DNA of 64,000 nucleotides from Desulfomicrobium macestii (lineage in GTDB: Bacteria; Desulfobacterota; Desulfovibrionia; Desulfovibrionales; Desulfomicrobiaceae), in the NCBI RefSeq assembly GCF_014873765.1, contig NZ_JADBGG010000020.1, positions 1 to 64,000 of the forward strand, written 5' to 3'. A program made the translations under genes and the position numbers. The notes under the pieces are model-generated. The model was not told the origin of the DNA and made no database searches. It was given only the letters and a program-made list of their open reading frames with translations. Shown piece after piece: positions 1-64,000 of this stretch; within the stretch, counting starts at the first letter, position 1, and each line of letters opens with the position of its first letter.

Positions 1-79
1 GATTTTTGTCGAGATGAGGAGCGAGACCGGCGAAGAATTCGTCGGAGCGCAGATTACCGTAGAGCGGTGTTAATCATGA
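1..79. other. GC-rich left edge, not part of the flippase
   Basis: These bases are richer in GC than the following kilobase. The flippase frame is closed by stops at 71-73 and 77-79, and I see no coding continuity with it. This is probably the edge of another gene or a recombination junction that cut off the flippase N-terminus. Identity is unknown. Confidence 0.4.
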
Positions 80-118
80 ATAAATCAACGGGCTGTTAGT
101 GCCATACTGATCTGCTCC

Positions 119-1069
119 GTGATTGCCATGATAGCTTACAACGATAAACTGGATATCTGTCTGGCAATTATTTGCCTTGCTTTTTACAAATATTTTGAAT
201 CAAAATCCGATCTTGTTCATGGTTTTCTGCAAAGACAAGAGCGGATGGATCTGATTGCTCTCTCCATTATGATCCGTGGTGTCGGTAATGTCTTGGTCAT
301 GACAACAGCATACTTTTTCACTCAAGAATTAACATTGGCTCTTGCAATTTCTGTCGTCAAAAGTTGGGCAGTTTATTATTATATCGATAACAGAAATTAT
401 CTTCGCCTATATAAAGATCAGAATTTTGTTCATAAAACAGTGTTAGATTTATTTCAGATCGCGTGGCCACTAGGTATTGTCGTGTTTGCCAACACCTTGA
501 ACCTAAATATCCCACGTTATTTTATTGCGCACTATTACGGTGAATCTTTTGTCGGCATATTTGCCTCGATTAGTTACTTTCTTGTTGCTGGTGCGACTCT
601 TGTCAACGCAATAGGTCAATCGGCTATACCGCGATTAGCTAATTTAGGTATCGCAAACATGCTGGCTTTCAAGGCGTTATCTCAAAAAATTTTCGCTGTT
701 ATTGTTTTAATAGGTTTGATTGGCGTTTTGATTGCTCATTATTTTGGCGATTGGATTCTGCATTTAGTTTATAATGACGTTATTTCCAATTATCATTTGT
801 TGTTTATGCAAATAATGTGGTCCGGGGTCGCTGTTTACTCTTCAGTTGCAATTGGGTGTAGTCTTACAGCTTTAAGAGATTTTAGGTTACAAGGGTATTT
901 TTCAATTATTAATATTGTAATTATGCTGGTCACTTCTTTTTTTCTAGTTAGTTATTACGGTTTGTCTGGGGCGGCTGTAGCAATTGGAGTAACACACTTG
1001 ATCAAATTATTCATAGCGTGGCTCCGTATGCGATATGTTTATAAATATTGGAAATTGGATTATGTATGA
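119..1069 (+). CDS. Truncated Wzx-type oligosaccharide flippase
   Basis: This is a polytopic membrane protein of the polysaccharide flippase family, which moves undecaprenyl-linked repeat units across the inner membrane. About eight hydrophobic segments can be read. The family-typical stretch FESKSDLVHGFLQRQERMD lies near residue 35, whereas in full-length flippases (about 420-480 residues) it lies near residue 110-120. Roughly the first 80 residues are therefore missing. The frame is open only from position 80 and no good start or ribosome binding site is visible, so the GTG at 119 is formal. The gene is AT-rich and overlaps the next gene by ATGA. It may be a non-functional remnant; the family is clear, activity is doubtful. 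Confidence 0.7.
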   Translation: MIAMIAYNDKLDICLAIICLAFYKYFESKSDLVHGFLQRQERMDLIALSIMIRGVGNVLVMTTAYFFTQELTLALAISVVKSWAVYYYIDNRNYLRLYKDQNFVHKTVLDLFQIAWPLGIVVFANTLNLNIPRYFIAHYYGESFVGIFASISYFLVAGATLVNAIGQSAIPRLANLGIANMLAFKALSQKIFAVIVLIGLIGVLIAHYFGDWILHLVYNDVISNYHLLFMQIMWSGVAVYSSVAIGCSLTALRDFRLQGYFSIINIVIMLVTSFFLVSYYGLSGAAVAIGVTHLIKLFIAWLRMRYVYKYWKLDYV

Positions 1070-1590
1070 ACATACTAAATGCTGCGCTCAATTGGTATAA
1101 GTGTAAAACTAATCCGGTAAAGTATGCTCGAAGTTTGGGTGTTAATATAGGACAAGAATGTCGATTAATTAATATAAAACCAGGTTTTGGAACTTTTGGA
1201 TCAGAGCCGTATTTAATAACAATTGGCAATCATGTAACTATAACTGCAAATGTTCAGTTTGTAACTCATGATGGAGGTGTATGGGTGCTACGGTTGAAGG
1301 ATCCTGCATTAGACGTATTTGGTGAAATACTTATAGGTAGTAATGTATTTATCGGGTATGGCGCTATTATTATGCCGAATGTGCAAATTGGTAATAATGT
1401 TGTAGTTGGAGCTGGAACAATTGTTACAAAAAATGTTCCTGATAATGTTGTTGTAGCTGGAGTTCCTGCTAAAATAATTTGCACTTTAGATGAATATAAA
1501 AAGTCAGTTCTAAAAAACTGTTTCAGGATTAATCATTTGTCTGCTAATGAAAAGAAAAAATTTTTAATAGAAAAATTTAAAAAATTATGA
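1066..1590 (+). CDS. Hexapeptide-repeat acyltransferase (WcaF/LbH type)
   Basis: A 174-residue left-handed beta-helix acyltransferase, probably O-acetylating a sugar of the polysaccharide. Hexapeptide turns are visible from about residue 80 to 135 (IGSNVFIGYGAIIMP, IGNNVVVGAGTIVTKNVP), followed by the common ending VVVAGVPAKII. A candidate active-site histidine sits in FVTHDGG near residue 66. The start is the ATG overlapping the flippase stop (ATGA); the TTG upstream would only add residues that overlap more of that gene. It ends with another ATGA overlap into the next glycosyltransferase, so the genes are translationally coupled. The AT-rich composition matches the rest of this subcluster. 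Acceptor and acyl donor cannot be told from sequence. Confidence 0.8.
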   Translation: MNILNAALNWYKCKTNPVKYARSLGVNIGQECRLINIKPGFGTFGSEPYLITIGNHVTITANVQFVTHDGGVWVLRLKDPALDVFGEILIGSNVFIGYGAIIMPNVQIGNNVVVGAGTIVTKNVPDNVVVAGVPAKIICTLDEYKKSVLKNCFRINHLSANEKKKFLIEKFKKL

Positions 1591-2678
1591 AGTCTACTTT
1601 ACGAATTTTACACGTTATATATGCTTTGTCAGGTGGTGGCGCAGAGAGGCAATTGCATCTCTTGATTAAGCATGCGCCGCCTGAAAGCACTCATGCCATA
1701 TTGTGTGTCGACCAGCGTAACGCAGATATAAATGAATGGCCCGTTGAATTATTTGTACACCAACGGCGAGGCAAATTTGATTGGGGCTTCTTCCGTACGT
1801 GTCGTAATTGTATTTCACAGTTTAATCCGGACGTTATTCATGTTTGGTTGCCCCCAGTGATTTCGATACCCGCATTGGTTATGGCCGCCATACAAGGTAA
1901 GCCAGTGGTATTTTCGTACCGTAATTTAATGCGATTCCGCCGTGCTTTGGATGTCGTTGAATACTGTGCCGCATTGTTGTGTTCAACGAAAGTTATTTCC
2001 AATAACCTAATTTGCCAATCGTCTTGGGCTTATCGGTTGCTATATCATTTGAAGAATGGGTGTACGATTCCAAATGGTTTTGACTTTTCCGCTCTGGGTA
2101 ATCAAATTGGACCATCTGTTAAAAGTGGCGATCTTTTTCGTTTAATATTCGTTGGTCGCTTGGTTGAACAAAAAAATATTCTTTATCTGATTCGCGCGTT
2201 GGCTTTATTGCCGCGTAAATACAATTGGCAACTTAACGTCTATGGTGAGGGTAGTCAAAAATCAGATGCGATAAAAATTGCATCTGAACACGGCATTATC
2301 CAAAACATTGTATTTCATGGGTTTGAACCTGACATTTTTTCAAAAATTGCGGAAAGTGATTTGCTCGTTATTCCCTCTGTTAGCGAAGGGATGCCTAACG
2401 TTTTAATCGAAGCCTTATCCATAAAAATACCCGTTGTGGCTTCGTCTATACCAGCTATTCTTGACGTAGTCGGCGATTCTGAATCCTCTATATTGATAGA
2501 TCCAAGCGATCCAAGAAATATTGCTGATGGAATACGGATGTTTATGGATAATCACGGCGTGTATTTAAAAAACGCAGAAAAAGGGTTTTTAGTCGCAAAA
2601 AGGTATGATGCACGCACTATGTCGATTAAATATTACGATGAATATGAAAAACTGAATATCAATCATCTTTTAAACTGA
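1587..2678 (+). CDS. GT4 family glycosyltransferase
   Basis: A 363-residue GT-B fold glycosyltransferase. The N-terminal acceptor domain opens with ILHVIYALSGGGAERQLHLL, and the C-terminal donor domain has LIFVGRLVEQKN near residue 190 and the E-x7-E type signature SEGMPNVLIEAL near residue 270. It is probably a cytoplasmic or membrane-associated enzyme adding one sugar to the lipid-linked repeat unit. It starts at the ATG overlapping the acyltransferase stop. Length is normal for the family and the gene appears intact. Sugar specificity cannot be predicted. Confidence 0.88.
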   Translation: MKSTLRILHVIYALSGGGAERQLHLLIKHAPPESTHAILCVDQRNADINEWPVELFVHQRRGKFDWGFFRTCRNCISQFNPDVIHVWLPPVISIPALVMAAIQGKPVVFSYRNLMRFRRALDVVEYCAALLCSTKVISNNLICQSSWAYRLLYHLKNGCTIPNGFDFSALGNQIGPSVKSGDLFRLIFVGRLVEQKNILYLIRALALLPRKYNWQLNVYGEGSQKSDAIKIASEHGIIQNIVFHGFEPDIFSKIAESDLLVIPSVSEGMPNVLIEALSIKIPVVASSIPAILDVVGDSESSILIDPSDPRNIADGIRMFMDNHGVYLKNAEKGFLVAKRYDARTMSIKYYDEYEKLNINHLLN

Positions 2679-2858
2679 AAATTTTTATTAACATTAAATC
2701 TTAAAAAATACTGAATTTTGCAAATTTGCTATGCTGTTATCATTGAACTTTTTACTCTTAGAACTGACTTGAGCATGAATTCTTTATACTCAAAATTCTG
2801 GTGGACACGATGCTAATTTCTATTGATGAGGTTGAGTCTATTTTATTTGGATATAAAC

Positions 2859-4010
2859 ATGAATTTATGTATTGATGCTTCTAATATTCGTTTAGGCGGT
2901 GGTGTTACGCATCTTGTTGAGTTGCTTAATGCTGCAGATCCTAATAAACACGGAATTAATAATGTTATTGTATGGGGCGGAAAAAACACCCTTGCAAAAT
3001 TACCAGAACGATCTTGGCTTAATAAAATTAATCCAGACGTTTTGAATCGAGGATTACTGCATCGCATCTTATGGCAACGGTTTAGCCTGTCACGTCTTGC
3101 TCGTGATGCAAGTTGTGATGTCCTGTTTGTGCCGGGAGGGAGTTATGCGGGGAACTTTTGGCCCATTGTCACAATGAGTCAAAATTTACTGCCTTTTGAA
3201 TGGGCAGAACTCCGTCGTTACGGTTGTTCTTTTAATACTCTGAAATATTTCTTATTACGCTATACCCAGTCTAGTAGTTTTCAGAATTCAGATGGAGTGA
3301 TTTTTCTCACAGAATATGCGAAACATAGTGTTCAGGATGTAACCGGTTATCTTTCTTCTGAAACAGTTGTTATTCCTCATGGTCTTAATTTTCGATTTCA
3401 AATAAATCCTAAAGTTCAGCATCCGATTGCAAATTATTCAGATTCAAATCCTTTTTCTTTGCTTTATGTCTCAATTATTGATCAGTACAAACATCAGTGG
3501 CACGTTGTTGAGGCTGTTCATAAACTAAGACAATCTGGCTTGCCAATTATTCTCAATTTTGTGGGGCCTGCATATCCCCCTTCTTTGAATCGATTACAAT
3601 CTGCAATTAATCAATATGATCCCGAGAAATGTTGGGTAAAGTATTATGGTTCTGTCCCCTATGAATTTTTACATGATATTTATGCTCAGGCAGATCTTGG
3701 TATATTTGCTTCTAGTTGCGAGAACATGCCAATTATACTTCTTGAAACTATGGCTGCTGGATTACCAGTCGCTTGTTCAAATCGTGGTCCAATGCCTGAA
3801 GTGCTTGGTAATGCAGGGCTTTATTTTGATCCTGAAAATCCAGCAACGTTATCAAAGACTATTTTAGATTTTATTAACTCTCCATTACTTCGAAATGAAA
3901 AAGCTTACTCTAGTTTTGCGCGCTCTCAACAGTATTCATGGTCTCGTTGTGCAGATCAGACATTTGCTTTTTTTTCAAGTATCGCAAATAAAAAACGTAC
4001 AAAATTTTAG
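2859..4010 (+). CDS. GT4 family glycosyltransferase
   Basis: A 383-residue GT-B glycosyltransferase. Family landmarks are the N-terminal IDASNIRLGGGVTHLVELL, the hinge region near LLYVSIIDQYKHQWH, and the donor-site motif ENMPIILLETMAAGLPVA near residue 295. I start it at the ATG at 2859, because the protein then begins as GT4 enzymes usually do; two upstream in-frame starts (2823 TTG, 2826 ATG) add an unalignable tail. A 180-bp AT-rich gap separates it from the previous gene and holds nothing I recognise. The low GC shows it belongs to the acquired subcluster. Confidence 0.87.
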   Translation: MNLCIDASNIRLGGGVTHLVELLNAADPNKHGINNVIVWGGKNTLAKLPERSWLNKINPDVLNRGLLHRILWQRFSLSRLARDASCDVLFVPGGSYAGNFWPIVTMSQNLLPFEWAELRRYGCSFNTLKYFLLRYTQSSSFQNSDGVIFLTEYAKHSVQDVTGYLSSETVVIPHGLNFRFQINPKVQHPIANYSDSNPFSLLYVSIIDQYKHQWHVVEAVHKLRQSGLPIILNFVGPAYPPSLNRLQSAINQYDPEKCWVKYYGSVPYEFLHDIYAQADLGIFASSCENMPIILLETMAAGLPVACSNRGPMPEVLGNAGLYFDPENPATLSKTILDFINSPLLRNEKAYSSFARSQQYSWSRCADQTFAFFSSIANKKRTKF

Positions 4011-4063
4011 TTTTTACTTTATTATTTTTAAAAAATATATATTTAATCTGAGAGGCTTATATT

Positions 4064-5212
4064 TTGGATTATACGAAACAAAATTTCGCTTTTAAATTTA
4101 AAAAAACTGTTCGCTACATTCGACTCTATGGAATTAAGCGTACATTGGTCAAAATTAAAGGCCAATATCATATGAAGAAACTGTATTCAAATTTGCCAAC
4201 AATTTTGATAAATAGTGATTCTGGTCATTTAGGAGTGATTGGCTGTGGAAATTATGCTTTTAGCAATATTGCTTACTATATTTATAAAAATTATGGTAGC
4301 GTCATTCGAGGAGCAATGGACGTTGATATAAATAAGGCAGCTTCGTTATATGAAAATTATGGTTTAAGTTATTATACTGAAAGTGCAGATAAAATAATCC
4401 ACGATCCTGGTATCGATTTGATTTATGTCGCATCAAACCATGCATCACACGCTGAATACGCGATCCAAGCGCTCCAAGCAGGTAAGAGTGTACATATTGA
4501 AAAACCACACGTTGTTCGAGAAGATCAATTGCAACGACTGTGCGCAGCAATGGCAGAAAATAAGGGCCGGGTGAACCTTGGCTTCAACCGCCCACATAGC
4601 AGAATTGGCCTGGCTATAAAAAAATATCTTGATGCAGAAGCAGGGCCTACGATGTTCAATTGGTTTATCGCCGGTCACGAAATTTCACCTGAACATTGGT
4701 ATTTTAAAGACGAGGAAGGCGGACGGGTTTTGGGGAACTTGTGTCACTGGACTGATTTTGTTCTGCAACTTATCGCACCAAAAGATCGATATCCGTTAAC
4801 TATCACACCTACGCGTGGCAAGAAATCAGATTGCGACATCGCGGTTACATACATGTTTGGGGACGAGAGCATTGCGGCCATCACTTTTTCAGCGAAGGGC
4901 CATACTTTCGAGGGGGTTCGTGAACGTTTTGCCGCGCATCGAGGTAATGTTTTGATTTCGATGGATGACTTCAAAGATTTAACTGTCGAAGTCATTGAGA
5001 AGAAACACAAGCTTTCACCTTTTTTTCGCGATCATGGCCATGAGCGGAATATTATACGTAGTTACGAGATGGTTCGACCACGTTCCGGAGTAGCACCCGA
5101 CAACTGTTCACTTGAGTATGTATGGGAGACTGGAAATTTATTCTTGAAAACAAGGGAATCCCTGGAGACTAATCAAAAAATTGTGATTCATTCTGGTTGG
5201 AATGGCTCGTAA
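4064..5212 (+). CDS. Gfo/Idh/MocA family oxidoreductase
   Basis: A 382-residue NAD(P)-dependent sugar dehydrogenase-like protein. An unusual basic lead of about 45 residues precedes the Rossmann start (GVIGCGNYA near residue 55). The conserved EKPHV loop, which binds nicotinamide and sugar, follows near residue 147. The C-terminal Gfo/Idh domain carries the HWYFK region. It starts at TTG 4064, preceded by a GAGAGG ribosome site. It lies directly before the fused dehydrogenase gene; two such dehydrogenases in a row suggest oxidation or epimerisation of a nucleotide sugar or uronate. GC rises within its second half, so the compositional boundary is near here. Confidence 0.85.
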   Translation: MDYTKQNFAFKFKKTVRYIRLYGIKRTLVKIKGQYHMKKLYSNLPTILINSDSGHLGVIGCGNYAFSNIAYYIYKNYGSVIRGAMDVDINKAASLYENYGLSYYTESADKIIHDPGIDLIYVASNHASHAEYAIQALQAGKSVHIEKPHVVREDQLQRLCAAMAENKGRVNLGFNRPHSRIGLAIKKYLDAEAGPTMFNWFIAGHEISPEHWYFKDEEGGRVLGNLCHWTDFVLQLIAPKDRYPLTITPTRGKKSDCDIAVTYMFGDESIAAITFSAKGHTFEGVRERFAAHRGNVLISMDDFKDLTVEVIEKKHKLSPFFRDHGHERNIIRSYEMVRPRSGVAPDNCSLEYVWETGNLFLKTRESLETNQKIVIHSGWNGS

Positions 5213-5293
5213 ATAATAACGTTGGTAGAGATTACTTGCTGATTCAATGTGCGTAACCAAACATAATATTCCAGCCACAATCGAGAATTTAAA

Positions 5294-7423
5294 TTGAAAC
5301 AAATCCTCCAAAATCTCAAAAACGGCGCTACCGAACTGATCGACAAACCCTGCCCCCTGCCTTCCCGTCATCAGCTCTTCATAAAAACCTCCGCCTCCCT
5401 TGTCTCCGCCGGAACCGAGCGCATGCTCATCGACTTCGGCAAGGGCAATTACTTGCAAAAGGCCAGGCAGCAGCCCGACAAGGTCAAGATGGTCATCGAC
5501 AAGATCAAGACCGACGGCCTCATGCCGACCATTGATTCCGTCTTTGCCAAGCTCGATACACCCTTGCCCCTTGGCTATTGCAACGTGGGCCGCATCGCGG
5601 AGATCGGGTCTGCCCTTGATACGGGTTTCAAGGTAGGGGAGCGGGTGGTCAGCAATGGGAACCATGCGGAAGTGGTGTCTGTTTCACCCAACCTGTGCGC
5701 TCGCGTTCCTCATCCTGTGTCCGACGAGGCCGCAACCTTCACCGTTGTCGGGGCCATTGCCCTGCAGGGCATCCGTCTGGCCCAGCCGAACCTGGGCGAG
5801 TATTTCGTTGTCACGGGCCTGGGACTCATCGGGCTGCTGGCCGTTCAGATCCTGGTCGCCAACGGCTGTCAGGTGCTCGGCATCGACTTTGATTCCTCAA
5901 AGTGCGCTTTGGCCCAATCCTTCGGGGCGCAGACCGTTGATCTTTCCAAGGGCGAAGACCCTCTCAAGGCAGCCCAGGTTTTCAGCCACGATCGGGGCGT
6001 GGACGGCGTGCTCATCACCGCATCCACCAAGTCCTCGGAGCCGGTCATGCAGGCGGCGGCCATGTGCCGCAAGCGCGGCCGCATCGTGCTGGTAGGGGTG
6101 ACGGGGCTGGAGCTGTCGCGGACCATATTCTACGAGAAGGAACTTTCCTTTCAGGTGTCCTGCTCCTATGGACCGGGCCGCTATGATCCCGAGTACGAGG
6201 ACAAGGCCCAGGACTATCCTTTCGCCTATGTGCGCTGGACCGAGCAGCGCAACTTCGAGGCCGTGCTGGACCTCATGGCTTCCGGCAAGATTGATGTTTC
6301 GCCGCTCATCACGCACCGCTTTTCCATCGAGGAGGCGAAGAAAGCCTATGTGATGATCGCGGACAATACGGAACCGTTCATCGGCATTGTCCTGACCTAT
6401 TCCCCGGACCAGGTGGACATGCGCCGCACCATCGCCCTGCCGGGCAAGGACGAGGCGGTGGCCGCGTCTGCGCCGGTCATCGGCATGATCGGGGCGGGTG
6501 GCTATGCGGGCGGGGTGCTGCTTCCGGCCATGAAGAAGGCCGGGGGCGCGCGCTTTGCGGCCATATCCTCCAGCACGGGCGTATCCGGAACGCATCTGGG
6601 GAAGAAGTTCGGCTTTGCCACGTCCACCACGGACACGGACACTCTTTTTGCAGATCCCGCCATCAACACCCTGGTCATCACCACGCGCCATAACTCCCAC
6701 GCAGCCATGGTCAAAAAGGGCCTTGCGGCGGGCAAGCACGTCTTTGTGGAAAAGCCCCTGTGCCTGACCCTGGACGAACTGGCCGAGATCGAGACCCTTG
6801 CAGCAGATCATCCGAAGCAGTTGGTCATGGTCGGTTTCAACCGCCGCTTCTCGCCGCTGATCGTGGCTCTGCGCCAGGCCCTTGCTTCCATGAGCGAGCC
6901 CAAGGCCATGATCATGACCGTCAACGCCGGGGCCATCCCCATGGACCACTGGACCCAGGACCCCAAGGTGGGAGGCGGGCGCATGATCGGGGAGGGCTGC
7001 CACTTCATCGACCTGCTGCGTCATGTGGCCGGATCACCCATCGCCTCGTTCGAGGTCACGGCTATGGCCGGGGCATCCCGCGACAGCTTCAGCGTGAACC
7101 TCGGCTTTGCAGACGGCTCCATCGGCACGGTTCATTACTTGGCAAACGGCACCAAAGCCTATCCCAAGGAACGACTGGAAGTCTTTTGCGGCGGGCGCAT
7201 CCTGCATCTGGACAATTTCAAGACCTTGAAAGGGTACGGCTTTCCCAAGAAGGGCTTCAAGAATGTGCGCCTGTGGCGGCAGGACAAGGGACAGCTCGGG
7301 CAGATGAAGGCTTTTTTCCAAGCCGTTGCCCAGGGCGCGGTAGCGCCCATCGGGCGTGATGAGATCTTTGAGGTCAGCAGGGTGACGCTGGAACTGGCGG
7401 AACGGCTTGCCAAAGAGGTTTGA
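5294..7423 (+). CDS. Fused MDR-type dehydrogenase and Gfo/Idh/MocA oxidoreductase
   Basis: A 709-residue two-domain protein. Residues 1 to about 370 are a medium-chain alcohol dehydrogenase-like unit with the nucleotide-binding motif VVTGLGLIGLLAVQ. Residues about 395-709 are a Gfo/Idh/MocA unit with its own Rossmann start (IGMIGAGGYAGG) and the EKPLCL loop. Fusions of this kind are known in polysaccharide clusters with heparinase-like proteins, as here (a heparinase II/III family gene lies 620 bases downstream). The start is TTG at 5294, just after the AT-rich block; from here GC is about 60%. The substrate is probably an activated sugar, but this is inference. Confidence 0.87.
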   Translation: MKQILQNLKNGATELIDKPCPLPSRHQLFIKTSASLVSAGTERMLIDFGKGNYLQKARQQPDKVKMVIDKIKTDGLMPTIDSVFAKLDTPLPLGYCNVGRIAEIGSALDTGFKVGERVVSNGNHAEVVSVSPNLCARVPHPVSDEAATFTVVGAIALQGIRLAQPNLGEYFVVTGLGLIGLLAVQILVANGCQVLGIDFDSSKCALAQSFGAQTVDLSKGEDPLKAAQVFSHDRGVDGVLITASTKSSEPVMQAAAMCRKRGRIVLVGVTGLELSRTIFYEKELSFQVSCSYGPGRYDPEYEDKAQDYPFAYVRWTEQRNFEAVLDLMASGKIDVSPLITHRFSIEEAKKAYVMIADNTEPFIGIVLTYSPDQVDMRRTIALPGKDEAVAASAPVIGMIGAGGYAGGVLLPAMKKAGGARFAAISSSTGVSGTHLGKKFGFATSTTDTDTLFADPAINTLVITTRHNSHAAMVKKGLAAGKHVFVEKPLCLTLDELAEIETLAADHPKQLVMVGFNRRFSPLIVALRQALASMSEPKAMIMTVNAGAIPMDHWTQDPKVGGGRMIGEGCHFIDLLRHVAGSPIASFEVTAMAGASRDSFSVNLGFADGSIGTVHYLANGTKAYPKERLEVFCGGRILHLDNFKTLKGYGFPKKGFKNVRLWRQDKGQLGQMKAFFQAVAQGAVAPIGRDEIFEVSRVTLELAERLAKEV

Positions 7424-7445
7424 AGTATATACTATGTAGATACTT
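7423..7445. promoter_or_regulatory. Inverted-repeat operator of mazEF
   Basis: A 23-bp inverted repeat with arms AAGTATNTAC and GTANATACTT around a 3-bp centre. It begins at the last base of the upstream stop codon and lies 17 bp before the mazE start. Position and symmetry suit the autoregulatory MazE/MazEF binding site. Confidence 0.6.
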
Positions 7446-7462
7446 TAAGCCGGGAGGATGGC

Positions 7463-7702
7463 ATGGAAGCAAAAACCGTCAAATGGGGCAACAGTCTGGC
7501 GCTCAGAATACCAAACGCGATCGTCAAGGATTGCGGCCTTGCCGAGAACACGCTCGTCGATATCTCATTCAGAAAGGGCGAGATCGTCATCAGGCCCATG
7601 CGCAAGCAATATGCGCTGTCCGAGCTGCTGGCCGGAATAACCCCTGAGAATATTCATGGCGAGGTCGGCATGGGTGAACCCGTGGGTCAGGAGCTGTTGT
7701 GA
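7463..7702 (+). CDS. mazE: MazE-type antitoxin
   Basis: A 79-residue AbrB/MazE swapped-hairpin DNA-binding antitoxin. The N-terminal signature KWGNSLALRIPNAIV is the classic MazE barrel motif, and the acidic C-terminal half should wrap the toxin. A GGGAGG ribosome site precedes the ATG. The stop overlaps the toxin start (TGATG). A symmetric operator lies just upstream. The pair is inserted between two polysaccharide genes, probably as a stability cassette. A diverged paralogue is at 19150-19389. Confidence 0.9.
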   Translation: MEAKTVKWGNSLALRIPNAIVKDCGLAENTLVDISFRKGEIVIRPMRKQYALSELLAGITPENIHGEVGMGEPVGQELL

Positions 7703-8037
7703 TGTACGTTCCCGATCGTGGTCATGCCGTATGGATGAATTTCAACCCCCAGGCCGGACATGAACAGGCTGGCCATCGCCCGGCGCTGGTGATCTCGCCC
7801 GCTTCGTATAACGGGCGGACGGGGCTGCTCCTGTGCTGCCCGATCACGAGCCAGATCAAGGGGTATCCTTTCGAGGTGAAGATCGAGGGCAATCCATCGA
7901 TCTCGGGGGTTGTGCTGGCGGATCAGATCAAGAACCTGGATTGGCGGGTGCGGGGCGTGAAGTTTGTGACCGAGGTGGACGACTCCGTGCTCGAAGAGGT
8001 TTTGGCCAAGTTCGAAGCGCTGTTGCGCTTGGAATAA
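7702..8037 (+). CDS. mazF: MazF-type endoribonuclease toxin
   Basis: An 111-residue toxin of the CcdB/PemK fold that cleaves mRNA at short sequence motifs. It follows E. coli MazF closely: the start YVPDRGHAVWMNFNPQAG, EQAGHRPALVISP, the catalytic-loop CCPITSQIKGYPFEV, and GVVLADQIKNLDWR. All landmark positions are intact. I use the ATG at 7702; a GTG at 7699 is also possible. The next polysaccharide gene starts two bases after its stop, so the module sits within a continuous transcription unit. Confidence 0.92.
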   Translation: MYVPDRGHAVWMNFNPQAGHEQAGHRPALVISPASYNGRTGLLLCCPITSQIKGYPFEVKIEGNPSISGVVLADQIKNLDWRVRGVKFVTEVDDSVLEEVLAKFEALLRLE

Positions 8038-8039
8038 GC

Positions 8040-9710
8040 ATGAGTCGCGCGCAAGGCTTCAGCCTGCCTGGTCAGATGCGCCTCCTGCGCACGGTATCCC
8101 ACCTCAAGTTTCGGCAGATCTTTTTCCAGCTTCTGCGCCGCTTGGAGCCGAAGAGGCGGGTGTCCGTTCCCGTGGGCATTTCTCCCAGACCGGGCCTGTC
8201 CCTGACGCCGCCACTGCCGCGCGACTGTGGCGGCGAGCCCTGGGCCTTCACCTTCATAGGCGTACGCAAGAGCTTCGACCCCGCCCGTTTCGATTGGGCG
8301 AGCTTGGAACAGGACAAGCTCTGGCGCTACAACCTGCACTATTTCGATTACCTGCATGAACCGGAGCGCAGCAACGGGCCGGAGCTGATCGAGAGCTGGA
8401 TTGCGTCCAACCCGCAGGGCAGGATGGATGCCTGGGAGCCGTTTCCGGTCTCGCTGCGGCTCGTCAACTGGATCAAGTTTTTCCTGTCGTCTGCCGCGCC
8501 GTCCCCGGTGCCTGCGTCGTGGCTGGACAGCCTGGCTCTGCAGGCCCGCTGGCTCTCCAAAAATATCGAATACCATCTGCTGGCCAATCACTATTTCAAG
8601 AACGCCAAGGCTCTTGTCTTTGCGGGGGGCTTTTTCGACGGCGTGGATGCGCGGCGCTGGCTGAACCTTGGTCTGCGCATTGTGTCCGAAGAGCTGGCCG
8701 AACAGGTTCTGGTCGACGGCGGGCATTTTGAGCGCAGCCCCATGTACCACTGCATGATCCTGGAGGACTGCCTTGACCTATTGAATCTGTGCCGGGGCAG
8801 CGGGTTGCCGGAGCTGACTGAGCTTGCGCGGGAACTGGAACGCGTGATCCCGGCCATGCTTTGCTTTGCCGGGGGCCTGACCCATCCTGATGGCGGCATT
8901 GCCCTGTTCAATGACGCGGCGCTCGGCATCGAGCCTGATTTCGCGCAGCTTCGGGATTATCATGAGCGGCTTGGAGGGGATCCAATAGCGCAGCCGATGG
9001 CGCGTGTTCTGCCCTTTCCCGCAAGCGGATATTTCCGGCTTGAACCGATGCCCGGTGACATGCTGGTCGTGGACTGCGGCCCAATCGGCCCGGACTATCA
9101 GCCGGGGCACGCGCACTGCGACATCTTGAGCTTTGAACTGTCCTTGAACGGGCGGCGGGTCATCGTGGATTCCGGGTGCAGCCAGTATGTGGACGGCGAA
9201 ATCCGCCAGTACAACCGGGGTAGCTTGGGCCACAATACGCTGAGCATCGACGGCGTGAATCAGTCCGAAGTGTGGGGGGCGCACCGGGTGGCCCGCCGCG
9301 CAAGGCCGCTCTTTGCAGAGGCAAGGGATGACGGCGACACGCTGATTTTCGAAGGGGCTCACGATGGCTACAAGCGCCTTCCGGGCAAGCCGATACACAA
9401 GCGGCGCATTGTCTGGTCCGGCGGACGCATCGAGATCCGCGATCAGGTGGAAGGGCAGGGCGAGCACATGTTGGAACTGCGCTTGCACGTCCACCCGGAC
9501 TGGACTGTGGAGTCCAGCCAATCAGGACTCGTGATCCTGAAGCTGGGGAAGGAGCGCCTCTGCGTTGTATCGACGCTGGGCGATCTGGAACTTGAGCGGG
9601 GCTGGTATTGTCCGCGATTCGGGCAGCCATTGCCGTGTGCCGTGCTTTGCGTGCGCCAGCGGGCGGTTCTGCCCTGGACTGGCGGTTTTGTCATGACCAA
9701 GGAGAGCTGA
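8040..9710 (+). CDS. Heparinase II/III family protein
   Basis: A 556-residue protein with an N-terminal alpha-toroid (YNLHYFDYLHE near residue 90, NHYFKNAKAL near 180) and a C-terminal beta-sandwich with the family features GHAHCDILSFELS and YNRGSLGHNTLSIDG. Members are polysaccharide lyases or lyase-like proteins; those inside polysaccharide clusters may trim or modify uronate-containing glycans. There is no clear signal peptide, so cytoplasmic action or unusual export is possible. It begins at the ATG two bases after mazF. An earlier in-frame start would overlap the toxin gene and is not used. Confidence 0.86.
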   Translation: MSRAQGFSLPGQMRLLRTVSHLKFRQIFFQLLRRLEPKRRVSVPVGISPRPGLSLTPPLPRDCGGEPWAFTFIGVRKSFDPARFDWASLEQDKLWRYNLHYFDYLHEPERSNGPELIESWIASNPQGRMDAWEPFPVSLRLVNWIKFFLSSAAPSPVPASWLDSLALQARWLSKNIEYHLLANHYFKNAKALVFAGGFFDGVDARRWLNLGLRIVSEELAEQVLVDGGHFERSPMYHCMILEDCLDLLNLCRGSGLPELTELARELERVIPAMLCFAGGLTHPDGGIALFNDAALGIEPDFAQLRDYHERLGGDPIAQPMARVLPFPASGYFRLEPMPGDMLVVDCGPIGPDYQPGHAHCDILSFELSLNGRRVIVDSGCSQYVDGEIRQYNRGSLGHNTLSIDGVNQSEVWGAHRVARRARPLFAEARDDGDTLIFEGAHDGYKRLPGKPIHKRRIVWSGGRIEIRDQVEGQGEHMLELRLHVHPDWTVESSQSGLVILKLGKERLCVVSTLGDLELERGWYCPRFGQPLPCAVLCVRQRAVLPWTGGFVMTKES

Positions 9711-9713
9711 CGC

Positions 9714-10973
9714 GTGCATATTCTTTTCCTGTGCCACTATTTTCCGCCCGAGGTGAACGCCCCAGCCTCGCGCACCTATGAGAACGCCAAGCGCTGGGTG
9801 CGGGCCGGGCACAAGGTCACGGTCCTGACCTGCCACCCGAGCCATCCGGGCGGCGTGGTCTATCCGGGTTTTAAAAACTCGGTTCATGCATGGGAAGAGA
9901 AGGACGGCATCCGGGTACTCAGGGTGGGCACCTATTTGAGCGCGAACAAGGGCTTTGTGAAGCGCACGGCCAACTATGTATCCTTCATGCTCTCGGCCAT
10001 TGCGCAGTGCTGGCGGGTGAAGGACGTGGATCTTGTTGTCTCGACATCGCCCCAGTTCTTCTGCGGCATGGGCGGGTATTTTGTGTCCCGCTTCAAGGGC
10101 TGCCCTTGGGTGCTGGAGATCCGCGACCTGTGGCCCGAATCCATCATTGCCGTGGGCGCCATCACGAATCGTCGCGTGATCAAGGCTCTCGAAGGGATTG
10201 AGAGTTTCCTGTACCGCAAGGCCGACCATATCATTTCCCTGACCAACGCCTTCAAGCGCCACATCATGGGCCGGGGCATCGCGGCGGAGAAGATCAGCGT
10301 CGTGACCAACGGCGCGGATCTGGAACGCTACAGTCCGGGCGAGCGCATGAACGAGGCGCGCAAGGAATTGGGGCTGGGCGCGGACGTGTTTCTGGCCTCC
10401 TATATCGGCACCCACGGCATGGCCCACGGCCTGGGAACCATCCTGCGCGCGGCCAAGCGCCTTGAGAACGAGCCGAACATTCGTTTTCTGCTGGTGGGTG
10501 ACGGGGCGGAACGGGAAAAGCTGCTGAGCGAAAAGGAGGCCCTGGGCCTGCACAACGTCATCATGCGTGGGCAGCAACCCAAAGAGCGTATGCCGGAGTT
10601 TCTGGCCGCAAGCGATGCCTGCCTGGTGCTGCTCATCAAATCGGAGCTCTTCAAGACAGTGCTCCCGTCCAAGATTTTTGAAGCCATGGCCATGAAACGC
10701 CCCATCATCCTGGGCGTGGAAGGCGAGAGCCGCGAACTGGTGGACGAGGGGGCCTGCGGCCTGTGCATTGAGCCGGAGAACGACCAGGAGCTGGCCGAGG
10801 CGGTGCTGAGACTGGCGCGGGAACCAGAGTTGGCGGCACAGCTTGGCGACCGGGGCGCGGAGTTTGTGGCGCGGCGGTTTGATCGCGAAGTGCTGGCGAT
10901 GGCGTATTTGGGGGTGCTGGAAGAGGTGGCGCGGGGTGATGGTGTGACGGTTTCAGCGGAGGCCGTGAGTTGA
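9714..10973 (+). CDS. GT4 family glycosyltransferase (WbuB/WcaI-like)
   Basis: A 419-residue GT-B glycosyltransferase. Its start (HILFLCHYFPPEVNAPASR) and the central LEIRDLWPESI match the WbuB/WcaI branch, which transfers amino-deoxy or fucose-type sugars. The donor domain has YIGTHGMAHGLG and the C-terminal EAMAMKRPIILGVEGESREL. It starts at GTG 9714, three bases after the heparinase gene, so it is co-transcribed. The presence of a UDP-GlcNAc 2-epimerase next door suits an amino-sugar donor, but the specificity is inferred. Confidence 0.87.
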   Translation: MHILFLCHYFPPEVNAPASRTYENAKRWVRAGHKVTVLTCHPSHPGGVVYPGFKNSVHAWEEKDGIRVLRVGTYLSANKGFVKRTANYVSFMLSAIAQCWRVKDVDLVVSTSPQFFCGMGGYFVSRFKGCPWVLEIRDLWPESIIAVGAITNRRVIKALEGIESFLYRKADHIISLTNAFKRHIMGRGIAAEKISVVTNGADLERYSPGERMNEARKELGLGADVFLASYIGTHGMAHGLGTILRAAKRLENEPNIRFLLVGDGAEREKLLSEKEALGLHNVIMRGQQPKERMPEFLAASDACLVLLIKSELFKTVLPSKIFEAMAMKRPIILGVEGESRELVDEGACGLCIEPENDQELAEAVLRLAREPELAAQLGDRGAEFVARRFDREVLAMAYLGVLEEVARGDGVTVSAEAVS

Positions 10974-10984
10974 GACTGGGGGGA

Positions 10985-11010
10985 CTGGTGAATTGTGAAT
11001 GGTGAATGGA
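10985..11010 (+). repeat. Dispersed GTGAATGG repeat, short copy
   Basis: Carries GTGAATTGTGAATGGTGAAT, the core of a short repeat also found near 12220, 17170, 19045 and 21480. It lies between the glycosyltransferase and the epimerase genes. Confidence 0.6.
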
Positions 11011-11074
11011 AAGATATTTTATCCGCGCACTCATTTTTTAAATTTCCGGCGCAATGCGCCAAAGGTGACATTTG

Positions 11075-12229
11075 ATGAAAATCATCTCCGTGGTGGGCGC
11101 TCGCCCCAATTTCATGAAAATCGCGCCCTTCGCGAAGGCCATAAGCGCGCATAATTCCGCCGATCCAGACCGGCCCATCGAACACATCCTCGTCCACACC
11201 GGCCAGCACTACGACGTACGCATGTCCGAAGGCTTCTTCCACAGCCTCGGCATCCCGGACCCGGACATCAATTTGGAGATAGGGTCTGGTTCCCATGCCG
11301 AACAGGTCGGGCAAACCATGATCGCCTTTGAAAAGGTGATCCTTCAGGAAAAGCCCGACTGGGTCGTGGTGGTGGGGGATGTCAACGCCACACTGGCCTG
11401 TTCGGTTGCGGCCAAGAAGCTGTGTGTCAAAGTCTGTCATATCGAGGCCGGTCTGCGCAGCGGCGACATGACCATGCCCGAGGAGGTCAACCGACTGGTC
11501 ACCGATCGCCTGAGCGATCTGCTGCTGACTCCAGACGCCATTTCCGGTCATAACTTGCGGGCGGAAGGCGTCTCCGAGGAGAAGATCCGTTTTGTCGGCA
11601 ACATCATGATCGACACTCTGGAAGCCAACCGCGACAAGGCCGCGCAACTCTCCATGGAAGACATTCTGCGCGAGAACCTGCTCCTGCCCGAGAAGGAAAC
11701 CCCTGCCGTGGACTTGTCCGGAGACTTCGCGCTCCTGACCATGCACCGCCCCTCCAACGTGGATCAAAAAGAGGTGCTGGAGCCTATCCTGAACTTCCTC
11801 ACGGGCGAAGTCGCCCCCAGAATGCCGATCATCTGGCCGATCCATCCGCGAGCCCGGAAGATGCTGGAAAACTTCGGACTGTGGGAAAAAGCCGTGGCCT
11901 GCGCAAACCTGGTCCTGTTGCATCCCATCGGCTACCACGAAATGCTCCGCCTCAACATGCAGGCCAGCATCATGCTGACGGACAGCGGCGGCCTTCAGGA
12001 GGAATGCTGCGTCCTGGGAACGCCCTGCCTGACGTTGCGCTGGAACACCGAACGCCCAGTGACCCTGAAGGAACACGGCGGAGCCAGTGTGCTGGTGGGG
12101 AACAATGTGGAGCGGATTCGCGAGGAATTTCACACGGCATTGGAGAGCGACAGGATGCCACAGCGGCCGGAGTTGTGGGACGGGTTGACGGCGGCGCGGT
12201 GCGTTTCTTGGTTGGTGGATAGTGAGTAG
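11075..12229 (+). CDS. wecB: Non-hydrolysing UDP-N-acetylglucosamine 2-epimerase
   Basis: A 384-residue WecB-family enzyme interconverting UDP-GlcNAc and UDP-ManNAc. Conserved elements in order: VVGARPNFMK at the N-terminus, HTGQHYD, VVGDVNATLA, CHIEAGLRSGDMTMPEE, LTMHRPSNVD and TDSGGLQEECC. The ATG at 11075 has an AAAGGTG site upstream. It supplies an amino-sugar precursor for the polysaccharide. Its last residues and stop codon are encoded by the first bases of a dispersed repeat (12217 onward), so the C-terminus was probably altered by repeat insertion. Confidence 0.94.
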   Translation: MKIISVVGARPNFMKIAPFAKAISAHNSADPDRPIEHILVHTGQHYDVRMSEGFFHSLGIPDPDINLEIGSGSHAEQVGQTMIAFEKVILQEKPDWVVVVGDVNATLACSVAAKKLCVKVCHIEAGLRSGDMTMPEEVNRLVTDRLSDLLLTPDAISGHNLRAEGVSEEKIRFVGNIMIDTLEANRDKAAQLSMEDILRENLLLPEKETPAVDLSGDFALLTMHRPSNVDQKEVLEPILNFLTGEVAPRMPIIWPIHPRARKMLENFGLWEKAVACANLVLLHPIGYHEMLRLNMQASIMLTDSGGLQEECCVLGTPCLTLRWNTERPVTLKEHGGASVLVGNNVERIREEFHTALESDRMPQRPELWDGLTAARCVSWLVDSE

Positions 12230-12318
12230 TGAATGGTGAATGGGGGGAGGCAGGGATGGAGGTGGGGATAGCTGCAGCGACAGAGGTAACGTGCCTTGCC
12301 AATCACTATTCACTATCC
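12217..12318. repeat. Dispersed repeat with inverted ends
   Basis: About 102 bp whose left end (GGATAGTGAGTAGTGAATGG) and right end (CCAATCACTATTCACTATCC) are imperfect inverted repeats; the centre is G-rich. It looks like a miniature mobile element. It encodes the end of wecB and fills the convergent gap to the next gene. Confidence 0.55.
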
Positions 12319-12345
12319 CGCTTCTTGAATTTTAAATAATGAAAA

Positions 12346-13014
12346 TTATTTTGTTATGATGAACGATTCAGAATTAATGCAAAAGTATATGTTTTTTTGA
12401 TTTTCTTGAGTCTGTTGTAGTATTGAGTTTCCACTTTCTAGTCTATAAATCAACGTGTATGTCTCGCCATTTTTTTTGTCGGTCCACTTTGCTTTGATAG
12501 ATGGCGAGCCTAGTTTTTTCTCGCAGCACTCATCACTTTTGTTCATCGATACGCCGCATCCCCACATTTTTTTCTTATCAATAAGACATTCATGTAATGG
12601 TTTTGGAATATAGATTTCAACTTCTGGATTTTTCATCATCATTATGTTTTCAAAATTTTTATCAACTGAAACAAGCATAAGATGTGAAAATTTTTCATTC
12701 AGTATATTTATTAATTTTGAATTGTCGGATTCGATTCGGATTAATTTTTTTATATCTGTATTGATGAGTGGCGGTGTAAGCAGGAAGCCTCGCTGCGGGT
12801 GTCCTTGAAAAAAATTTTGCAGGTAATTATCTGAGGATCCAATTTTGGAATCACCACATATTAAGAATTGCAAATTTAATAATTCTTTATGGTGCCTTGC
12901 TATCTGTTCATAATCATTGCTGGATAGTTTAAGATTTATTGCATGAAGATATGTGTGACAGTATGTCATTATAAAACATGTCAGTATTGTGATGAACAGA
13001 GCTTTATTTTTCAA
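12346..13014 (-). CDS. Probable periplasmic immunity protein for the Tae4-like effector
   Basis: A 222-residue AT-rich protein of no family I recognise. With the TTG start at 13014 it begins MKNKALFITILTCFIMTYC, a good signal peptide, so it should be periplasmic. It has several cysteines (LICGDSK, ECLIDKK, WGCGVS, DECCEKK), which suits disulfides. The TTG overlaps the effector stop (TTGA), so the two are translationally coupled. Known Tai4 immunity proteins are periplasmic and encoded beside Tae4 but are shorter. The immunity role is inferred from location, coupling and export signal. An ATG at 13050 would place most of a non-signal sequence before the hydrophobic segment. Confidence 0.6.
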   Translation of the reverse strand: MKNKALFITILTCFIMTYCHTYLHAINLKLSSNDYEQIARHHKELLNLQFLICGDSKIGSSDNYLQNFFQGHPQRGFLLTPPLINTDIKKLIRIESDNSKLINILNEKFSHLMLVSVDKNFENIMMMKNPEVEIYIPKPLHECLIDKKKMWGCGVSMNKSDECCEKKLGSPSIKAKWTDKKNGETYTLIYRLESGNSILQQTQENQKNIYFCINSESFIITK

Positions 13015-13406
13015 TTGAGCCTCCAGAACCAGACGGGATTTGCCGTCCAATAAGCATCTTCATCATATGGAGCGCCATTTTCCCAAAGGCCGATGTGTCC
13101 CTGGCCTGAGAATGTCGGGATATTCATGTAGCAGATCACGCCATCCCCGCATGGGTTTCCCACGGAACCCGCCCAGCTTTGGTCCGGCACGCCCCACGAA
13201 TTTCTCAACACTGCCGCCAGATCCTGCGCTCCGGTTACGAGATATTTGCCAAGTGCCTTTTTTCCATGGATTTTGAAGACACTCTCCATGCCAGGGTCCG
13301 CTTCGATCAAGGCCAGACTCATGCGGATTGCGCATGTGTTTTGATAGATCGACGAAATGGATTGTCTGTAATGCCTCTTCACTGATGCAAAACTTGGTCG
13401 CGCCAT
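13011..13406 (-). CDS. Tae4-like type VI peptidoglycan amidase effector
   Basis: A 131-residue protein resembling Tae4 amidases, NlpC/P60-type enzymes that cut the stem-peptide crosslink of rival cells. The family landmarks are NTCAIRMSLAL near residue 24 (nucleophilic Cys in the CAIRMS motif) and GHIGLWENG near residue 108 (catalytic His). No signal peptide is present, as expected for a T6SS cargo. The ATG at 13406 has a GGAGG site seven bases upstream; longer starts lack one. A secreted protein-like partner follows with coupled translation. A VgrG operon lies at 43.6-51.3 kb; the T6SS core is not in the window. Confidence 0.78.
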   Translation of the reverse strand: MARPSFASVKRHYRQSISSIYQNTCAIRMSLALIEADPGMESVFKIHGKKALGKYLVTGAQDLAAVLRNSWGVPDQSWAGSVGNPCGDGVICYMNIPTFSGQGHIGLWENGAPYDEDAYWTANPVWFWRLN

Positions 13407-13566
13407 CGTTTCTGCCTCCGGGTTTTGTTCGTTGGTTGCGTAAGAGCGCAAACACGGATGAAATCCCGCAAAGCATACTTCAAGCTCGGCTGAAAAATAT
13501 TGGAACAGGTAATGAGTTTGGCGGCAATGAGTGCGGAAAGTTCCTTACAGGTGGGGATGGGGGCGG

Positions 13567-14290
13567 GGAATCGGGATGAAACGCTCAGCCCCAACGGGGC
13601 ATCATGTGATAGCCCGGGGCAACGCCCTGGGTATTAGGTCCTCCAAATTTCCAAGCCCTGAAAGGGCGCAACTCTTTGCCAGATTACAATCATCGGCCTA
13701 GCCAGGTGTTCCGCCCCTTCAGGGCTGGATTCCATTTGAACCTTGTTCCCAGGGCGTTGCCCTGGGCTGTCACCGTTCGCCCCGTTGGGGCTGGGACGCG
13801 ACATTTCGTTGGGTTCTGCCCTGCCTCCATCCCTGTCTCACATTTCGGATTTTTAGCGCAGGCCAAAGGCTGGGTCGATGATGAAGCCTTTGGAGATGTC
13901 CCGGATCACTGGATCGAAGACTTTCTTGAGCGATGTTTCGTAGGTGAGTTCAAAGGTGGCCTGCGTTCCATGGGCCATGATTGATCTGCGATAGAAGATT
14001 CTGCCGTCCGCGTAGCCGGAAAGCACAAAAAAATCCTTGCCCAAATGTTTGTAGGTCACCTGCCGCCCCGGCGCGGCCAAGGCTTGGGCCATGGCCGCAG
14101 AGACTGTCTGCTGCGTATCGTTCATGCTCCCCCAGCAGCGCAGCTCGGCCAGGCCGTCCGGTGATGCGAATATCTGACCGTCCCCCGCATCCGACTCGCC
14201 CAAGGGCCCGAGCAACCGCTTCGGCCAGGCCAGGGCGTATCCATATTTGTGATTGACGTAGCAGCCGTATTCATCCGTACGCAGGCAGAC
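13567..14290. repeat. Segmental duplication, copy 1
   Basis: About 724 bp nearly identical to 16248-16968. It contains a cluster of short palindromes and the 3' part of a minus-strand gene. Homology stops abruptly at GCAGGCAGAC (14281-14290), inside the coding region of the parent gene. Confidence 0.85.
13586..13793. repeat. REP-like palindrome cluster, copy 1
   Basis: Contains several short palindromes: CCCCAACGGGG, CCCGGGGCAACGCCCTGGG, GCCCTGAAAGGGC, CCCAGGGCGTTGCCCTGGG and GCCCCGTTGGGGC. They fold as nested pairs across about 200 bp. Such clusters are common extragenic elements in bacteria. The second copy is at 16261-16469. Confidence 0.7.
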
Positions 14291-14296
14291 ATGCAT
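13853..14296 (-). pseudogene. Truncated copy of the 16528-17070 gene
   Basis: It codes for 147 residues almost identical to the C-terminal part of the protein at 16528-17070, from VCLRTDEYGCYVNHKYG to the end. The signal peptide and the following residues are missing because homology ends at 14290. The ATG at 14296 is accidental and has no good ribosome site. Without export it is unlikely to work. I treat it as a duplicate fragment produced with the surrounding palindromes. Confidence 0.7.
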
Positions 14297-14665
14297 CGTT
14301 TTATGCTTGGGCGGAGTGAGGTTTTTTCGGATGTGAGGGATGGCGCTTGTCTTGTCTGATCGGACTTCGCCAATCTCCTGTGCAGGCCTCGGGCAGTGCG
14401 TCCGTAAATACCCCTGGACTTGGTCCTGGCCGAGTCGCGCAGATTTTTTCGTTGCTTATCAGATTTGACTATCCTCAAGATACCGGTGTGTTGTCTGTGA
14501 ATTCATCAAGTGCGTCATCTCAAGCTTCTGGTTTTGTCTTCTCGGAGGCGCCGGAAGTTGTTGCCAGTGCGCTGTTGTTGGCGAATGTCGGTATAAATTT
14601 TGTATACTGACTGATGATGAATTGAAACTATGCGGCGATCAATCCTTAAGATGGGCGAGGTTCCA
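14297..14665. other. Intergenic leader of the first sorted protein
   Basis: Holds one copy of the 17-bp island motif (14349-14365). I found no clear sigma-54 core here; near-matches have the wrong -24/-12 spacing. A weak AT-rich stretch near 14590 could serve a housekeeping sigma factor. No gene is visible. Confidence 0.4.
14349..14365 (+). promoter_or_regulatory. 17-bp island motif, site 1
   Basis: GTCTTGTCTGATCGGAC. It differs from sites 2 and 3 at a single base. It lies 300 bp upstream of the VPLPA-type gene at 14666 and is a candidate activator binding site. Confidence 0.6.
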
Positions 14666-15337
14666 ATGAGCCGGATTCGGTATATTAAAATGTTGGCAGC
14701 GGTGGCCGTGTTTGCGCTTCTTGTTCCTGCCTTGGCAAGCGCGAATGTTTCAACAACCTTTGTCGGTTTTCAGGCCGAAATACATACAAACGGCGAGCAA
14801 TTTGCGATCAGGAACATCTCTGACACCGCCACCATTACAGAGGTTCAGCTGACGTTGGGTACAGGAGCTTTGTTTGCTTCAGATTCCTTTTCGGTAGCAG
14901 GATTGACGGTTACACACTTTGCCGATGAGTCTCTGTACCCATCATGGGAAAACGCATTTACAACTGGCCTGACTTCAGTCGGTTATAATTCTGCTGTACT
15001 TTCTTCCGATATGAAGACAGCGACATTCTCGTTTACAAATTTTATTGCATCAGAAACGGATTTTGAGAGCGGTGAATCCTGGGGTGTTACATTTGGATTG
15101 ACAGACATTGACGGTGACAGTGTGGGCGGTGCTGATATGAACTATGCCAAAATCGCAGTCACCTATGCAAATCCGGATGGAATACTCACCTATCTGTACG
15201 GAACATTTAACGGGAATAAACAATCCTTCCCTGCAGAAGTTGGAGAGTTGAGAGCCGTTCCAATCCCCGGCGCGGCCCTGCTCCTTGGTCCGGCCCTCCT
15301 CGGCTTGGTCGCGTTGCGGCGAAGAGAACTGGTCTGA
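14666..15337 (+). CDS. VPLPA-CTERM sorted secreted protein
   Basis: A 223-residue exported protein. It has an N-terminal signal peptide (MSRIRYIKMLAAVAVFALL, cleavage after ALASA) and a C-terminal tripartite sorting signal: VPIPGAA, a hydrophobic helix, then the basic RRREL end. This is the VPLPA variant recognised by XrtD-type exosortases, one of which is at 23230. The body is beta-rich with no named domain. The ATG at 14666 follows a GAGG site; the upstream ATG at 14630 would bury the signal peptide. A strong terminator follows. It is probably anchored or released at the cell surface after exosortase processing. Confidence 0.8.
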   Translation: MSRIRYIKMLAAVAVFALLVPALASANVSTTFVGFQAEIHTNGEQFAIRNISDTATITEVQLTLGTGALFASDSFSVAGLTVTHFADESLYPSWENAFTTGLTSVGYNSAVLSSDMKTATFSFTNFIASETDFESGESWGVTFGLTDIDGDSVGGADMNYAKIAVTYANPDGILTYLYGTFNGNKQSFPAEVGELRAVPIPGAALLLGPALLGLVALRRRELV

Positions 15338-15366
15338 TTTCATCGGACGCGTTGAAGAACGTAATC

Positions 15367-15403
15367 GGGGGCAGGGACATTCTCTCTGCCCTTTTTTGCT
15401 TTT
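15367..15403 (+). terminator. Rho-independent terminator
   Basis: Stem GGGCAG/CTGCCC with an 11-base loop followed by a T-rich run, just downstream of the sorted-protein gene. Confidence 0.75.
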
Positions 15404-15470
15404 TTAAGCGCGATCCGCTGGGTTGCGACCAACGGCCAGGAACTCAATTTTAAAAAGTAAGGCGGCGGCC

Positions 15471-16115
15471 ATGAAAAAGATCCTTGGACTGGTTCTGTTT
15501 GTGATGCTTGCATGCCCCGTCCATGCCGGCGGGTTTTACAAATGGAGGGATGCCGACGGGGTGCTGCATATCACCGACCATCCGCCCGACGAAGCTGTCG
15601 AGTCCGAAGTGGATTCCGAGACGCGCATCAACAAAGCTCCCATGGGTCAACGGGGCTCAGGTTCCCGGGTTCAGATTCAGGACCAGGGGCAGGGGTTGGG
15701 GCGTGTGCAAGGAAATCTTCCTGAAGAAGATAAGGCCCTTCAGGATACGATTAACCGCGTGAAATCCGAAATAGCATATCTGGAAAGCCAAAAACGCATG
15801 GACCCGTCCATGGAGCGTGCCGGACTTCGAAGCGACATCAGGCGGAAGCAGGAAATGCTACAGGATCTCTACCTCGAAGAAAGCGGGGTTTCCAAGGCGG
15901 AAATCGCGCTCAGAAGGATGCAGGAAAAGGAAAGAAGAATAAGTACAGCCTTGTCCTTCGCTTCCAAGCCCGTTCTCACGGGTCCTCAAGGTCAGGTCTA
16001 TATTCCCGGCGCAGCTGGCAACTACATCAATACCGGGACCGGTGCAGTCATGTTGCCCCAAGGCGGGAACAACTATCTCAATACGCAGACCGGCAGGATC
16101 GTTACCGGAAACTGA
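15471..16115 (+). CDS. DUF4124 domain-containing exported protein
   Basis: A 214-residue protein with a signal peptide (MKKILGLVLFVMLACPVHA) followed at once by a DUF4124 domain, recognisable from GGFYKWRDADGVLHITDHPP. The middle (about residues 85-150) is charged and helical, probably a coiled coil (KSEIAYLESQKR, RSDIRRKQEMLQ). The C-terminal part is Gly/Asn-rich with two similar segments (YINTGTGAVML, YLNTQTGRIVT). DUF4124 proteins are periplasmic or envelope proteins of unknown function. The ATG at 15471 sits just before the signal peptide; a longer in-frame start at 15423 adds a tail without function. It has no sorting tail. Confidence 0.8.
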   Translation: MKKILGLVLFVMLACPVHAGGFYKWRDADGVLHITDHPPDEAVESEVDSETRINKAPMGQRGSGSRVQIQDQGQGLGRVQGNLPEEDKALQDTINRVKSEIAYLESQKRMDPSMERAGLRSDIRRKQEMLQDLYLEESGVSKAEIALRRMQEKERRISTALSFASKPVLTGPQGQVYIPGAAGNYINTGTGAVMLPQGGNNYLNTQTGRIVTGN

Positions 16116-16247
16116 AGCTCGTTCGTTGAGACACCTGTTGCCACAGGCAATAGGTGGGCGGTCAGAGAGGGCGAAAGGTGGACGCGGGATAGATGCAGTG
16201 CGTATGGCAGTGAATGGTTATTGGCTGAGTGCTGGGTAACGGCTAGC

Positions 16248-16968
16248 AATCGGGGTGAAACAGCCCCAACGGGGCATCATGTGATAGCCCGGGGCAACGC
16301 CCTGGGTATCAGGGCCGCCAAATTTTCAAGCCCTGAAAGGGCGCAACTCTTTGCCGGATTACAATCATCGGCCCGGCCCAGGTGTTCCGCCCCTTCAGGG
16401 CGGGATTCCATTTGAACCTTGTTCCCAGGGCGTTGCCCTGGGCTGTCACCTTGCGCCCCGTTGGGGCTGGGACGCGACGTTTCGTTGGGTTCTGCCCTGT
16501 CTCCATCCCTCTTTACATTTCAGATTGTTAGCGCAGGGCAAAGGCTGGGTCGATGATGAAGCCTGTGGAGATGTCCCGGATCACTGGATCGAAGACTTTC
16601 TTGAGCGATGTTTCGTAGGTGAGTTCGAAGGTGGCCTGCGTTCCATGGGCCATGATTGATCTGCGATAGAAAATTCTGCCGTCCGCGTAGCCGGAAAGCA
16701 CAAAAAAATCCTTGCCCAAATGTTTGTAGGTCACCTGCTGCTCCGGCGCGGCCAGGGCTTGGGCCATGGCCGCAGAGACTGTCTGTTGCGGCGCATCGTT
16801 CATGCTCCCCCAGCAGCGCAGCTCGGCCAGGCCGTCCGGTGATGCGAAAATCTGACCGTCCCCCGCATCCGACTCGCCCAAGGGCCCGAGCAACCGCTTC
16901 GGCCAGGCCAGGGCGTATCCATATTTGTGATTGACGTAGCAGCCGTATTCATCCGTACGCAGGCAGAC
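16248..16968. repeat. Segmental duplication, copy 2
   Basis: Second copy of the 13567-14290 block, in the same orientation. Here the minus-strand gene continues beyond the duplicated part and is intact, so this is the likely parent copy. The two copies bracket the sorted protein and DUF4124 genes. Confidence 0.85.
16261..16469. repeat. REP-like palindrome cluster, copy 2
   Basis: Same series of palindromes as 13586-13793, with a few substitutions. It lies downstream of the minus-strand gene 16528-17070 and may act as a transcription barrier. Confidence 0.7.
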
Positions 16969-17070
16969 GTCCTCAAACGCCTCCATCGCCTTTTGCGACG
17001 CGCTCCCGGCCTCGATTGGGCTGATCGCAAGCAGCATCAAAACCGCCAGAAGGATTGTCGTTTCTTTCAT
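16528..17070 (-). CDS. Exported protein of unknown function, intact paralogue
   Basis: A 180-residue protein with a signal peptide (MKETTILLAVLMLLAISPIEA) and a mature domain of about 155 residues. Two cysteines in DVCLRTDEYGCYVN may pair, and a third lies in LRCWGSMND. I do not recognise the family with certainty; the pattern (YALAWPKRLLG, FFVLSGYADGRIFYRR) resembles small secreted proteins with a lipid- or ligand-binding beta fold. A GAGGA ribosome site precedes the ATG. The final residues correspond to the fragment at 13853-14296, which lacks the signal peptide. Confidence 0.7.
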   Translation of the reverse strand: MKETTILLAVLMLLAISPIEAGSASQKAMEAFEDVCLRTDEYGCYVNHKYGYALAWPKRLLGPLGESDAGDGQIFASPDGLAELRCWGSMNDAPQQTVSAAMAQALAAPEQQVTYKHLGKDFFVLSGYADGRIFYRRSIMAHGTQATFELTYETSLKKVFDPVIRDISTGFIIDPAFALR

Positions 17071-17147
17071 GCGCAGCTTCCTCGTTTCGGTTCACGTGAA
17101 AATGGTTGTCATCATGCATGCAGCCTGGGTGTGGGGGGAGTCAAGAT

Positions 17148-17203
17148 GGTGGGAAAGGTGGGGATGGAGGTGGTGAATGGTGAATGGTGATTGGGAAAGG
17201 CAG
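17148..17203 (+). repeat. Dispersed G-rich GTGAATGG repeat
   Basis: The purine-rich run GGTGGGGATGGAGGTGG leads into GTGAATGGTGATTGGGAAAG. This is the clearest copy of a family also seen near 12220, 19045 and 21480. Confidence 0.65.
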
Positions 17204-17205
17204 TG

Positions 17206-17232
17206 AAAAGGCGGAGCGTGGCCCCGCCTTTT
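17206..17232. terminator. Bidirectional terminator
   Basis: AAAAGGCGG and CCGCCTTTT pair around a short loop. It lies just downstream of the minus-strand gene ending at 17248. Confidence 0.7.
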
Positions 17233-17247
17233 GCGCAGTGGTGCCGT

Positions 17248-17931
17248 CTATGCCGCGAATTTTCTGCGGATGCCGACCAGGCCGAGGAGCGCCGGAGCGA
17301 GCAGCATGGCTGCGCCGGGGATGGGAACGGCATTGGTGCGGACGATCAGGTCTTGGAAGTTACCCTCAATCCCATCGTGCAACTGAATATTTGGCATGAG
17401 AATCTGATAGTTCAGGCCAAGGCCTAGGCTTGTTAGTTCGGCGAGTGATTTGGATGCGGCTAAGGATATCATCTCATCATAAAGAGTTTGGACGCTTTCA
17501 GGTTGGGTGATTGGGGTCCACTGATTTTCTGTGCCCAGCAGTCTCCATATCGAAGCCTGCAACGCCGTGATCGTGTCGCGATTATCGTCGCCGCTTAACC
17601 CGTTATAACCACCTGTATTAAAAGCGTACTCTTCCATGAGCCAAGCCGCTCTGTATTCTCCAAGTGTTGAAATCGCTTTGCTTGTAAATTCGTATTTATT
17701 GTTAAGATAAATAGTTTCGTCAAATTTTGCACAATATCCAAAAGTGTCCGTCACTCCTTGAAAACTAGCGCTAAAATTTATGTTAAACTCCGCATACGGT
17801 TCCCAATTAGATCCAGTATTTGCGGGTGTCCCCTCGTCAATTGTAAAATCGAAATACACTGCGGCATGTGCACTTGCTGAAAACAAGAGCAGCGTCATTC
17901 CAATAAAAAGGACAGTCATTTTTCGGTACAT
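17248..17931 (-). CDS. VPLPA-CTERM protein with thioester-like domain
   Basis: A 227-residue exported protein with a signal peptide (MTVLFIGMTLLLFSASAHA within the first 23 residues) and the sorting tail VPIPGAAMLLAPALLG ending in RRKFAA. The body has the two landmarks of thioester (TQXA-like) domains: Cys67 in TFGYCAKF and Gln125 in TALQASIWRLL, with RAAWLMEEYAF between. In Gram-positive adhesins such a Cys-Gln pair forms an internal thioester that binds host surfaces; bond formation here is inferred. It is a homologue of the 19760 gene. A sigma-54-like promoter and an island motif lie upstream. Confidence 0.8.
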   Translation of the reverse strand: MYRKMTVLFIGMTLLLFSASAHAAVYFDFTIDEGTPANTGSNWEPYAEFNINFSASFQGVTDTFGYCAKFDETIYLNNKYEFTSKAISTLGEYRAAWLMEEYAFNTGGYNGLSGDDNRDTITALQASIWRLLGTENQWTPITQPESVQTLYDEMISLAASKSLAELTSLGLGLNYQILMPNIQLHDGIEGNFQDLIVRTNAVPIPGAAMLLAPALLGLVGIRRKFAA

Positions 17932-18027
17932 AAAAAATCCTCCCTTTAGAATTTATTGAATCGCTGCAAGCACATAGCGCAGCCTTGGATTTGTACATGT
18001 TGCGCTGAAAGTAATGAGCAATGTAAA

Positions 18028-18043
18028 AGCATAGAACGTGCCG
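18028..18043 (-). promoter_or_regulatory. Sigma-54-like promoter
   Basis: On the minus strand CGGCACGTTCTATGCT matches TGGCACGNNNNTTGCW at all but two positions and keeps GG and GC ten bases apart. Transcription would start about 85 bases before the sorted-protein gene at 17931. Confidence 0.6.
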
Positions 18044-18257
18044 ATATTCGAATTGATCAACAGGGAAGACTAGAAATTCCATCATTCCGATTTTTATCAT
18101 TTTTTGTGTTGCACAGCTTTACACAGATACAGGTGCGCGAACTTGGAACGGGATGGCATGGGACTTCGAGTCTGACCGCGCTGGACTGTGAGTTTGCCTC
18201 ACTGAATTTTCGGGACGTGAATTACATTTGTTCTGGCCAGTTATCATGCATTCTTTT

Positions 18258-18274
18258 GTCTTGTCGGATCGGAC
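18258..18274. promoter_or_regulatory. 17-bp island motif, site 2
   Basis: GTCTTGTCGGATCGGAC. It lies about 215 bp upstream of the sigma-54-like promoter at 18028-18043, a usual distance for an enhancer-binding-protein site. Confidence 0.65.
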
Positions 18275-18399
18275 CAAAAAAATTCGGGGTATCGCGACAG
18301 GAATGGCATGCTTTTCAGCTTTTGAATTCTGGATTTTTGTCCCAGCCCTATCCTTGGCGCGATCTGCCCCTCCTATGAATTCCGGTAGACGGAGGAAGT

Positions 18400-18433
18400 C
18401 TATGTGTATATTATTGTGCGAACATACACATAG
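18400..18433. promoter_or_regulatory. VapBC operator
   Basis: A perfect 10-bp inverted repeat, CTATGTGTAT and ATACACATAG, separated by 14 bp. It ends within the ribosome binding site of vapB, as expected for an autoregulatory VapB site. Confidence 0.7.
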
Positions 18434-18441
18434 GAGGCGTC

Positions 18442-18636
18442 ATGCGTACCAACATTGTCATTGATGATCAGTTGATGGGGCAGGCATTGGAACTTTCCGG
18501 GCTCAAGACAAAGAAAGAGGCGGTGGAGGAGGGCCTGCGGCTGCTGATCGCCATGAAAAAGCAGGAGTCCATCCGGCAGTTTCGGGGCAAGCTGGCTTGG
18601 GTCGGTGATCTTGATGCCATGAGAAAAGACTCATGA
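18442..18636 (+). CDS. vapB: VapB-type antitoxin
   Basis: A 64-residue ribbon-helix-helix antitoxin. The N-terminus MRTNIVIDDQLMGQALELSG is the DNA-binding strand and first helix, followed by KTKKEAVEEGLRLLI, typical of VapB. The C-terminus (FRGKLAWVGDLDAMRKDS) would sit in the toxin groove. AGGAGG precedes the ATG. The stop overlaps the vapC start by ATGA. A perfect inverted repeat upstream indicates autorepression. Confidence 0.9.
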   Translation: MRTNIVIDDQLMGQALELSGLKTKKEAVEEGLRLLIAMKKQESIRQFRGKLAWVGDLDAMRKDS

Positions 18637-19025
18637 TTGTCGCGGATACCTCTGCCTGGATCGATTACTTTCGTGGAACCGTGGCTCCGCACACGGATTT
18701 GCTGGACCGTGAGCTTTCAAAATCGCGCATTATTATCGGCGACCTGATCATGACCGAACTTCTTCAGGGTTTCAGCGGGGAAAGAGAGTTCCAGGTTGCC
18801 AGGCAACTCATGGAGAGTCTGGAATACAGGGATTTTGTCGGCAAAGACATGGCGATTGCAGCGGCTCAGAACTATCGCATCCTGCGCAGAAAAGGGATCA
18901 CGGTCCGCAAAACCATCGATGTTCTCATCGCGACTTTCTGCATCGAGAACGGCGTTGAACTTATCCACAACGACAGGGACTTTGATCCGATGGAACAAGT
19001 GTTAGGATTGAGGGTGCTTCGGTAG
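18633..19025 (+). CDS. vapC: VapC-type PIN-domain ribonuclease toxin
   Basis: A 130-residue PIN-domain toxin. The acidic residues that bind Mg are visible: the first Asp in VADTSAWIDYFRG, the Glu in IIGDLIMTELLQGF, the Asp in KTIDVLIATFCIENG and the Asp in LIHNDRDFDPM. VapC enzymes cut tRNA or rRNA at single sites; the target here is unknown. It is coupled to vapB by a four-base overlap. All residues look intact. A dispersed repeat begins directly after the stop. Confidence 0.92.
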   Translation: MIVADTSAWIDYFRGTVAPHTDLLDRELSKSRIIIGDLIMTELLQGFSGEREFQVARQLMESLEYRDFVGKDMAIAAAQNYRILRRKGITVRKTIDVLIATFCIENGVELIHNDRDFDPMEQVLGLRVLR

Positions 19026-19072
19026 GTGAGAGGCGGGGATGGTGGTAGTGAATGGTGATTGGGAAAGGCAGC
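19026..19072 (+). repeat. Dispersed G-rich GTGAATGG repeat
   Basis: Begins at the vapC stop and includes GTAGTGAATGGTGATTGGGA followed by AAGGCAG, as in the copies near 17190 and 21490. Confidence 0.6.
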
Positions 19073-19149
19073 GATTGGAGAACGATGGATATAGGATAAG
19101 GGCTGGGATTGTGGGGACGGGGCATGCACTTTAAAAGCAGGAGGGTGGC

Positions 19150-19389
19150 ATGGGAGGCAGAGTCGCCAAACGGGGTAGCGGGCTGGATCTTGGAATATCC
19201 GGTTCCATCGTCACGGACTTTGGTATTTTAGAGAATTCGCTCGTCGACACTTCATTCAGGAAGGACGAGGTCGTTATCGAGCCTATGCGTGAGAGGTACG
19301 TGCTCGGTGAACTGCTGGCCGGGATATCTTTGGAGAATGTCCATGGCGAAGTCGGTATGGATGAGCCCGTGGGACAGGAGTTTTTGTAA
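19150..19389 (+). pseudogene. Orphan degenerate MazE-like antitoxin
   Basis: Seventy-nine codons clearly derived from the same source as mazE at 7463; the C-terminal halves match closely (LLAGISLENVHGEVGMDEPV). The DNA-binding barrel is eroded: KWGNSLALRIP has become KRGSGLDLGIS, so operator binding is probably lost. No mazF follows; the DNA after the stop is noncoding. It may be a decaying remnant, or an antitoxin that still neutralises the MazF at 7702. Confidence 0.65.
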
Positions 19390-19534
19390 TTTTATGGCAA
19401 GTCGTTAACGACGGTAATGACGAATCGGGGGCACGGCGGCGTCAACGGGCGTGTAGGGATAGAGGCGAGGATGGCGGCAGCGGGAAGATATGGGTTTGTC
19501 TGATTTTGTGAGACTGTTTGGATTTTCAGGGGAG

Positions 19535-19557
19535 GGCGGTTTGACCGCCTTTTTTTT
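19535..19557 (+). terminator. Rho-independent terminator
   Basis: GGCGGT-TTG-ACCGCC followed by eight T residues. Confidence 0.8.
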
Positions 19558-19663
19558 GTCCGGCGTTGCTGCTCCTGACCTGTTGGATAGATTGGGGATT
19601 TCTATTCGAGCGCTACGCGCATGGCTCGCTTCTTGCGTTTGCATGACGCGCTATACTCTGCTT

Positions 19664-19680
19664 GTCTTGTCAGATCGGAC
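19664..19680 (+). promoter_or_regulatory. 17-bp island motif, site 3
   Basis: GTCTTGTCAGATCGGAC. It lies only 80 bp before the sorted-protein gene at 19760. A TATACT box lies just upstream at 19652. No sigma-54 core was found between motif and gene. Confidence 0.6.
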
Positions 19681-19759
19681 AGTCGGGAATGCCGAGTTCT
19701 GGAACGCGGTCGATACAAGGAATAAGAATCCGCCCAAAAAAGGTTAAAAAGAGGGTAGT

Positions 19760-20404
19760 ATGAGATTAAAATTGATCTGTTTTATGATGATTGCAGCGAT
19801 GCTCTTGGGCATTGGCAGCGCTTGGGCTTCGGTGGTTAATGTGGACTATGGAACCACGTATTCTTACTGGGCAAGTAATGGTCAGTATCTGCCGACAACC
19901 CAATTTTCATTAGATATTGATGGTTTCAGTACATATGGATTCTGTGTGGACCCAATTAGCTCTATTGGAAAAGGTAATTATTCTTATAGCTTTTTATCAT
20001 GGACTCCTGAGTTTCTACAAGCTGCGTGGCTTATGGATAATTATGCACGATTCGAAGGTGCAATTAATACTCGGAGTGAAACAGTAGGGCTCCAAGCATC
20101 CATTTGGTCTGCTGTCACGAATTTAAATTATAAGCCAGTATTTAATACTAGAGGTCAAAGATCCACTTATGAAAGTTGGTTTGGAAGCATTTTGGATTCT
20201 TTGGATGACCAAACTTTGGCGAATCTGCAGTCTGAATACAAAATTTTACTCCCGTTCCTGACTACCGCCTCAGGTAAGGTGCTTAACAAGCAGGCTCTCA
20301 TCGTCAAATATCACTCTTCACCAGTCCCAATCCCCGGCGCAGCTCTGCTTCTGGGCAGCGCCCTGATCGGCATGGTCGGAGTGCGGAAGAAGTTCATGGC
20401 CTGA
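19760..20404 (+). CDS. VPLPA-CTERM protein with thioester-like domain
   Basis: A 214-residue exported protein, homologous to the one at 17248. It has a signal peptide (MRLKLICFMMIAAMLLGIG, cleavage after AWA) and the sorting tail VPIPGAALLLGSALIG ending RKKFMA. The putative thioester pair is Cys62 (TYGFCVDPI) and Gln112 (VGLQASIWSAV), with the conserved QAAWLMDNYARF in between. GC is lower in the body than in the tail. A GAGGG ribosome site precedes the ATG. Likely a surface-exposed, possibly covalently reactive adhesin-like protein; chemistry is inferred. Confidence 0.82.
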   Translation: MRLKLICFMMIAAMLLGIGSAWASVVNVDYGTTYSYWASNGQYLPTTQFSLDIDGFSTYGFCVDPISSIGKGNYSYSFLSWTPEFLQAAWLMDNYARFEGAINTRSETVGLQASIWSAVTNLNYKPVFNTRGQRSTYESWFGSILDSLDDQTLANLQSEYKILLPFLTTASGKVLNKQALIVKYHSSPVPIPGAALLLGSALIGMVGVRKKFMA

Positions 20405-20440
20405 CAGGCCGCTCCAAAACGGCGATCTGCTTCGCCAACA

Positions 20441-20480
20441 AAAAAAATCCAGGCCGAGTATGCACGTCCTGGATTTTTTT
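20441..20480. terminator. Bidirectional terminator
   Basis: AAAAAAATCCAGG and CCTGGATTTTTTT form a perfect 13-bp inverted repeat with a 14-base loop. Confidence 0.85.
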
Positions 20481-20547
20481 GTTTCCGTGCATCTGCGAAG
20501 GCGGGTTTATCCAGCCTTTTTTAATGCAAGAGCCATGGACTCGGTAG

Positions 20548-20564
20548 GTCCGAACGTTTCGGAC
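20548..20564. promoter_or_regulatory. 17-bp island motif, site 4, perfect palindrome
   Basis: GTCCGAACGTTTCGGAC: arms GTCCGAA/TTCGGAC around CGT. It is the most symmetric copy, which shows that the binding factor is a dimer. It lies about 185 bp upstream of the sigma-54-like promoter at 20749. Confidence 0.65.
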
Positions 20565-20748
20565 TCTCCGAAGGCCTTTTTACGGGCTCGCAAGACCGAC
20601 CTGGCGGTTATGCTATGAAGTTCGGCGGGTTGGACGAAAATGGGCTGCTGAAAGGGATGTCTCATGCGGCTGGACGGTGCGAGGAATGCTTGCTGTCTTG
20701 TCACAAGAATTTGTCGCAACATTCTGAATATTAATGTTTTTTATGGAT

Positions 20749-20764
20749 TGGCATGATTGTTCCT
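20749..20764 (+). promoter_or_regulatory. Sigma-54-like promoter
   Basis: TGGCATGATTGTTCCT matches TGGCACGNNNNTTGCW except C to T at position 6 and G to C in the -12 pair. Predicted start is about 50 bases before the gene at 20828. Confidence 0.45.
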
Positions 20765-20827
20765 AAGGCAGGTCAACTTTGAAAGGCCCGAAGACGAGTC
20801 ACCAAAATATTCACAATGAGGTAGAAG

Positions 20828-21373
20828 ATGAAAAAGGTTGCTTTGCTGACGATTGGTTTGTTGATGGTTTGTAATTTTGCATTTGCGGCTATTCATCCTA
20901 TTGATACAACTACTGGTTCGAATTTTGATGTTGGTGAATTAGTAATTTCAGATATTTATTATGGTAAAGGTGATATTATCGGTGATCATGGTACTGAATT
21001 TACCCATATATATAATTTTAGTGTAAGTACTGATTTTTCTTTCGGTTTTGGTATGAATAATAGTCCAAATATTCAAACTGTTCCTTTTATAAATACAACT
21101 TTTGATTTTTTGGATTTGGAAGATTCTTACAATGCTAATTTATATAGTAGTAATGGTGGTGATTCTATCATTGGAGGGAAAACTTTTGCAAAAGATTTTT
21201 TGGATGCAGGCAGTTATTATTTAAAATTAATTGGAACAACTAGTGGAACGGATGGTGGTTCCTATAATGTCAGTTTTGCTGCCTCCAACCCCGTCCCCGT
21301 CCCCGCCGCCGCCCTCCTCCTCGGCGCTGGCCTGCTCGGCATCGTGGGTATTCGTCGCAGACAGATTTCCTAG
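20828..21373 (+). CDS. VPxPA-CTERM sorted protein with AT-rich body
   Basis: A 181-residue exported protein with a signal peptide (MKKVALLTIGLLMVCNFAFA) and the tail NPVPVPAAALLLGAGLLG ending RRRQIS. The body, with FTHIYNFSVSTDFSFGF and a late GSYYLKLIG, resembles FxDxF-type PEP-CTERM proteins, which are beta-sandwich surface proteins; the match is partial. The first 460 bases are strongly AT-rich, while the last 70 bases that encode the sorting signal are very GC-rich, as if a foreign passenger had been joined to a resident tail. A purine-rich ribosome site precedes the ATG. Confidence 0.78.
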   Translation: MKKVALLTIGLLMVCNFAFAAIHPIDTTTGSNFDVGELVISDIYYGKGDIIGDHGTEFTHIYNFSVSTDFSFGFGMNNSPNIQTVPFINTTFDFLDLEDSYNANLYSSNGGDSIIGGKTFAKDFLDAGSYYLKLIGTTSGTDGGSYNVSFAASNPVPVPAAALLLGAGLLGIVGIRRRQIS

Positions 21374-21416
21374 CACACCTTCTTCATCCCAAATCTTACC
21401 TCATCGTCCTCACGGC

Positions 21417-21449
21417 CGGAATGGATCAGTCCTTTCCGGCTTTTTTTGT
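21417..21449 (+). terminator. Rho-independent terminator
   Basis: GCCGGAA/TTCCGGC stem followed by seven T residues. Confidence 0.8.
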
Positions 21450-22135
21450 TGCGCCGTGGGTGAGGGTGGGGATGGAGGTAGTGATTGGTGATTGGGAAAG
21501 GCAGGGGTGGAGGCTTTTATTCTCTATTTACCATTTTTAGCGTCCAATTCTGGGCAGTCGGCGTCACGTTCAAACGGTGCGCGGATTTTAATGTTTTGTC
21601 CCCGCCTTTATCCTCGCTTCATCCCAGTCTTCTGTCCTTCCAATATATCCATCTGCTTGTAAAAACTTGCTTCTTCACTGTCGGATAATCTTACAGACTA
21701 CGCTGCGCTTAATAGCGCGTCTGACTGGGAATTTCATGCTGCAGGAGATCTGTCCTGTTTGCGTCGAACTTCTTCAACGTGTTCGCATTCAAGATTATTT
21801 TTGCTGATAATTCTGGGATTGTGCTGATACGTCGCCGCTTTCGAAGGGGTGATGTGCGTAGTGTTCAGTATTGAAATATAGTTCATTTTGTCTGGTAATG
21901 CTTTAAGAATGCGGACTATTTTATTGGAAGTACGGTTTTTGCTTGTTTGTGGGGGATGATGGGCTTTGAAGGGGTGGGAGAGGTGAAGGCGAGGATGGGA
22001 CAAGGGCGCTTTGGAGAAGAAGCGATCGTGGAATTGCCTGCAAAATTTCAAATGCAAGATATGATGATTGCATATTTTTATATCAGGATTCCGTTGTGAA
22101 GAAGGGAGCACTTTCCAAATGAAGGAGGTTTTTTC
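21450..22135. other. Long intergenic stretch, no gene seen
   Basis: Apart from a dispersed repeat at its left end I see no convincing gene. A 125-codon minus-strand frame (21734-22111) is rich in His, Ser and Asn, has no ribosome site or family resemblance, and is not called. None of the strict 17-bp motif copies lies here, unlike before the neighbouring sorted-protein genes. Confidence 0.4.
21462..21507 (+). repeat. Dispersed G-rich repeat
   Basis: GGTGGGGATGGAGGTAGTGA followed by TTGGTGATTGGGAAAGGCAG, the same order as at 17148-17203. Confidence 0.6.
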
Positions 22136-22852
22136 ATGAAAAATTTATTCATTGCGATCGTTTTTCTGTCGATGTCTGTCTATTGCGTGAATGCGAATGC
22201 CTTGTCGTATACTTCCTTGGGATTCGATTACAATGCAGATATTCAGACCTATGGGTTTATTTCAGGCAGTCTGTTTCCTGAAGGAGACCTTAATCTGGGC
22301 GGAGTTCCGTTTTCCGTTCCATCCGGAACGGATTTGAATATTTGGCATAGTGAAATCGGTTCAACTTCTGGTTCCAAATCCTTGTCCGTGGATATCGGTC
22401 TGTCTGGTGTTGACAAGGTATATACCATCATCAACACCTATTGGGGGGAGAGCAGCCCGGGTTCGTTTGCGTATATTGAATTTGAAGGGGCCGGAGGAGC
22501 TTACTATCAGTATCTTCTCGATGGAAACTTCAACATCAGGGATTATTTCGGTGGGACGTATACGAATTCGTTGACCTCTCCTGATGCCGCCAATGTGTGG
22601 ACAGAGAGTGGAGTCAGGCTTGATATGCAGACCATCGACCTGCCGGACGCCTTCCTCTTCGAGGACCAAATCGCCATGACCTTGGTGGATAACGGCGCGA
22701 CCGGTTTCCAAAGGACATTTCTGTACGGCCTGACTGTGGGCACCCAGAACGGCGGCGGCGGCCCAAGCACGGTCCCCGAACCAGCCACCATCATCCTGCT
22801 CGGCGCCGGACTCCTGGGCCTGGCGGGCATCCGGCGGAAAATGACAAGCTGA
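22136..22852 (+). CDS. Classical PEP-CTERM sorted protein
   Basis: A 238-residue exported protein with a signal peptide (MKNLFIAIVFLSMSVYCVN, cleavage near ANA) and the tail VPEPATIILLGAGLLGLAG ending RRKMTS. The tail is the standard PEP-CTERM signal (VPEP), unlike the VPxPA tails of its neighbours. The body is a beta-rich domain of about 190 residues with a Gly/Asn linker before the tail. It carries a strong AAGGAGG site. With a single exosortase in the window, either XrtD accepts both tail types or another exosortase is encoded elsewhere. Confidence 0.8.
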   Translation: MKNLFIAIVFLSMSVYCVNANALSYTSLGFDYNADIQTYGFISGSLFPEGDLNLGGVPFSVPSGTDLNIWHSEIGSTSGSKSLSVDIGLSGVDKVYTIINTYWGESSPGSFAYIEFEGAGGAYYQYLLDGNFNIRDYFGGTYTNSLTSPDAANVWTESGVRLDMQTIDLPDAFLFEDQIAMTLVDNGATGFQRTFLYGLTVGTQNGGGGPSTVPEPATIILLGAGLLGLAGIRRKMTS

Positions 22853-22880
22853 AAAATCTCCTCAAGGCAAAGGAATTCGG

Positions 22881-22911
22881 CCGCCCCGCCTAAAAGTGGG
22901 GCGGTTTTTTT
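22881..22911 (+). terminator. Rho-independent terminator
   Basis: CCGCCCC/GGGGCGG stem with a 10-base loop, followed by seven T residues. Confidence 0.85.
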
Positions 22912-23004
22912 GCTGTAAATCTGCTGGATTCATGTGGTGCATAGTGAATGGTCAAACTCGCCTGCCTTCATTCCTGACTTTGGCTCAGCCCGCCCTTTAC
23001 GTTC

Positions 23005-23021
23005 GTCCAGCCAAATCAGAC
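23005..23021 (+). promoter_or_regulatory. 17-bp island motif, site 5
   Basis: GTCCAGCCAAATCAGAC, a weaker copy (13 of 17 bases shared with site 7). It lies 85 bp upstream of the sigma-54-like promoter of the exosortase gene. Confidence 0.5.
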
Positions 23022-23106
23022 TCATCTCACCGTTGCCTGGCGGCCCCTGAACCTCCAGAACCAGCGGCCTGCAAGGATTTCATGGCTTTTATTCAAATCA
23101 TTTGCT

Positions 23107-23122
23107 TGGCACGGGACTTGTA
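23107..23122 (+). promoter_or_regulatory. Sigma-54 promoter of the exosortase operon
   Basis: TGGCACGGGACTTGTA matches TGGCACGNNNNTTGCA at every defined position but one. The predicted start near 23133 leaves about 97 bases of leader before xrtD. Confidence 0.7.
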
Positions 23123-23229
23123 AAAACATCGCGGTTTTGTCCTGTGGCTCGAAGGCCTTCCGTCGCGGCCGGGTACCATCTGAATCTTCCTGCTGATTCG
23201 CAATTTTCAATACAGAGTCTGGAGCATGC

Positions 23230-24780
23230 ATGCCTCGAATCAATTGGCCGGGATGGGGTGCCGGTTTGGCCCTCGTGGCTTTTGTCCATCATGCGGTCAT
23301 CATCCGGTTGGTGGGCAACGAGTGGGGCAGGGCGGATTTTGACTACTGCTACCTGATACCCCTCGTCATGGCCTACCTTGTCTGGGAGCGACGCGGCGAG
23401 CTTGCTGCCATCCCCTCCAGGGCTTCCTGGGCCGGGCTGTGGGCCTTTGGCGCGGCCGTGTTCTTCCTGCTGCTGGGCGAGCTTGGCGGGGAGTTTCTGT
23501 CCCTGTACATTTCGCTGTGGTTCGCCATCCTCGGCGTGTGCTGGACCCTGCTCGGCGGGCGCAAGCTCAAGGTCATCCTCTTCCCCCTTGCCCTGCTGCT
23601 CATGGCCTTCCCGCCACCTAATTACCTTTACGGCCGCCTGACCCTGGGCATGCAGCTCCTTTCCACGCGCATCGGGGTGGAATTTTTGCACCTGCTTGGC
23701 CTGCCCGCCTTTCGCGAGGGCAACGTCATCGACATGGGCTTTACCCAGCTTGAGGTCGTGGCCGCCTGTTCGGGGCTGCGCTTTCTCATCCCCCTGGCCA
23801 TCGTGGGCATGCTGCTGACCTACTATTTCCGGGAAACGTGGTGGAAGCGGACCCTGCTCATGCTCTTCACCCTGCCCCTGGCCATCGTCATGAACGGGCT
23901 GCGCATCGGGGTCAGCGGCGTGCTGGCGCGCAGTTACGGGCCCGGCATCCTGGAGGGGGCGGCGCACGACACCATGGGCTGGGTCATGTTCCTGGTCTCG
24001 GCCGTGATCCTGCTGGGGTGCATGAAGCTCATGACCGCCAGGGGAAAGCCCATGCTGGTCGTCTTTGCGCCGGTGTCCGGCAGTCCCGCCATCGCGCGGG
24101 TTTCGCTCATGCCGCTTTTGGCCGGTCTGGCGCTTCTGGCGGCCACGAACGGGTATCTGCAATATCGGGCCATGACCCCGGACGTGCTGCCCACGGCCCG
24201 TCCCCTGTCGGCCTTCCCCGTGCGTCTGGGAGAGTGGGAGGGGGTGCGCGTGCCCATGGAGCGAAAGTTCATCGATGAACTCGATTTCACGGATTACGTG
24301 CAGGTCGATTTTCGCAATGGCGGGCAGCGGGCCGTGGATTTCTACGTGGCCTGGTACGACCGGCAGAGCAAGGGCGAGTCCATCCATTCCCCCGAGACCT
24401 GCCTGCGCGGCGGCGGCTGGCGCTTCGAGCGCGACGGGGCGGTGGAGGTTGCCGTGCCGGGCTACAGGACGGTGCGCGTCAATCGCACCATGCTGGAGCA
24501 GAACGGCCGGCGCATGCTCTCCTATTTCTGGTTCCCGGCCCGTGGCCGCTACCTGACCAACGGGGTGGAGCTGAAGCTCTACACCATGTGGGATTCGCTG
24601 ACGCTGCGGCGCACCGACGGCGCGCTGGTCCGGCTCATCACGCCCCTGTATCCCGGCGAAGGGGAGGCGGACGCGGAACGGCGGCTGGTCGATTTTCTGG
24701 CCGTGGCCCTGCCGCCCCTCGAAAGGATGCTGCCGGGCAGGGACCCCGTGCCCGAAGCCATGAACAGGCAGGCGCCATGA
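23230..24780 (+). CDS. xrtD: Exosortase D fused to an EpsI domain
   Basis: A 516-residue protein. Residues 1 to about 285 form the eight-helix exosortase, a membrane transpeptidase that cuts VPxPA/PEP-CTERM tails. The catalytic triad is visible: Cys180 in VVAACSGLRFL, Arg225 in MNGLRIGVSG and His246 in EGAAHDTMGW. Residues about 300-516 are an EpsI-like periplasmic domain with ESIHSPETCLRGGGW. This fusion is typical of VPLPA-specific exosortases (XrtD). GGAG precedes the ATG. It overlaps the next gene by ATGA, forming an operon with a WecA-like enzyme. A near-perfect sigma-54 promoter lies upstream. Confidence 0.93.
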   Translation: MPRINWPGWGAGLALVAFVHHAVIIRLVGNEWGRADFDYCYLIPLVMAYLVWERRGELAAIPSRASWAGLWAFGAAVFFLLLGELGGEFLSLYISLWFAILGVCWTLLGGRKLKVILFPLALLLMAFPPPNYLYGRLTLGMQLLSTRIGVEFLHLLGLPAFREGNVIDMGFTQLEVVAACSGLRFLIPLAIVGMLLTYYFRETWWKRTLLMLFTLPLAIVMNGLRIGVSGVLARSYGPGILEGAAHDTMGWVMFLVSAVILLGCMKLMTARGKPMLVVFAPVSGSPAIARVSLMPLLAGLALLAATNGYLQYRAMTPDVLPTARPLSAFPVRLGEWEGVRVPMERKFIDELDFTDYVQVDFRNGGQRAVDFYVAWYDRQSKGESIHSPETCLRGGGWRFERDGAVEVAVPGYRTVRVNRTMLEQNGRRMLSYFWFPARGRYLTNGVELKLYTMWDSLTLRRTDGALVRLITPLYPGEGEADAERRLVDFLAVALPPLERMLPGRDPVPEAMNRQAP

Positions 24781-26444
24781 ATTTTCTGGTCAGCTTCTAC
24801 ATCGCCTTTCTGCTCTCGACGCTGCTGGTCCCTGTCGGCATCCGTCTCGGGCGACGCTGGGGCATCGTGGACAAGCCGGACCCGCGCAAGGTGCACACAG
24901 GCCTCATCCCGCGCACAGGCGGCATGGCCATCGCACTGGCCACGGTGGTCTCCCTGCTCGTGCCCCTGAACATGTCCCGGGAGCTGTCCGGATACCTGGG
25001 CGGGGGGCTCGTGATCCTCGTCTTCGGCATGTGGGACGACATGCGCGAGCTTGGCTACCGCATCAAGTTCTTCGGGCAGATCCTGGCCATCCTGTTCTTC
25101 ACCCTGGTCTCGGGCATTCAGGTCACCTGCCTCGGCGAACTCCTGCCGGGACTCGTCGTGCATCTGGGGCCGGCGTCCATCGTGCTGACCATCATCTTCA
25201 TGCTCGCGGTCATCAACATCATCAACCTGAGCGACGGCCTGGACGGCCTGGCGGGTGGGCTGTCCCTGCTCATCCTGCTGGCCTGCGCCTTTCTGGGCTA
25301 TATCCAGGAGGCGGTGCTGCCCATCGCCATCACCCTGGCCGTGTGCGGGGGGCTGGTCGGATTCATGCGCTACAACGTGCATCCGGCGGAAGTGTTCATG
25401 GGCGACACGGGCAGCCAGTTCCTGGGCTTCACCATCGGCGCGTGCCTGATCATGCTGACCCAGAACCACTCCATCTACACGCCCATCCTGCCCCTGTTTC
25501 TTCTGGGCACGCCCATCCTCGACACGGCCATGGTCATGTACGAGCGCATCCAGGCCGGGCAGAGTCCGTTCAAGCCGGACAAGAACCATCTGCACCACAA
25601 GCTGCTGCGCGCCGGTCTGACCCAGGAGCAGGCCGTGGTCAGCATCTATTTTTTCCATTTCACACTCATCCTGACCGGCTTTGCCCTGCGCTTTGTGGCC
25701 GACTATGTGGGCCTGCTGCTCTACGCGCTCATTCTGGGAGCGGGGTTCGCGTTCAGGTCTGCGGTGCAGGGCAAGGATGTCAGCGCCGGGAAACTGTATG
25801 CGTCCATAAAGAGCGTGGTCCAGGCGGTCTTTGTCTGGAACACGAAAAGCGTCAATGTGCGCCATTGCCTGTCCTGGCTGTGCTGGAAAAGTTTTTTCCT
25901 GCTCTTCACCTTCTTCTTTTTCACGAACGTCTATTTCATCCGTCATGCTCCGCTGCCGACGGCGCTGGTCGCCCTGGCCGTGCTTGGGATATTGGCCCTC
26001 CTGTACTGGAAAAAAACCGCAGTGCTGGTGCCGTTCATGTACTACGCGATGCTGGCCGTCATTTTGTACGTGGTCGTCTTCGGAGAAGTGATAAAGGCGG
26101 ACAGCGTCTTTCTGGTCATGGGGCCGGACGGGGTGACCGGCATTTTTTATGCCCTGAGCGCGCTGTATTTCGCCTGCATCATCCTGACTCCGGAGAAGGT
26201 GCCGCTCAATGCGCTCGACTACATCCTCATTGCCTTCATCAGTTCCCTCGCGTTGATGTCCGAAGGTCACGCGGAGCTTTTCGAGCTCAGGCAGATTGCC
26301 ATGAAGGCCGTGCTGCTGGGGCTGGGGCTGAACCTGATCTATTCGCGCATCAGCAGAAACAGGGACTATGTGCTCTTCCTGCTGGCCCTGCTCTGCCTGG
26401 AGGCGCTGGTTCTGGCCGTGACCTCCGGCGCGCTCTTGCGATGA
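24777..26444 (+). CDS. WecA/MraY-family sugar-phosphate transferase with membrane extension
   Basis: A 555-residue polytopic protein. Residues 1-330 are an undecaprenyl-phosphate hexosamine-1-phosphate transferase: Asp87-Asp88 in FGMWDDMRE, INIINLSDGLDGLAGG near 145, VFMGDTGSQFLGF near 208 and KNHLHHKLL near 270. All catalytic motifs are intact. Residues about 340-555 add some seven more hydrophobic segments with no domain I recognise. It would start a glycan on lipid carrier; its coupling to xrtD by a four-base overlap suggests that this glycan is the partner or acceptor of the sorted proteins (inference). It is longer than normal WecA (about 360). Confidence 0.88.
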   Translation: MNFLVSFYIAFLLSTLLVPVGIRLGRRWGIVDKPDPRKVHTGLIPRTGGMAIALATVVSLLVPLNMSRELSGYLGGGLVILVFGMWDDMRELGYRIKFFGQILAILFFTLVSGIQVTCLGELLPGLVVHLGPASIVLTIIFMLAVINIINLSDGLDGLAGGLSLLILLACAFLGYIQEAVLPIAITLAVCGGLVGFMRYNVHPAEVFMGDTGSQFLGFTIGACLIMLTQNHSIYTPILPLFLLGTPILDTAMVMYERIQAGQSPFKPDKNHLHHKLLRAGLTQEQAVVSIYFFHFTLILTGFALRFVADYVGLLLYALILGAGFAFRSAVQGKDVSAGKLYASIKSVVQAVFVWNTKSVNVRHCLSWLCWKSFFLLFTFFFFTNVYFIRHAPLPTALVALAVLGILALLYWKKTAVLVPFMYYAMLAVILYVVVFGEVIKADSVFLVMGPDGVTGIFYALSALYFACIILTPEKVPLNALDYILIAFISSLALMSEGHAELFELRQIAMKAVLLGLGLNLIYSRISRNRDYVLFLLALLCLEALVLAVTSGALLR

Positions 26445-26661
26445 GAATCCATGCCAGGCGCAGGGCATGGCATGCCGTGGCGACACTCAAGAGCTTGGGT
26501 TTCTTGGCTTTGATATTGCAATTTCAGGCAACTTGTTCGCTTTGGTTCGCGCCTGGGGCTGGCCTTGCGGGCGAATTTGGGGTGTCTGTCGCTGCACGAC
26601 AACCACGTGTTTGCCGTTTTCATGAAATATTCCGATTTGTTGATTGCGGCCGCGAGAGTTT

Positions 26662-26678
26662 GTCCGAGCTGGTCGGAC
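26662..26678. promoter_or_regulatory. 17-bp island motif, site 6
   Basis: GTCCGAGCTGGTCGGAC: perfect 6-bp arms GTCCGA/TCGGAC with a 5-bp spacer, 168 bp before the TPR gene. Confidence 0.6.
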
Positions 26679-26722
26679 TGGCGTTTGCGCCCTGTCGCGG
26701 GCGCTCCTGGCGCCGTCTGAAT

Positions 26723-26739
26723 GTCCGGCCGGATCGGAC
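26723..26739 (+). promoter_or_regulatory. 17-bp island motif, site 7
   Basis: GTCCGGCCGGATCGGAC, about 61 bp (six helical turns) from site 6, so a factor bound at both would face the same side. Confidence 0.6.
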
Positions 26740-26845
26740 TTTGAACGCTTTTAATTGCTGGCCGGTGCGGGTGCCAAGCGGCTCCGGCGCTTGAAAGACC
26801 GCACTTGCGGAGACTTTGATCGATACACATTCGAAGGAGAGCTGC

Positions 26846-29206
26846 ATGCAGCGGGTTCTATGTTGTTTGCTCATGGCCATGATGCTTTTTGCCTGCGGAT
26901 CCAAGGAGAACCGCAGGGACGATTTTTACGCCAACGGCCTGGGGTTCGAGGAGAGCGGGCGGTATTCCGAGGCCCGGGTCGAGGCCAAGAACGTCATCAA
27001 GCTCGACCCCAACCATGTCGGCGCGTATCTGCTCCTGGCCCGTTGCGCCCTGAAGGATCAGAACTGGCGTGAAGCCTTCGGGAATTTTCAGCGCGCGGCG
27101 GAGCTTGAGCCGGACAATGCCGAGGCCCTGCTCGGGGTGGGGCGGTTGTACCTGCTCTCCGGCGATACAGGCGAGGCCGAAGCGCATGCGGAAAGGATCC
27201 TGGCCAAGGACCCGGCGTCTGTTGACGGACTGCTGCTGCGGGCCGGTGCCATGCTGCGCGGCAAGCGTTTCGACGAGGCCCGAAAGCAGCTCGACGTGGT
27301 CTTTGCGGGGGATCCGGCCAATGAGGACGCGCTGCTGGCGCTGTCGGTCATCCACGCCGAGCAGGGTCAGGGCGCCGAAGCCCTGGCCGTGATTGGCGCG
27401 GGGCTGGTCGCAAGGCCGGACAGCCGGCCGCTGCATTTCAGGGCCGCGAACCTGGCGGCGGACATGGGCGATTATGCCGTGGCCGAAGAGCATCTCCTGA
27501 AGCTCAAGGAGCTCGATCCGGGCAACCGGGGCGTGCAGGTCCTGTTGGCCGCGCTTTACGAACGCATGGGGCTGACCGCGCGGGTGGAGGGCATCCTGCG
27601 TGAGCTGCTGGCGGCCGAGCCCGAATCGGAAGAGGCGCGGCTGCGTCTGGTCGAGTATCTGATGCGCCACGACAAGGCCCAAGACGCCCTGGCCGTGGCC
27701 GGGGAAGGGCAGCCTGCGCCAAGGCTGCGTCTGGCGTCCGCCGGGGTGCTCATGGCCATGGGGCGGGCCGGGGAAGGCGAGGCCGCGCTGGTCGCGCTGA
27801 CCCAGGACGCCGAGGCGGGACCGTCCGGTATCGAGGCCCGGCTCCGGTTGTCCGAGCTCAAGTTGCGTCGTGGCGACCGGAGCGGAGCCCTGGTCGAGGT
27901 GGACGAGGTGCTGCGCCTCAATCCCGCCGATGCCCGGGCCCATGCCGCGCGCGGCCGGATATTCATGCTCCAGGGGCGCTTCGAGGAAGCCCTGACCGAG
28001 CTGCGAATAGCTCTGCACGACGCTCCCGGGGACATGGCCGTAGCCGTGCTCATGGCCCGCGCCCAGTTCGCGCTGGGCAACACGCTGTCCGGGGTGGAGT
28101 CGCTGCGCAATTTTCTTCTGAAGAATCCGGACGCCCTGCCCGTGCGCCTGGAACTGGCCGCGCACCATCAGCGTGCGGGCGAGCCCGACGCCGCGCTCAG
28201 CGTGCTGCAGGACGGCGGGATTGACGGGGTCATGCCTGCGCGGCTGCTGCTGGCCATGGGCGATATCGAGGCCCGGCGCGAACATTTCGATGCGGCCGAG
28301 GTTCATTACCGGCGGGCCGCGCAAGAACAGGAGGCGCTGGTGCCCGCCCTGCTGCGGCTTGGGAGCATGCAGGGCAGCCGCAAGGACTGGGAAGGGGCGC
28401 GGCGCACCTTCGACGAACTGCTGCTGGCCAATCCGGACGCCCACGGCGGCGCCGAGGGCGTGGTGGCCGTGGAACTGGCGGCGGGGCGCGGCGAGGCGGC
28501 CCTGGCCTGGGCCGAAGAGCGGGCGACGTCCCGGTCCGAGGACCCGCTGGCCGCGGACCTGCTCGGCCGTACGGCCCTGCGCCTGGGCGACGCCGGTGGT
28601 GCCGAGAAGGCATTTCGCGAGGCCCAGCGGCGCGCCCCGGAGTGGTCCGTGCCCTCGGCCAGGCTGGCGGGACTGTATGCGTCCACAGGCCGCAAGGACA
28701 CAGCCATGGCCGAGTGCCGCGCCGCTCTGGACAAAAATCCGGACTCCGTGCCCGAAGCCCTGCTGCTCGGCCAGTTGCTGCAACTGGGCGGAGATGCGGC
28801 CGAGGCCGAGACCATCTATCGCAAGCTTCTGGCCCGTCACCCCGAACTGCTGCCCGCGGCCAACAATCTGGGCTATCTGCTGGCCTCTCATGACGCGCCC
28901 ACAACGGAGCAGCTGACCGAAGCCCTGACCCTGGCCACCAAGGCCAGCGCGGGCGGCGACCCGTCGGCGCTCGATACGGTGGGCTGGGTGCATTATCGCC
29001 TGGGCGACAAGGACGCGGCCTTGCAGTTTCTGCGCAAGGCCCACGAGTCCCTGCCCGAGGATTCGGCCGTGACCTTTCATCTGGCTCAGGTGCTGGCTGA
29101 TCTGGGGCAGACCGCGGAAGCGCGCACCCTGCTCAGGGCCCTGCTGGCCCGCGCCCAGGATTTCCCGGATCTGCCCCAGGCCAGGTCGTTGCTGGACGGA
29201 ATCTGA
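26846..29206 (+). CDS. PrsT-like TPR-repeat lipoprotein of the exosortase system
   Basis: A 786-residue protein with a lipoprotein signal peptide (CLLMAMMLFACGSKE, lipobox LFAC) and then tandem tetratricopeptide repeats to the C-terminus; repeat signatures such as AEAHAERILAKDP, AEEHLLKLKELDPGN and AEKAFREAQRRAPEW recur about every 34 residues. It matches the PEP-CTERM-system TPR lipoprotein type (PrsT), usually encoded with exosortases and thought to scaffold export or assembly. The ATG at 26846 follows AAGGAGAG; a start at 26816 would hide the signal peptide. It is very GC-rich, so long antisense frames arise over it that are not genes. Confidence 0.87.
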   Translation: MQRVLCCLLMAMMLFACGSKENRRDDFYANGLGFEESGRYSEARVEAKNVIKLDPNHVGAYLLLARCALKDQNWREAFGNFQRAAELEPDNAEALLGVGRLYLLSGDTGEAEAHAERILAKDPASVDGLLLRAGAMLRGKRFDEARKQLDVVFAGDPANEDALLALSVIHAEQGQGAEALAVIGAGLVARPDSRPLHFRAANLAADMGDYAVAEEHLLKLKELDPGNRGVQVLLAALYERMGLTARVEGILRELLAAEPESEEARLRLVEYLMRHDKAQDALAVAGEGQPAPRLRLASAGVLMAMGRAGEGEAALVALTQDAEAGPSGIEARLRLSELKLRRGDRSGALVEVDEVLRLNPADARAHAARGRIFMLQGRFEEALTELRIALHDAPGDMAVAVLMARAQFALGNTLSGVESLRNFLLKNPDALPVRLELAAHHQRAGEPDAALSVLQDGGIDGVMPARLLLAMGDIEARREHFDAAEVHYRRAAQEQEALVPALLRLGSMQGSRKDWEGARRTFDELLLANPDAHGGAEGVVAVELAAGRGEAALAWAEERATSRSEDPLAADLLGRTALRLGDAGGAEKAFREAQRRAPEWSVPSARLAGLYASTGRKDTAMAECRAALDKNPDSVPEALLLGQLLQLGGDAAEAETIYRKLLARHPELLPAANNLGYLLASHDAPTTEQLTEALTLATKASAGGDPSALDTVGWVHYRLGDKDAALQFLRKAHESLPEDSAVTFHLAQVLADLGQTAEARTLLRALLARAQDFPDLPQARSLLDGI

Positions 29207-29422
29207 TTATTTCGGACAAGGAGCGCCAGGCTCAGTCCTGCCGGGCCGGACAAGTAAAGAACGCGGCTGTCCAGCAGTCTTGGGCTGGAGCATATGCCGT
29301 AAAAGCCGGCTGCCGTGTCCGAAGACTCGATACAGCAAACGCGGCCCTGACATCCCGATGGGTTGCGTGACTTGCCTTGGCAAGGGCGCAGGCCGCGAGT
29401 GGGGTCCGCAAGGTCAGAGGCT

Positions 29423-29439
29423 ATCCCGCGGCATCGGAC
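29423..29439 (+). promoter_or_regulatory. 17-bp island motif, site 8
   Basis: ATCCCGCGGCATCGGAC shares 13 of 17 bases with site 7, including the whole right half ATCGGAC. It lies 74 bp before a sigma-54-like promoter. Confidence 0.5.
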
Positions 29440-29512
29440 AGGCGGTCCGGAAGGGTTGGATGGCATGGCTTCTGGTATTTTATATGCCTGAAATTAAATA
29501 TGAAATAATACT

Positions 29513-29528
29513 TGGTACGAAAGTTTCA
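29513..29528 (+). promoter_or_regulatory. Sigma-54-like promoter
   Basis: TGGTACGAAAGTTTCA matches TGGCACGNNNNTTGCA at all but two defined positions (C4 and G14). The predicted start is about 43 bases before the gene at 29582. Confidence 0.5.
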
Positions 29529-29581
29529 TAAAGAGCGCAGTCCCGGGGCGCAGGACCCCAAAAATCTATTCGGAGGAATAT

Positions 29582-30136
29582 ATGAAATCGGTGAAAATGT
29601 TTTTTGGGATGATGCTGTGCCTTGTGGTACTGGCGGGGCAGGCTCAGGCGGCTATTTCCGATGATATCGTCTTGAATTTTACGAATGTTGATAACACGTC
29701 TATCGTTGCATATGGAAATAGCGTGGGTGTCGAATTTACAGGTTGGTTAACGGTTGATGTTGGTTATCCAATTAGTGATATTGAAGGATTGAAGATAAGT
29801 CCAAGAACTCAAGAATCGATAGCTTCTATTGATTTTAGTTCGACAAGTTCAAATCCACCTCAGTTTAAATCACTTGCCTACTACGTTACTGGATCACCAG
29901 TTGATTATGTTCTTAATTTGTTGAGCGGTACAAGTAGTGTAGGAACTTTAAGTGGTGGGGATGTTTTGAGCTGGGCAGGAGCTTTTGTTAGCTCTATTGT
30001 TTTTACTGTGCCGGCATCTACAACTTTTTATATTGACGATGTCACGGTAACCCCCACCCCCCTCCCCGGTGCCGCCATCCTCCTCGGTTCCGGTCTTCTC
30101 GGTCTTGTGGGTCTGCGCCGCCGCGAGATCATCTGA
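29582..30136 (+). CDS. VPLPA-CTERM sorted protein with AT-rich body
   Basis: A 184-residue exported protein with a signal peptide (MFFGMMLCLVVLAGQAQA) and the tail TPLPGAAILLGSGLLGLVG ending RRREII. The body is a small beta-rich domain with no named family (FYIDDVTVTPT precedes the tail, as in many PEP-CTERM proteins). As in the 20828 gene, the passenger is AT-rich, while the final 80 bases are GC-rich with C-runs. A strong GGAGG site precedes the ATG. It is the last sorted protein of the island. Confidence 0.8.
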   Translation: MKSVKMFFGMMLCLVVLAGQAQAAISDDIVLNFTNVDNTSIVAYGNSVGVEFTGWLTVDVGYPISDIEGLKISPRTQESIASIDFSSTSSNPPQFKSLAYYVTGSPVDYVLNLLSGTSSVGTLSGGDVLSWAGAFVSSIVFTVPASTTFYIDDVTVTPTPLPGAAILLGSGLLGLVGLRRREII

Positions 30137-30158
30137 GCTGCATCTTTTCTGACTTTAT

Positions 30159-30202
30159 CCCGGCTTGAAAGACAGTATTCTTTCTTTCATGCCGGGTTTT
30201 TT
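30159..30202 (+). terminator. Rho-independent terminator
   Basis: CCCGGC...GCCGGG, extended by TGAAAGA/TCTTTCA, followed by a T-run. Confidence 0.85.
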
Positions 30203-30330
30203 GTTGCTTTTTTTTTGTTTAGAAGCGTGCATCGCGCCAAATTTGAAACAAGATATCGCTCTTTTATTGATTATCGCTCTCATTATGTGAAAATATAGAG
30301 AATTAATTTTAAACATTATGATATAAATAT

Positions 30331-30359
30331 TTGCAAAAAAAGAGTATCGTGTATAGAAT
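30331..30359 (+). promoter_or_regulatory. Sigma-70-type promoter
   Basis: TTGCAA and TAGAAT with exactly 17 bases between, in an AT-rich stretch. The predicted start is about 55 bases before the small membrane protein gene at 30422. Confidence 0.5.
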
Positions 30360-30421
30360 GCTGTCTTGACTAGTTTAAGAGCACTGAATAAAGAGCATAC
30401 TCAAAAAAAGAGAGGATCACA

Positions 30422-30580
30422 ATGCGAGTCTGGTTACCCGATTGCGTCTACAAATCATTTCATCTTTTTGTCGGAACAGTTGGACTGGCCGGGTGCATGG
30501 TCGGGAGTCCCGCCAGTCTGGCTCTTGGTGGAGTGCTCATGCTTTATAGCGGCGGGGTTTATTGTATGCGTAAAGGGTAG
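30422..30580 (+). CDS. Small membrane protein (52 residues)
   Basis: A short gene supported by an AGAGG site six bases before the ATG, a sigma-70-like promoter and a plausible protein. It reads MRVWLPDCVYKSFHLF, then hydrophobic segments with a Gly-rich second helix (ALGGVLMLYSGGVYCM) and ends RKG. Two short transmembrane helices are likely. I do not recognise a named family, although small proteins with a WLP start and two helices do occur beside exosortase genes. A PilZ-domain gene follows after 78 bases, so the two may form a c-di-GMP-linked unit. Confidence 0.5.
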   Translation: MRVWLPDCVYKSFHLFVGTVGLAGCMVGSPASLALGGVLMLYSGGVYCMRKG

Positions 30581-30658
30581 GGGGGAGGCGGGGACAGAGG
30601 CTTTTTTCCTTTGCCCACTCATCAGGCGGTATTCACCATCCAAAAGCGGAGCTGGACA

Positions 30659-30982
30659 GTGCAGGATAAGAGAAAATCGCAGCGCAGAGCGTCCTTGACG
30701 CGCTGTACGGTTGAGAAATGCTTTTCAAGGAACGGGCAGATTCCTTCCCGGGCCGTGAATTTCAGCGCCACCGGATTCATGCTCGAAATGGACTACCCCC
30801 TGTCTCCCGGCGAGACCATCAAGATCCAGTTCGCTCCCGATTCCGACGAGACGCGTTTGTACGGCAAGAGCGTGTGCCTGGGCATGGTCCGCTGGTGCGC
30901 CGCCCAGGACGGCAGCTGCGGCGGGTTCTACGGAGTGGGCGTCGAGCTCGCGAACCAGGCTCCACGGCGGTACAATTACTAG
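30659..30982 (+). CDS. PilZ-domain protein, probable c-di-GMP receptor
   Basis: A 107-residue single-domain PilZ protein. The two binding segments are visible: the basic N-terminal KRKSQRRASLTR (RxxxR type) and VNFSATGFMLEMD (in place of the usual D/NxSxxG). PilZ proteins bind cyclic di-GMP and alter exopolysaccharide or motility functions. I use the GTG at 30659 with a GGAG site; the TTG at 30611 has no ribosome site and adds residues before the RxxxR motif. Its place at the end of the exosortase island suggests control of matrix production (inference). Confidence 0.8.
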   Translation: MQDKRKSQRRASLTRCTVEKCFSRNGQIPSRAVNFSATGFMLEMDYPLSPGETIKIQFAPDSDETRLYGKSVCLGMVRWCAAQDGSCGGFYGVGVELANQAPRRYNY

Positions 30983-31233
30983 CTTTTCCATGCGGTTCTG
31001 TTTTGGTTGCGCCTGTCCCTTTGGGGATGGGCGTTTTTTTTGGGGGGAGGTGTGACGCGGTTAGCCCGAAATCGTTGATTTAAGCCTTTTGGTGCATGAC
31101 CCGGCTACTTGTGAATGCACGCACTTTAAGGCGCAAAAGACTGCGCACCCACGTGGAGCATATGTTTTGCTGGTTGACTTTGCCTTCGGAGCTTATAGAC
31201 TTAGTCTTGAACTTAGCTAATATTGGAGGGCCT

Positions 31234-31476
31234 ATGCACCAGGTGAACATTCACGATGCCAAGACGAATTTGTCCCGCCTGATCGAGCAGGCAGTCAACG
31301 GAGAACCCTTTGTCATCGCCAAGGCCGGTAAGCCCATGGTTACCGTCTCCGCGTTCAAGGCACCGCCGGATCCCGCAAAAAGGATCGGTTTTTTGCAGGG
31401 CATGATCGAAGTCCCGGACGATTTTGATTCCATGGGCAAGGAAGAAATACAGCGCCTGTTTGAAGGTGCCAGATGA
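31234..31476 (+). CDS. Phd/YefM-type antitoxin
   Basis: An 80-residue antitoxin. MHQVNIHDAKTNLSRLIEQA is the classical Phd/YefM DNA-binding start, followed by GEPFVIAKAGKPMVTVSAF. The acidic C-terminus (PDDFDSMGKEEIQRLFEGA) would bind the toxin. GGAGGG precedes the ATG at 31234; longer in-frame starts extend into noncoding DNA. Its stop overlaps the PIN toxin start by ATGA. Confidence 0.88.
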   Translation: MHQVNIHDAKTNLSRLIEQAVNGEPFVIAKAGKPMVTVSAFKAPPDPAKRIGFLQGMIEVPDDFDSMGKEEIQRLFEGAR

Positions 31477-31865
31477 AACTGCTCCTCGATACGCACATGC
31501 TGCTGTGGGCGGCGGCTGGTACCTTGCCCGGCAAGGCCGAGAGCATGATAGTCGACACAAGCAACACGCTGTACTTCAGTTCCGCGAGCATCTGGGAGAT
31601 CGGCATCAAGAAAAGCCTTGGAAGAAGCGACTTCAGAGTCGATCCGGAAGTGTTGCGGCGAGGCCTGCTGGACAACCAGTACAACGAGCTGTGCATCACA
31701 AGCCTGCATGCCTTGGCGGTCATCGACCTGCCAATGTTCCATAAGGACCCTTTCGACAGGATGCTGCTGGCGCAGGCCAAGAGCGAGGGAATAACCCTGC
31801 TCACATCGGACGCCATCATGCGCGACTACCCCGGCCCGGTGCTGTTTGTGCCGAAGACACCGTGA
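31473..31865 (+). CDS. PIN-domain toxin
   Basis: A 130-residue PIN ribonuclease. The acidic site residues are in LLLDTHMLLWAA, FSSASIWEIGIKKS and DPFDRMLLAQAK, followed by the typical LLTSDAIMRDYP. This subgroup pairs with Phd-type antitoxins, as here. Translation is coupled to the antitoxin. It is the second PIN toxin in the window after VapC at 18633, and the sequences differ enough to be separate acquisitions. Target RNA unknown. Confidence 0.9.
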   Translation: MKLLLDTHMLLWAAAGTLPGKAESMIVDTSNTLYFSSASIWEIGIKKSLGRSDFRVDPEVLRRGLLDNQYNELCITSLHALAVIDLPMFHKDPFDRMLLAQAKSEGITLLTSDAIMRDYPGPVLFVPKTP

Positions 31866-32187
31866 AGCAAGGGGACTTGTCGTCCGGATAGCGACGCAAC
31901 ATATGGTCGTATGCCGGGAATAATGACGGGAGAGATCTCTCGGAAATGCGTAAGGGGCTGGATTTTTACATCCGCCCCTTTTTTTATGGTGGCGCGCCAG
32001 GGAGAATTCGACCCCTTGGACGATAGTTTCTAAGCACTGACAAGTAGAATTTTCGGCATATGATGCCGTGCACCCGGAATTGCTTTTTATTGTGGGGTTC
32101 CTCAGTGGTTAAGCCATGAAATCAGGCTTGCCCACAGGGGAAGACAGTCACAGGGGCCATGGACAAACAATAACCGTAGAGTTATAA
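31866..32187. other. Intergenic stretch with tRNA remnant
   Basis: Holds a terminator and a partial copy of the 3' end of the tRNA-Arg gene (31952-32015). The rest, up to the higB start, shows no gene. Confidence 0.5.
31952..32015. repeat. Partial copy of terminator and tRNA-Arg 3' end
   Basis: A hairpin (AAGGGGC...GCCCCTT plus T-run) is followed by TGGCGCGCCAGGGAG and then ATTCGACCCC. The order and bases match 32819-32886, which is a hairpin followed by the 3' end and T-arm of the tRNA-Arg gene. With that gene it forms direct repeats on both sides of higBA, as left by integration into a tRNA. Confidence 0.7.
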
Positions 32188-32514
32188 ATGAAAATCTGGA
32201 AGGTTGAATTGCTGGAAGAAGCCCTAGGGGAGTTCAAAGAGCTTCCCGCTGAGATTCGCGCCCGTTTTCAGAGAATTTTTGGGTTGGTGGCGGACATGGG
32301 GCAAGACGCGTTGTGCATGCCTCATGCACGGCGTATCCAAGGCCGGATATGGGAGATGAGGGCCCAGGGCCGGGACGGAATAGCCAGGGGACTTTATGTG
32401 ATGGTGACCGGGCGGCGGGTGGTCGTTGTTCGATTCTTCGTTAAGAAAACACAGAAGACGCCGCTCAACGAAATACACTTGGCTTTGAAAAGATGTGGAG
32501 AAAATGAAATATGA
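32188..32514 (+). CDS. higB: HigB/RelE-family toxin
   Basis: A 108-residue RelE-superfamily ribonuclease of the phage Gp49/HigB type. Landmarks are LPAEIRARFQRIFGLV, HARRIQGRIWEMRAQGRDG and the C-terminal GRRVVVVRFFVKKTQKTP, the usual toxin core. HigB cuts mRNA on translating ribosomes. The toxin gene comes before its antitoxin, the order typical of higBA. It overlaps the antitoxin gene by ATGA. Confidence 0.9.
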   Translation: MKIWKVELLEEALGEFKELPAEIRARFQRIFGLVADMGQDALCMPHARRIQGRIWEMRAQGRDGIARGLYVMVTGRRVVVVRFFVKKTQKTPLNEIHLALKRCGENEI

Positions 32515-32813
32515 TCGACGCAAAAGCCGTACATAATCAGATGTTGCAGGACGACCCGGAATATGCGCGGGAATATGATGCTCTGGAACAGGAATTCGCG
32601 TTCATCAAGAAAATGATCCTGGCCAGGAAGCGGGCGGGCATGAGCCAGGCCGACGTTGCCCGGCGAATGGGCATCAGTCAGCCGCGAGTGGCCAAGATCG
32701 AAAGCGGCTCCAACATCAGTCTGGATATTCTCAGGCGCTACGCCAAGGCCACGGGCTCCGATCTGGTGATTGATTTTGCTGTGCCGGTGAATGAGCGGCG
32801 GACACTTCGATAA
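32511..32813 (+). CDS. higA: HigA-type XRE antitoxin
   Basis: A 100-residue helix-turn-helix antitoxin. The XRE domain is RAGMSQADVARRMGISQPRV followed by AKIESGSNISLDILRRYAKA, with intact recognition helix. It should repress the operon and neutralise HigB. The stop is directly followed by a strong terminator and then by the tRNA-Arg gene on the opposite strand, so the module is wedged against the tRNA. Confidence 0.92.
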   Translation: MIDAKAVHNQMLQDDPEYAREYDALEQEFAFIKKMILARKRAGMSQADVARRMGISQPRVAKIESGSNISLDILRRYAKATGSDLVIDFAVPVNERRTLR

Positions 32814-32818
32814 AGAAG

Positions 32819-32856
32819 AAGGGGTTAGATTTTTTATATCTAACCCCTTGTTTTTA
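32819..32856. terminator. Bidirectional terminator between higA and tRNA-Arg
   Basis: AAGGGGTTAGATA and TATCTAACCCCTT pair perfectly, with T-rich flanks. A diverged copy is at 31952-31985. Confidence 0.85.
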
Positions 32857-32859
32857 TGA

Positions 32860-32936
32860 TGGCGCGCCAGGGAGGACTCGAACCCCCGACCGATTGCTTA
32901 GAAGGCAATTGCTCTATCCGCCTGAGCTACTGGCGC
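32860..32936 (-). tRNA. tRNA-Arg(TCT)
   Basis: A 77-base cloverleaf on the minus strand: acceptor GCGCCAG/CTGGCGC, D-arm from TAGCTCAG, anticodon stem ATTGC/GCAAT with loop CTTCTAA (anticodon TCT, Arg AGA codon), T-arm with GGTTCGAGTCC, and encoded CCA. Its 3' end is the part duplicated at 31990-32015. Confidence 0.95.
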
Positions 32937-33132
32937 GCAAAATGGAAGCATTCCCTATTTTTTCCGGGGCTGAAAGTCAAGTGCAGGTCCGGGCTTTTTC
33001 TGTTGCTCCCGGCCCGGGAAACTTCTATGAATTCTCTCCGGATTGTCGGCCCTTGCGGCTTCAGTCTGTCGCCGCACCCGCGTTTTGACTCCCATTTTTT
33101 CGGGGCGGCTTTTTTTCAATCTTTTCCCCCAA

Positions 33133-34362
33133 ATGCACATGACCTTTGCCTCCTTTGCCGAATTCGAATCGTATCTGGACAGTCTGGGACTTTTTTCCAT
33201 GCAGCTCGGCCTGTCGCGCATGCACGAGGCCCTTGGCCTCATGGGCCTTGAGCGCCCCTCCGCCTCGGTCGTGCATGTGGTCGGGACCAACGGCAAGGGC
33301 TCCACGTCCGGATTTTTGGAGGCGCTGGCGCGGGCTCATGGCCTGGCCACGGGTGTGTACAACTCGCCGCATCTGGCCAGCGTGCGCGAGCGCATCCGCG
33401 TGCGCGGGGTCATGGTTCCCGAAGAAGGCTGGCTGGCCGGCGCCAATGCGGTCATGGACAGGTGCGCGGGCGTGGGGCTGACCTATTTCGAGCTGCTGAC
33501 GGTCATGGCGCTCTACATTTTTGAGCGGGAGGGCCTTGATCTGATCATCCTTGAGGCGGGGCTCGGCGGAACGCATGACGCCACCTGCGCCATCCCGGCC
33601 GATCTTGCGGTCATGACCCCGGTGGGCCTGGACCATGAGCAGATCCTGGGCCCGAACCTGGCGGACATAGCCCGCGACAAGAGCGGGGCCCTGGGTCGTT
33701 GTCCGGCCGTGACGGGCGCGCAGGAAGAAGCCGTGATGGAAATTTTCCGGCAGGCCGGGGCAGGGCATCCGCTCGTCAGCCTTGAGGACTGCCGCACCTC
33801 CTCCGGATTTCTCATCCCGGCGGGCCCGGCATCCCTGCTGCTGCCCCCCGCGTCCCTGCCCGGCCATCCTCCGTATCAGCTGCGCAACGCCGCCTTGGCC
33901 GCTCTGGCCTGGAGCCGTCTGGCCCAGGCCCGGGGCTGGCAATTTGACGCGGCACTGTGTACACAAGTCCTTGGCACAACGCGATTTTTCGGGCGTTTTT
34001 GCAGTCATGGGCGGATTCTGGTGGACGGCGCCCACAATCCCATGGGGCTGACCGCCCTGTGCGAGGCGCTGGAGGCGGCCGGGGAGCATTTCGACGTGCT
34101 CGTCTTTCAGGCCATGCGCGACAAGACGCTGGAACCTGCCGTGCTGGAACGCCTGCGGGCTCTGGCGGATACCGTCGTGATTCCGGGCCTGCAGGTGGAG
34201 CGCGCCTTCGCCGCCCGTGAACTGGCGGCGCTTTTTGGCTCCGGGACCCTGGCGACGCAGGATTTGCAAGAGGCCCTGCGTCAGGAAGGATCGGTGCTGC
34301 TTTGCGGCTCCCTGTATCTGGTGGGGGCCTATTACGAACTTTTTCCGGAACAGCTTTTGTAG
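33133..34362 (+). CDS. folC: Dihydrofolate/folylpolyglutamate synthase
   Basis: A 409-residue Mur-ligase-family enzyme that adds glutamate to dihydropteroate and folates. The ATP loop is VVGTNGKGSTSGF near residue 50, followed by GVYNSPHLASVRERIRV, LTYFELLTVMAL, LEAGLGGTHDATC and VDGAHNPMGL in the C-terminal domain. All family motifs are intact. The start is taken at ATG 33133; a second ATG two codons later is equally possible, and neither has a strong ribosome site. The gene is followed after nine bases by selA. Confidence 0.92.
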   Translation: MHMTFASFAEFESYLDSLGLFSMQLGLSRMHEALGLMGLERPSASVVHVVGTNGKGSTSGFLEALARAHGLATGVYNSPHLASVRERIRVRGVMVPEEGWLAGANAVMDRCAGVGLTYFELLTVMALYIFEREGLDLIILEAGLGGTHDATCAIPADLAVMTPVGLDHEQILGPNLADIARDKSGALGRCPAVTGAQEEAVMEIFRQAGAGHPLVSLEDCRTSSGFLIPAGPASLLLPPASLPGHPPYQLRNAALAALAWSRLAQARGWQFDAALCTQVLGTTRFFGRFCSHGRILVDGAHNPMGLTALCEALEAAGEHFDVLVFQAMRDKTLEPAVLERLRALADTVVIPGLQVERAFAARELAALFGSGTLATQDLQEALRQEGSVLLCGSLYLVGAYYELFPEQLL

Positions 34363-34371
34363 GGAGGTCCG

Positions 34372-35769
34372 GTGTCTTCTCTTTTCAGACATATTCCGTC
34401 CGTCGACCGTTTTCTGCAGGACCTGGAACAGGAGCGCTCTCTGGCAGATCTTCCGCGCCAGATGCTCAAGGATCTGGTGGGTGAGTTCCTGGATCTCTGC
34501 CGCGAGGAGATCCGCGCCGGAGTGGTCACGGACGAGAGCGCCCTGGCCTTCACTACCCTGGCCGCACGAGCCGGGGCCTACGTGCGGACGCGTTCCCGGC
34601 CTCATTTCAGGCGGGTCGTCAACGCCACGGGCGTGGTCATCCACACCAACCTCGGCCGTTCCATCCTGGCTGAAGAGGCCGTCCTGGCCGTGGCCGAGGG
34701 CTGCCGCCATTATTCCAACCTGGAGATGGACCTGGACACGGGCCAGCGCGGGAGCCGTTATTCCCACGTCGAAAAGCTGCTCTGCCGCCTGACCGGGGCC
34801 GAGGCGGGCCTGGTGGTCAACAACAACGCCGCCGCCGTGCTGCTGGTCCTCGACACCCTGGCCAAGGGCCGCGAGGTCGTGGTCTCGCGCGGGCAGTTGG
34901 TCGAGATCGGCGGGTCGTTCCGCATCCCCGAGGTCATGAAGAAGAGCGGGGCCGTGCTGCGCGAGGTCGGGGCCACCAACCGCACTCACCTGCGCGACTA
35001 CGCGGAGGCTATCGGCCCGGACACCGCCATGCTCATGAAGGTGCACACTTCCAACTACCGCATCATAGGGTTTCACAAGGAAGTGGACCTGTCCGATCTG
35101 GTGACGCTGGGCCGTGAGCGCGGCCTGTCCACCTTCGAGGATCTGGGCAGTGGCAATCTTTTCGATTTTTCACCTTATGGGTTCATGCCCGAACCCACGG
35201 TGCAGCAAGTGCTGAGGAGCGGAGTGGATGTGGTCACCTTCAGCGGCGACAAGCTGCTGGGCGGCCCTCAGGCCGGAGTGATCGTCGGGCGCCGGGAATT
35301 CATCGAGCGCATCAAGAAAAACCAGCTCAACCGCGCCCTGCGCATCGACAAGATGACCCTGGCCGCCCTGGAGGCGACCCTGCGCCTGTATCTCGATCCG
35401 GAACAGGCCCGGCGCAGCGTGCCGACCCTGGCCATGATCACGGCCGCGCCGAAGGAGCTGCATGCCCGGGCCGGGCGTCTGCGGCGCAGGCTGTCCCGGG
35501 ATCTCGCCGGGTTGGCCTTGGTGACGGTCAAGCCCGGATTTTCGCGCGTGGGCGGCGGCTCCTTCCCGGAACAGGACCTGCCGACCACGCTGGTCAGCGT
35601 CGCGCCCACGGGCATGGACGTTGACTCCCTGCGTCAGGGCCTGTTGGCCGAGGACATCCCGGTCGTCGGGCGGGTGGAGGACGGCGCGTTCTGCCTCGAT
35701 CCACGCACGCTCATGGATGCGGAGTTCGCACTGGTGGCCGGTGCCATAAGGGCGGTCCTCACGCAGTGA
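34372..35769 (+). CDS. selA: L-seryl-tRNA(Sec) selenium transferase
   Basis: A 465-residue PLP enzyme that converts Ser-tRNA(Sec) to Sec-tRNA(Sec). The family N-terminus PSVDRFLQDLEQE, the glycine-rich VVNATGVVIHTNLGRSILAE and the PLP lysine (Lys294, in TFSGDKLLGGPQAG) are intact. The GTG start has a GGGAGG site. It implies that the organism makes selenoproteins (for example formate dehydrogenase or hydrogenase in sulfate reducers); selB, selD and selC are not in the window. Confidence 0.95.
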   Translation: MSSLFRHIPSVDRFLQDLEQERSLADLPRQMLKDLVGEFLDLCREEIRAGVVTDESALAFTTLAARAGAYVRTRSRPHFRRVVNATGVVIHTNLGRSILAEEAVLAVAEGCRHYSNLEMDLDTGQRGSRYSHVEKLLCRLTGAEAGLVVNNNAAAVLLVLDTLAKGREVVVSRGQLVEIGGSFRIPEVMKKSGAVLREVGATNRTHLRDYAEAIGPDTAMLMKVHTSNYRIIGFHKEVDLSDLVTLGRERGLSTFEDLGSGNLFDFSPYGFMPEPTVQQVLRSGVDVVTFSGDKLLGGPQAGVIVGRREFIERIKKNQLNRALRIDKMTLAALEATLRLYLDPEQARRSVPTLAMITAAPKELHARAGRLRRRLSRDLAGLALVTVKPGFSRVGGGSFPEQDLPTTLVSVAPTGMDVDSLRQGLLAEDIPVVGRVEDGAFCLDPRTLMDAEFALVAGAIRAVLTQ

Positions 35770-35892
35770 TTTTTTGAGTGGCCCGGCAGTGCGCCCGTCG
35801 CATGCCTGCCGAACGATTTTTGTACGCCGCGCATGCGGACAATCGAAAGGACGCGCGTCCCGGCACAGGGAGCGCGGCAAAGGAGAATGTCA

Positions 35893-37008
35893 ATGACCAA
35901 GGTTCTGGTGCGGCCGGAGATGGAGGGTTTCAAACCCTATTCGCCCGGCCTGTCCATCGATGAGATAAAGAAACGTTACGGCCTGCCCCGGGTCGTCAAG
36001 ATGGCCAGCAACGAGAACCCGCTGGGCACGTCCCCCGTGGTTCAGGAGCGGCTCAGAAATGTCAGTTCCCTGGCTTTCCGCTATGCCCAGGCAGGCTCTC
36101 CGGCCCTGACCGAGGCCCTGGCCGTGCATCTGGGCGTGCCCGCGTCCTGCGTGGTGGCGGGCAATGGTTCCGACGAGATCATCGATCTTTTGCTGCGCGT
36201 GGTGGCCCGGCCCGGCGTGGACAACGTGGTGGCCTTCAATCCGTGCTTCAGCATCTACGACGTGCAGTCCCGGCTGTGCGGGGTGGAGTTTCGGCAGGCC
36301 AGGCTGAACGCCGACTTCTCCTTTCCTTTCGACAAACTTCTGTCCCTGACCGACGAGAACACCGCCCTTGTCTTCGTTACCAATCCGGACAACCCCTCGG
36401 GCCATGCCTGTCCGGCCTCGGATCTGGTCGCGCTTGCGGCCCTGTTGCCGAAGCGCGCGCTCCTGGTGGTGGACGAGGCCTATGTCGATTTCGCCGAGCC
36501 GCTGGAGGCGTACAGCATGCTCCCGCACTTGGGCGAGATCCCCAATCTGGTCGTCCTGCGCACCTTTTCCAAGATGTACGGACTGGCGGGCCTGCGTCTG
36601 GGCTACGGGGTCATGCCCGAGTGGCTGGCGGACCTGCTGCTGCGGGTCAAACTGCCCTTCAGCGTGAACATTCTGGCCGAGCAGGCCGGGCTGGCCGCCC
36701 TGGACGACGACATCTTCGTGTCCCAGACCCTGCTTGTCGTGAGCGAAGGCCGTCGCCTGCTGGAGCGCGAGCTTTCGGCCATGGGCTGCAAGGTCTGGCC
36801 CTCGCAGGCGAATTTTCTGATGTTCGAGCCACCCATGGACGCGCGCACCCTTTTTGAGGCATTACTTGCCAAAGGGGTTATCATTCGGCCCCTTGGCAGC
36901 TATGGCATGCCTGAGAAACTGCGTGTCAGCATCGGCAACGAGGAAGAGAATCTGGAATTTCTGGCCAAAACAGCGGAGGTGTTGCGTGATCACGATCGTT
37001 ACTCTTGA
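35893..37008 (+). CDS. hisC: Histidinol-phosphate aminotransferase
   Basis: A 371-residue class II PLP aminotransferase of histidine biosynthesis. The substrate-binding start MASNENPLGTSP, AGNGSDEIIDLLLRV, VTNPDNPSGHACP and the PLP lysine (Lys227 in RTFSKMYGLAGLRLGYG) are all present. I use the ATG at 35893, seven bases after AGGAG; the ATG at 35887 is too close to that site. The 3' end overlaps cmk by 23 bases. Other aromatic aminotransferase activity is possible, as in many HisC. Confidence 0.93.
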   Translation: MTKVLVRPEMEGFKPYSPGLSIDEIKKRYGLPRVVKMASNENPLGTSPVVQERLRNVSSLAFRYAQAGSPALTEALAVHLGVPASCVVAGNGSDEIIDLLLRVVARPGVDNVVAFNPCFSIYDVQSRLCGVEFRQARLNADFSFPFDKLLSLTDENTALVFVTNPDNPSGHACPASDLVALAALLPKRALLVVDEAYVDFAEPLEAYSMLPHLGEIPNLVVLRTFSKMYGLAGLRLGYGVMPEWLADLLLRVKLPFSVNILAEQAGLAALDDDIFVSQTLLVVSEGRRLLERELSAMGCKVWPSQANFLMFEPPMDARTLFEALLAKGVIIRPLGSYGMPEKLRVSIGNEEENLEFLAKTAEVLRDHDRYS

Positions 37009-37651
37009 TGGACCGGCCGGGGTAGGCAAGACGACCATCGCCCGCGAGCTGGCGGACCGTCTGGGCATCGCCTATCTGGACACTGGAGCCATGTTCCGCT
37101 CCGTGGCGCTTTTTTTCGGGGACGGTGGCTGGGAACGGCCCGTTGATCAGCTGGTGCCCGAACTCAATCGTCTCGACTTCGACTTGGAAGGTACGGGAAA
37201 ATATTCCGAGCTGCTCCTGAACGGGCTGCCCCTGGCCCCGGAGATCCGCAAGGAGGAGGTCGGCCTGTGGGCCTCGCATCTGGCCCGCATCCCGGTGGTG
37301 CGCGATTTTCTGCGCCGCAACCAGCAGGCCATCGGCCGGAGCACCTCGCTTGTGGCCGAGGGCCGGGACATGGGCAGCGTGGTGTTTCCGGGCGCCCGGC
37401 ACAAGTTCTTCATGGACGCATCCATCGACGTGCGCGCCAAGCGCCGTCATGCGCAGCTCAAGGCCATGGGCATGGACGAGGACCTGGAGCGCATCCGCGG
37501 CCAGATCCGCATCCGCGACGATCAGGACCGCAATCGCGTGGTGGCTCCCCTGAAACCCGCCCTGGATGCGGTGATCATCGACACCAGCGCCCTGGATGCG
37601 GATCGGGTTCTGGAGAAGATTGTCGACCACATCCGGGAAAAAGGCCTCTAA
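36986..37651 (+). CDS. cmk: Cytidylate kinase
   Basis: A 221-residue P-loop kinase that makes CDP and dCDP from CMP and dCMP. The start MITIVTLDGPAGVGKTT contains the P-loop at residues 9-16, followed by LGIAYLDTGAMFRSVAL, LVAEGRDMGSVVFPGA and RIRIRDDQDRNRVVAPL, all normal for Cmk. The GTG at 36986 lies within the end of hisC and has a GGAGG site six bases upstream. The stop codon touches a 123-bp hairpin element. Confidence 0.93.
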   Translation: MITIVTLDGPAGVGKTTIARELADRLGIAYLDTGAMFRSVALFFGDGGWERPVDQLVPELNRLDFDLEGTGKYSELLLNGLPLAPEIRKEEVGLWASHLARIPVVRDFLRRNQQAIGRSTSLVAEGRDMGSVVFPGARHKFFMDASIDVRAKRRHAQLKAMGMDEDLERIRGQIRIRDDQDRNRVVAPLKPALDAVIIDTSALDADRVLEKIVDHIREKGL

Positions 37652-37772
37652 GACCGCTGAAAATCAATTCTGGACTGCGTTGCTCACCGTTTTTGAAGGG
37701 TTCATGTAGTCGGCTACACGTCACCCTCCAAAAACGGTTTGCGCCTTGCCAGAATCGATTTTCAGCGGTCTT
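37650..37772. repeat. 123-bp hairpin element (MITE/REP-like)
   Basis: Outer arms of 24 bp (left AAGACCGCTGAAAATCAATT then CTGG) pair with one mismatch; inner arms ACCGTTTTTG/CAAAAACGGT and TGTAG/CTACA continue the fold, so nearly the whole element forms one long hairpin. It begins inside the cmk stop codon. It may act as terminator and is probably a dispersed miniature element. Confidence 0.75.
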
Positions 37773-37814
37773 GCCGATTTATTGGGGGAGGGCGGCCACG
37801 CAGAGGAGGGCGGC

Positions 37815-38013
37815 CACGCAGGGCCGCCCCTACGGTTTTTTCGGGATGGGATATCGTTCACGCAGGGCCGCCCCTACGGTTTTTTTCGGGATGGGATATC
37901 GTTCACGCAGGGCCGCCCCTACGGTTTTTTTCGGGATGGGAGGGCGGTCACGTTGGGCCGCCCGTACGGTTTTGTTGGGATGGGATATCGTTCACGTGGG
38001 GCCGCCCGTACGG
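37815..38013. repeat. 44-45-bp tandem repeat, about 4.5 units
   Basis: Units start at 37815, 37859, 37904, 37949 and 37993. Each begins CACGCAGGGCCGCCCCTACG (or close), then a T-run and CGGGATGGGATATCGTT. The first three units are almost identical and the last two have diverged. The array runs right up to the mazG stop. Confidence 0.8.
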
Positions 38014-38014
38014 A

Positions 38015-38797
38015 TTATCGGCGGGTGGCCTTGATTTCGTCCCAGAGGGTGTCCATTTCTTCCAGGGAGAGCCTGTCCAGTTCCAGGCCGCGCTCCCTGG
38101 CCAATTTCTCCATGGCCTCGAAGCGTCCCAGGAACTTGGAGTTGGCCACGGCCAGGGCCGAGTTGGCCTTGATTCCACGCCGTCTGCCGTATTCCACCAG
38201 CGAAAACAGATAGTCCCCGAATTCCTCTTCCCGTGCCGCCGCGTCGTCCGTGGCCAGGGCGGCCTGCAGTTCGTTCCATTCCTCGGCCAGCTTTTTCTCC
38301 TGGTCCGCGTCCGTGGCCCAGGTGAAGCCCGTGCGGGCCGCCTTGGAGTTGATGCGGTAGGCGCGCAGCAGCGGCGGCAGGCTTGCGGGCAGGGAGGCGA
38401 ACACGCCGGGATCCTTGTCCTTTTCGGCCTTCTCCTGCTTCTTGATCTGTTCCCAGTTTTTGACCACTTCGGCCACGTCGGCGGCTTTTTCGCCGTAGAC
38501 GTGAGGATGGCGGCGGATCATCTTGGCCACGTTGCCGGCCAGCGCGGTCTGCAGGAAATCCGGGATCTCCCGGTCGTGGCAGCGGCCGATGAAGAGCAGC
38601 AGGAAAAGCACGTCGCCCAGTTCTTCGGCGATCTCGGACTTGTCGTCCTGACGGATGGCCTCCACCAGTTCGAAACATTCCTCCACCAGATAATCGCACA
38701 TGGACTGCGGGGTCTGCTCCTTGTCCCAGGGGCAGCCGTCCGGTCCGGTCAGGGTGTCGATGACTTCAATGATGCGTTCGAAATTATTCTTTTCCAC
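38015..38797 (-). CDS. mazG: Nucleoside triphosphate pyrophosphohydrolase MazG
   Basis: A 260-residue all-alpha NTP pyrophosphatase that removes aberrant or excess nucleotides. Two MazG domains are visible: the first has GCPWDKEQTPQSM, EECFELVEA and EELGDVLFLLLF (the E-x2-E and E-x2-D metal sites); the second, from about residue 160, has WNELQAALA and EEEFGDYLFSLVEYG. This is the long, two-domain form found near housekeeping genes. It overlaps the end of cvpA by 14 bases and is co-transcribed with it. Confidence 0.92.
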   Translation of the reverse strand: MEKNNFERIIEVIDTLTGPDGCPWDKEQTPQSMCDYLVEECFELVEAIRQDDKSEIAEELGDVLFLLLFIGRCHDREIPDFLQTALAGNVAKMIRRHPHVYGEKAADVAEVVKNWEQIKKQEKAEKDKDPGVFASLPASLPPLLRAYRINSKAARTGFTWATDADQEKKLAEEWNELQAALATDDAAAREEEFGDYLFSLVEYGRRRGIKANSALAVANSKFLGRFEAMEKLARERGLELDRLSLEEMDTLWDEIKATRR

Positions 38798-39356
38798 CAG
38801 GGGTTCCTTTCATTTCCTTGAGTTTTTCCACGACCCTCTTTTCCCACTCCTGCTGCAGCTCCTGGCTGCGGATCAGGAACTGGTCGCGCATTTCCTTGGG
38901 CAGGGCGTTCGAGAGCATGGTGTTGAAGGTGTTGACGTAGGGCATGATCTTCGACTCGGTCAGCATCGGTGACTTTGACGGCAGAAAGGCGGTCAGGGCC
39001 ATGACGATGATGCTGCACAGGAGTGCGCCCTTGAAGAGGCCGAGCGCTCCGCCGCCGATGCTGTCCACCCAGCCGAGCATGATCATCTGTAGAAGCTTTC
39101 TGATCAGGGATGCGAGCAGGAAAACCACTGCCACGACACCAAGAAAAATGGCCAGATAGGCTGCGAGCTTGGCCATGCCGGGGCCGCCCGGGAAGTTTTC
39201 GAACATTGCCGCGAGCTGCGCGTGATAGGTGTTGGCCAGCACGAAGCCCAGGATCAGCCCCAGAATGGAGGCGATCTCCTTGACGAGTCCGCGAAAAATG
39301 CCGCGCAGGCCCAAAAATCCCAGAATCACGCAGAAGACGATATCCAGAGTGTTCAT
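38784..39356 (-). CDS. CvpA family membrane protein
   Basis: A 190-residue protein with four hydrophobic segments in the first 125 residues (ILGFLGLRGIFRGLVKEIAS near 12; GWVDSIGGGALGLFKGALL near 95), the CvpA/colicin V production pattern, and a charged helical tail (LQQEWEKRVVEKLKEMKG). CvpA-like proteins are inner-membrane proteins with a role in envelope stress and colicin V export; the exact function is unknown. It is the first gene of a two-gene unit with mazG. Confidence 0.88.
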   Translation of the reverse strand: MNTLDIVFCVILGFLGLRGIFRGLVKEIASILGLILGFVLANTYHAQLAAMFENFPGGPGMAKLAAYLAIFLGVVAVVFLLASLIRKLLQMIMLGWVDSIGGGALGLFKGALLCSIIVMALTAFLPSKSPMLTESKIMPYVNTFNTMLSNALPKEMRDQFLIRSQELQQEWEKRVVEKLKEMKGTPGGKE

Positions 39357-39525
39357 GCTTAACCTCCCGGTCGTTGTGAGGGTCGGCTATCACAAAGGAT
39401 GCTGATCGGAAAGGGCGCACCGGGCACGACCTTGACAGTGCAGGGCGCACCTCGTAGACACGAAACCTCGGCTCGTCCGGACTTTTCTGACGGGCGCACG
39501 AGTCAAGAAACACGATGAGGTGACA

Positions 39526-39873
39526 ATGTACGATATCAGATTGGTGAAGTTGGTGAACGGCGACATGGTGCTCGGCAAATGGAACGAGGAGAAGGGGATC
39601 ATCGCTGATCCGGCCATCCTGCAGACCATACCCACGCAGCAGGGCGGCATGCAGATGCTGCTGCTTCCTTTCGGCTATCCCTTTGATCAGGAAATGACCG
39701 GAGAGATCGAGCTCAAGCACGTCATCTACCAGTACAAGACCGTACCCGAGGAACTCAAGACCAAGTATCTTGAGGCGACCACCAACCTGACCCTGTCCGC
39801 CCCCGGCGGCCTCGGCAATTTGGGCGGCATGGGCGGCGGTGTGGCCGATTTCAGCAAATTCTTGAAAAAATAA
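39526..39873 (+). CDS. Conserved small protein with Sm-like start
   Basis: A 115-residue protein of unknown function. The N-terminus YDIRLVKLVNGDMVLGKWN resembles the first strands of an Sm-like fold, and the C-terminus is glycine-rich (GGLGNLGGMGGGVADFSKFL). No signal peptide or membrane segment. The ATG at 39526 is preceded by GATGAGG; a GTG at 39520 overlaps that site. A terminator follows. RNA binding is only a guess from the Sm-like start. Confidence 0.65.
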   Translation: MYDIRLVKLVNGDMVLGKWNEEKGIIADPAILQTIPTQQGGMQMLLLPFGYPFDQEMTGEIELKHVIYQYKTVPEELKTKYLEATTNLTLSAPGGLGNLGGMGGGVADFSKFLKK

Positions 39874-39893
39874 CGCAGCAGGCGCTGCCGGGA

Positions 39894-39921
39894 AAAGGGT
39901 GGCTTTCCACCCTTTTTTTTT
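39894..39921 (+). terminator. Rho-independent terminator
   Basis: AAAGGGTGG-CTTT-CCACCCTTT followed by a T-run. Confidence 0.85.
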
Positions 39922-39950
39922 CTGCCCGGCCCCGCGCACGGCAAGGACCC

Positions 39951-42497
39951 ATGAAGGCTCTGCTCCCCCTCTTTTCCCGCCCCAGTCATTACCTCGGCAC
40001 CGAGATCAACAGCGTCCACAAGGACCTGAAAACGGTCCGCGCCCACGTGGCCCTGGCCTTTCCGGATCTCTACGAAGTGGCCATGTCCTATCTTGGACAG
40101 AAGATTCTGTACGACATCGTCAACGGCACGGAACATTTCTACGCCGAGCGGGTCTTCGCGCCCACCGAGGACGTGGCCGAGGTGCTCCGGGCCCACGACA
40201 CGCCCCTGGCCACCCTGGAGAGTGACACGCCGCTCAGGGATCTGGACGGCGTGCTCTTCAGCATCACCCATGAGCTGTGCTACACCAACGTGCTCTACAT
40301 GCTCGATCTGGGGGGGATTCCCCTGCGTGCGGCGCAGCGTGGCGACGGGCATCCGCTGGTCATCGCCGGAGGAGGCTGCACCTTCAACGCCGAGCCGCTG
40401 GCCGCTTTTGTCGATGTCATGGTGCTTGGCGACGGGGAGGAAATCCTGCCCGAGATGCTCGGACTCATCGCGCGCGGCAAGGACGAAGGCTGGGCCCGAG
40501 GCGAACTTATCAGGCGCCTGGCCGAGGTGCCCGGCGTGTACGTGCCTTCGTTTTTCGAGGACGACGGCCATGGGGCCATGCGCCCGCTGGACGGCGAGAT
40601 GCCCCGGGTCGAGAAGCGCATCGTCATGGACATGAATGCGGTCTCCTTTCCGACGCGACAGATAGTGCCCTTCGGCAAGCCCGTGCATGACCGCTATTCG
40701 GTCGAGATCGCGCGCGGCTGCACCCGTGGCTGCCGCTTCTGTCAGGCGGGCATGATCTACCGCCCCGTGCGCGAGCGCGAGGTGGACGTGCTCGGCTCCA
40801 TCATCGATCGCGGCCTGGCCGAGACGGGCAGCGAGGAATTGTCCTTCCTGTCGCTCAGCACCGGCGACTTCAGCGCGCTGGAAGCTCTTTTCCTGTCATC
40901 CTACAGCCATTGCAGGCAGGAGCAGGTCTCCATCTCCCTGCCGTCCCTGCGCGTGGGCTCCGTTTCCGAGGATCTCATGCGGCTCATGGGCAAGATCCGG
41001 CACACGGGCATGACCCTGGCCCCCGAGGCAGGCACCCAGCGGCTGCGCAACGTCATCAACAAGGGCGTGACCGAGGACGAGCTGCTCGATCACACGGAGA
41101 AGGCCTTTCGCCTGGGTTGGCAGCAGGTCAAACTGTATTTCATGATGGGCTTGCCCACGGAGACCCGCGAGGATCTGCACGGCATTCTCGATCTGTGCCT
41201 GAAGGTCGCGGCCAGCGCCGGAAAGAACGTCAGGCGCCTTCAGGTCACGGCGGCGGTCTCGCCGTTCGTGCCCAAGCCGCACACCCCGTTTCAGTGGGAG
41301 CGGCAGATCTCCATGGCCGAGATCGAGGAACGGCTGGCCTATCTGCGCAACATCTTCCGTCCCTACAAGAAGCTCAAGCTCAAGTGGCACCATTCGCACA
41401 TGACCTGGCTCGAAGGGGTCTTCTCGCGCGGCGACCGGCACCTGGCTCCCGCCCTGGAGGCCGCCTACGCCAAGGGCGCGCTCTTCACCAGCTGGTCCGA
41501 TCATCTGCGCCTAGAGCCGTGGCTTGAGGCCTTTGCCGAAACCGGCATCGATGCGGAGTCCTATCTGCGCGAACGCGATCCAGAGCAGCCACTGCCCTGG
41601 GATCACCTCGCCTCCGGGGTGAGCCGCAAATATCTGCTCACCGAGCGCCGCCGCGCCTTGGAAGAGGCCGCCACTCCCGACTGCCGCTACGAGGCCTGCC
41701 GGTCCTGCGGGGTCTGCAACCTGGACGGTCGCGAATCCGAACTGACGCGCCAGGCGGCAGGCCATGACATCGTCCCGGTCATCAACCGCGCCACCCGAGA
41801 TCAGGAAGACGCCGGGTTGGTGGACGAGCCGCCAACTCAAAACGCGGCTCCCTTCATCGACCTGCACAACAAGGAGCAGCGCTTTCGCCTGTGGTACTCC
41901 AAGACCGGCCCAGCCATGTACCTCAGCCAGCTTGAACTGCAACGGATTTTCGAGCGTGCGTTCCGCCGCGCGCGCATGCCCCTGGCTTTCAGCAGCGGCT
42001 TCCACCCCGCGCCGCTCCTGTCCTTTGCCCGGGCACTGCCGGTCGGCGTCGGCAGCATCTGCGAGTGGATGGATTTCTTCGTGCGCGAGCACATGGTCGT
42101 CAAGGATCTGCCCGTCCTGCTTGAAGCCGAGCTGCCCCAGGGCATGCGCGTGGTCAAGGTGGACGAGCTGCCCTGTCAGGGCAAGGCGCCCATCTCGAAC
42201 CATGAGCGTTTTTCCCTTGGGTTCGTGAGCGCGGAAGACAGCCAGCGCTTCGCGGCCCGGCTTCCGGCCTTTCTGGAGGCGGCGGAGTGGAAGGTGTTCA
42301 AGCGGACCAAGAAGGGTGAACCCGGAGAAGTGGACGTACGGCCCATGGTCAAGTCCATCACGGAAGACGAAAAGGGCTTTGTCATCGATTTCGACTGGCA
42401 GACCCTCTATGTCAGCCCCATCTTCGTGCTGCAGGCCGTGGATCCGGAGTTCACGATGCTGCAGGGACGGCTGATCAAGACGGCCCAGTTTTTCTGA
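39951..42497 (+). CDS. TIGR03960-type radical SAM protein with DUF2344 domain
   Basis: An 848-residue fusion. Residues 1-230 resemble a B12-binding-like domain; residues about 245-480 are the radical SAM core with CTRGCRFC (Cys257, Cys261, Cys264) binding the 4Fe-4S cluster. A Cys-rich linker (CRYEACRSCGVCNLDG) follows, and residues about 640-848 are the TIGR03936/DUF2344 domain (RLWYSKTGPAMYLSQLELQR). In other bacteria these two parts are often separate neighbouring genes. The function is unknown; a tRNA- or rRNA-modifying role has been suggested because of the usual link to ribonuclease G. No truncation is visible. Confidence 0.88.
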   Translation: MKALLPLFSRPSHYLGTEINSVHKDLKTVRAHVALAFPDLYEVAMSYLGQKILYDIVNGTEHFYAERVFAPTEDVAEVLRAHDTPLATLESDTPLRDLDGVLFSITHELCYTNVLYMLDLGGIPLRAAQRGDGHPLVIAGGGCTFNAEPLAAFVDVMVLGDGEEILPEMLGLIARGKDEGWARGELIRRLAEVPGVYVPSFFEDDGHGAMRPLDGEMPRVEKRIVMDMNAVSFPTRQIVPFGKPVHDRYSVEIARGCTRGCRFCQAGMIYRPVREREVDVLGSIIDRGLAETGSEELSFLSLSTGDFSALEALFLSSYSHCRQEQVSISLPSLRVGSVSEDLMRLMGKIRHTGMTLAPEAGTQRLRNVINKGVTEDELLDHTEKAFRLGWQQVKLYFMMGLPTETREDLHGILDLCLKVAASAGKNVRRLQVTAAVSPFVPKPHTPFQWERQISMAEIEERLAYLRNIFRPYKKLKLKWHHSHMTWLEGVFSRGDRHLAPALEAAYAKGALFTSWSDHLRLEPWLEAFAETGIDAESYLRERDPEQPLPWDHLASGVSRKYLLTERRRALEEAATPDCRYEACRSCGVCNLDGRESELTRQAAGHDIVPVINRATRDQEDAGLVDEPPTQNAAPFIDLHNKEQRFRLWYSKTGPAMYLSQLELQRIFERAFRRARMPLAFSSGFHPAPLLSFARALPVGVGSICEWMDFFVREHMVVKDLPVLLEAELPQGMRVVKVDELPCQGKAPISNHERFSLGFVSAEDSQRFAARLPAFLEAAEWKVFKRTKKGEPGEVDVRPMVKSITEDEKGFVIDFDWQTLYVSPIFVLQAVDPEFTMLQGRLIKTAQFF

Positions 42498-42510
42498 GGC
42501 GCAAAATGAA

Positions 42511-42536
42511 AAAGGCGAAGCAAGTGCTTCGCCTTT
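42511..42536. terminator. Bidirectional terminator
   Basis: AAAGGCGAAGC and GCTTCGCCTTT pair perfectly between two convergent genes. Confidence 0.85.
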
Positions 42537-42557
42537 CCGGTTGGTACAGAGGCAAGA

Positions 42558-42950
42558 TTACTTCTTGACCCGTTTTTCCCAGAGCTTCATGTCCTGCATC
42601 TTCTTGCGGCGGTCACGAGCCAGGGATTTGGCCACCAGGGACGTGCCCTTCTTGTAGCCCCATTTTTCCCGGTATTCTTCGGGGGTGAGGCCGTGGGTTG
42701 CCAGGTGGCGTTTGGTCAGCACCTTGAACGACTTCGAGCATTCCATGCAGATGATGCTTTTTTCGCGGATGGCTTTTTTGGCATCATCAAGAGACAGGGT
42801 TGCTTCGGGTTCGGGCTGGTTTCCTTCGGCGACGTTCTTGATTCCTTCGGTCAACGAACGAATCATGGACGTCAGCTCTTCCTCGGTCATGTTGCGCACA
42901 CTGGCTTGTGCTTTGACGATTTCGAGCGCTTGTTTTACATAATCTTCCAT
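42558..42950 (-). CDS. MucR/Ros family transcriptional regulator
   Basis: A 130-residue prokaryotic zinc-finger regulator. The C2H2-type finger is CMECSKSFKVLTKRHLATH, with Cys68, Cys71, His82 and His86, followed by LTPEEYREKWGYK, the family's C-terminal signature. MucR proteins repress surface polysaccharide, motility and envelope genes by binding AT-rich sites. In a genome with AT-rich polysaccharide and sorted-protein genes it is a plausible silencer of those islands, but no direct evidence exists here. It has an AT-rich upstream region with several T-A steps, which could be autoregulated. Confidence 0.92.
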   Translation of the reverse strand: MEDYVKQALEIVKAQASVRNMTEEELTSMIRSLTEGIKNVAEGNQPEPEATLSLDDAKKAIREKSIICMECSKSFKVLTKRHLATHGLTPEEYREKWGYKKGTSLVAKSLARDRRKKMQDMKLWEKRVKK

Positions 42951-43113
42951 GTGTAACCTCCAACTATCGCGTATTTGTAATTAGTAGGGTTAGTTTCGTT
43001 CTGTAAATTTGTCAACACGCTATAAATGTTTACGGTGATACATCCAAAATTGAGTGCACGATATTTTTTCATTCAGGAAAACTAATCGATAATAACGCTA
43101 CAGGGAGAAAAAA

Positions 43114-43596
43114 ATGGCAATTCCGCACAATGCGATGAACGACATGGCCCAGGTTTTTCATTTTGAATTTTGGCTTCGCTATTATTTTATCGAAGAGCAG
43201 GATGGCAGCCTTTTTATTAAATTGACTGAAGAGCAGGAAAAACAGATGCAGGCCAAATTCCCCGAATACTGGGAGTTGGCGGAGAGCGTGCAAGGCCGTC
43301 CCCTGTCCCCCGAGCTGTCCCAGCAGGCCGTGGTCGAGTTTCTCCAGGTCAACTTCGAAGGCAAGAAATACCCGGCCAACACCGTTTTGAAGGTTCTGGA
43401 CAGCAAGGATTTTTCAGTTGAGATGTATCTGTTCGACACCTGGGTGGATCTGCATGAAGATCAGCTCATGCAGAAGATCTTCGGGTTCGACTACTGGATG
43501 CAGATTTACGGTGAATGGAAGACGACGGAGAAGGCGCAGCAATTGCTTCAGTCCCTCAAGCTGCAGATGCAGGGCGAGCACGGAGCCATGAACTGA
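43114..43596 (+). CDS. Conserved hypothetical protein
   Basis: A 160-residue soluble acidic protein that I cannot assign. It is rich in aromatic residues (FHFEFWLRYYFIEEQ at the start; FGFDYWMQIYGEWKTTEKAQQ near the end), without signal peptide or membrane segments. An AGGGAG site precedes the ATG. It stands alone between an AT-rich promoter region and a long hairpin. It is probably a lineage-specific protein. Confidence 0.65.
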   Translation: MAIPHNAMNDMAQVFHFEFWLRYYFIEEQDGSLFIKLTEEQEKQMQAKFPEYWELAESVQGRPLSPELSQQAVVEFLQVNFEGKKYPANTVLKVLDSKDFSVEMYLFDTWVDLHEDQLMQKIFGFDYWMQIYGEWKTTEKAQQLLQSLKLQMQGEHGAMN

Positions 43597-43641
43597 AAAA
43601 CGCTTGAGCGTCGGGTTTCGGACATAATTCTCGGACAAAAT

Positions 43642-43678
43642 GGGTGACGGGCAGCAGTATGGCTACTGCCCGTCACCC
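43642..43678. terminator. Long hairpin between convergent genes
   Basis: GGGTGACGGGCAG and CTGCCCGTCACCC form a perfect 13-bp stem. It overlaps the last codons of the minus-strand gene ending at 43663. T-runs are short, so termination is likely but not certain. Confidence 0.6.
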
Positions 43679-44883
43679 ATTTTCACGCCCACGGCCGGAA
43701 GTTCAGCCCTAAGCTCAGGCAGGGCTTCCCGGGCCTTGTCGTAGAGGGCCTGCTGGGCCGCTTTTTCCTCGGCCTGCCGGGCCTTGAACTCGTCGTAGGC
43801 GATCTTGCTTTCCTTGAGGGCGGCTTCGTATTCGGACTGGGTCATGCAGGGGACGAAGTTGATTTTGGGGATGCCTTTGAGGAATTTTTGGGCATAGATT
43901 TCGGCATTTGCTCCTGTCGAAGAAATATTTCGGTTTGTTGAAAACTCGCCATTATTTTCAAGTCTGGCCATCAACGCAGAATAAAAAAAAGCTTTTTTAC
44001 AGTCTTGTTTGATGGCTAAGTACATATCATCTCTACGCTCTTGGCCGTCCTCATAAAGGAATACCAACATTGCTCCAGTATCAGCGTCGCCATTCCTTAT
44101 GGATTGATCCCAATAATGCACAGTCATTTGACATGATTCATCCAAAGGGCGCTCAGCGCGGTCTCTTGCATACGCAGCCCCTGCGAAATAATTCGCCCAC
44201 GCATCTCCGAGTTCCGCTGCACGGACCACCCAGTACCATTTCTCCCTTTCACCCTTGGCGATGTAATCAGGCATGGGGTTTTTGATTTCTTGCCCTGGCA
44301 GGGGTGTGAAGTCGTCTCCCTTGAAAGAGTAGTCGCTGATGAACATCATGCTCTTGCGGTTTCCCGCCAGAGCGCTTTTGCGGAAATGCTTCGGGCCGTT
44401 CACGTACACCGGTGCATGACTCAGGGGAGGAAAGCCGGAGAGCCAGTGCAGGTAGAACATGCCTAAAAGCCAGTGGCCCTCGCCCTCGCCAAGATGTCGG
44501 ATGAGCCACGCTTCTATGGATGAAACATCGATACCTTCAGAGAACTCCGGGTCCACGTGCGGAAGGACAGCGGCCATGGCCAGGGCGTGGATGTCGCCTG
44601 CGAGCCCTTTTTCGATGAGGTTACGAAGTTCTCTCTGTTTTTCGAATGCGTTTAAACCATTTCCGGTGGCCGATAGCGTTGTTTTATAAGCATACCGAAT
44701 GAACTCTACATCAGTGGACAGTTCCTCATCGGCAGGTCCCGAAGCTTCCTCGTAAAAGAACTTTGCCTGCTCGGCCGGGGTGGCGTGCGCCGTGAGCATA
44801 AGAGAGAGATGGCAGGCAAGCATTGCGAAGGAGATGATGAAATATTTCATCGCCGCTTTCTTCATTGCTAGAGTTTCCGTCAT
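43663..44883 (-). CDS. Exported Sel1-repeat protein, candidate T6SS immunity protein
   Basis: A 406-residue protein. A signal peptide (AMKYFIISFAMLACHLSLML, cleavage near AHA) points to the periplasm. Several Sel1-like repeats can be read (GEGHWLLGMFYLHWLSG, LGDAWANYFAGAAYARD, GDADTGAMLVFLYEDG). The C-terminal 60 residues are a charged helix. The start overlaps the stop of the VasX-like toxin by ATGA. Sel1-type exported proteins are often encoded last in VgrG operons and some act as immunity proteins; that role here is inferred from position and export. The middle of the gene is AT-richer than its neighbours. Confidence 0.65.
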   Translation of the reverse strand: MTETLAMKKAAMKYFIISFAMLACHLSLMLTAHATPAEQAKFFYEEASGPADEELSTDVEFIRYAYKTTLSATGNGLNAFEKQRELRNLIEKGLAGDIHALAMAAVLPHVDPEFSEGIDVSSIEAWLIRHLGEGEGHWLLGMFYLHWLSGFPPLSHAPVYVNGPKHFRKSALAGNRKSMMFISDYSFKGDDFTPLPGQEIKNPMPDYIAKGEREKWYWVVRAAELGDAWANYFAGAAYARDRAERPLDESCQMTVHYWDQSIRNGDADTGAMLVFLYEDGQERRDDMYLAIKQDCKKAFFYSALMARLENNGEFSTNRNISSTGANAEIYAQKFLKGIPKINFVPCMTQSEYEAALKESKIAYDEFKARQAEEKAAQQALYDKAREALPELRAELPAVGVKMGDGQ

Positions 44884-47800
44884 GAGAAATTCCCCTGGGT
44901 CTGGGCGATGTCGTTCTCCGAAAAGTCCTCGGCCGTGACGTCGCGCTGCAGCGACACATCGAGGAAGCTCCGTGCTGAAGAGAAGAGTTCCATATCATCA
45001 TTGAACATGTGGAATACGGCAGAGGGCAGGGCAATGGAGTAGTCGCCCGGTCCTGGTGTTTTTTCGAGGCGATCCTTCACGAGAAGCAGGATCTTGGCCA
45101 CATCGAACTCGAGCACGGTCTTCTGGATTCCATCCACTGTGTAGTCCTGAGGCTCTCGGGCCAGTTGCCCGCCGTCCAGATCGACGGTCACGCCGCCAGT
45201 CCCGGACGCATTGCGCACGATGACGCCGACACCGGCTGCGACAGGGCCGAGGATTGCCCCGGAAATGCAGCTCGTGACCACCTGCAGCCTGTTTCCGGCA
45301 GCGAGGCCCATCTCGATGCGGGGGCTGTAGAGGGCTCCCACGTCTTTATGTACGTGTGCGAAGAAATCCTTCCAGGCCGCTTTCGCTTCCTGCTCTTGCG
45401 GCGAAGAGAAGACTATTGTTTTTCCGAACGGATCAAAAATGGGGCTGCTGTCCAGAATTTTTCGGGTGGAGGCGTCCGCCCAGTAATTGTTCTTGGCGGC
45501 GGTCTCCAAAGTATCGTCCTTGAAGAGATCGGCAGCAAGGGGCGTCCCCATGCCCGCGATGAAGGCCCCCGCGCCGCACAGCAGCGAGGATGTGGTCACT
45601 GCGACGGCTCCGAGCGCAAAGGTGGCCAGGCCACCCATGAAGGTCACGGCAGCCGCGTCAAAGTCCTTGTTTCGCATCAGTTTGAAGACATCCAGAGTGT
45701 CCATGACCAGGCCGAGGGCAAGGCCGGTGATCTGGTGAAACAGGACAGTGAGCAGGCGGAACGAGTGTATGCGTACGCGTTTCGCCAAGGCCATTTCCAG
45801 CACTACAAGGCCGTCGGCCGTCACGGAGGCGACATCGCGCAGGAAGGGCGCAAGGTCCTTGCGAGCGGACTTCAATTCGTCCGTGAGTTGAAAGGCCGTC
45901 ATGATCAGGTTGATCCCGCTCATGCATCCATCCAGCGCGTTGACGGCCCGGCCAAGGGAAGTCACGAAATGGAAACGGGCTTCTGTCTGGATGTGATTTA
46001 TCTGGGTTTGATCGAAACCTGTCCTGGCAATAGCTCGTTCGATTTTTGTGCTGGTGCGCAACTCATAGCTCTGCCTCCACGTCAGAATATTCTCTTGCAG
46101 ATCGGACAGGGCCTTCTGCTCCATGCTATCGCTGAGGGCCAGAGCTTGCCATGCTTGCGCCTGCTCCTCGCGCAGACTTTTGATCCTGTCCCGCTTTTGT
46201 TGGATTTTGGCATGGGTGGACACGCGCAGGTCGGACGAGCGCAGAGGCATGCCCATGGCGCCCGTGTGTCGTTCGTAGCTGTGGATAAGTTCCGTGCGCG
46301 CCGAGATCAGGGCTGTTTTGGCTTGCTGGATTTCTCTCTCGATCTGGCGCATTTGCTTGCCTGACCCCAGCGGATCGAGCGTTGCCCGAGTCAGGGCGTC
46401 CTTGGCATTGTTCCATCCAGCTTTCGCTGAGGCAAAGGATTGCTCGGCTTGTTTGAGTCTGAGTTTTTCCGCGTCGAGAGCCGGAGCGTATCTGGTCTTT
46501 GAGATGAGATAATCGGACCACGCCCTCTGGCTCCCTTTCTCAGCTTCTTTAAGATTGGCTTGGGCGCGTTTGACTTTCGCCGCCCAGAAAGCCTCTTCCT
46601 TGCGAAGTTTCCCAATTCCCAGGCTGGCGCTTCTGTATTCCCGCTCCGCAATTTCGCACTGGTTTTTTGCCGTCTTGAGTTTATCGAATTCCTTTTTGAG
46701 GAATATCTCCAAGGGCATGGTGAAGGCGCCGACTACCGAATGGAGGGTGTCGAAGGTCTTCTTCACTGCGGAGTCATCGGCGGTTTCGGCCTCTCCGGGG
46801 ATGGGGTAGAATTCGGAATTGACCCAGACCTGAGCCGCGAAGGACCCGTCGGCCAGGGTTCTCGAAGGCTCGGCGGGTGGGAAACCCAGACGCCTGTTGA
46901 AGGCGGTGATGATCGGCTGGACTCTTGCGGCCGTCCCCGCTTTCTTGGAGCGATCCGCCATGTACGAGGTCAGCTGTGTCAGAAGAAGACCGTATTCATT
47001 GCCGGGCACTGACCCTTCGCCCACGATCCGCTCGAAAAGCCCGAGAAAGGGTGATCCTTGGGAAAAGAGACCGTCCAGAACGACGAAGGACGGGAGCCGG
47101 GCGGCGATATTGTGAAACGCTCCGGCCAGGATGGCCAGGCGGGCCACGGTCAGGGGATCGGCCGGGATTTCATCGCTGTTGAAGGCCGTGGCGGGGTCCA
47201 CCGGGTAAGGCTTTTTCTGGTCGTCGCTCAGGAAGAAATTCCCGAGCTGGAACTGGAAGGAGTAGATGGGCCTCGTGTCCTGCACGAGGGCCTGCCAGCT
47301 CCCGGTGATGAAATTCAGGCGATCCTCCAGATATTCCAGCGCTTCGGAGTGGCTTCGTTTGAAATTGTTGTAGGGAGCGAGGTCCGGCAGGAACGCTGCC
47401 CGTGGCTGCTCAGGTTCGTAATGGCAGTCGCCGGGCCTGACGGGCGGCTTGATGACGCGATTGTCCTTTCTCCCCTTCGACTCCGCATACAGCCTGGTCA
47501 GCTCCCCCGAAACGATCATGGGTTCGTGCCAACGCGCATACAGGGACAGATCTTCCAGCCCCGCGCTATACGCCGCGACCATGTCGTAGATCATGCCCAC
47601 GGGGTCGGCCAGACAGGCCACGTGGGTGTCGTGGTGTGTCGACTCCGGCAACGGTTTGGCGCTAAAGGGCGAGGCCGAGGCATCCCAGCGTTTCCAGGGG
47701 GAGAGTCTGCCGCACAGTTCCTGCGGCGACCATTCCTTGCTTTCCGCCGGTTTGCGTTCCTCGAAAAGGTTGACCCCCGCGCCCTCTTGGCGCAGCCGCA

Positions 47801-48386
47801 GCAGGCAGCCGGGCTCTTCGGCGTATTCCTCCACATGGTTGGGCAGGTCGTCGGCATGAAAGCAGGTTGGGGATGCTTCATAGGAGTACTGGCGCAGTCC
47901 GGGGTTCACCGCCTTGCCGAGGGTCACGAGTTGCATCTGCTCGTAGGGATCGGCCGCGAGGTTCCTGCGCATCTCTTTCCAGACTTCCTTGTCGCGCTCG
48001 CTTGGGAACTCCTCCTCGGACTTGGGGATGCGGATGAAGAGCATGTAGAGCTGGCTCACCTCCCGTGGCACCGCAATGGTGTCCGGCCTGCTCGCAAACC
48101 CCGTGCTGCGGGGTCCGTCAAGCATGGTCAGTCTGCCGCCCTTGGCAGCGAAGACGGCAATGTTTTCTTCGGTGGGGTTGGAGTTCCACGTGGCTAAGAC
48201 ATATCCGCTGTCCAGGGTGCGCAGGGTGTAGGCGTGATTGACCTCGGGCAGGTTCGCGCCCGGCTTGAAGGCCTTCAATACGTTGTCCGGAATGGTGCAG
48301 TCCGTGTGCGTGCAGAGAGCGAAGCGTACGGGGATGATGTGTCTGAAACTGCAAGGGATGATTTTTACCTCATTGATTAGCGGCAT
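44880..48386 (-). CDS. VasX-like type VI toxin effector
   Basis: An 1168-residue protein. The N-terminal 350 residues resemble the VasX/BTH_I2691-type T6SS effector start (IIPVRFALCTHTD, then TLRTLDSGYVLATW). Residues about 560-780 are long charged helices, probably coiled coil. Two hydrophobic clusters, near 870-955 (FMGGLATFALGAVAVTTSSL) and 1032-1055 (SGAILGPVAAGVGVIV), suit a colicin-like membrane-inserting toxin. The ATG at 48386 follows GGAGG; upstream in-frame DNA belongs to the adaptor gene. It is encoded after VgrG and a DUF4123 adaptor and is probably loaded on that VgrG. Pore formation is inferred. Confidence 0.72.
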   Translation of the reverse strand: MPLINEVKIIPCSFRHIIPVRFALCTHTDCTIPDNVLKAFKPGANLPEVNHAYTLRTLDSGYVLATWNSNPTEENIAVFAAKGGRLTMLDGPRSTGFASRPDTIAVPREVSQLYMLFIRIPKSEEEFPSERDKEVWKEMRRNLAADPYEQMQLVTLGKAVNPGLRQYSYEASPTCFHADDLPNHVEEYAEEPGCLLRLRQEGAGVNLFEERKPAESKEWSPQELCGRLSPWKRWDASASPFSAKPLPESTHHDTHVACLADPVGMIYDMVAAYSAGLEDLSLYARWHEPMIVSGELTRLYAESKGRKDNRVIKPPVRPGDCHYEPEQPRAAFLPDLAPYNNFKRSHSEALEYLEDRLNFITGSWQALVQDTRPIYSFQFQLGNFFLSDDQKKPYPVDPATAFNSDEIPADPLTVARLAILAGAFHNIAARLPSFVVLDGLFSQGSPFLGLFERIVGEGSVPGNEYGLLLTQLTSYMADRSKKAGTAARVQPIITAFNRRLGFPPAEPSRTLADGSFAAQVWVNSEFYPIPGEAETADDSAVKKTFDTLHSVVGAFTMPLEIFLKKEFDKLKTAKNQCEIAEREYRSASLGIGKLRKEEAFWAAKVKRAQANLKEAEKGSQRAWSDYLISKTRYAPALDAEKLRLKQAEQSFASAKAGWNNAKDALTRATLDPLGSGKQMRQIEREIQQAKTALISARTELIHSYERHTGAMGMPLRSSDLRVSTHAKIQQKRDRIKSLREEQAQAWQALALSDSMEQKALSDLQENILTWRQSYELRTSTKIERAIARTGFDQTQINHIQTEARFHFVTSLGRAVNALDGCMSGINLIMTAFQLTDELKSARKDLAPFLRDVASVTADGLVVLEMALAKRVRIHSFRLLTVLFHQITGLALGLVMDTLDVFKLMRNKDFDAAAVTFMGGLATFALGAVAVTTSSLLCGAGAFIAGMGTPLAADLFKDDTLETAAKNNYWADASTRKILDSSPIFDPFGKTIVFSSPQEQEAKAAWKDFFAHVHKDVGALYSPRIEMGLAAGNRLQVVTSCISGAILGPVAAGVGVIVRNASGTGGVTVDLDGGQLAREPQDYTVDGIQKTVLEFDVAKILLLVKDRLEKTPGPGDYSIALPSAVFHMFNDDMELFSSARSFLDVSLQRDVTAEDFSENDIAQTQGNFS

Positions 48387-49276
48387 AAGGCGATCCTCCG
48401 GTGAGCGGGTATGGTCGTCTTCAGCAGATGCGCATCGAAGTCTCCGGTCGACTCCGGGTTGCCGTGCAGCAGCGTTCGGATATCCAAAAGTTGTGAGAAG
48501 TCTGTGATGCCGTATTTCTTCTGCAATTCGTGGCATTCGGCCCTGACCCCTTCCCGTTCGGCCTCGTTGACGGGTCCGTGGGAGCGGCTGGACAGAATAC
48601 GGACATCGCAGCCGTGAAAACGCCTCGAAAAGGTTTTTTCGCGCTCTGTGAGGTCGCCCTTCAACGTCGCGATATGACGATCGAGAAGCCGCGTTTCCCG
48701 GAGTTCATGGAAGTCGTCCAGAAAGGAAAGCGGGATGCGCAACGCTTCACGCACCTGCGTTCGGTCTTCCGGAATTTCGCAATGGATCCAGGCTCCGATG
48801 CTCTCGGCAATGTCGGCGCGCAAAAGAATGGAGAACAGGCCTCGCACCACAAGCGGAAACACTGCCGGAATCTGCATGCAGTCGCACAGCACCTGCGGGT
48901 CCTGCCATCGGCACAAGGTGTGGCCCCCTGCTTCCCTGGACGGAAAAATAGCCTGGGTCAGCGTGGCGGCGGTCGTTTCGAGATCGCCCGGTCCCGAAAG
49001 AAAGACGCCGAGACAGGAACATCGATCTTCCGTGAGAAACCACTCCACCAGAGGGCTTTGCGCGGTTACGCTCACCAGCATGGGGCTCAGGGAGAGCAAT
49101 GCTCCAAGTGACGGGTTCGACGCAAACAGGAATGCGTATTGAGGATTCTGCTCAAGGCTGAAAATGTCTTGCAGGCAGTCGTTCTTTGCCGCGCCTTCCA
49201 GGAGCAGCCAGGTGCGGCGTCCGGATTCGACTTGGAGCCGGAACCACTCATCGACCAACGTAGTCGCCTTGATCAT
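48377..49276 (-). CDS. DUF4123 adaptor/chaperone for T6SS effector
   Basis: A 299-residue protein with an N-terminal DUF4123 domain (WLLLEGAAKNDCLQDIF, then SPLVEWFLTEDRCSCLGVFL and HTLCRWQDPQVL), the type of chaperone (Tec/TAP-1) that links a specific effector to its VgrG. The ATG at 49276 overlaps the vgrG stop by ATGA and has a GGAGG site. Its end overlaps the effector gene by ten bases. The order vgrG, adaptor, effector, immunity is the usual one. Confidence 0.85.
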   Translation of the reverse strand: MIKATTLVDEWFRLQVESGRRTWLLLEGAAKNDCLQDIFSLEQNPQYAFLFASNPSLGALLSLSPMLVSVTAQSPLVEWFLTEDRCSCLGVFLSGPGDLETTAATLTQAIFPSREAGGHTLCRWQDPQVLCDCMQIPAVFPLVVRGLFSILLRADIAESIGAWIHCEIPEDRTQVREALRIPLSFLDDFHELRETRLLDRHIATLKGDLTEREKTFSRRFHGCDVRILSSRSHGPVNEAEREGVRAECHELQKKYGITDFSQLLDIRTLLHGNPESTGDFDAHLLKTTIPAHRRIALCR

Positions 49277-51303
49277 GAGTCCTCCGTATGGATGAAACCC
49301 TCGCGGTCTTCGCATGCCTTGCACAGACATTCGGCCTTCGGACCCGGCGGGACATCCGGAATTTCCGAAACAATCGGCAAAAGCGGCCTCGCTCCAGACC
49401 CCGAACCCGGTCCGCCTCCGGCGTTCATCTTCACGTTCTTGCCGACGATGGTGATCCCGGAGGCGTTGAGTTTGACGAAGTTGCCGCCGACCTTGAGGGT
49501 CAGCTCGCTCCCGGCCTCCAGCACGGTCTTGACGCCAGCTCTGGCGTGGACCTCGCCTCCTGTGCGCAGCAGCCATTTCCGGCCGATGCTGCCGTGGCTG
49601 CTGCCCCTGACCGTCAGGTGGTCGTCCGAAAGCAGCTCGACTTTGCGGTCTTTTTCCACTGTCTGCTGGTCCTCGCCTTTCACCAGTGAGTAGGAAAAAT
49701 TGTCGATGGTGCGGTGCTGGTCGCGCAGGATGTGTTCCTTCCAATCATTCTTGACGTGGACGTTCACGTCCTTTTCGGCGTGGGCGTAGATTTCTTCCTG
49801 GCCCTTTTTATCTTCGACCCGCAGCTCGTTGAAGCCTCCGCCGCCCGGCGAGGACAGGGTTTTAAGGACCGTGCGCGTCTTGTTTTCGGGCAGCTGGTAG
49901 GGGACCGGGTTTGCGGCGTTGTAGACCCGGCCGGTGATCAGCGGCCGATCCGGGTCCGCCTCCAGGAAGGAGACGACCACTTCGTGCCCGATCCTGGGGA
50001 TGGTCAGGGTCCCGTACTGACTTCCGGCCCAGCCTTGGGCAACCCTGATCCAGCAGGTCGTTTTTTCGTTGTGGGCGCCCTTCCTGTCCCAGTGGAACTG
50101 CACCTTCACGCGGCCGTATTTGTCCGGGAAGATCTCCTCGCCCGCCGGGCCGGTCACGATGGCCGTCTGCCTGCTCACGATGCGCCTCTTGCGATGCTCC
50201 GACGCGGGTACGAAGCGCGTCGTGTTCAGGATCGCCTGAACATGGGCCGCGTACGTCATGCCCCGGTCGGGGGCCTCGTGCTCCAGCACCTGCGGCTGCT
50301 CGCCCCGGTGTTCGACGCGCACGAGCCACCAGCGTGAATTCATGTCCGGGCGTGCATGACCGTGGAGTTCAAAGGTGAACCCGGGGATCATCCGCGACAC
50401 GTCGGTTCTGGCGTCGATGCGGCGGCTTTGGCTCATGTGCCTGAGCATCTCGATGTCGGCGTAGCGTTTGCCTTCCTTCTGCTGCCGGTAGAGGTGCGGA
50501 TAACGGTACTGCTCAAGCATCATGCCCGGCGGAACCGGTGCCTTGCGCGCGTCCGTCTCGGTCTGGGCGGCCGTGAGGCCGAGGCGCGTCTTCTCGAAGT
50601 TCCATTCCCTGAAAGTGGCGGAGTCGCTGCCTATGGTCTGGCTGAGTTCGATGGATTTTATGGTGGCATCGTCCGTTTCCGTGCCCGCGCCGGGATGGAA
50701 GCGCAGCGTGCTTTCGCCCTCTATCAAAGGCCCGCCCTCGCGATCCGAAAAGCAGAGCACATGCCGGTCCTCGGAGTGCTCGAAATAGAAGTAGATGCCT
50801 TCCTCCTCGCACAGCCGGGAGATGAAATGCAGCGCGGTTTCGCCGTACTGTACGCAGTATTCGCGGGGTGCGTAGTCGAAGAAGCATTTGAAGGCGTACG
50901 AATCCCCGGTGAAGTTCTGTTCTTTGAGGATCTGCTCGATGATCTGCGGCACGCTCATGTTCTGGAAGATGCGGTGGTCCGTGGTCAGGCCCAGGAACCA
51001 AAGGCGCGGGACAAGCAGGCAGCGGTAATGGGTGTGGTACTTGGTTGAATGCAGCTGTGACAGTCCGCGGATGATGCCATGCACATGACGGACTCCGCCG
51101 CTTTTGTCGGCTATACTCAGACAGGCCGGCTTGCGCAGAAGCTCTGCGAAATCGACGCGCGCAGAGTCGTGAACGAGCTCGATTTCATATTCGAAGGGTT
51201 TGTGGACTTCTTCGGCCCCGGAAAAGGCGTAGACTCCAAGGCCTGTTTCGGATGGTGTGCTGAACGTGAACCACTGGGTGTCGGCTGGCGGCGGATGCGG
51301 CAT
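49273..51303 (-). CDS. vgrG: Type VI secretion tip protein VgrG
   Basis: A 676-residue VgrG/TssI. N-terminal gp27-like part: PFEYEIELVHDSARVDFAEL, HGIIRGLSQLHS, YGETALHFISRLCEEEGIYF. Gp5 OB-fold part: GEEIFPDKYGRVKVQFHWDR and WIRVAQGWAG. The beta-helix follows (GFNELRVEDKKGQEEIYAHA) with repeats to about residue 625. A Gly/Pro-rich link and a Cys-rich tail (ECLCKACEDREG) end the protein; the tail is unusual and could bind a metal or the adaptor. It is the first gene of the minus-strand operon. Confidence 0.95.
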   Translation of the reverse strand: MPHPPPADTQWFTFSTPSETGLGVYAFSGAEEVHKPFEYEIELVHDSARVDFAELLRKPACLSIADKSGGVRHVHGIIRGLSQLHSTKYHTHYRCLLVPRLWFLGLTTDHRIFQNMSVPQIIEQILKEQNFTGDSYAFKCFFDYAPREYCVQYGETALHFISRLCEEEGIYFYFEHSEDRHVLCFSDREGGPLIEGESTLRFHPGAGTETDDATIKSIELSQTIGSDSATFREWNFEKTRLGLTAAQTETDARKAPVPPGMMLEQYRYPHLYRQQKEGKRYADIEMLRHMSQSRRIDARTDVSRMIPGFTFELHGHARPDMNSRWWLVRVEHRGEQPQVLEHEAPDRGMTYAAHVQAILNTTRFVPASEHRKRRIVSRQTAIVTGPAGEEIFPDKYGRVKVQFHWDRKGAHNEKTTCWIRVAQGWAGSQYGTLTIPRIGHEVVVSFLEADPDRPLITGRVYNAANPVPYQLPENKTRTVLKTLSSPGGGGFNELRVEDKKGQEEIYAHAEKDVNVHVKNDWKEHILRDQHRTIDNFSYSLVKGEDQQTVEKDRKVELLSDDHLTVRGSSHGSIGRKWLLRTGGEVHARAGVKTVLEAGSELTLKVGGNFVKLNASGITIVGKNVKMNAGGGPGSGSGARPLLPIVSEIPDVPPGPKAECLCKACEDREGFIHTEDS

Positions 51304-51485
51304 GGAACCTCCCTGTCCGCAGTTTGGCTGGCGGACGTTTTCTATCCATGTTGCCAGCTAGTTCCAGACCGCGCATTGGGGAGGATGTGTAATTTCAGGG
51401 TAATTGTCTGGGGATCAGGAGGGGGTATGCGATGGGTTTGCGAAGACGCAGACGGGAGATGAAACCCGAGATCGCAGGGTGCAAA

Positions 51486-51517
51486 AAAGAACCGCAGGCT
51501 CGCGCCCGCGGTTCTTT
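51486..51517. terminator. Bidirectional terminator
   Basis: AAAGAACCGC and GCGGTTCTTT pair with a 12-base GC-rich loop; it lies downstream of the lipoprotein gene and upstream of vgrG. Confidence 0.75.
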
Positions 51518-51542
51518 CATGCGTCTTAAAAACGACGGGGGC

Positions 51543-52040
51543 TTACTGGAAGAGCGCCCCCTGGCTGGCGAAGAACACCTGCGAGGTTCCGGCCGCGCCC
51601 AGCGTGTTTTTTTCCGCCGTCAGTTCCATGCGGTAGCCAAAAGAGATGTACAGCGGGCCGGACGAGCCCAGTGATTCGGGCGTGAGGTGGAATTCGAAGG
51701 GTACGCCCTTTTCGTGGTCCAGGCTCGTGGGCAGGTAGAGGCGCAGGTCCTTGGCCAGGACGCGGCTCTGGTCGTCGCTGAGGTAGATCTGCATCCACAG
51801 GTCCTGAATCCAGGTCGCCCATTCGGGGATGGCGCCGGCCACGGGAATGGCCGTGCCGGAGACGATCAGCCTGTTATCCTCCAGGCGGCTCGTGTAGTTG
51901 AATTCCCAGTAGCGCATGACAAGGGTCTCCTGCTGACCGAGGGTCCAGGGGTTCTTGTCCAGATGCACGACGCTCAGATGCGCGCACCCCGTAAGCAGCA
52001 AAACCGCAATCACAAGCGAAAATATCAGACGTGGACGCAT
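51543..52040 (-). CDS. Lipoprotein of unknown function
   Basis: A 165-residue protein with a lipoprotein signal (LIFSLVIAVLLLTGCAHLS, lipobox LLTGC). The mature part looks beta-rich, with RYWEFNYTSRLEDNRLIVSG and LYISFGYRMEL. I do not recognise a family; similar proteins in this lineage are annotated as hypothetical. The ATG at 52040 has an AAGGAG site seven bases upstream, while the ATG at 52073 overlaps the upstream gene. It probably sits in the outer membrane (Ala follows the Cys). Confidence 0.75.
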   Translation of the reverse strand: MRPRLIFSLVIAVLLLTGCAHLSVVHLDKNPWTLGQQETLVMRYWEFNYTSRLEDNRLIVSGTAIPVAGAIPEWATWIQDLWMQIYLSDDQSRVLAKDLRLYLPTSLDHEKGVPFEFHLTPESLGSSGPLYISFGYRMELTAEKNTLGAAGTSQVFFASQGALFQ

Positions 52041-52069
52041 GCTCGTCTCCTTGCATTTCATCGTGATCA

Positions 52070-52666
52070 TCACAATTTGGGACTGCCCTGCACTATCATC
52101 TCGGCCAGGGTCAGATCAACCCGGGGCAGGGCGCGGATTTGCCTGGGGCCGACGAACTGCACTTCGAGCTCCATGAGCCTGGTATAGAGCGCAGTGCGGT
52201 CCAGGACAGGAAAGGAGTCCGCCCCGGCGCACAGCTCTTGGCTGCGGAAACAGCCTGGGAAATCGATGGCGCGGCCATCGGGGTAGCGCAGCCTGTTGGG
52301 CACGCCGTGCAGCCTGCAGATCATCAGCCGGTGGGCGTAGACGCCGCAGCGCCCGTCGTCGTTCAGCGGACACATGATCGACGGGCGTTCGCCCCGGGAC
52401 AGGGCGTCCGTGGCCTCGCGCACATAGGCGCGCGCCCGCTCCTCGTAGACGGCCCGGCGGTCGGCAGGCAGCTCCTGAAGGCCTTGCAGCAGATAGGCCC
52501 ACTCGATTCGGGTGTGGTGCTGGAAGAAACTGGTGCAGCAGTTTTGCGGGCAACCGTCGCAGCTCAGGCCCAGGGTCTGCGCGTGGGCGGAGTAGCTGGT
52601 CTGCATGTCGGCGTAGAGAGCGGCCAGTTTCCGGAAGGCCTGGGCGGGAAGTATTTTCTTGATCAC
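52070..52666 (-). CDS. YkgJ-type cysteine cluster protein
   Basis: A 198-residue protein of the zinc/iron-chelating CxxCxxC family: CDGCPQNCCTSF near residue 36, then CPLNDDGRCGVYAHRLMICR near 98 and a late CFRSQELC. The spacing fits the YkgJ family of putative Fe-S or Zn proteins of unknown function. The start overlaps the stop of aroK by ATGA, so both are co-translated. Confidence 0.85.
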   Translation of the reverse strand: MIKKILPAQAFRKLAALYADMQTSYSAHAQTLGLSCDGCPQNCCTSFFQHHTRIEWAYLLQGLQELPADRRAVYEERARAYVREATDALSRGERPSIMCPLNDDGRCGVYAHRLMICRLHGVPNRLRYPDGRAIDFPGCFRSQELCAGADSFPVLDRTALYTRLMELEVQFVGPRQIRALPRVDLTLAEMIVQGSPKL

Positions 52667-53184
52667 GGCTCGTCCTGTGTGGTTCGGGATAGTCCAAGGA
52701 TGATGGCGGAGCAGGATTGATCGGGAGTTGCTCCGTCAGTGTCCACCGTCAGCTGGGCGTAGCGTGCATACAGGGGGGCGCGTTCGTCGTAAAGGTCTTT
52801 GAGGGTCTGGCCGGGGCCGATGGCCAGTCCTCTGGAGGTCGGATTGGTCAATCTGTGAGAGATGGTCTCAAAGGACGACTGTATGTAGACGATGTGCCCC
52901 TGGCCACGCAGATGGGCCATGGCCGCCTCGGAATAGACCACGCTGCCGCCAGTGGCGATGACGCATTGGCTCAAGTGCACGCGCTGAATCTGCTGCGCTT
53001 CGGCCTGCACGAAGGCCTCAAGGCCCAGGTGATCCCTGATCTGCTGCAGGGGCGCGCCCCACCAGGCTTCCATGAGCAGGTCCGTGTCCACGAAGGCCCA
53101 GTCCAGCCGCCTGGCCAGACGCCTGCCAAGGGTCGATTTGCCTGTGGCGGCCATGCCGATGAGGATGATGTTCTGGTGATTCAT
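52663..53184 (-). CDS. aroK: Shikimate kinase
   Basis: A 173-residue P-loop kinase of the chorismate pathway. Walker A is IGMAATGKSTLGRRLA, the shikimate-binding Asp is in FVDTDLLME, and VIATGGSVVY is the GGG-type motif (here GGS). The adenine-binding and LID region is NPTSRGLAIG, shifted from the common RPLL. Because of the GGS and NPTSRG variants, a related specificity is possible, although shikimate kinase is most likely. Confidence 0.87.
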   Translation of the reverse strand: MNHQNIILIGMAATGKSTLGRRLARRLDWAFVDTDLLMEAWWGAPLQQIRDHLGLEAFVQAEAQQIQRVHLSQCVIATGGSVVYSEAAMAHLRGQGHIVYIQSSFETISHRLTNPTSRGLAIGPGQTLKDLYDERAPLYARYAQLTVDTDGATPDQSCSAIILGLSRTTQDEP

Positions 53185-53198
53185 GCTTTCGATCCGTC

Positions 53199-53233
53199 AA
53201 AAAAAATGAAGCCCAAGCATGACGCCCGGGCTT
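53199..53233 (-). terminator. Terminator of the liv operon
   Basis: On the minus strand, AAGCCC/GGGCTT pair and are followed by a T-run, just after the livF stop. Confidence 0.75.
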
Positions 53234-53260
53234 GTTGGAACACGGGAGGCGCCGAGGCCG

Positions 53261-53986
53261 TCAGCCTCCGAGGTACGCTTTTTTCACGTCGGGGTTGTTC
53301 ATCAGTTCCCGGGCATTGCCCGAGGCGACGATGGCCCCGGTATCGAGCACATAGCCCCGGTGCGCGAACTGCAGGGCGATACGCGCGTTCTGCTCGATCA
53401 AAAGCAGGGTCATGCCCTGGGAATTGAGTTCCTTCAAGGCCCGGAACATGTCGTACATCAGGAGCGGCGCAAGCCCCATGGAGGGTTCGTCGAGCATGAT
53501 GAAGTTGGCTCCGGTCATCAGCGAGCGGCCCACGGAGAGCATCTGCTGCTCGCCGCCGGACAGGGATTCGCTGCGCTGTTTGCGGCGCTCGAAGAGCCGG
53601 GGGAAGAGGTCGTAGACCCGCTTGAAATCCACCTGGATCTGGTCGTTGTCCTTGCGCGCATAGGTGGCGAGCTGCAGGTTCTCCTCGACGGTCAGGTTGC
53701 CGAAGATGTGCCTTCCCTCGGGGGACAGGGCGATCTTGAGGTCCTGCACGACCTTGTGCGCTTCCGTGCCGATCATGCTCTTGCCCTCGTAGAGGATGTC
53801 GCCCTGGGTGATCTTCGGCCCTTCCGGCGGCGGGACGCGGGTGATGGTGTGCAGGGTGGTCGTTTTTCCCGCGCCGTTGGCGCCGATCAGGGTGACGATT
53901 TCACCCTTGGCCACGGTGAAGGAGATGCCGTGCAAGGCTTCGATGTTGCCGTACTTCACATAGAGGTTTTTGACTTCGAGCAGCAT
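53261..53986 (-). CDS. livF: Branched-chain amino acid ABC transporter ATPase LivF
   Basis: A 241-residue ABC ATPase, second of the Liv pair. Walker A is LIGANGAGKTTTLHTI, the signature is SLSGGEQQMLSVGRSLM, and Walker B is FIMLDEPSMGLAPLL. The start MLLEVKNLYVKYGNIEALHG is normal for LivF. The ATG at 53986 touches the livG stop by one base. It is the last gene before the terminator of the five-gene operon. Confidence 0.95.
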   Translation of the reverse strand: MLLEVKNLYVKYGNIEALHGISFTVAKGEIVTLIGANGAGKTTTLHTITRVPPPEGPKITQGDILYEGKSMIGTEAHKVVQDLKIALSPEGRHIFGNLTVEENLQLATYARKDNDQIQVDFKRVYDLFPRLFERRKQRSESLSGGEQQMLSVGRSLMTGANFIMLDEPSMGLAPLLMYDMFRALKELNSQGMTLLLIEQNARIALQFAHRGYVLDTGAIVASGNARELMNNPDVKKAYLGG

Positions 53987-54753
53987 TATATATTCTCGTC
54001 TCCAAGATAAGCTTTGATGACATCCGGATTGTTCTGGATCTGTTCCGGAGTTCCTTCCGCGATGGTCACGCCGAAATCGACGACCTTGATCCAGGAGCAC
54101 AGCGACATGACCACGTCCATCTGGTGTTCGATCATCCAGATGGCGATCTTGAACTCGTCGTGAATCCATCCGATGAGCTTGATCAGATCGTTGACGTCGG
54201 ACGAGTTGAGCCCGGCCGCAGGTTCGTCGAGCAGCAGCAGCGACGGGTTGATGGACAGGGCGCGCGCTATTTCGACGCGTCTTTGCAGGCCGTAGGGGAG
54301 GTTCTTGGGCTTTTCCTCGGCGAACTGCCGCAGATCGAGGGCTTCGAGGATCTCATAGCCCCGGTCGGCGATGCGCTTCTCGTTGCCCATGTAGCGACGG
54401 GTGCGCAGGAAGGCGTCCACAAGGTTGTAGCCGAGGTTGTAGTGCTGGGAGATCTGGATGTTTTCAAGCACGGTCATGTCGTGCCAGAGGCGGATGTTCT
54501 GGAAGGTCCGCGCTATTCCCATGGCCGTGACCTGATGCGGCTTGAGACCGGCCAGGGACTTGCCCTTGAAGACCAGGGACCCTTCCGACGGCGAATAGAA
54601 TCCGGACACCAGATTGAACACCGTGGTCTTGCCCGCTCCGTTGGGACCGATGAGGGCCATGAGCTCGTTGCCTTCGATGGCAATGGAGAAGTCCGACACC
54701 GCGCACAGGCCGCCGAAGGTTTTTGTCATGTTTTGAATCTGCAAAAGGGACAT
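53986..54753 (-). CDS. livG: Branched-chain amino acid ABC transporter ATPase LivG
   Basis: A 255-residue ABC ATPase. Walker A is LIGPNGAGKTTVFNLVSGF, followed by the LivG-specific insert (GIARTFQNIRLWHDMTVLEN), signature NLPYGLQRRVEIARAL and Walker B LLLLDEPAAGLNSSD. All ATPase residues are intact. It forms a heterodimer with LivF. Confidence 0.95.
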   Translation of the reverse strand: MSLLQIQNMTKTFGGLCAVSDFSIAIEGNELMALIGPNGAGKTTVFNLVSGFYSPSEGSLVFKGKSLAGLKPHQVTAMGIARTFQNIRLWHDMTVLENIQISQHYNLGYNLVDAFLRTRRYMGNEKRIADRGYEILEALDLRQFAEEKPKNLPYGLQRRVEIARALSINPSLLLLDEPAAGLNSSDVNDLIKLIGWIHDEFKIAIWMIEHQMDVVMSLCSWIKVVDFGVTIAEGTPEQIQNNPDVIKAYLGDENI

Positions 54754-54801
54754 AGAAGCTCCGGATGATGAATACTATCGCTTTTCGCTGTTGTGAGCGC
54801 G

Positions 54802-55878
54802 TTACTTGAACGAGTAGAATTTTTTCAGTTTCGGGAAGATGTCGGACAGCTCCCGATTGCCCATGATGCCTTCGGGCCTGAACTGCATGAGCAGGATGAG
54901 GATGAGGGGAATGATGACCCATTTCCAGACCTGACTCAGCTCATAGCTGTCGGGGAGCAGGTGCACGTAGTGCATGGCGGTGTCCATCCAGGGAATAATG
55001 AAGCGCAGCGATTCCAGAAGCAGGGTGAACAGGATCGCGGAGATGACCGAGCCGCTGAGCGAGCCCATTCCGCCAAGATAGACCATGACCAGGCATTCCG
55101 TCGACTTCAGGATTCCGAAGGAATTCGGGTTGATGTAGCCCAGAATGTGCGCAAAGAGGCCGCCCGCGATGCCGGCCAGGCCGCTTGAAAGCATGAAGGC
55201 CACCAGCTTCATCCTGTTGGTGTTGACGCTCATAATCTCCGCGGCCACCTCGTCCTGCTTGATGGCGATGATGCCCTTGCCGTAGGTCGAGGTCACGTAG
55301 CGGCGGATGATGAACACCGTGCCGAAGGTGAAGACGATGACCCAGAGCAGAATCCAGGGGATGTCGTAGCTGTCGCTCATGGCGAAGAGCACTTTCTTCA
55401 TGCCCATGAAGCCTCTGGCGCCGCCGATCTTGTCTATGTTGATGATGGTGCTGATGATGATGAAGTTGGCCGCGATGGTGATGATCGCCAGGTAGTCGTC
55501 GCGGGTCTTGAACGAGGGAATGGCCACCAGCACGCCGGCCACCGCTGCGGCGGCTCCGCCGATCAGCAGGGTGAAGGGGAAGAGATAGACGGCCGTTTCC
55601 GGGGGCAGCAGCGCCGCGCCGAAGACCTTGTCGTCGGTGAAGAGCATCACGTTGATGACGGAGGTCACGTAGGCGCCAACGGCCATGAATCCGGCATGCC
55701 CGCAGGCGAACTCGCCCATGTAGCCGTTCACGATGTTGAAACTGCTGGACAGGATGATGTTCACGCCCATGAACATGATGACGGACTGAATGTACAGGTC
55801 GATGTATTCCTGATGGGACATGAACACTATCACACCGGTAATCGCCAGCAGGAGCGTGGGGACGGTTAGTTTTCGCAT
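54802..55878 (-). CDS. livM: Branched-chain amino acid ABC transporter permease LivM
   Basis: A 358-residue permease with about ten hydrophobic segments. The family landmark GYMGEFACGHAGFMAVGAYV is near residue 52, and the EAA-like cytoplasmic loop with IAIKQDEVAAEIMSVNTNRM is near residue 215. The C-terminal LLMQFRPEGIMG is typical. It pairs with LivH in the membrane. Confidence 0.94.
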   Translation of the reverse strand: MRKLTVPTLLLAITGVIVFMSHQEYIDLYIQSVIMFMGVNIILSSSFNIVNGYMGEFACGHAGFMAVGAYVTSVINVMLFTDDKVFGAALLPPETAVYLFPFTLLIGGAAAAVAGVLVAIPSFKTRDDYLAIITIAANFIIISTIINIDKIGGARGFMGMKKVLFAMSDSYDIPWILLWVIVFTFGTVFIIRRYVTSTYGKGIIAIKQDEVAAEIMSVNTNRMKLVAFMLSSGLAGIAGGLFAHILGYINPNSFGILKSTECLVMVYLGGMGSLSGSVISAILFTLLLESLRFIIPWMDTAMHYVHLLPDSYELSQVWKWVIIPLILILLMQFRPEGIMGNRELSDIFPKLKKFYSFK

Positions 55879-55939
55879 TGAATTCCTCGAGTACCAAATG
55901 AAAAAGAAGAGAACGCTCGATCCGATTCTGTATCCGTCT

Positions 55940-56854
55940 TCAGATCTTGGTCGTGCCTGCCACGCCGAACATGCCCGTGGGCTTGATGCACAGGATGGTC
56001 ATCAGGATGGCGAAAGCGATCAGGTCCCTGTAGGTCGACGGGAAAACCGCGACGACGAGAATTTCCACGAAACCGAGGAGAAAGCCGCCCAGGAAAGCCC
56101 CGCGAATGTCGCCGATCCCTCCGACCACGGCGGCGATGAACGCCTTCCAGCCGATCATTGCGCCCATGTAAGGGTCCAGGATGGGATAGGAGAGGGCGAA
56201 AAGCAGTCCCGCCAGTCCGGCGAAAGAGGAACCGAGAATGAACGTGAAGACGATGACCGTATCGATGGGGATGCCCATGAGCGGTACCGCGAACTTGTCG
56301 TAGGAGATGGCGCGCATGGCCATTCCGATCTTGGTCTTGGTGACGATGAAATGCAGAAAGATGAAGACCAGGATTGCTGAAAACACGACTCCGATTTTCA
56401 GGTTGGTCATGCTCAGATCACCGACGGTGTAGACGACCTTGTCCACGAGTTCGGGAAAGCTCTTGCGGCTGGCTCCGAGCAGCGCGAGGTTGCCGTTTTC
56501 AAGAACCAGCCCGCACATGAGCGCGGTGATGACGACGTATAGGCGATGTGCGCCCTTGCGGCGCAGCGGCCGGTACGCGATGCGTTCCAGCGATACGCCC
56601 ACCAGAGCGGTGAGGATCATGGTCAAGGGTATGACCATGGCCAAAACCACCCAGCCCGGGAGCGAGACGGCCATGCCCAGGATGGCCGTGGCGATGAAGA
56701 ACGCGATGTAAGCGCCAACCATGAAAATGTCGCCGTGCGCGAAATTGATCAAACGCAACACGCCGTACACCAGCGTATAGCCAAGCGCGATCAGGGAGTA
56801 GAAACTTCCCCACTGAAACGCGTTGAAGAGGTTCTGGATAATACTTGCGAGCAC
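55940..56854 (-). CDS. livH: Branched-chain amino acid ABC transporter permease LivH
   Basis: A 304-residue permease with about eight hydrophobic segments. It begins with LFNAFQWGSFYSLIALGYTL and has the family stretch LRLINFAHGDIFMVGAYIA near residue 35, then GLALLGASRK-like and TKTKIGMAMRAISYDKFAV in the coupling loop. It ends CIKPTGMFG. The gap of 61 bases to livM and 118 bases to livK is normal for this operon. Confidence 0.94.
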   Translation of the reverse strand: MLASIIQNLFNAFQWGSFYSLIALGYTLVYGVLRLINFAHGDIFMVGAYIAFFIATAILGMAVSLPGWVVLAMVIPLTMILTALVGVSLERIAYRPLRRKGAHRLYVVITALMCGLVLENGNLALLGASRKSFPELVDKVVYTVGDLSMTNLKIGVVFSAILVFIFLHFIVTKTKIGMAMRAISYDKFAVPLMGIPIDTVIVFTFILGSSFAGLAGLLFALSYPILDPYMGAMIGWKAFIAAVVGGIGDIRGAFLGGFLLGFVEILVVAVFPSTYRDLIAFAILMTILCIKPTGMFGVAGTTKI

Positions 56855-56926
56855 GAGTTTTCCCCTATGAGTCCAGTGTCCCGTTGACTTCTGTTGACAA
56901 TGAAAGGCCCCGCCGGGCTTTGAAAC

Positions 56927-56960
56927 AAAAAAAGTGCGCGGAGTTCAAACCCCGCGCACC
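56927..56960 (-). terminator. Attenuating terminator between livK and livH
   Basis: On the minus strand GTGCGCGG/CCGCGCAC pair and are followed by a T-run. It lies right after livK, probably so that the binding protein is made in excess over the permease genes. Confidence 0.8.
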
Positions 56961-56972
56961 TTGATCAATCTG

Positions 56973-58137
56973 TTACGGGCAAACGGATTTGGTGAACACG
57001 AATTCGCCCTGCTCGCTGATCTTGACGACCACCGCGCATTTGATGGGATCGCCTTCGGCGTCGAACTTCATGTTGCCGGTGATGCCCGGGAATTCGGGGA
57101 TGGCGGCCATGGCGTCGCGGATGGCCTTGCGGTCGGCGCGGGTCTTGCCGGACAGTCCGCCGGTGTTCTGGACGGCCTTGAGCACGATGTTGGTCGCATC
57201 CCAGGTCAGCGCGGCCACGTCGGCGGGCTCATAGCCGTACTTTTCCTTGTAGCGGTCGATGAAGACCTTGGTTTCGCCGGTGGCGCCGGCGGCCGCGTAG
57301 TGGGTCGAGAAGTACTGGCCCTTGCAGTTGTCGCCGCAAAGCGCCATCAGCTCAGAGTTGCCCCATGCGTCGGCGCCCATGAAGGGGTTCTTCCAGCCGA
57401 GGTCGTGAGCCTGTTTGATGATCAGCGCAACTTCGTTGTAGTTGTTGGGCAGGAAGATGAAATCGGGCTTGGCGGCCAGGATGGTGGTCAGCTGGGCGCT
57501 GAAGTCCTGATCCTTGGAGGAGTAGGATTCGAAGCCAACAACGGCGCCGGCGCCGTTCTTGGCGTTGAAGTCATCACGGAAAATTTCGGCCAGGCCCTTG
57601 GAGTAGTCGTTGTCGAGGGCATAGAGGACGGCGGCCTTCTTGGCGCCGAATTGCTCCATGGCGAAGTCGACGGCCACGGGACCCTGGAAGGGATCAAGGA
57701 AGGCGGCGCGGAAAACCCAGGGGCGGTCCTTGGTGGTGTCGGGGTTGGTGGACCAGGGCGAGATCATCGGGGTCTGGTTGTCGTCGCAGACCTGACCGGC
57801 CGGAACGGCCTGCTTGCTGGAGTTGGGGCCGACAATGGCCAGCACGCTGTCGCGCTCGATGAGCTTCAGGGCGGCGGAGACGGCGGATTCAGCCTTGGAC
57901 TCGTTGTCTTCGTAGATGAATTCGAGCTGGTACTTCGTGCCACCGACATCAAGGCCGCCTGCGGCGTTGATGTCTTCCTTGAGCATCTCGGCGGCAAACT
58001 TTGATTCTTCACCCACTTTGGGGATGTCGCCGGTCAGCGGGATGTTGAAACCGATCTTGAGGGTCTCGGCTCCAGCAGCCGCTGGCAAAGAGCAGCACAC
58101 ATGCCAGGGCAAGTAAAACACGGGCGGATTTCTTCAC
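56973..58137 (-). CDS. livK: Branched-chain amino acid binding protein LivK/LivJ, frameshifted in the signal peptide
   Basis: A periplasmic type I substrate-binding protein. The mature part (ETLKIGFNIPLTGDIPKVGE onward) is complete: EFIYEDNESKAESAV, AIVGPNSSKQAVPAGQV, PDFIFLPNNYNEVALI and GYEPADVAALTWDA. A good start (GTG 58137 with GGAGG) opens a signal peptide, VKKSARVLLALACVLLFAS, but that frame does not continue into the mature protein. One extra G near 58079-58081 would explain it; without it the junction reads ASAAGAETLKIG, a perfect cleavage site. The in-frame GTG at 58121 gives no signal peptide. It is a real frameshift or a sequencing error. Confidence 0.8.
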
Positions 58138-58570
58138 AAACAACCTCCATGAAGTAAGTGTTACAAAGTGATGGCTTTTCTAATGGAAATAACCAAAAAA
58201 AGAAAGTTATTTTAGGTGCGTGCACGCTTTTCGACGAAATTGCGGGTCCCGCGAAAGAACTTCGTGATTCAGCACCTTTAGCCCTGAATTGATTGTGCAA
58301 TCATTATGCCTGAACGACACGAAGGCGAGATGCGGTCCCTGAGAGTGCGCCAATGTTTGACAATCCGGATGGATTGGTATTTTTGAAAAAGGGCAGGTGG
58401 GTATTTACTTGGGGGCTCGATGTCGAAATTGTCAAAACAAAGAGCGCCCCTGCGTGGTATATTTACATATTTGTGCAAAAGGCCGGGCTTGATGCGAGGA
58501 AGAAAACCTTGCCAAAGGGCAGGGGGGGACTTAGAAACCATGGTCCTGTTCAACGAGCCGGGAGGTGTCC
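58138..58570. other. Intergenic region between divergent genes
   Basis: About 430 bases with the leader of the liv operon on one side and of the isomerase gene on the other. It contains the GGAGG ribosome site of livK (58144-58148). I see no riboswitch, known operator or gene. Short frames on both strands have no support. Confidence 0.4.
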
Positions 58571-59194
58571 ATGACGGAGCGGGTGCACAAGATCATAACG
58601 GACCATGCGCATGAAGGCGCCGTGCTGCGCAAGACCTTTTTTGCCGACAATGCCGCCCAGGTGGCCGAAGTGGCCCGGGCCATGGCTCTCAGCCTCACGG
58701 CCGGCGGAAAGATCCTTTTCTGCGGCAACGGCGGCAGCGCCGCCGATGCGCAGCATTTCGCGGCCGAGCTGGTCAACCGCTTTATGATGGAGCGGCCTCC
58801 GTTGCCGGCCATCGCCCTGACCACGGACACCTCGGCCCTGACCGCCATCGGCAACGACTATTCGTTCGACCGGATTTTCAGCAAGCAGGTCCAGGCCCTG
58901 GGGCGCCCAGGGGACGTGCTGATCGGCATCTCCACCTCGGGTCGCAGCGCCAACGTCAACGAGGCGCTGCGCGTGGGCCTGGAGAACGGGCTGGTCACGG
59001 TGGGTCTTGGCGGAGGCGGCGGCGGAGCCATGCTCGCTCACTGTCATCACGCCCTCATCGTACCGGACACGCGGACGCCCCTGGTCCAGGAAATTCACGG
59101 AGCCATCGGCCACCTTCTGTGCGGTCTGGTGGACTATTATCTGTTTGAAGCGGTTGCGGAGCTCGAACCTTTCCTGGGTTCGGAGCAACCATAA
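58571..59194 (+). CDS. gmhA: SIS-domain phosphoheptose isomerase (GmhA-like)
   Basis: A 207-residue SIS-domain isomerase that turns sedoheptulose 7-phosphate into D-glycero-D-manno-heptose 7-phosphate for LPS core. Landmarks: ILFCGNGGSAADAQHFAAEL near residue 47, LTTDTSALTAIGNDYSF near 83, LIGISTSGRSANVNEAL near 118 and the late QEIHGAIGHLLCGLVD, which includes the catalytic His. The ATG at 58571 follows GGGAGG. DiaA-type SIS proteins are similar, but GmhA fits better. Confidence 0.88.
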   Translation: MTERVHKIITDHAHEGAVLRKTFFADNAAQVAEVARAMALSLTAGGKILFCGNGGSAADAQHFAAELVNRFMMERPPLPAIALTTDTSALTAIGNDYSFDRIFSKQVQALGRPGDVLIGISTSGRSANVNEALRVGLENGLVTVGLGGGGGGAMLAHCHHALIVPDTRTPLVQEIHGAIGHLLCGLVDYYLFEAVAELEPFLGSEQP

Positions 59195-59203
59195 GGAGGA
59201 AAC

Positions 59204-59446
59204 ATGCCCATCTTCGAATATGTATGCAATTCCTGTCACAAGGAATTCGAGGAAATCGTTCTCGGCGGGGAGCAGCCCGTCTGTCCGACCTGCGGCGCCG
59301 CGGACACGACCAAGCTCATTTCGCGTGGCGTGTTCCGGACCGGAGGCCCCATCGTCATGGGCTCTCCCTCTGCCAGCGCCATCACCACCAGAGGCAAGAG
59401 CGGTTGCGGTACCTGCTCCGGCGGCAATTGTTCCAGCTGCGGCTAA
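59204..59446 (+). CDS. FmdB-family zinc ribbon protein
   Basis: An 80-residue protein with an FmdB-type zinc ribbon: MPIFEYVCNSCHKEFEE, then VCPTCGAADTTKLIS, giving two Cys-x2-Cys knuckles. The C-terminus is Gly/Ser-rich with more cysteines (CGTCSGGNCSSCG), common in this family. FmdB is a putative regulatory protein. AAGGAGG precedes the ATG, ten bases after gmhA; hemC follows after 21 bases, so the three are likely co-transcribed. Confidence 0.9.
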   Translation: MPIFEYVCNSCHKEFEEIVLGGEQPVCPTCGAADTTKLISRGVFRTGGPIVMGSPSASAITTRGKSGCGTCSGGNCSSCG

Positions 59447-59467
59447 AATCCTAAGGATCCATTCTTG

Positions 59468-60403
59468 ATGAACACCATTCGCATCGCCACCCGTGGCAGC
59501 AAGTTGGCCCTGTGGCAGGCTCATCACATTTCCGGTCTGCTTCGTGCCCAGTATCCGGGCATGACCGTCGAGCTCAACATCATTAAGACCAAGGGCGACA
59601 AGATCCTTGATGTGCCCCTGGCCAAGATCGGCGGCAAGGGCCTTTTCGTGAAGGAAATCGAGGAAGCCCTCCTGGCCGGCGAGGCCGACATCGCCGTGCA
59701 TTCCATGAAGGACGTGCCGGCGCAGCTGCCCGAGGGTCTCAAGCTCGGCATCATCCCCGAGCGCGAAGTGCCTACCGACTCCTTCCTGAGCGTCAACTAC
59801 CCTGACATCGCGTCGCTTCCGGCCGGAGCCCGGGTCGGGACCAGCAGCCTGCGCCGCCAGACCCAGCTCATGGGTTTGCGCCGGGACCTGTGCATCCTCT
59901 CCCTGCGCGGTAATCTGGACACGCGGGTGGGCAAGCTCATGGCCGATGAATTCGACGCCATCATCGTGGCCACGGCGGGCATGAACCGCCTCGAACTCTC
60001 CGCTCCGCACATGCAGGAGCTGGCCCCGCCCATGTTCTATCCGGCAGTGGCCCAGGGGGCGCTTGGCATCGAGTACCGCGCCGACCGGCCGCAGCTGGAC
60101 GAGCTTCTGGCCTTTCTGGACCATGCGCCTTCCAAGGTCTGCGTGGAGGCGGAGCGGTCTTTTCTGTTCGGTCTGGACGGAGGCTGCCAGGTGCCCATCG
60201 CCGGCTACGCGACCCTCAGCGGCTCGGAGCTCACCCTCACGGGCCTGGTGGCCGATCTCTGCGGCGAGCGGGTCATCCGCCGCCAGGCAACGGCTCCGGC
60301 AGACGCGGCCGTCGCCCTTGGCGCGGATGTGGCACGGGCCGTGCTGGCCGCCGGCGGCAAGGATATTCTCGACGAGGTCTACCGGAGCGGCGCGGCGGTC
60401 TGA
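59468..60403 (+). CDS. hemC: Hydroxymethylbilane synthase (porphobilinogen deaminase)
   Basis: A 311-residue enzyme that joins four porphobilinogens in tetrapyrrole synthesis. Conserved parts: [67 protein letters not shown] and the cofactor cysteine (Cys240 in [13 protein letters not shown]). The ATG at 59468 is used; a TTG codon precedes it. Tetrapyrroles are needed for cytochromes, sirohaem and cobalamin; cobT lies just downstream on the other strand. Confidence 0.96.
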
Positions 60404-60431
60404 GTCGGATCCTGATCTGGAGTGCAACGAA

Positions 60432-60463
60432 AAAGGGCAGGCGGTTTTTCCGCCCGCCCTTTT
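60432..60463. terminator. Bidirectional terminator
   Basis: AAAGGGCAGGCGG and CCGCCCGCCCTTT pair with one mismatch around TTTTT, between the convergent hemC and cobT. Confidence 0.8.
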
Positions 60464-60495
60464 GACATTTCGGGCAGGGTCATGGCTGCTCGTCG

Positions 60496-61554
60496 CTATT
60501 CTCCGCTGTGTACGCCGGCCGCCGAGAACGTGGCCATGTCGGTGTAGAGGTTGGCCGCGCTGCGCAGGATGAACACGGCCATGGCCGCGCCGGTGCCTTC
60601 GCCGAGGCGCATGTCCAGGTGCAGGAGCGGGGCGGCCTCCAGCCGCTGCATGACGGCGGCGAACCCGGGTTCTGCCGAGGCGTGGGAAAAGAAGGCGTAT
60701 TCGGCCACCAGCGGGCAGATGGCGCGGGCCGCGACATAGGCGCTGGACGAGATGAATCCGTCGATGACCAGAGGCATGCCAAGGCTCGCTCCGCCAAGGA
60801 TCATGCCGGCCAGGGTCGCGATTTCAAATCCTCCGAGGCTGGCCAGGATATCGATGGGGTCGGCCTTGGCGATGGTGGGGGCATGCAGGGCCAGGGCCTT
60901 TTCGATGACCGCGATCTTGTGGCGCACCCCTTCGGCCCCAAGGCCCGTGCCGGGGCCGGTGATGGCGGCGGGGGGCAGGTCCAGGCAGGCGCAGAAGAGG
61001 GCCGTGGCCGGGGTTGTGTTGGCGATGCCCATCTCTCCGGTGCCGAGGGTCACGATGCCGTCCGCGTGCGCGGCCTTGGCCAGGGCGATCCCGTTCTCCA
61101 GGGCTCTTACGCATTCCTCACGGCTCATGGCCGCCTCTGTGCTCAGATCCCTGGTGCCGGGCGCGACCTTGCACTGGACGAGGGCAGGGTGTTCGGGGAA
61201 CCTGCCGCCCAGGCAGCCCGCATCCACGACCTTGAGGTCCACATCCGCGGTGCGGGTCAGCACGTTGATGGCCGCGCCGTTCATGACGAAATTGGTGACC
61301 ATCTGCCGCGTCACTTCCTGGGGGAAGAGGCTCACGCCCTGGGCGGCCACTCCGTGATCCCCGGCGCAGGTGTAGATGCGGGCCGGGTCGACCCTGGGCG
61401 CTTCGCCACCGGCCATGGCCACCAGTCGGCAGGCGACCCGCTCCAGGACACCGAGGCTGCCTTTGGGTTTTGTCTGGGAATCGAGGTGGGCCTGGGCTTT
61501 TTGGAAGAATGCGCGGTCAAGGGGGCGGATCTTGGCGATGGTGGACTGAAGCAT
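60496..61554 (-). CDS. cobT: Nicotinate-nucleotide-dimethylbenzimidazole phosphoribosyltransferase
   Basis: A 352-residue CobT that activates the lower ligand of cobalamin. Landmarks: KPKGSLGVLERVACRLVAMA, YTCAGDHGVAAQGVSLFPQE, FVMNGAAINVLTR, IVTLGTGEMGIANTTPATAL and SLGGFEIATLAGMILGGA. The family C-terminal EPGFAAVMQRLEAAPLLHLDM is present with the active-site Glu region near LRLGEGTG (here MRLGEGTGAAMAV). No cobalamin riboswitch is visible upstream. Confidence 0.95.
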   Translation of the reverse strand: MLQSTIAKIRPLDRAFFQKAQAHLDSQTKPKGSLGVLERVACRLVAMAGGEAPRVDPARIYTCAGDHGVAAQGVSLFPQEVTRQMVTNFVMNGAAINVLTRTADVDLKVVDAGCLGGRFPEHPALVQCKVAPGTRDLSTEAAMSREECVRALENGIALAKAAHADGIVTLGTGEMGIANTTPATALFCACLDLPPAAITGPGTGLGAEGVRHKIAVIEKALALHAPTIAKADPIDILASLGGFEIATLAGMILGGASLGMPLVIDGFISSSAYVAARAICPLVAEYAFFSHASAEPGFAAVMQRLEAAPLLHLDMRLGEGTGAAMAVFILRSAANLYTDMATFSAAGVHSGE

Positions 61555-61631
61555 GGATATGAAGCCTCCGGAATTTCACGTTATTTTGATGCGAATTATC
61601 GCGTTCAAAGGGCTACAGGATGGAGAAAACG

Positions 61632-62078
61632 ATGACAAGAACGGATTTGAAGGACTACGGCCCCATTTTGGTCAGTGCCTGTCTGCTCGGGATCTATTGC
61701 CGCTATGACGGACGCTGCGAGACGGACGAGAGGGTCATGGCCCTGTCAGAGGGTCATGTCCTGATCCCTGTCTGTCCGGAACAGCTGGGCGGTCTGCCCA
61801 CGCCGCGTTCGGCCGTGGAGCTGCTCGACGGCCGGGCCGTGACCAGGGACGGGGCCGACCTGACCGAGGCCTTCGAACGCGGTGTCCTGCAGGTAGAGCG
61901 AGTGGCCCGGCTGACCGGGGCCCGGGCGGCCGTTTTGCAGCCTCGATCGCCGAGCTGCGGGCGGGACATCATTTATGACGGCACCTTTTCCGGCCGACGC
62001 ATCGAGGGGGACGGCGCCCTTACGCAGTCTCTGCGGGCGCAGGGTTTTTTGCTGCTCGTGCCCGACGAACTTGATTGA
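61632..62078 (+). CDS. DUF523 family protein
   Basis: A 148-residue protein of the DUF523 family: ILVSACLLGIYCRYDGRCE near the N-terminus, VCPEQLGGLPTPRSAVEL near 55, AVLQPRSPSCGRDIIYDGTF near 105 and AQGFLLLVPDEL at the end. The paired CLLG and SPSCG cysteines are typical. Function is unknown; the family is sometimes fused to DUF1722 and linked to DNA repair or thiouracil metabolism. I use the ATG at 61632, six bases after GGAG, not the ATG at 61620. Confidence 0.88.
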   Translation: MTRTDLKDYGPILVSACLLGIYCRYDGRCETDERVMALSEGHVLIPVCPEQLGGLPTPRSAVELLDGRAVTRDGADLTEAFERGVLQVERVARLTGARAAVLQPRSPSCGRDIIYDGTFSGRRIEGDGALTQSLRAQGFLLLVPDELD

Positions 62079-62147
62079 CCCGCGCTCTTTTCTTTTGTCA
62101 CGGATGAATTAACAATACTGGAATCATCCGGATGAACGGAGGGAGCA

Positions 62148-62468
62148 ATGACAAGCACGGCAAACAGGCGCGAATTCGAGCGTCAGCGAAAAGAGGTGAG
62201 GGTGAGGTACAGTCTGCTCGGCAGCGAGGAATACAGCGATGCCCGGCTCGTGGACGTGAGCGAGGGGGGGCTTTGCATGGAGACCAGCACGCCGCTCAGG
62301 ACCGGCACCCAGATCTATGTACAGCTTTTGAACATCAATCCCGAAATTTCGGGGCTGGCCGCGCACAGGACCTCCCACGGCAGGGTGCGCTGGACCAGGG
62401 ATTTGGGCTGTTTGGAGCAAACCCGTTTCGGGATCGGGGTGCAGTACACGCATCCTGTCTGTCACTGA
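62148..62468 (+). CDS. PilZ-domain protein, probable c-di-GMP receptor
   Basis: A 106-residue single-domain PilZ protein. The binding motifs are better conserved than in the 30659 protein: RREFERQRKEVRVRYSL (RxxxR) and DVSEGGLCMET (DxSxxG). It should bind cyclic di-GMP. A GGAGGG site precedes the ATG. It is followed after 21 bases by a small hypothetical gene. Its target cannot be told. Confidence 0.88.
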   Translation: MTSTANRREFERQRKEVRVRYSLLGSEEYSDARLVDVSEGGLCMETSTPLRTGTQIYVQLLNINPEISGLAAHRTSHGRVRWTRDLGCLEQTRFGIGVQYTHPVCH

Positions 62469-62489
62469 TGAACGCAAGCAGGAAGAAGC

Positions 62490-62825
62490 ATGTCCGCATT
62501 TGAACAGGAGCTTGAGGCGACCGGGGAACTGTTGAAGAATGAGAAAATTTCCAAGGAGTTGGCGCGGGCTCATGCCAGATCTCTGGCCTGGTTCAGACAG
62601 AACCTGGCCGAGCTTGAAGCGGCGGGCTGGAGCGTTGACGAGCTGTACCGCATCGGCACCCTGTCGTTTCCCTATTCGGAGTGGGGGCCGGGCTGGCTGA
62701 CCTTGTGGAACAATGAAAAATGTTCGCCCCGGCTGGGTCGTCGGGGCGAGATAGAGTTCGTCCTGCACGAGGCGGGTGGGGACGTTGTACAATCCTGCCG
62801 CCTCGACAAGAGTTATTTGTCCTGA
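62490..62825 (+). CDS. Small hypothetical protein
   Basis: An 111-residue soluble protein I cannot assign. The N-terminal half is helical and charged (EQELEATGELLKNEKISKEL), and the C-terminal half has aromatic and charged residues (FPYSEWGPGWLTLWNNEKCS). It has a GCAGGAAGAAG site upstream, follows the PilZ gene closely and is likely co-transcribed, so it might act with it. No signal peptide or membrane segment. Confidence 0.6.
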   Translation: MSAFEQELEATGELLKNEKISKELARAHARSLAWFRQNLAELEAAGWSVDELYRIGTLSFPYSEWGPGWLTLWNNEKCSPRLGRRGEIEFVLHEAGGDVVQSCRLDKSYLS

Positions 62826-62826
62826 C

Positions 62827-63900
62827 TTATTGTCCCTGGCCCAGGGTCTCGTTGCCCGTCGGCACCGGGTCCACTTCCGGCTGGGGCTCCAGGGCTCGTT
62901 CCTGCACGGCTTCCGCCGTCCTGACCAGAAGATCTCCGGCCTTGGCCACGCCGGCCATTGATGCCGGGTCATCCAGACTGCGCCGGTGCACCCATTGCGC
63001 CATGTAGATCAGCTCAGAGGCGTCCATGCCCTGCGGGTTCGAAGCGCTGACGATGGCTTGCAGGAGACGCTGGCGCGAGATCTCGCGGGTCTGAATGGTG
63101 GTCTTGATGCGGGCGCTGGCCTCGTTTCTGGCCGAGATGGTAGCCTCTTCCCCCTGCATGTTCCAGAAGGCCAGGTGCGCCTGGCTGACACTCTCCATAT
63201 CCTCAAGATATTTCGTGACCAAAAGCCGGATCGAGTCCGTTCTGGCCAGGCTGCTCATGGTCTTGCCGATGGTTTTCAGCCGCGCCGCCAGCAGCGTCAG
63301 CATTTCCTTGCGCTGGGCCTCGCTCACGACGGCCATCTGTCCTGAAGGCAGGGTGTAGGTGGTAGATTGCAGCGCCCGCTCCAGGCTGTCCAGAAAGAGC
63401 GGCGTGTATGCCGCGTGCAGAAAATCGAGCACGGGCTCCTTGAGCACGTGGGTGAAGATGACCTTGCGCGCTCCCAGCGTATCGGCCGGATCGACGTTCA
63501 ATCCGTTGAAATCGACTCCGTAGCGAATGTTCACGGACTTGACGTTGAGATCGAAACGTCCCTCGGCTCCCGGATTCTTCTTGGTCCCGCCCGGCAGATA
63601 GCGGTCGACCAGATAGCGGCTCATATCCTCGATGAAGTCATGGCGCACGATCTCGTCGGCCGGGAAGGCAGGCGCGGTGGCATTGCCTTCTGCGGTGGCG
63701 TTGTCTTCAGGCGTGGTGACGGTCGCGTTGACGGGTTCCTGCACGGCAACCACGGGGGCCGGCTGTCCTGTGCCTACCTGCCAGCGCTGCGGGGCCACTT
63801 CCGTGGCGACCGGTTTCGGAAAAAAACGGTCGCGGTTCTGCATGAACCAGTAGCCGCCGGCCAGAGCCAGAATGAAAGCGATGGCGAGAATACGTTTCAT
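62827..63900 (-). CDS. Membrane-anchored protein of unknown function
   Basis: A 357-residue protein with one N-terminal hydrophobic segment (ILAIAFILALAGGYWFM), probably an uncleaved anchor, then a low-complexity Ala/Thr/Glu/Pro region (about residues 30-80) and a helical domain to near residue 320. Conserved-looking parts are EDMSRYLVDRYLPGG and WNMQGEEATISARNEASARI. I do not recognise the family. The preceding gene on this strand ends only six bases away, so both are one unit. Confidence 0.6.
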   Translation of the reverse strand: MKRILAIAFILALAGGYWFMQNRDRFFPKPVATEVAPQRWQVGTGQPAPVVAVQEPVNATVTTPEDNATAEGNATAPAFPADEIVRHDFIEDMSRYLVDRYLPGGTKKNPGAEGRFDLNVKSVNIRYGVDFNGLNVDPADTLGARKVIFTHVLKEPVLDFLHAAYTPLFLDSLERALQSTTYTLPSGQMAVVSEAQRKEMLTLLAARLKTIGKTMSSLARTDSIRLLVTKYLEDMESVSQAHLAFWNMQGEEATISARNEASARIKTTIQTREISRQRLLQAIVSASNPQGMDASELIYMAQWVHRRSLDDPASMAGVAKAGDLLVRTAEAVQERALEPQPEVDPVPTGNETLGQGQ

Positions 63901-63906
63901 GAGCTT

Positions 63907-64000
63907 CTATGCCTTTGTGGCGCAGTTAAACATGGATTGGGGTTGTCCGGTGGATTCCATGACCGATCTCCAGTAGTTGGAGTAGATGTTGAGCTTGCGC
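63907..64000 (-). CDS. C-terminal fragment of a gene running off the window
   Basis: The minus strand is open from the right edge to a TAG at 63907-63909. The last residues read NYWRSVMESTGQPQ then SMFNCATKA. Six bases separate it from the next gene start at 63900, so an operon is likely. The product cannot be named from 30 residues. Confidence 0.5.
   Translation of the reverse strand, partial: RKLNIYSNYWRSVMESTGQPQSMFNCATKA

Follow-up and report, generated by a model that had tools for sequence, protein, structure and literature searches.

The XrtD exosortase locus of Desulfomicrobium macestii encodes, in a gene overlapping that of an XrtD-EpsI fusion, a WecA/MraY-like phosphoglycosyl transferase with a C-terminal membrane extension, which sequence comparisons suggest is mostly co-inherited with one XrtD branch across the phylum. 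We consider it probable that this phosphoglycosyl transferase starts exopolysaccharide synthesis in an XrtD-linked locus and that its extension is an accessory domain. The relevant features of the window, meaning the whole 64,000-nucleotide stretch of DNA that was analyzed, are as follows:

119..12229, + strand: polysaccharide genes upstream of the xrtD locus (NCBIfam/Pfam scans, hydrophobicity scan) for an acetyltransferase, glycosyltransferases, Gfo/Idh/MocA and ADH-MocA proteins, a heparinase-like protein and a UDP-GlcNAc 2-epimerase; the first protein, at the contig edge, is a seven-segment membrane protein, flippase-like by eye and with no NCBIfam match
14630..15337, + strand: candidate XrtD substrate, tail VPIPGAALLLG...RRR (by pattern; no VPLPA-CTERM model match listed)
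17248..17931, - strand: protein with tail VPIPGAAMLLA...RRK; thioester-domain (TED) score 21.1, just below the cut-off of 22
19760..20404, + strand: protein with tail VPIPGAALLLG...RKK (by pattern; no Pfam match)
20828..21373, + strand: protein with tail VPVPAAALLLG...RRR; PF07589 17.2 bits, under the cut-off of 20.7
22136..22852, + strand: PEP-CTERM protein, tail VPEPATIILLG...RRK; PF07589 31.2 bits (cut-off 20.7), TIGR03370 22.8 bits, under the cut-off of 25.35
23230..24780, + strand: XrtD-EpsI fusion, 516 aa, a VPLPA-CTERM-specific exosortase with C-terminal EpsI/DUF3485 (TIGR04152, Pfam)
24777..26444, + strand: extended WecA/MraY-like polytopic phosphoglycosyl transferase (long WecA), 555 aa (Pfam/NCBIfam, conserved catalytic motifs)
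24777..25751, + strand: its catalytic core, residues 1-325 (Glycos_transf_4, TIGR02380, MraY structures)
25752..26441, + strand: its C-terminal seven-segment membrane extension, residues 326-555, 230 residues (Kyte-Doolittle, no family match)
26816..29206, + strand: PrsT, TPR-repeat protein of PEP-CTERM systems (TIGR02917 315.1 bits, cut-off 312.2)
29582..30136, + strand: protein with tail TPLPGAAILLG...RRR; TIGR03370 17.3 bits, under the cut-off of 25.35

The fusion protein scores 591.9 bits against TIGR04152 (XrtD; cut-off 400) and matches both Exosortase_EpsH and DUF3485 in Pfam, the latter at 300-499. The stop of its gene and the start of the long WecA gene share the ATGA at 24777-24780, which bears out the four-base overlap claimed in an earlier note on this DNA, and the order at the locus is XrtD-EpsI, then long WecA, then PrsT. 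For prsT, an in-frame ATG near 26846 is a likely start. Six proteins with VPLPA/PEP-like tails, read by pattern within the window, flank the xrtD locus; none of the four that were scanned passes the VPLPA-CTERM cut-off (22.8 and 17.3 bits, and two with no match), and one tailed protein in the window passes the PEP-CTERM models (PF07589; TIGR02595). The locus resembles the PEP-CTERM/EpsH exosortase loci of Haft et al. (2006; PMC1569441) in having EpsH/EpsI and PrsT together with tailed proteins and genes for polysaccharide. In the accessible text of that paper, PF02397 sugar transferases are among the more weakly correlated families, an extended WecA is not mentioned and the term "undecaprenyl" occurs 0 times.

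The core of the long WecA matches Glycos_transf_4 (PF00953) at residues 72-227 with 125.7 bits (cut-off 27), and solved MraY structures match residues 3-304. TIGR02380 (WecA) matches residues 6-300 with 175.5 bits, below its cut-off of 326, and does not fix the sugar; this score does not support an E. coli-type WecA identity. Across an alignment of the window protein and 28 relatives, Asp87, Asp88, Asn147, Asn150, Asp153, Asp156, Asp210, His271 and His273 are identical in all 29 sequences and His274 is conserved in 26, in keeping with the intact WecA/MraY core that had been described. A hydrophobicity scan finds nine hydrophobic segments in the core; WecA has eleven transmembrane segments.

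Beyond approximately residue 305, nothing in Pfam, NCBIfam or PDB matches the protein significantly, and the same holds for the extension alone. Its seven hydrophobic segments (Kyte-Doolittle) fall within residues 364-550, so that the earlier description of about seven segments with no known domain stands. One of 29 extension members weakly matches an XrtX-associated membrane protein (E 0.014), and one weakly matches DUF3792 (E 0.0085). Asp481 (26217-26219) is the sole invariant residue of the extension (29/29), Arg422 is found in 18 and Glu519 in 19 of the 29 sequences, with Tyr422 and Asn519 in the window protein, and no His of the extension is conserved in this alignment. Lys+Arg counts average 7.3, 2.0, 2.3 and 2.1 in the predicted cytosolic loops, against 0.3, 0.9, 1.0 and 0.1 in the predicted periplasmic loops, which have mean lengths of 8-17 residues. 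The extension is thus predicted to follow a positive-inside topology, with its conserved polar residues, all three near predicted cytosolic ends of segments, on the near-cytosolic side. AlphaFold2 models, made with an alignment of three sequences (window, L053 and L054), had a pLDDT of 37 for the whole protein and 41 for the extension alone and were unusable.

Mean conservation per 25-residue bin is 0.31-0.42 at 326-550 vs. 0.44-0.73 at 1-325. In comparison with G015, the closest relative, extension and core have dN/dS values of 0.12 and 0.11; in comparison with G014 the values are 0.24 and 0.22, respectively. Judged by these ratios, the extension is under purifying selection. A chance origin of the arrangement is very unlikely given this low dN/dS and the recurrence of the extension across the phylum, and the coupling of XrtD-EpsI to an extended WecA-like enzyme that had been proposed is likewise real and recurrent.

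Among 395 genomes of the phylum there are 40 strong matches to the extension profile, a count that leaves out seven weak f13-family matches (E 2e-4 to 8e-4) covering only part of the domain; in other scans, two matches at E ~0.008-0.010 and G474 (E 0.0096, short frame) were likewise set aside before counting. XrtD lies above its cut-off in 42 of the 395 genomes and in 29 of the 40 strong extension carriers (16 families). With a split at 500 bits, picked post hoc after the data had been seen, the extension is found in 29 of the 32 phylum genomes with XrtD at or above that score and in none of the 10 at 400-500 bits; however, the class sample breaks this split, with WcaJ partners in G047 (615 bits) and G035 (516) and long WecA in G017 (446), G211 (494) and G083 (486). 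A scan of genome contigs gave only two named relatives, and none of 126 matching plasmid records holds a relative covering 80% of the long WecA.

The extension is also found without an exosortase, in G527, G656, G660 and the drafts G312 and G468. G527 is 100% complete, with neither an exosortase nor a VPLPA tail over cut-off. These carriers rule out an extension exclusive to exosortase genomes, and the extension is therefore not strictly an XrtD part. The earlier note had taken such occurrences as telling against its proposal; they are seen for remote members (G527 and the B-type carriers below), but not for close members, since all ten strong matches in the class sample have XrtD above cut-off. 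The B-type extension, remotely similar, occurs in G016, G027, G055 and G059. In hhalign, the probability of a match was 1% for the A1 profile against B-type with 8 sequences, 0.6% (local) and 2.8% (global) with 10, and 91% (local) and 95% (global) with 29. Reversed, column-shuffled and unrelated controls gave at most 0.9% (best of 30 column-shuffled, 0.4%), and rotated B alignments, in which homologous blocks are retained, gave 12-72%. With hmmsearch, four of eight B sequences scored higher than any of 167 shuffled or reversed controls and four did not. Other long WecA proteins carry C-terminal extensions of ~170-195 residues that look soluble; these were excluded, and a Pfam scan of five gave no significant match.

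Some loci have a long WecA in the slot between XrtD and PrsT, and others, among them those of G001, G006 and G009, which are also Desulfomicrobium, have a WcaJ/WbaP-type transferase there. Two of the WcaJ/WbaP-type partners, checked in Pfam, consist of Bac_transf and CoA_binding_3. On an XrtD tree of 79 rows, partner type needs 2 changes among the 65 labelled rows. An extension universal to XrtD is ruled out by the many loci that use the extension-free transferase and, with this enzyme at or close to that position in other branches, XrtD is generally independent of the extension.

The conserved core motifs, the shared XrtD-PrsT slot and the upstream UDP-GlcNAc 2-epimerase and glycosyltransferases point to an initiating enzyme, in which the WecA-like core would, by analogy with its family, transfer HexNAc-1-phosphate to polyprenyl phosphate on the cytosolic side of the membrane. 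The C-terminal domain would most likely be an accessory module that docks partners, hands on the polyprenyl-PP-sugar, or regulates or dimerises the enzyme, and it may tie chain initiation to the PrsT/XrtD machinery. Purifying selection, the charge bias of the loops and co-inheritance with an XrtD branch argue for such a module, as do two precedents: a regulatory role has been assigned to the accessory domain of WbaP, and the initiating enzyme EpsZ is activated by EpsW (from the accessible portions of PMC10942596 and PMC12802240, respectively).

The earlier note had instead suggested a polymerase- or ligase-like part that joins the glycan to sorted proteins; this would amount to a Wzy/WaaL-like enzyme working on XrtD-sorted proteins on the periplasmic side. 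A multi-span membrane domain within an exosortase/polysaccharide locus would suit this, as would XrtD in 29 of the 40 strong carriers. Also in its favor, the single-contig genomes G015 and G011 have no Wzy_C protein closer than 300 kb to the locus, and none is present on the window's contig, a contig truncated at its start. Wzy and WaaL are also membrane proteins of polysaccharide loci, but they have a large periplasmic loop with catalytic His/Arg, whereas the extension has no Wzy_C match in Pfam, no conserved His and only short loops on its predicted periplasmic side, and its single invariant residue is predicted to lie close to the cytosol. Additionally, a separate Wzy_C protein lies 8 kb (G510) or 10 kb (G681) from XrtD in two of five genomes checked, many XrtD loci are extension-free, and remote relatives of the extension occur in exosortase-free genomes. 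These observations do not support the proposal, which is highly improbable.

A second enzyme at the cytosolic leaflet, for example one that modifies the polyprenyl-PP-sugar or returns the carrier lipid for reuse, is unlikely but deserves more weight. The MraY/WecA active site is cytosolic, and the polar residues Asp481, Arg422 and Glu519 are predicted on that same side; the invariance of the first and the frequency of the other two leave room for some catalytic role. Nonetheless, only one residue is invariant, the window protein lacks the other two, and the extension is not significantly similar to any enzyme family. The low conservation of the extension would suit a simple membrane anchor or stabiliser that has no particular partner, although this is distinctly unlikely, as the already polytopic core makes an anchor unneeded and the dN/dS of 0.12, the invariant Asp and the co-inheritance with one XrtD branch speak against it. 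It is conceivable, although very unlikely, that the extension binds XrtD-EpsI and presents the polyprenyl-linked sugar as acceptor for the cleaved VPLPA protein, in which case sorted proteins would end on the glycan or glycolipid begun by the long WecA.

Returning to an initiating enzyme with an accessory domain, the long WecA would be the polytopic counterpart of the large monotopic transferases that bear accessory domains, such as WbaP. The large monotopic WbaP/WcaJ/EpsZ enzymes (Bac_transf and CoA_binding_3) share the slot beside XrtD/PrsT in other loci and have accessory membrane and regulatory parts of their own; however, the catalytic folds are unrelated, and the accessory parts of WbaP/WcaJ/EpsZ are N-terminal and partly soluble (accessible text of PMC10942596). 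Compared with the WecA/MraY polytopic transferases (PF00953), the core domain and catalytic motifs are alike, but the long WecA has 230 extra residues with seven segments. In the accessible text of PMC10942596, polytopic transferases are tabulated as "PGT only," and the long WecA adds a large, domain-bearing form to this class tabulated as single-domain. One XrtD branch has largely kept an extended initiating enzyme phylum-wide, whereas in other branches an unrelated enzyme sits in the slot or close to it. This provides a testable handle on whether the initiating enzyme, or its unnamed domain, sets the sugar or lipid with which XrtD works.

The exosortase of the window and its neighbours are arranged as follows.

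119-12229, forward strand: polysaccharide genes, which fill the start of the window.
23230-24780, forward strand: XrtD-EpsI fusion (XrtD model 591.9 bits against a cut-off of 400).
26816-29206, forward strand: PrsT, the TPR-repeat protein of PEP-CTERM systems, after the long WecA gene.

As the earlier note had read it, xrtD-epsI overlaps the next gene by four bases, its last codon sharing ATGA with the start of the long WecA gene, and mechanical ORF ends give the same overlap in five relatives (genomes G015, G014, G496, G491 and G389). The 555-residue product matches Glycos_transf_4 over residues 1-305 and also the WecA model, the latter below its cut-off, while solved MraY structures align at residues 3-304. 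Its nearest named relative among the records compared, L053 from a Desulfomicrobium MAG, is 76% identical over the whole protein and 66% over the C-terminal extension. A pattern search found VPLPA/PEP-like tails on six proteins of the window, all at most 9 kb away; in an NCBIfam scan of four of these, one passed the PEP-CTERM cut-off and none the VPLPA-CTERM cut-off. Elsewhere the window holds a Phd/YefM-type antitoxin followed by an overlapping PIN-domain gene (31096-31865), a second pair-like arrangement of relE-like and HTH proteins, judged by eye (32188-32813), and, on the reverse strand (43663-51303), a VgrG-like protein (49276-51303) followed by 1218-aa and 406-aa proteins with no Pfam match, which look like type VI secretion cargo and its companion. 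A second exosortase of this genome (G000, contig C4, 139285-140645) has a separate EpsI and lies 16 kb from a Wzy_C protein.

The description of the extension as a region of no known domain stands: Pfam, NCBIfam and PDB sequences, compared with residues 326-555 of the single protein, of 8 members, of 29 members or of the consensus, yielded nothing significant (the best E-value of a single member was 0.0085 in Pfam and 0.0043 in NCBIfam). The open-licence literature searched on exosortases, XrtD, VPLPA-CTERM and PEP-CTERM with WecA held no description of it, and nothing linking exosortase with XrtD or VPLPA-CTERM, glycosylphosphotransferase, or PEP-CTERM with WecA. Across 29 aligned sequences Asp481 is the sole invariant extension residue; Tyr occupies column 426 in 23, Arg column 422 in 18 and Glu column 519 in 19, with Asn in the rest, and the window's own protein has Tyr422 and Asn519. 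Mean Lys+Arg per successive loop alternates strongly (7.3, 0.3, 2.0, 0.9, 2.3, 1.0, 2.1, 0.1). Together with the cytosolic active side of a WecA-like core, this gives a predicted topology in which both the beginning of the extension and its conserved polar residues are close to the cytosol. Compared with G015, the window's gene has a dN/dS of 0.12 in the extension and 0.11 in the core. Within this gene (24777-26441), dS is more than twice as high in the extension (0.96 vs 0.39 against G015; 0.99 vs 0.44 against G014), despite which dN/dS is nearly equal in the two parts; the excess could stem from recombination, or from constraint on the codons of the core.

A first extension profile matched 12 of 297 genomes in the class sample. 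Ten of these matches were strong (E at most 1.1e-41); the other two (E 0.008-0.010) were left out of counts. XrtD exceeded its cut-off in all ten strong carriers vs 36 of the 297 overall (hypergeometric 2e-10, kinship ignored). With a 9-row profile, three of 395 phylum genomes matched at E ≤0.01: the window's own, G474 (E 0.0096, a short frame, left out) and G510 (E 0.0088), in which the order XrtD-EpsI, long WecA, PrsT is that of the window and the upstream polysaccharide genes resemble it by eye. A 29-sequence profile, drawn from XrtD loci partly of the same genomes and hence biased in sensitivity toward XrtD-linked forms, matched 47 of the 395, 40 at E 1e-9 or better. XrtD was over cut-off in 29 of these 40 vs 42 of 395 (odds ratio 69, kinship ignored), and the 29 span 16 families; the coupling of XrtD to an extended WecA recurs across the phylum. 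The other 11 strong carriers comprise four with fused XrtD-like proteins below cut-off (G438, G442, G485, G645), two with exosortases other than XrtD (G553, G657) and five with no exosortase found in the genome (G312, G468, G527, G656, G660). In G656 and G660, PrsT is encoded near the long WecA gene, some genes look export-related by eye, and the stretches fetched contain three and one VPLPA-type tails, respectively; the lack of an exosortase may therefore be a gap in these two assemblies. The expectation that the extension keeps to exosortase genomes held for the strong class carriers and failed in G527, which is 100% complete and has neither exosortase nor tail over cut-off. In stretch L171 (7074-8725, G678) the core and the extension are encoded in separate, overlapping frames, which reflects either a frameshift from assembly or a gene that is naturally split.

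XrtD was over cut-off in 77 distinct genomes (36 class, 42 phylum), and neighbours were read for 76 (G494 left out); many contigs end within reach. In the class, 6 genomes have a long WecA at most 6 kb from XrtD, 24 have a WcaJ/WbaP-type transferase there and 6 have neither; among the last, the long WecA lies 10.6-13.5 kb from XrtD in G191, G211 and G083 and on another contig in G003. The phylum figures are 25 WecA (four split or cut by contig ends, and that of G472 with no extension seen), 6 WcaJ-type, 10 neither (five with the extension elsewhere: G347, G354, G423, G598, G617) and 1 not fetched. Eleven of the 24 class WcaJ-type genes occupy the XrtD-PrsT slot; the other 13 lie on the far side of PrsT and score just 165-206 bits on our own profile. 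Two of the six phylum genes are next to XrtD, and the other four, at a distance of 3-5 kb, encode short proteins of 204-244 aa. Two slot proteins checked in Pfam were Bac_transf plus CoA_binding_3. At a 500-bit XrtD split chosen post hoc, after the data were seen, the extension occurs in 29 of 32 phylum genomes at or above it (missing in G426, G446, G472) and in none of 10 at 400-500 bits; the split fails in the class, where G047 (615 bits) and G035 (516) have WcaJ partners and G017 (446), G211 (494) and G083 (486) a long WecA. On a quick XrtD tree (no bootstrap, long branches), 2 changes of partner type suffice for the 65 of 79 rows with a partner within 15 kb; with partnerless rows as a third state 15 are needed, vs a shuffled mean of 34.6. 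One set of 43 rows holds 33 WecA, 10 without a partner in reach and no WcaJ, and two further WecA rows stand beside four WcaJ rows. In the window's own genus, G001, G006 and G009 have the WcaJ type on a different XrtD branch, so entire loci differ there, with no exchange of one gene.

Another group of long WecA proteins, the B-type (8 rows), has neither XrtD nor PrsT in the fetched stretches around it. Its extension is remotely similar to the window's (hhalign probability 91% in local and 95% in global mode; controls at most 0.9%). No exosortase was found in four of these genomes (G016, G027 and G055, within 94-98% completeness, and G059 at 85%); the remaining four have one elsewhere in the genome. 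The domain is thus older than its link to XrtD, or wider. Other long WecA proteins (L048, L050-L052, L023-L028) end in domains of about 170-195 residues that look soluble, with no significant Pfam match in the five scanned (L025, L028, L029, L048, L050).

For the long WecA, the analysis shows the gene order, the intact core motifs, conservation and co-inheritance with one branch of XrtD. The earlier note had suggested that the extension could be a Wzy/WaaL-like polymerase or ligase joining glycan to XrtD-sorted proteins, and it would fit this that no Wzy_C was found close to the locus in G015 or G011, or on the contig that carries the window and is truncated at its start. We nevertheless consider it very improbable, as the extension has no conserved His in the 29-sequence alignment, the conserved polar residues are predicted on the wrong side of the membrane, a separate Wzy_C lies 8 kb (G510) and 10 kb (G681) from XrtD, and XrtD loci without the extension exist. 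From family knowledge, the core would transfer a sugar-1-phosphate to polyprenyl phosphate. We infer that the extension is probably an accessory module, with parallels in the large monotopic transferases, where one study gives the accessory domain of WbaP a regulatory role (PMC10942596), and in EpsZ, which another describes as activated by a bound partner (PMC12802240). As such a module, the extension would serve in docking, hand-off or regulation.
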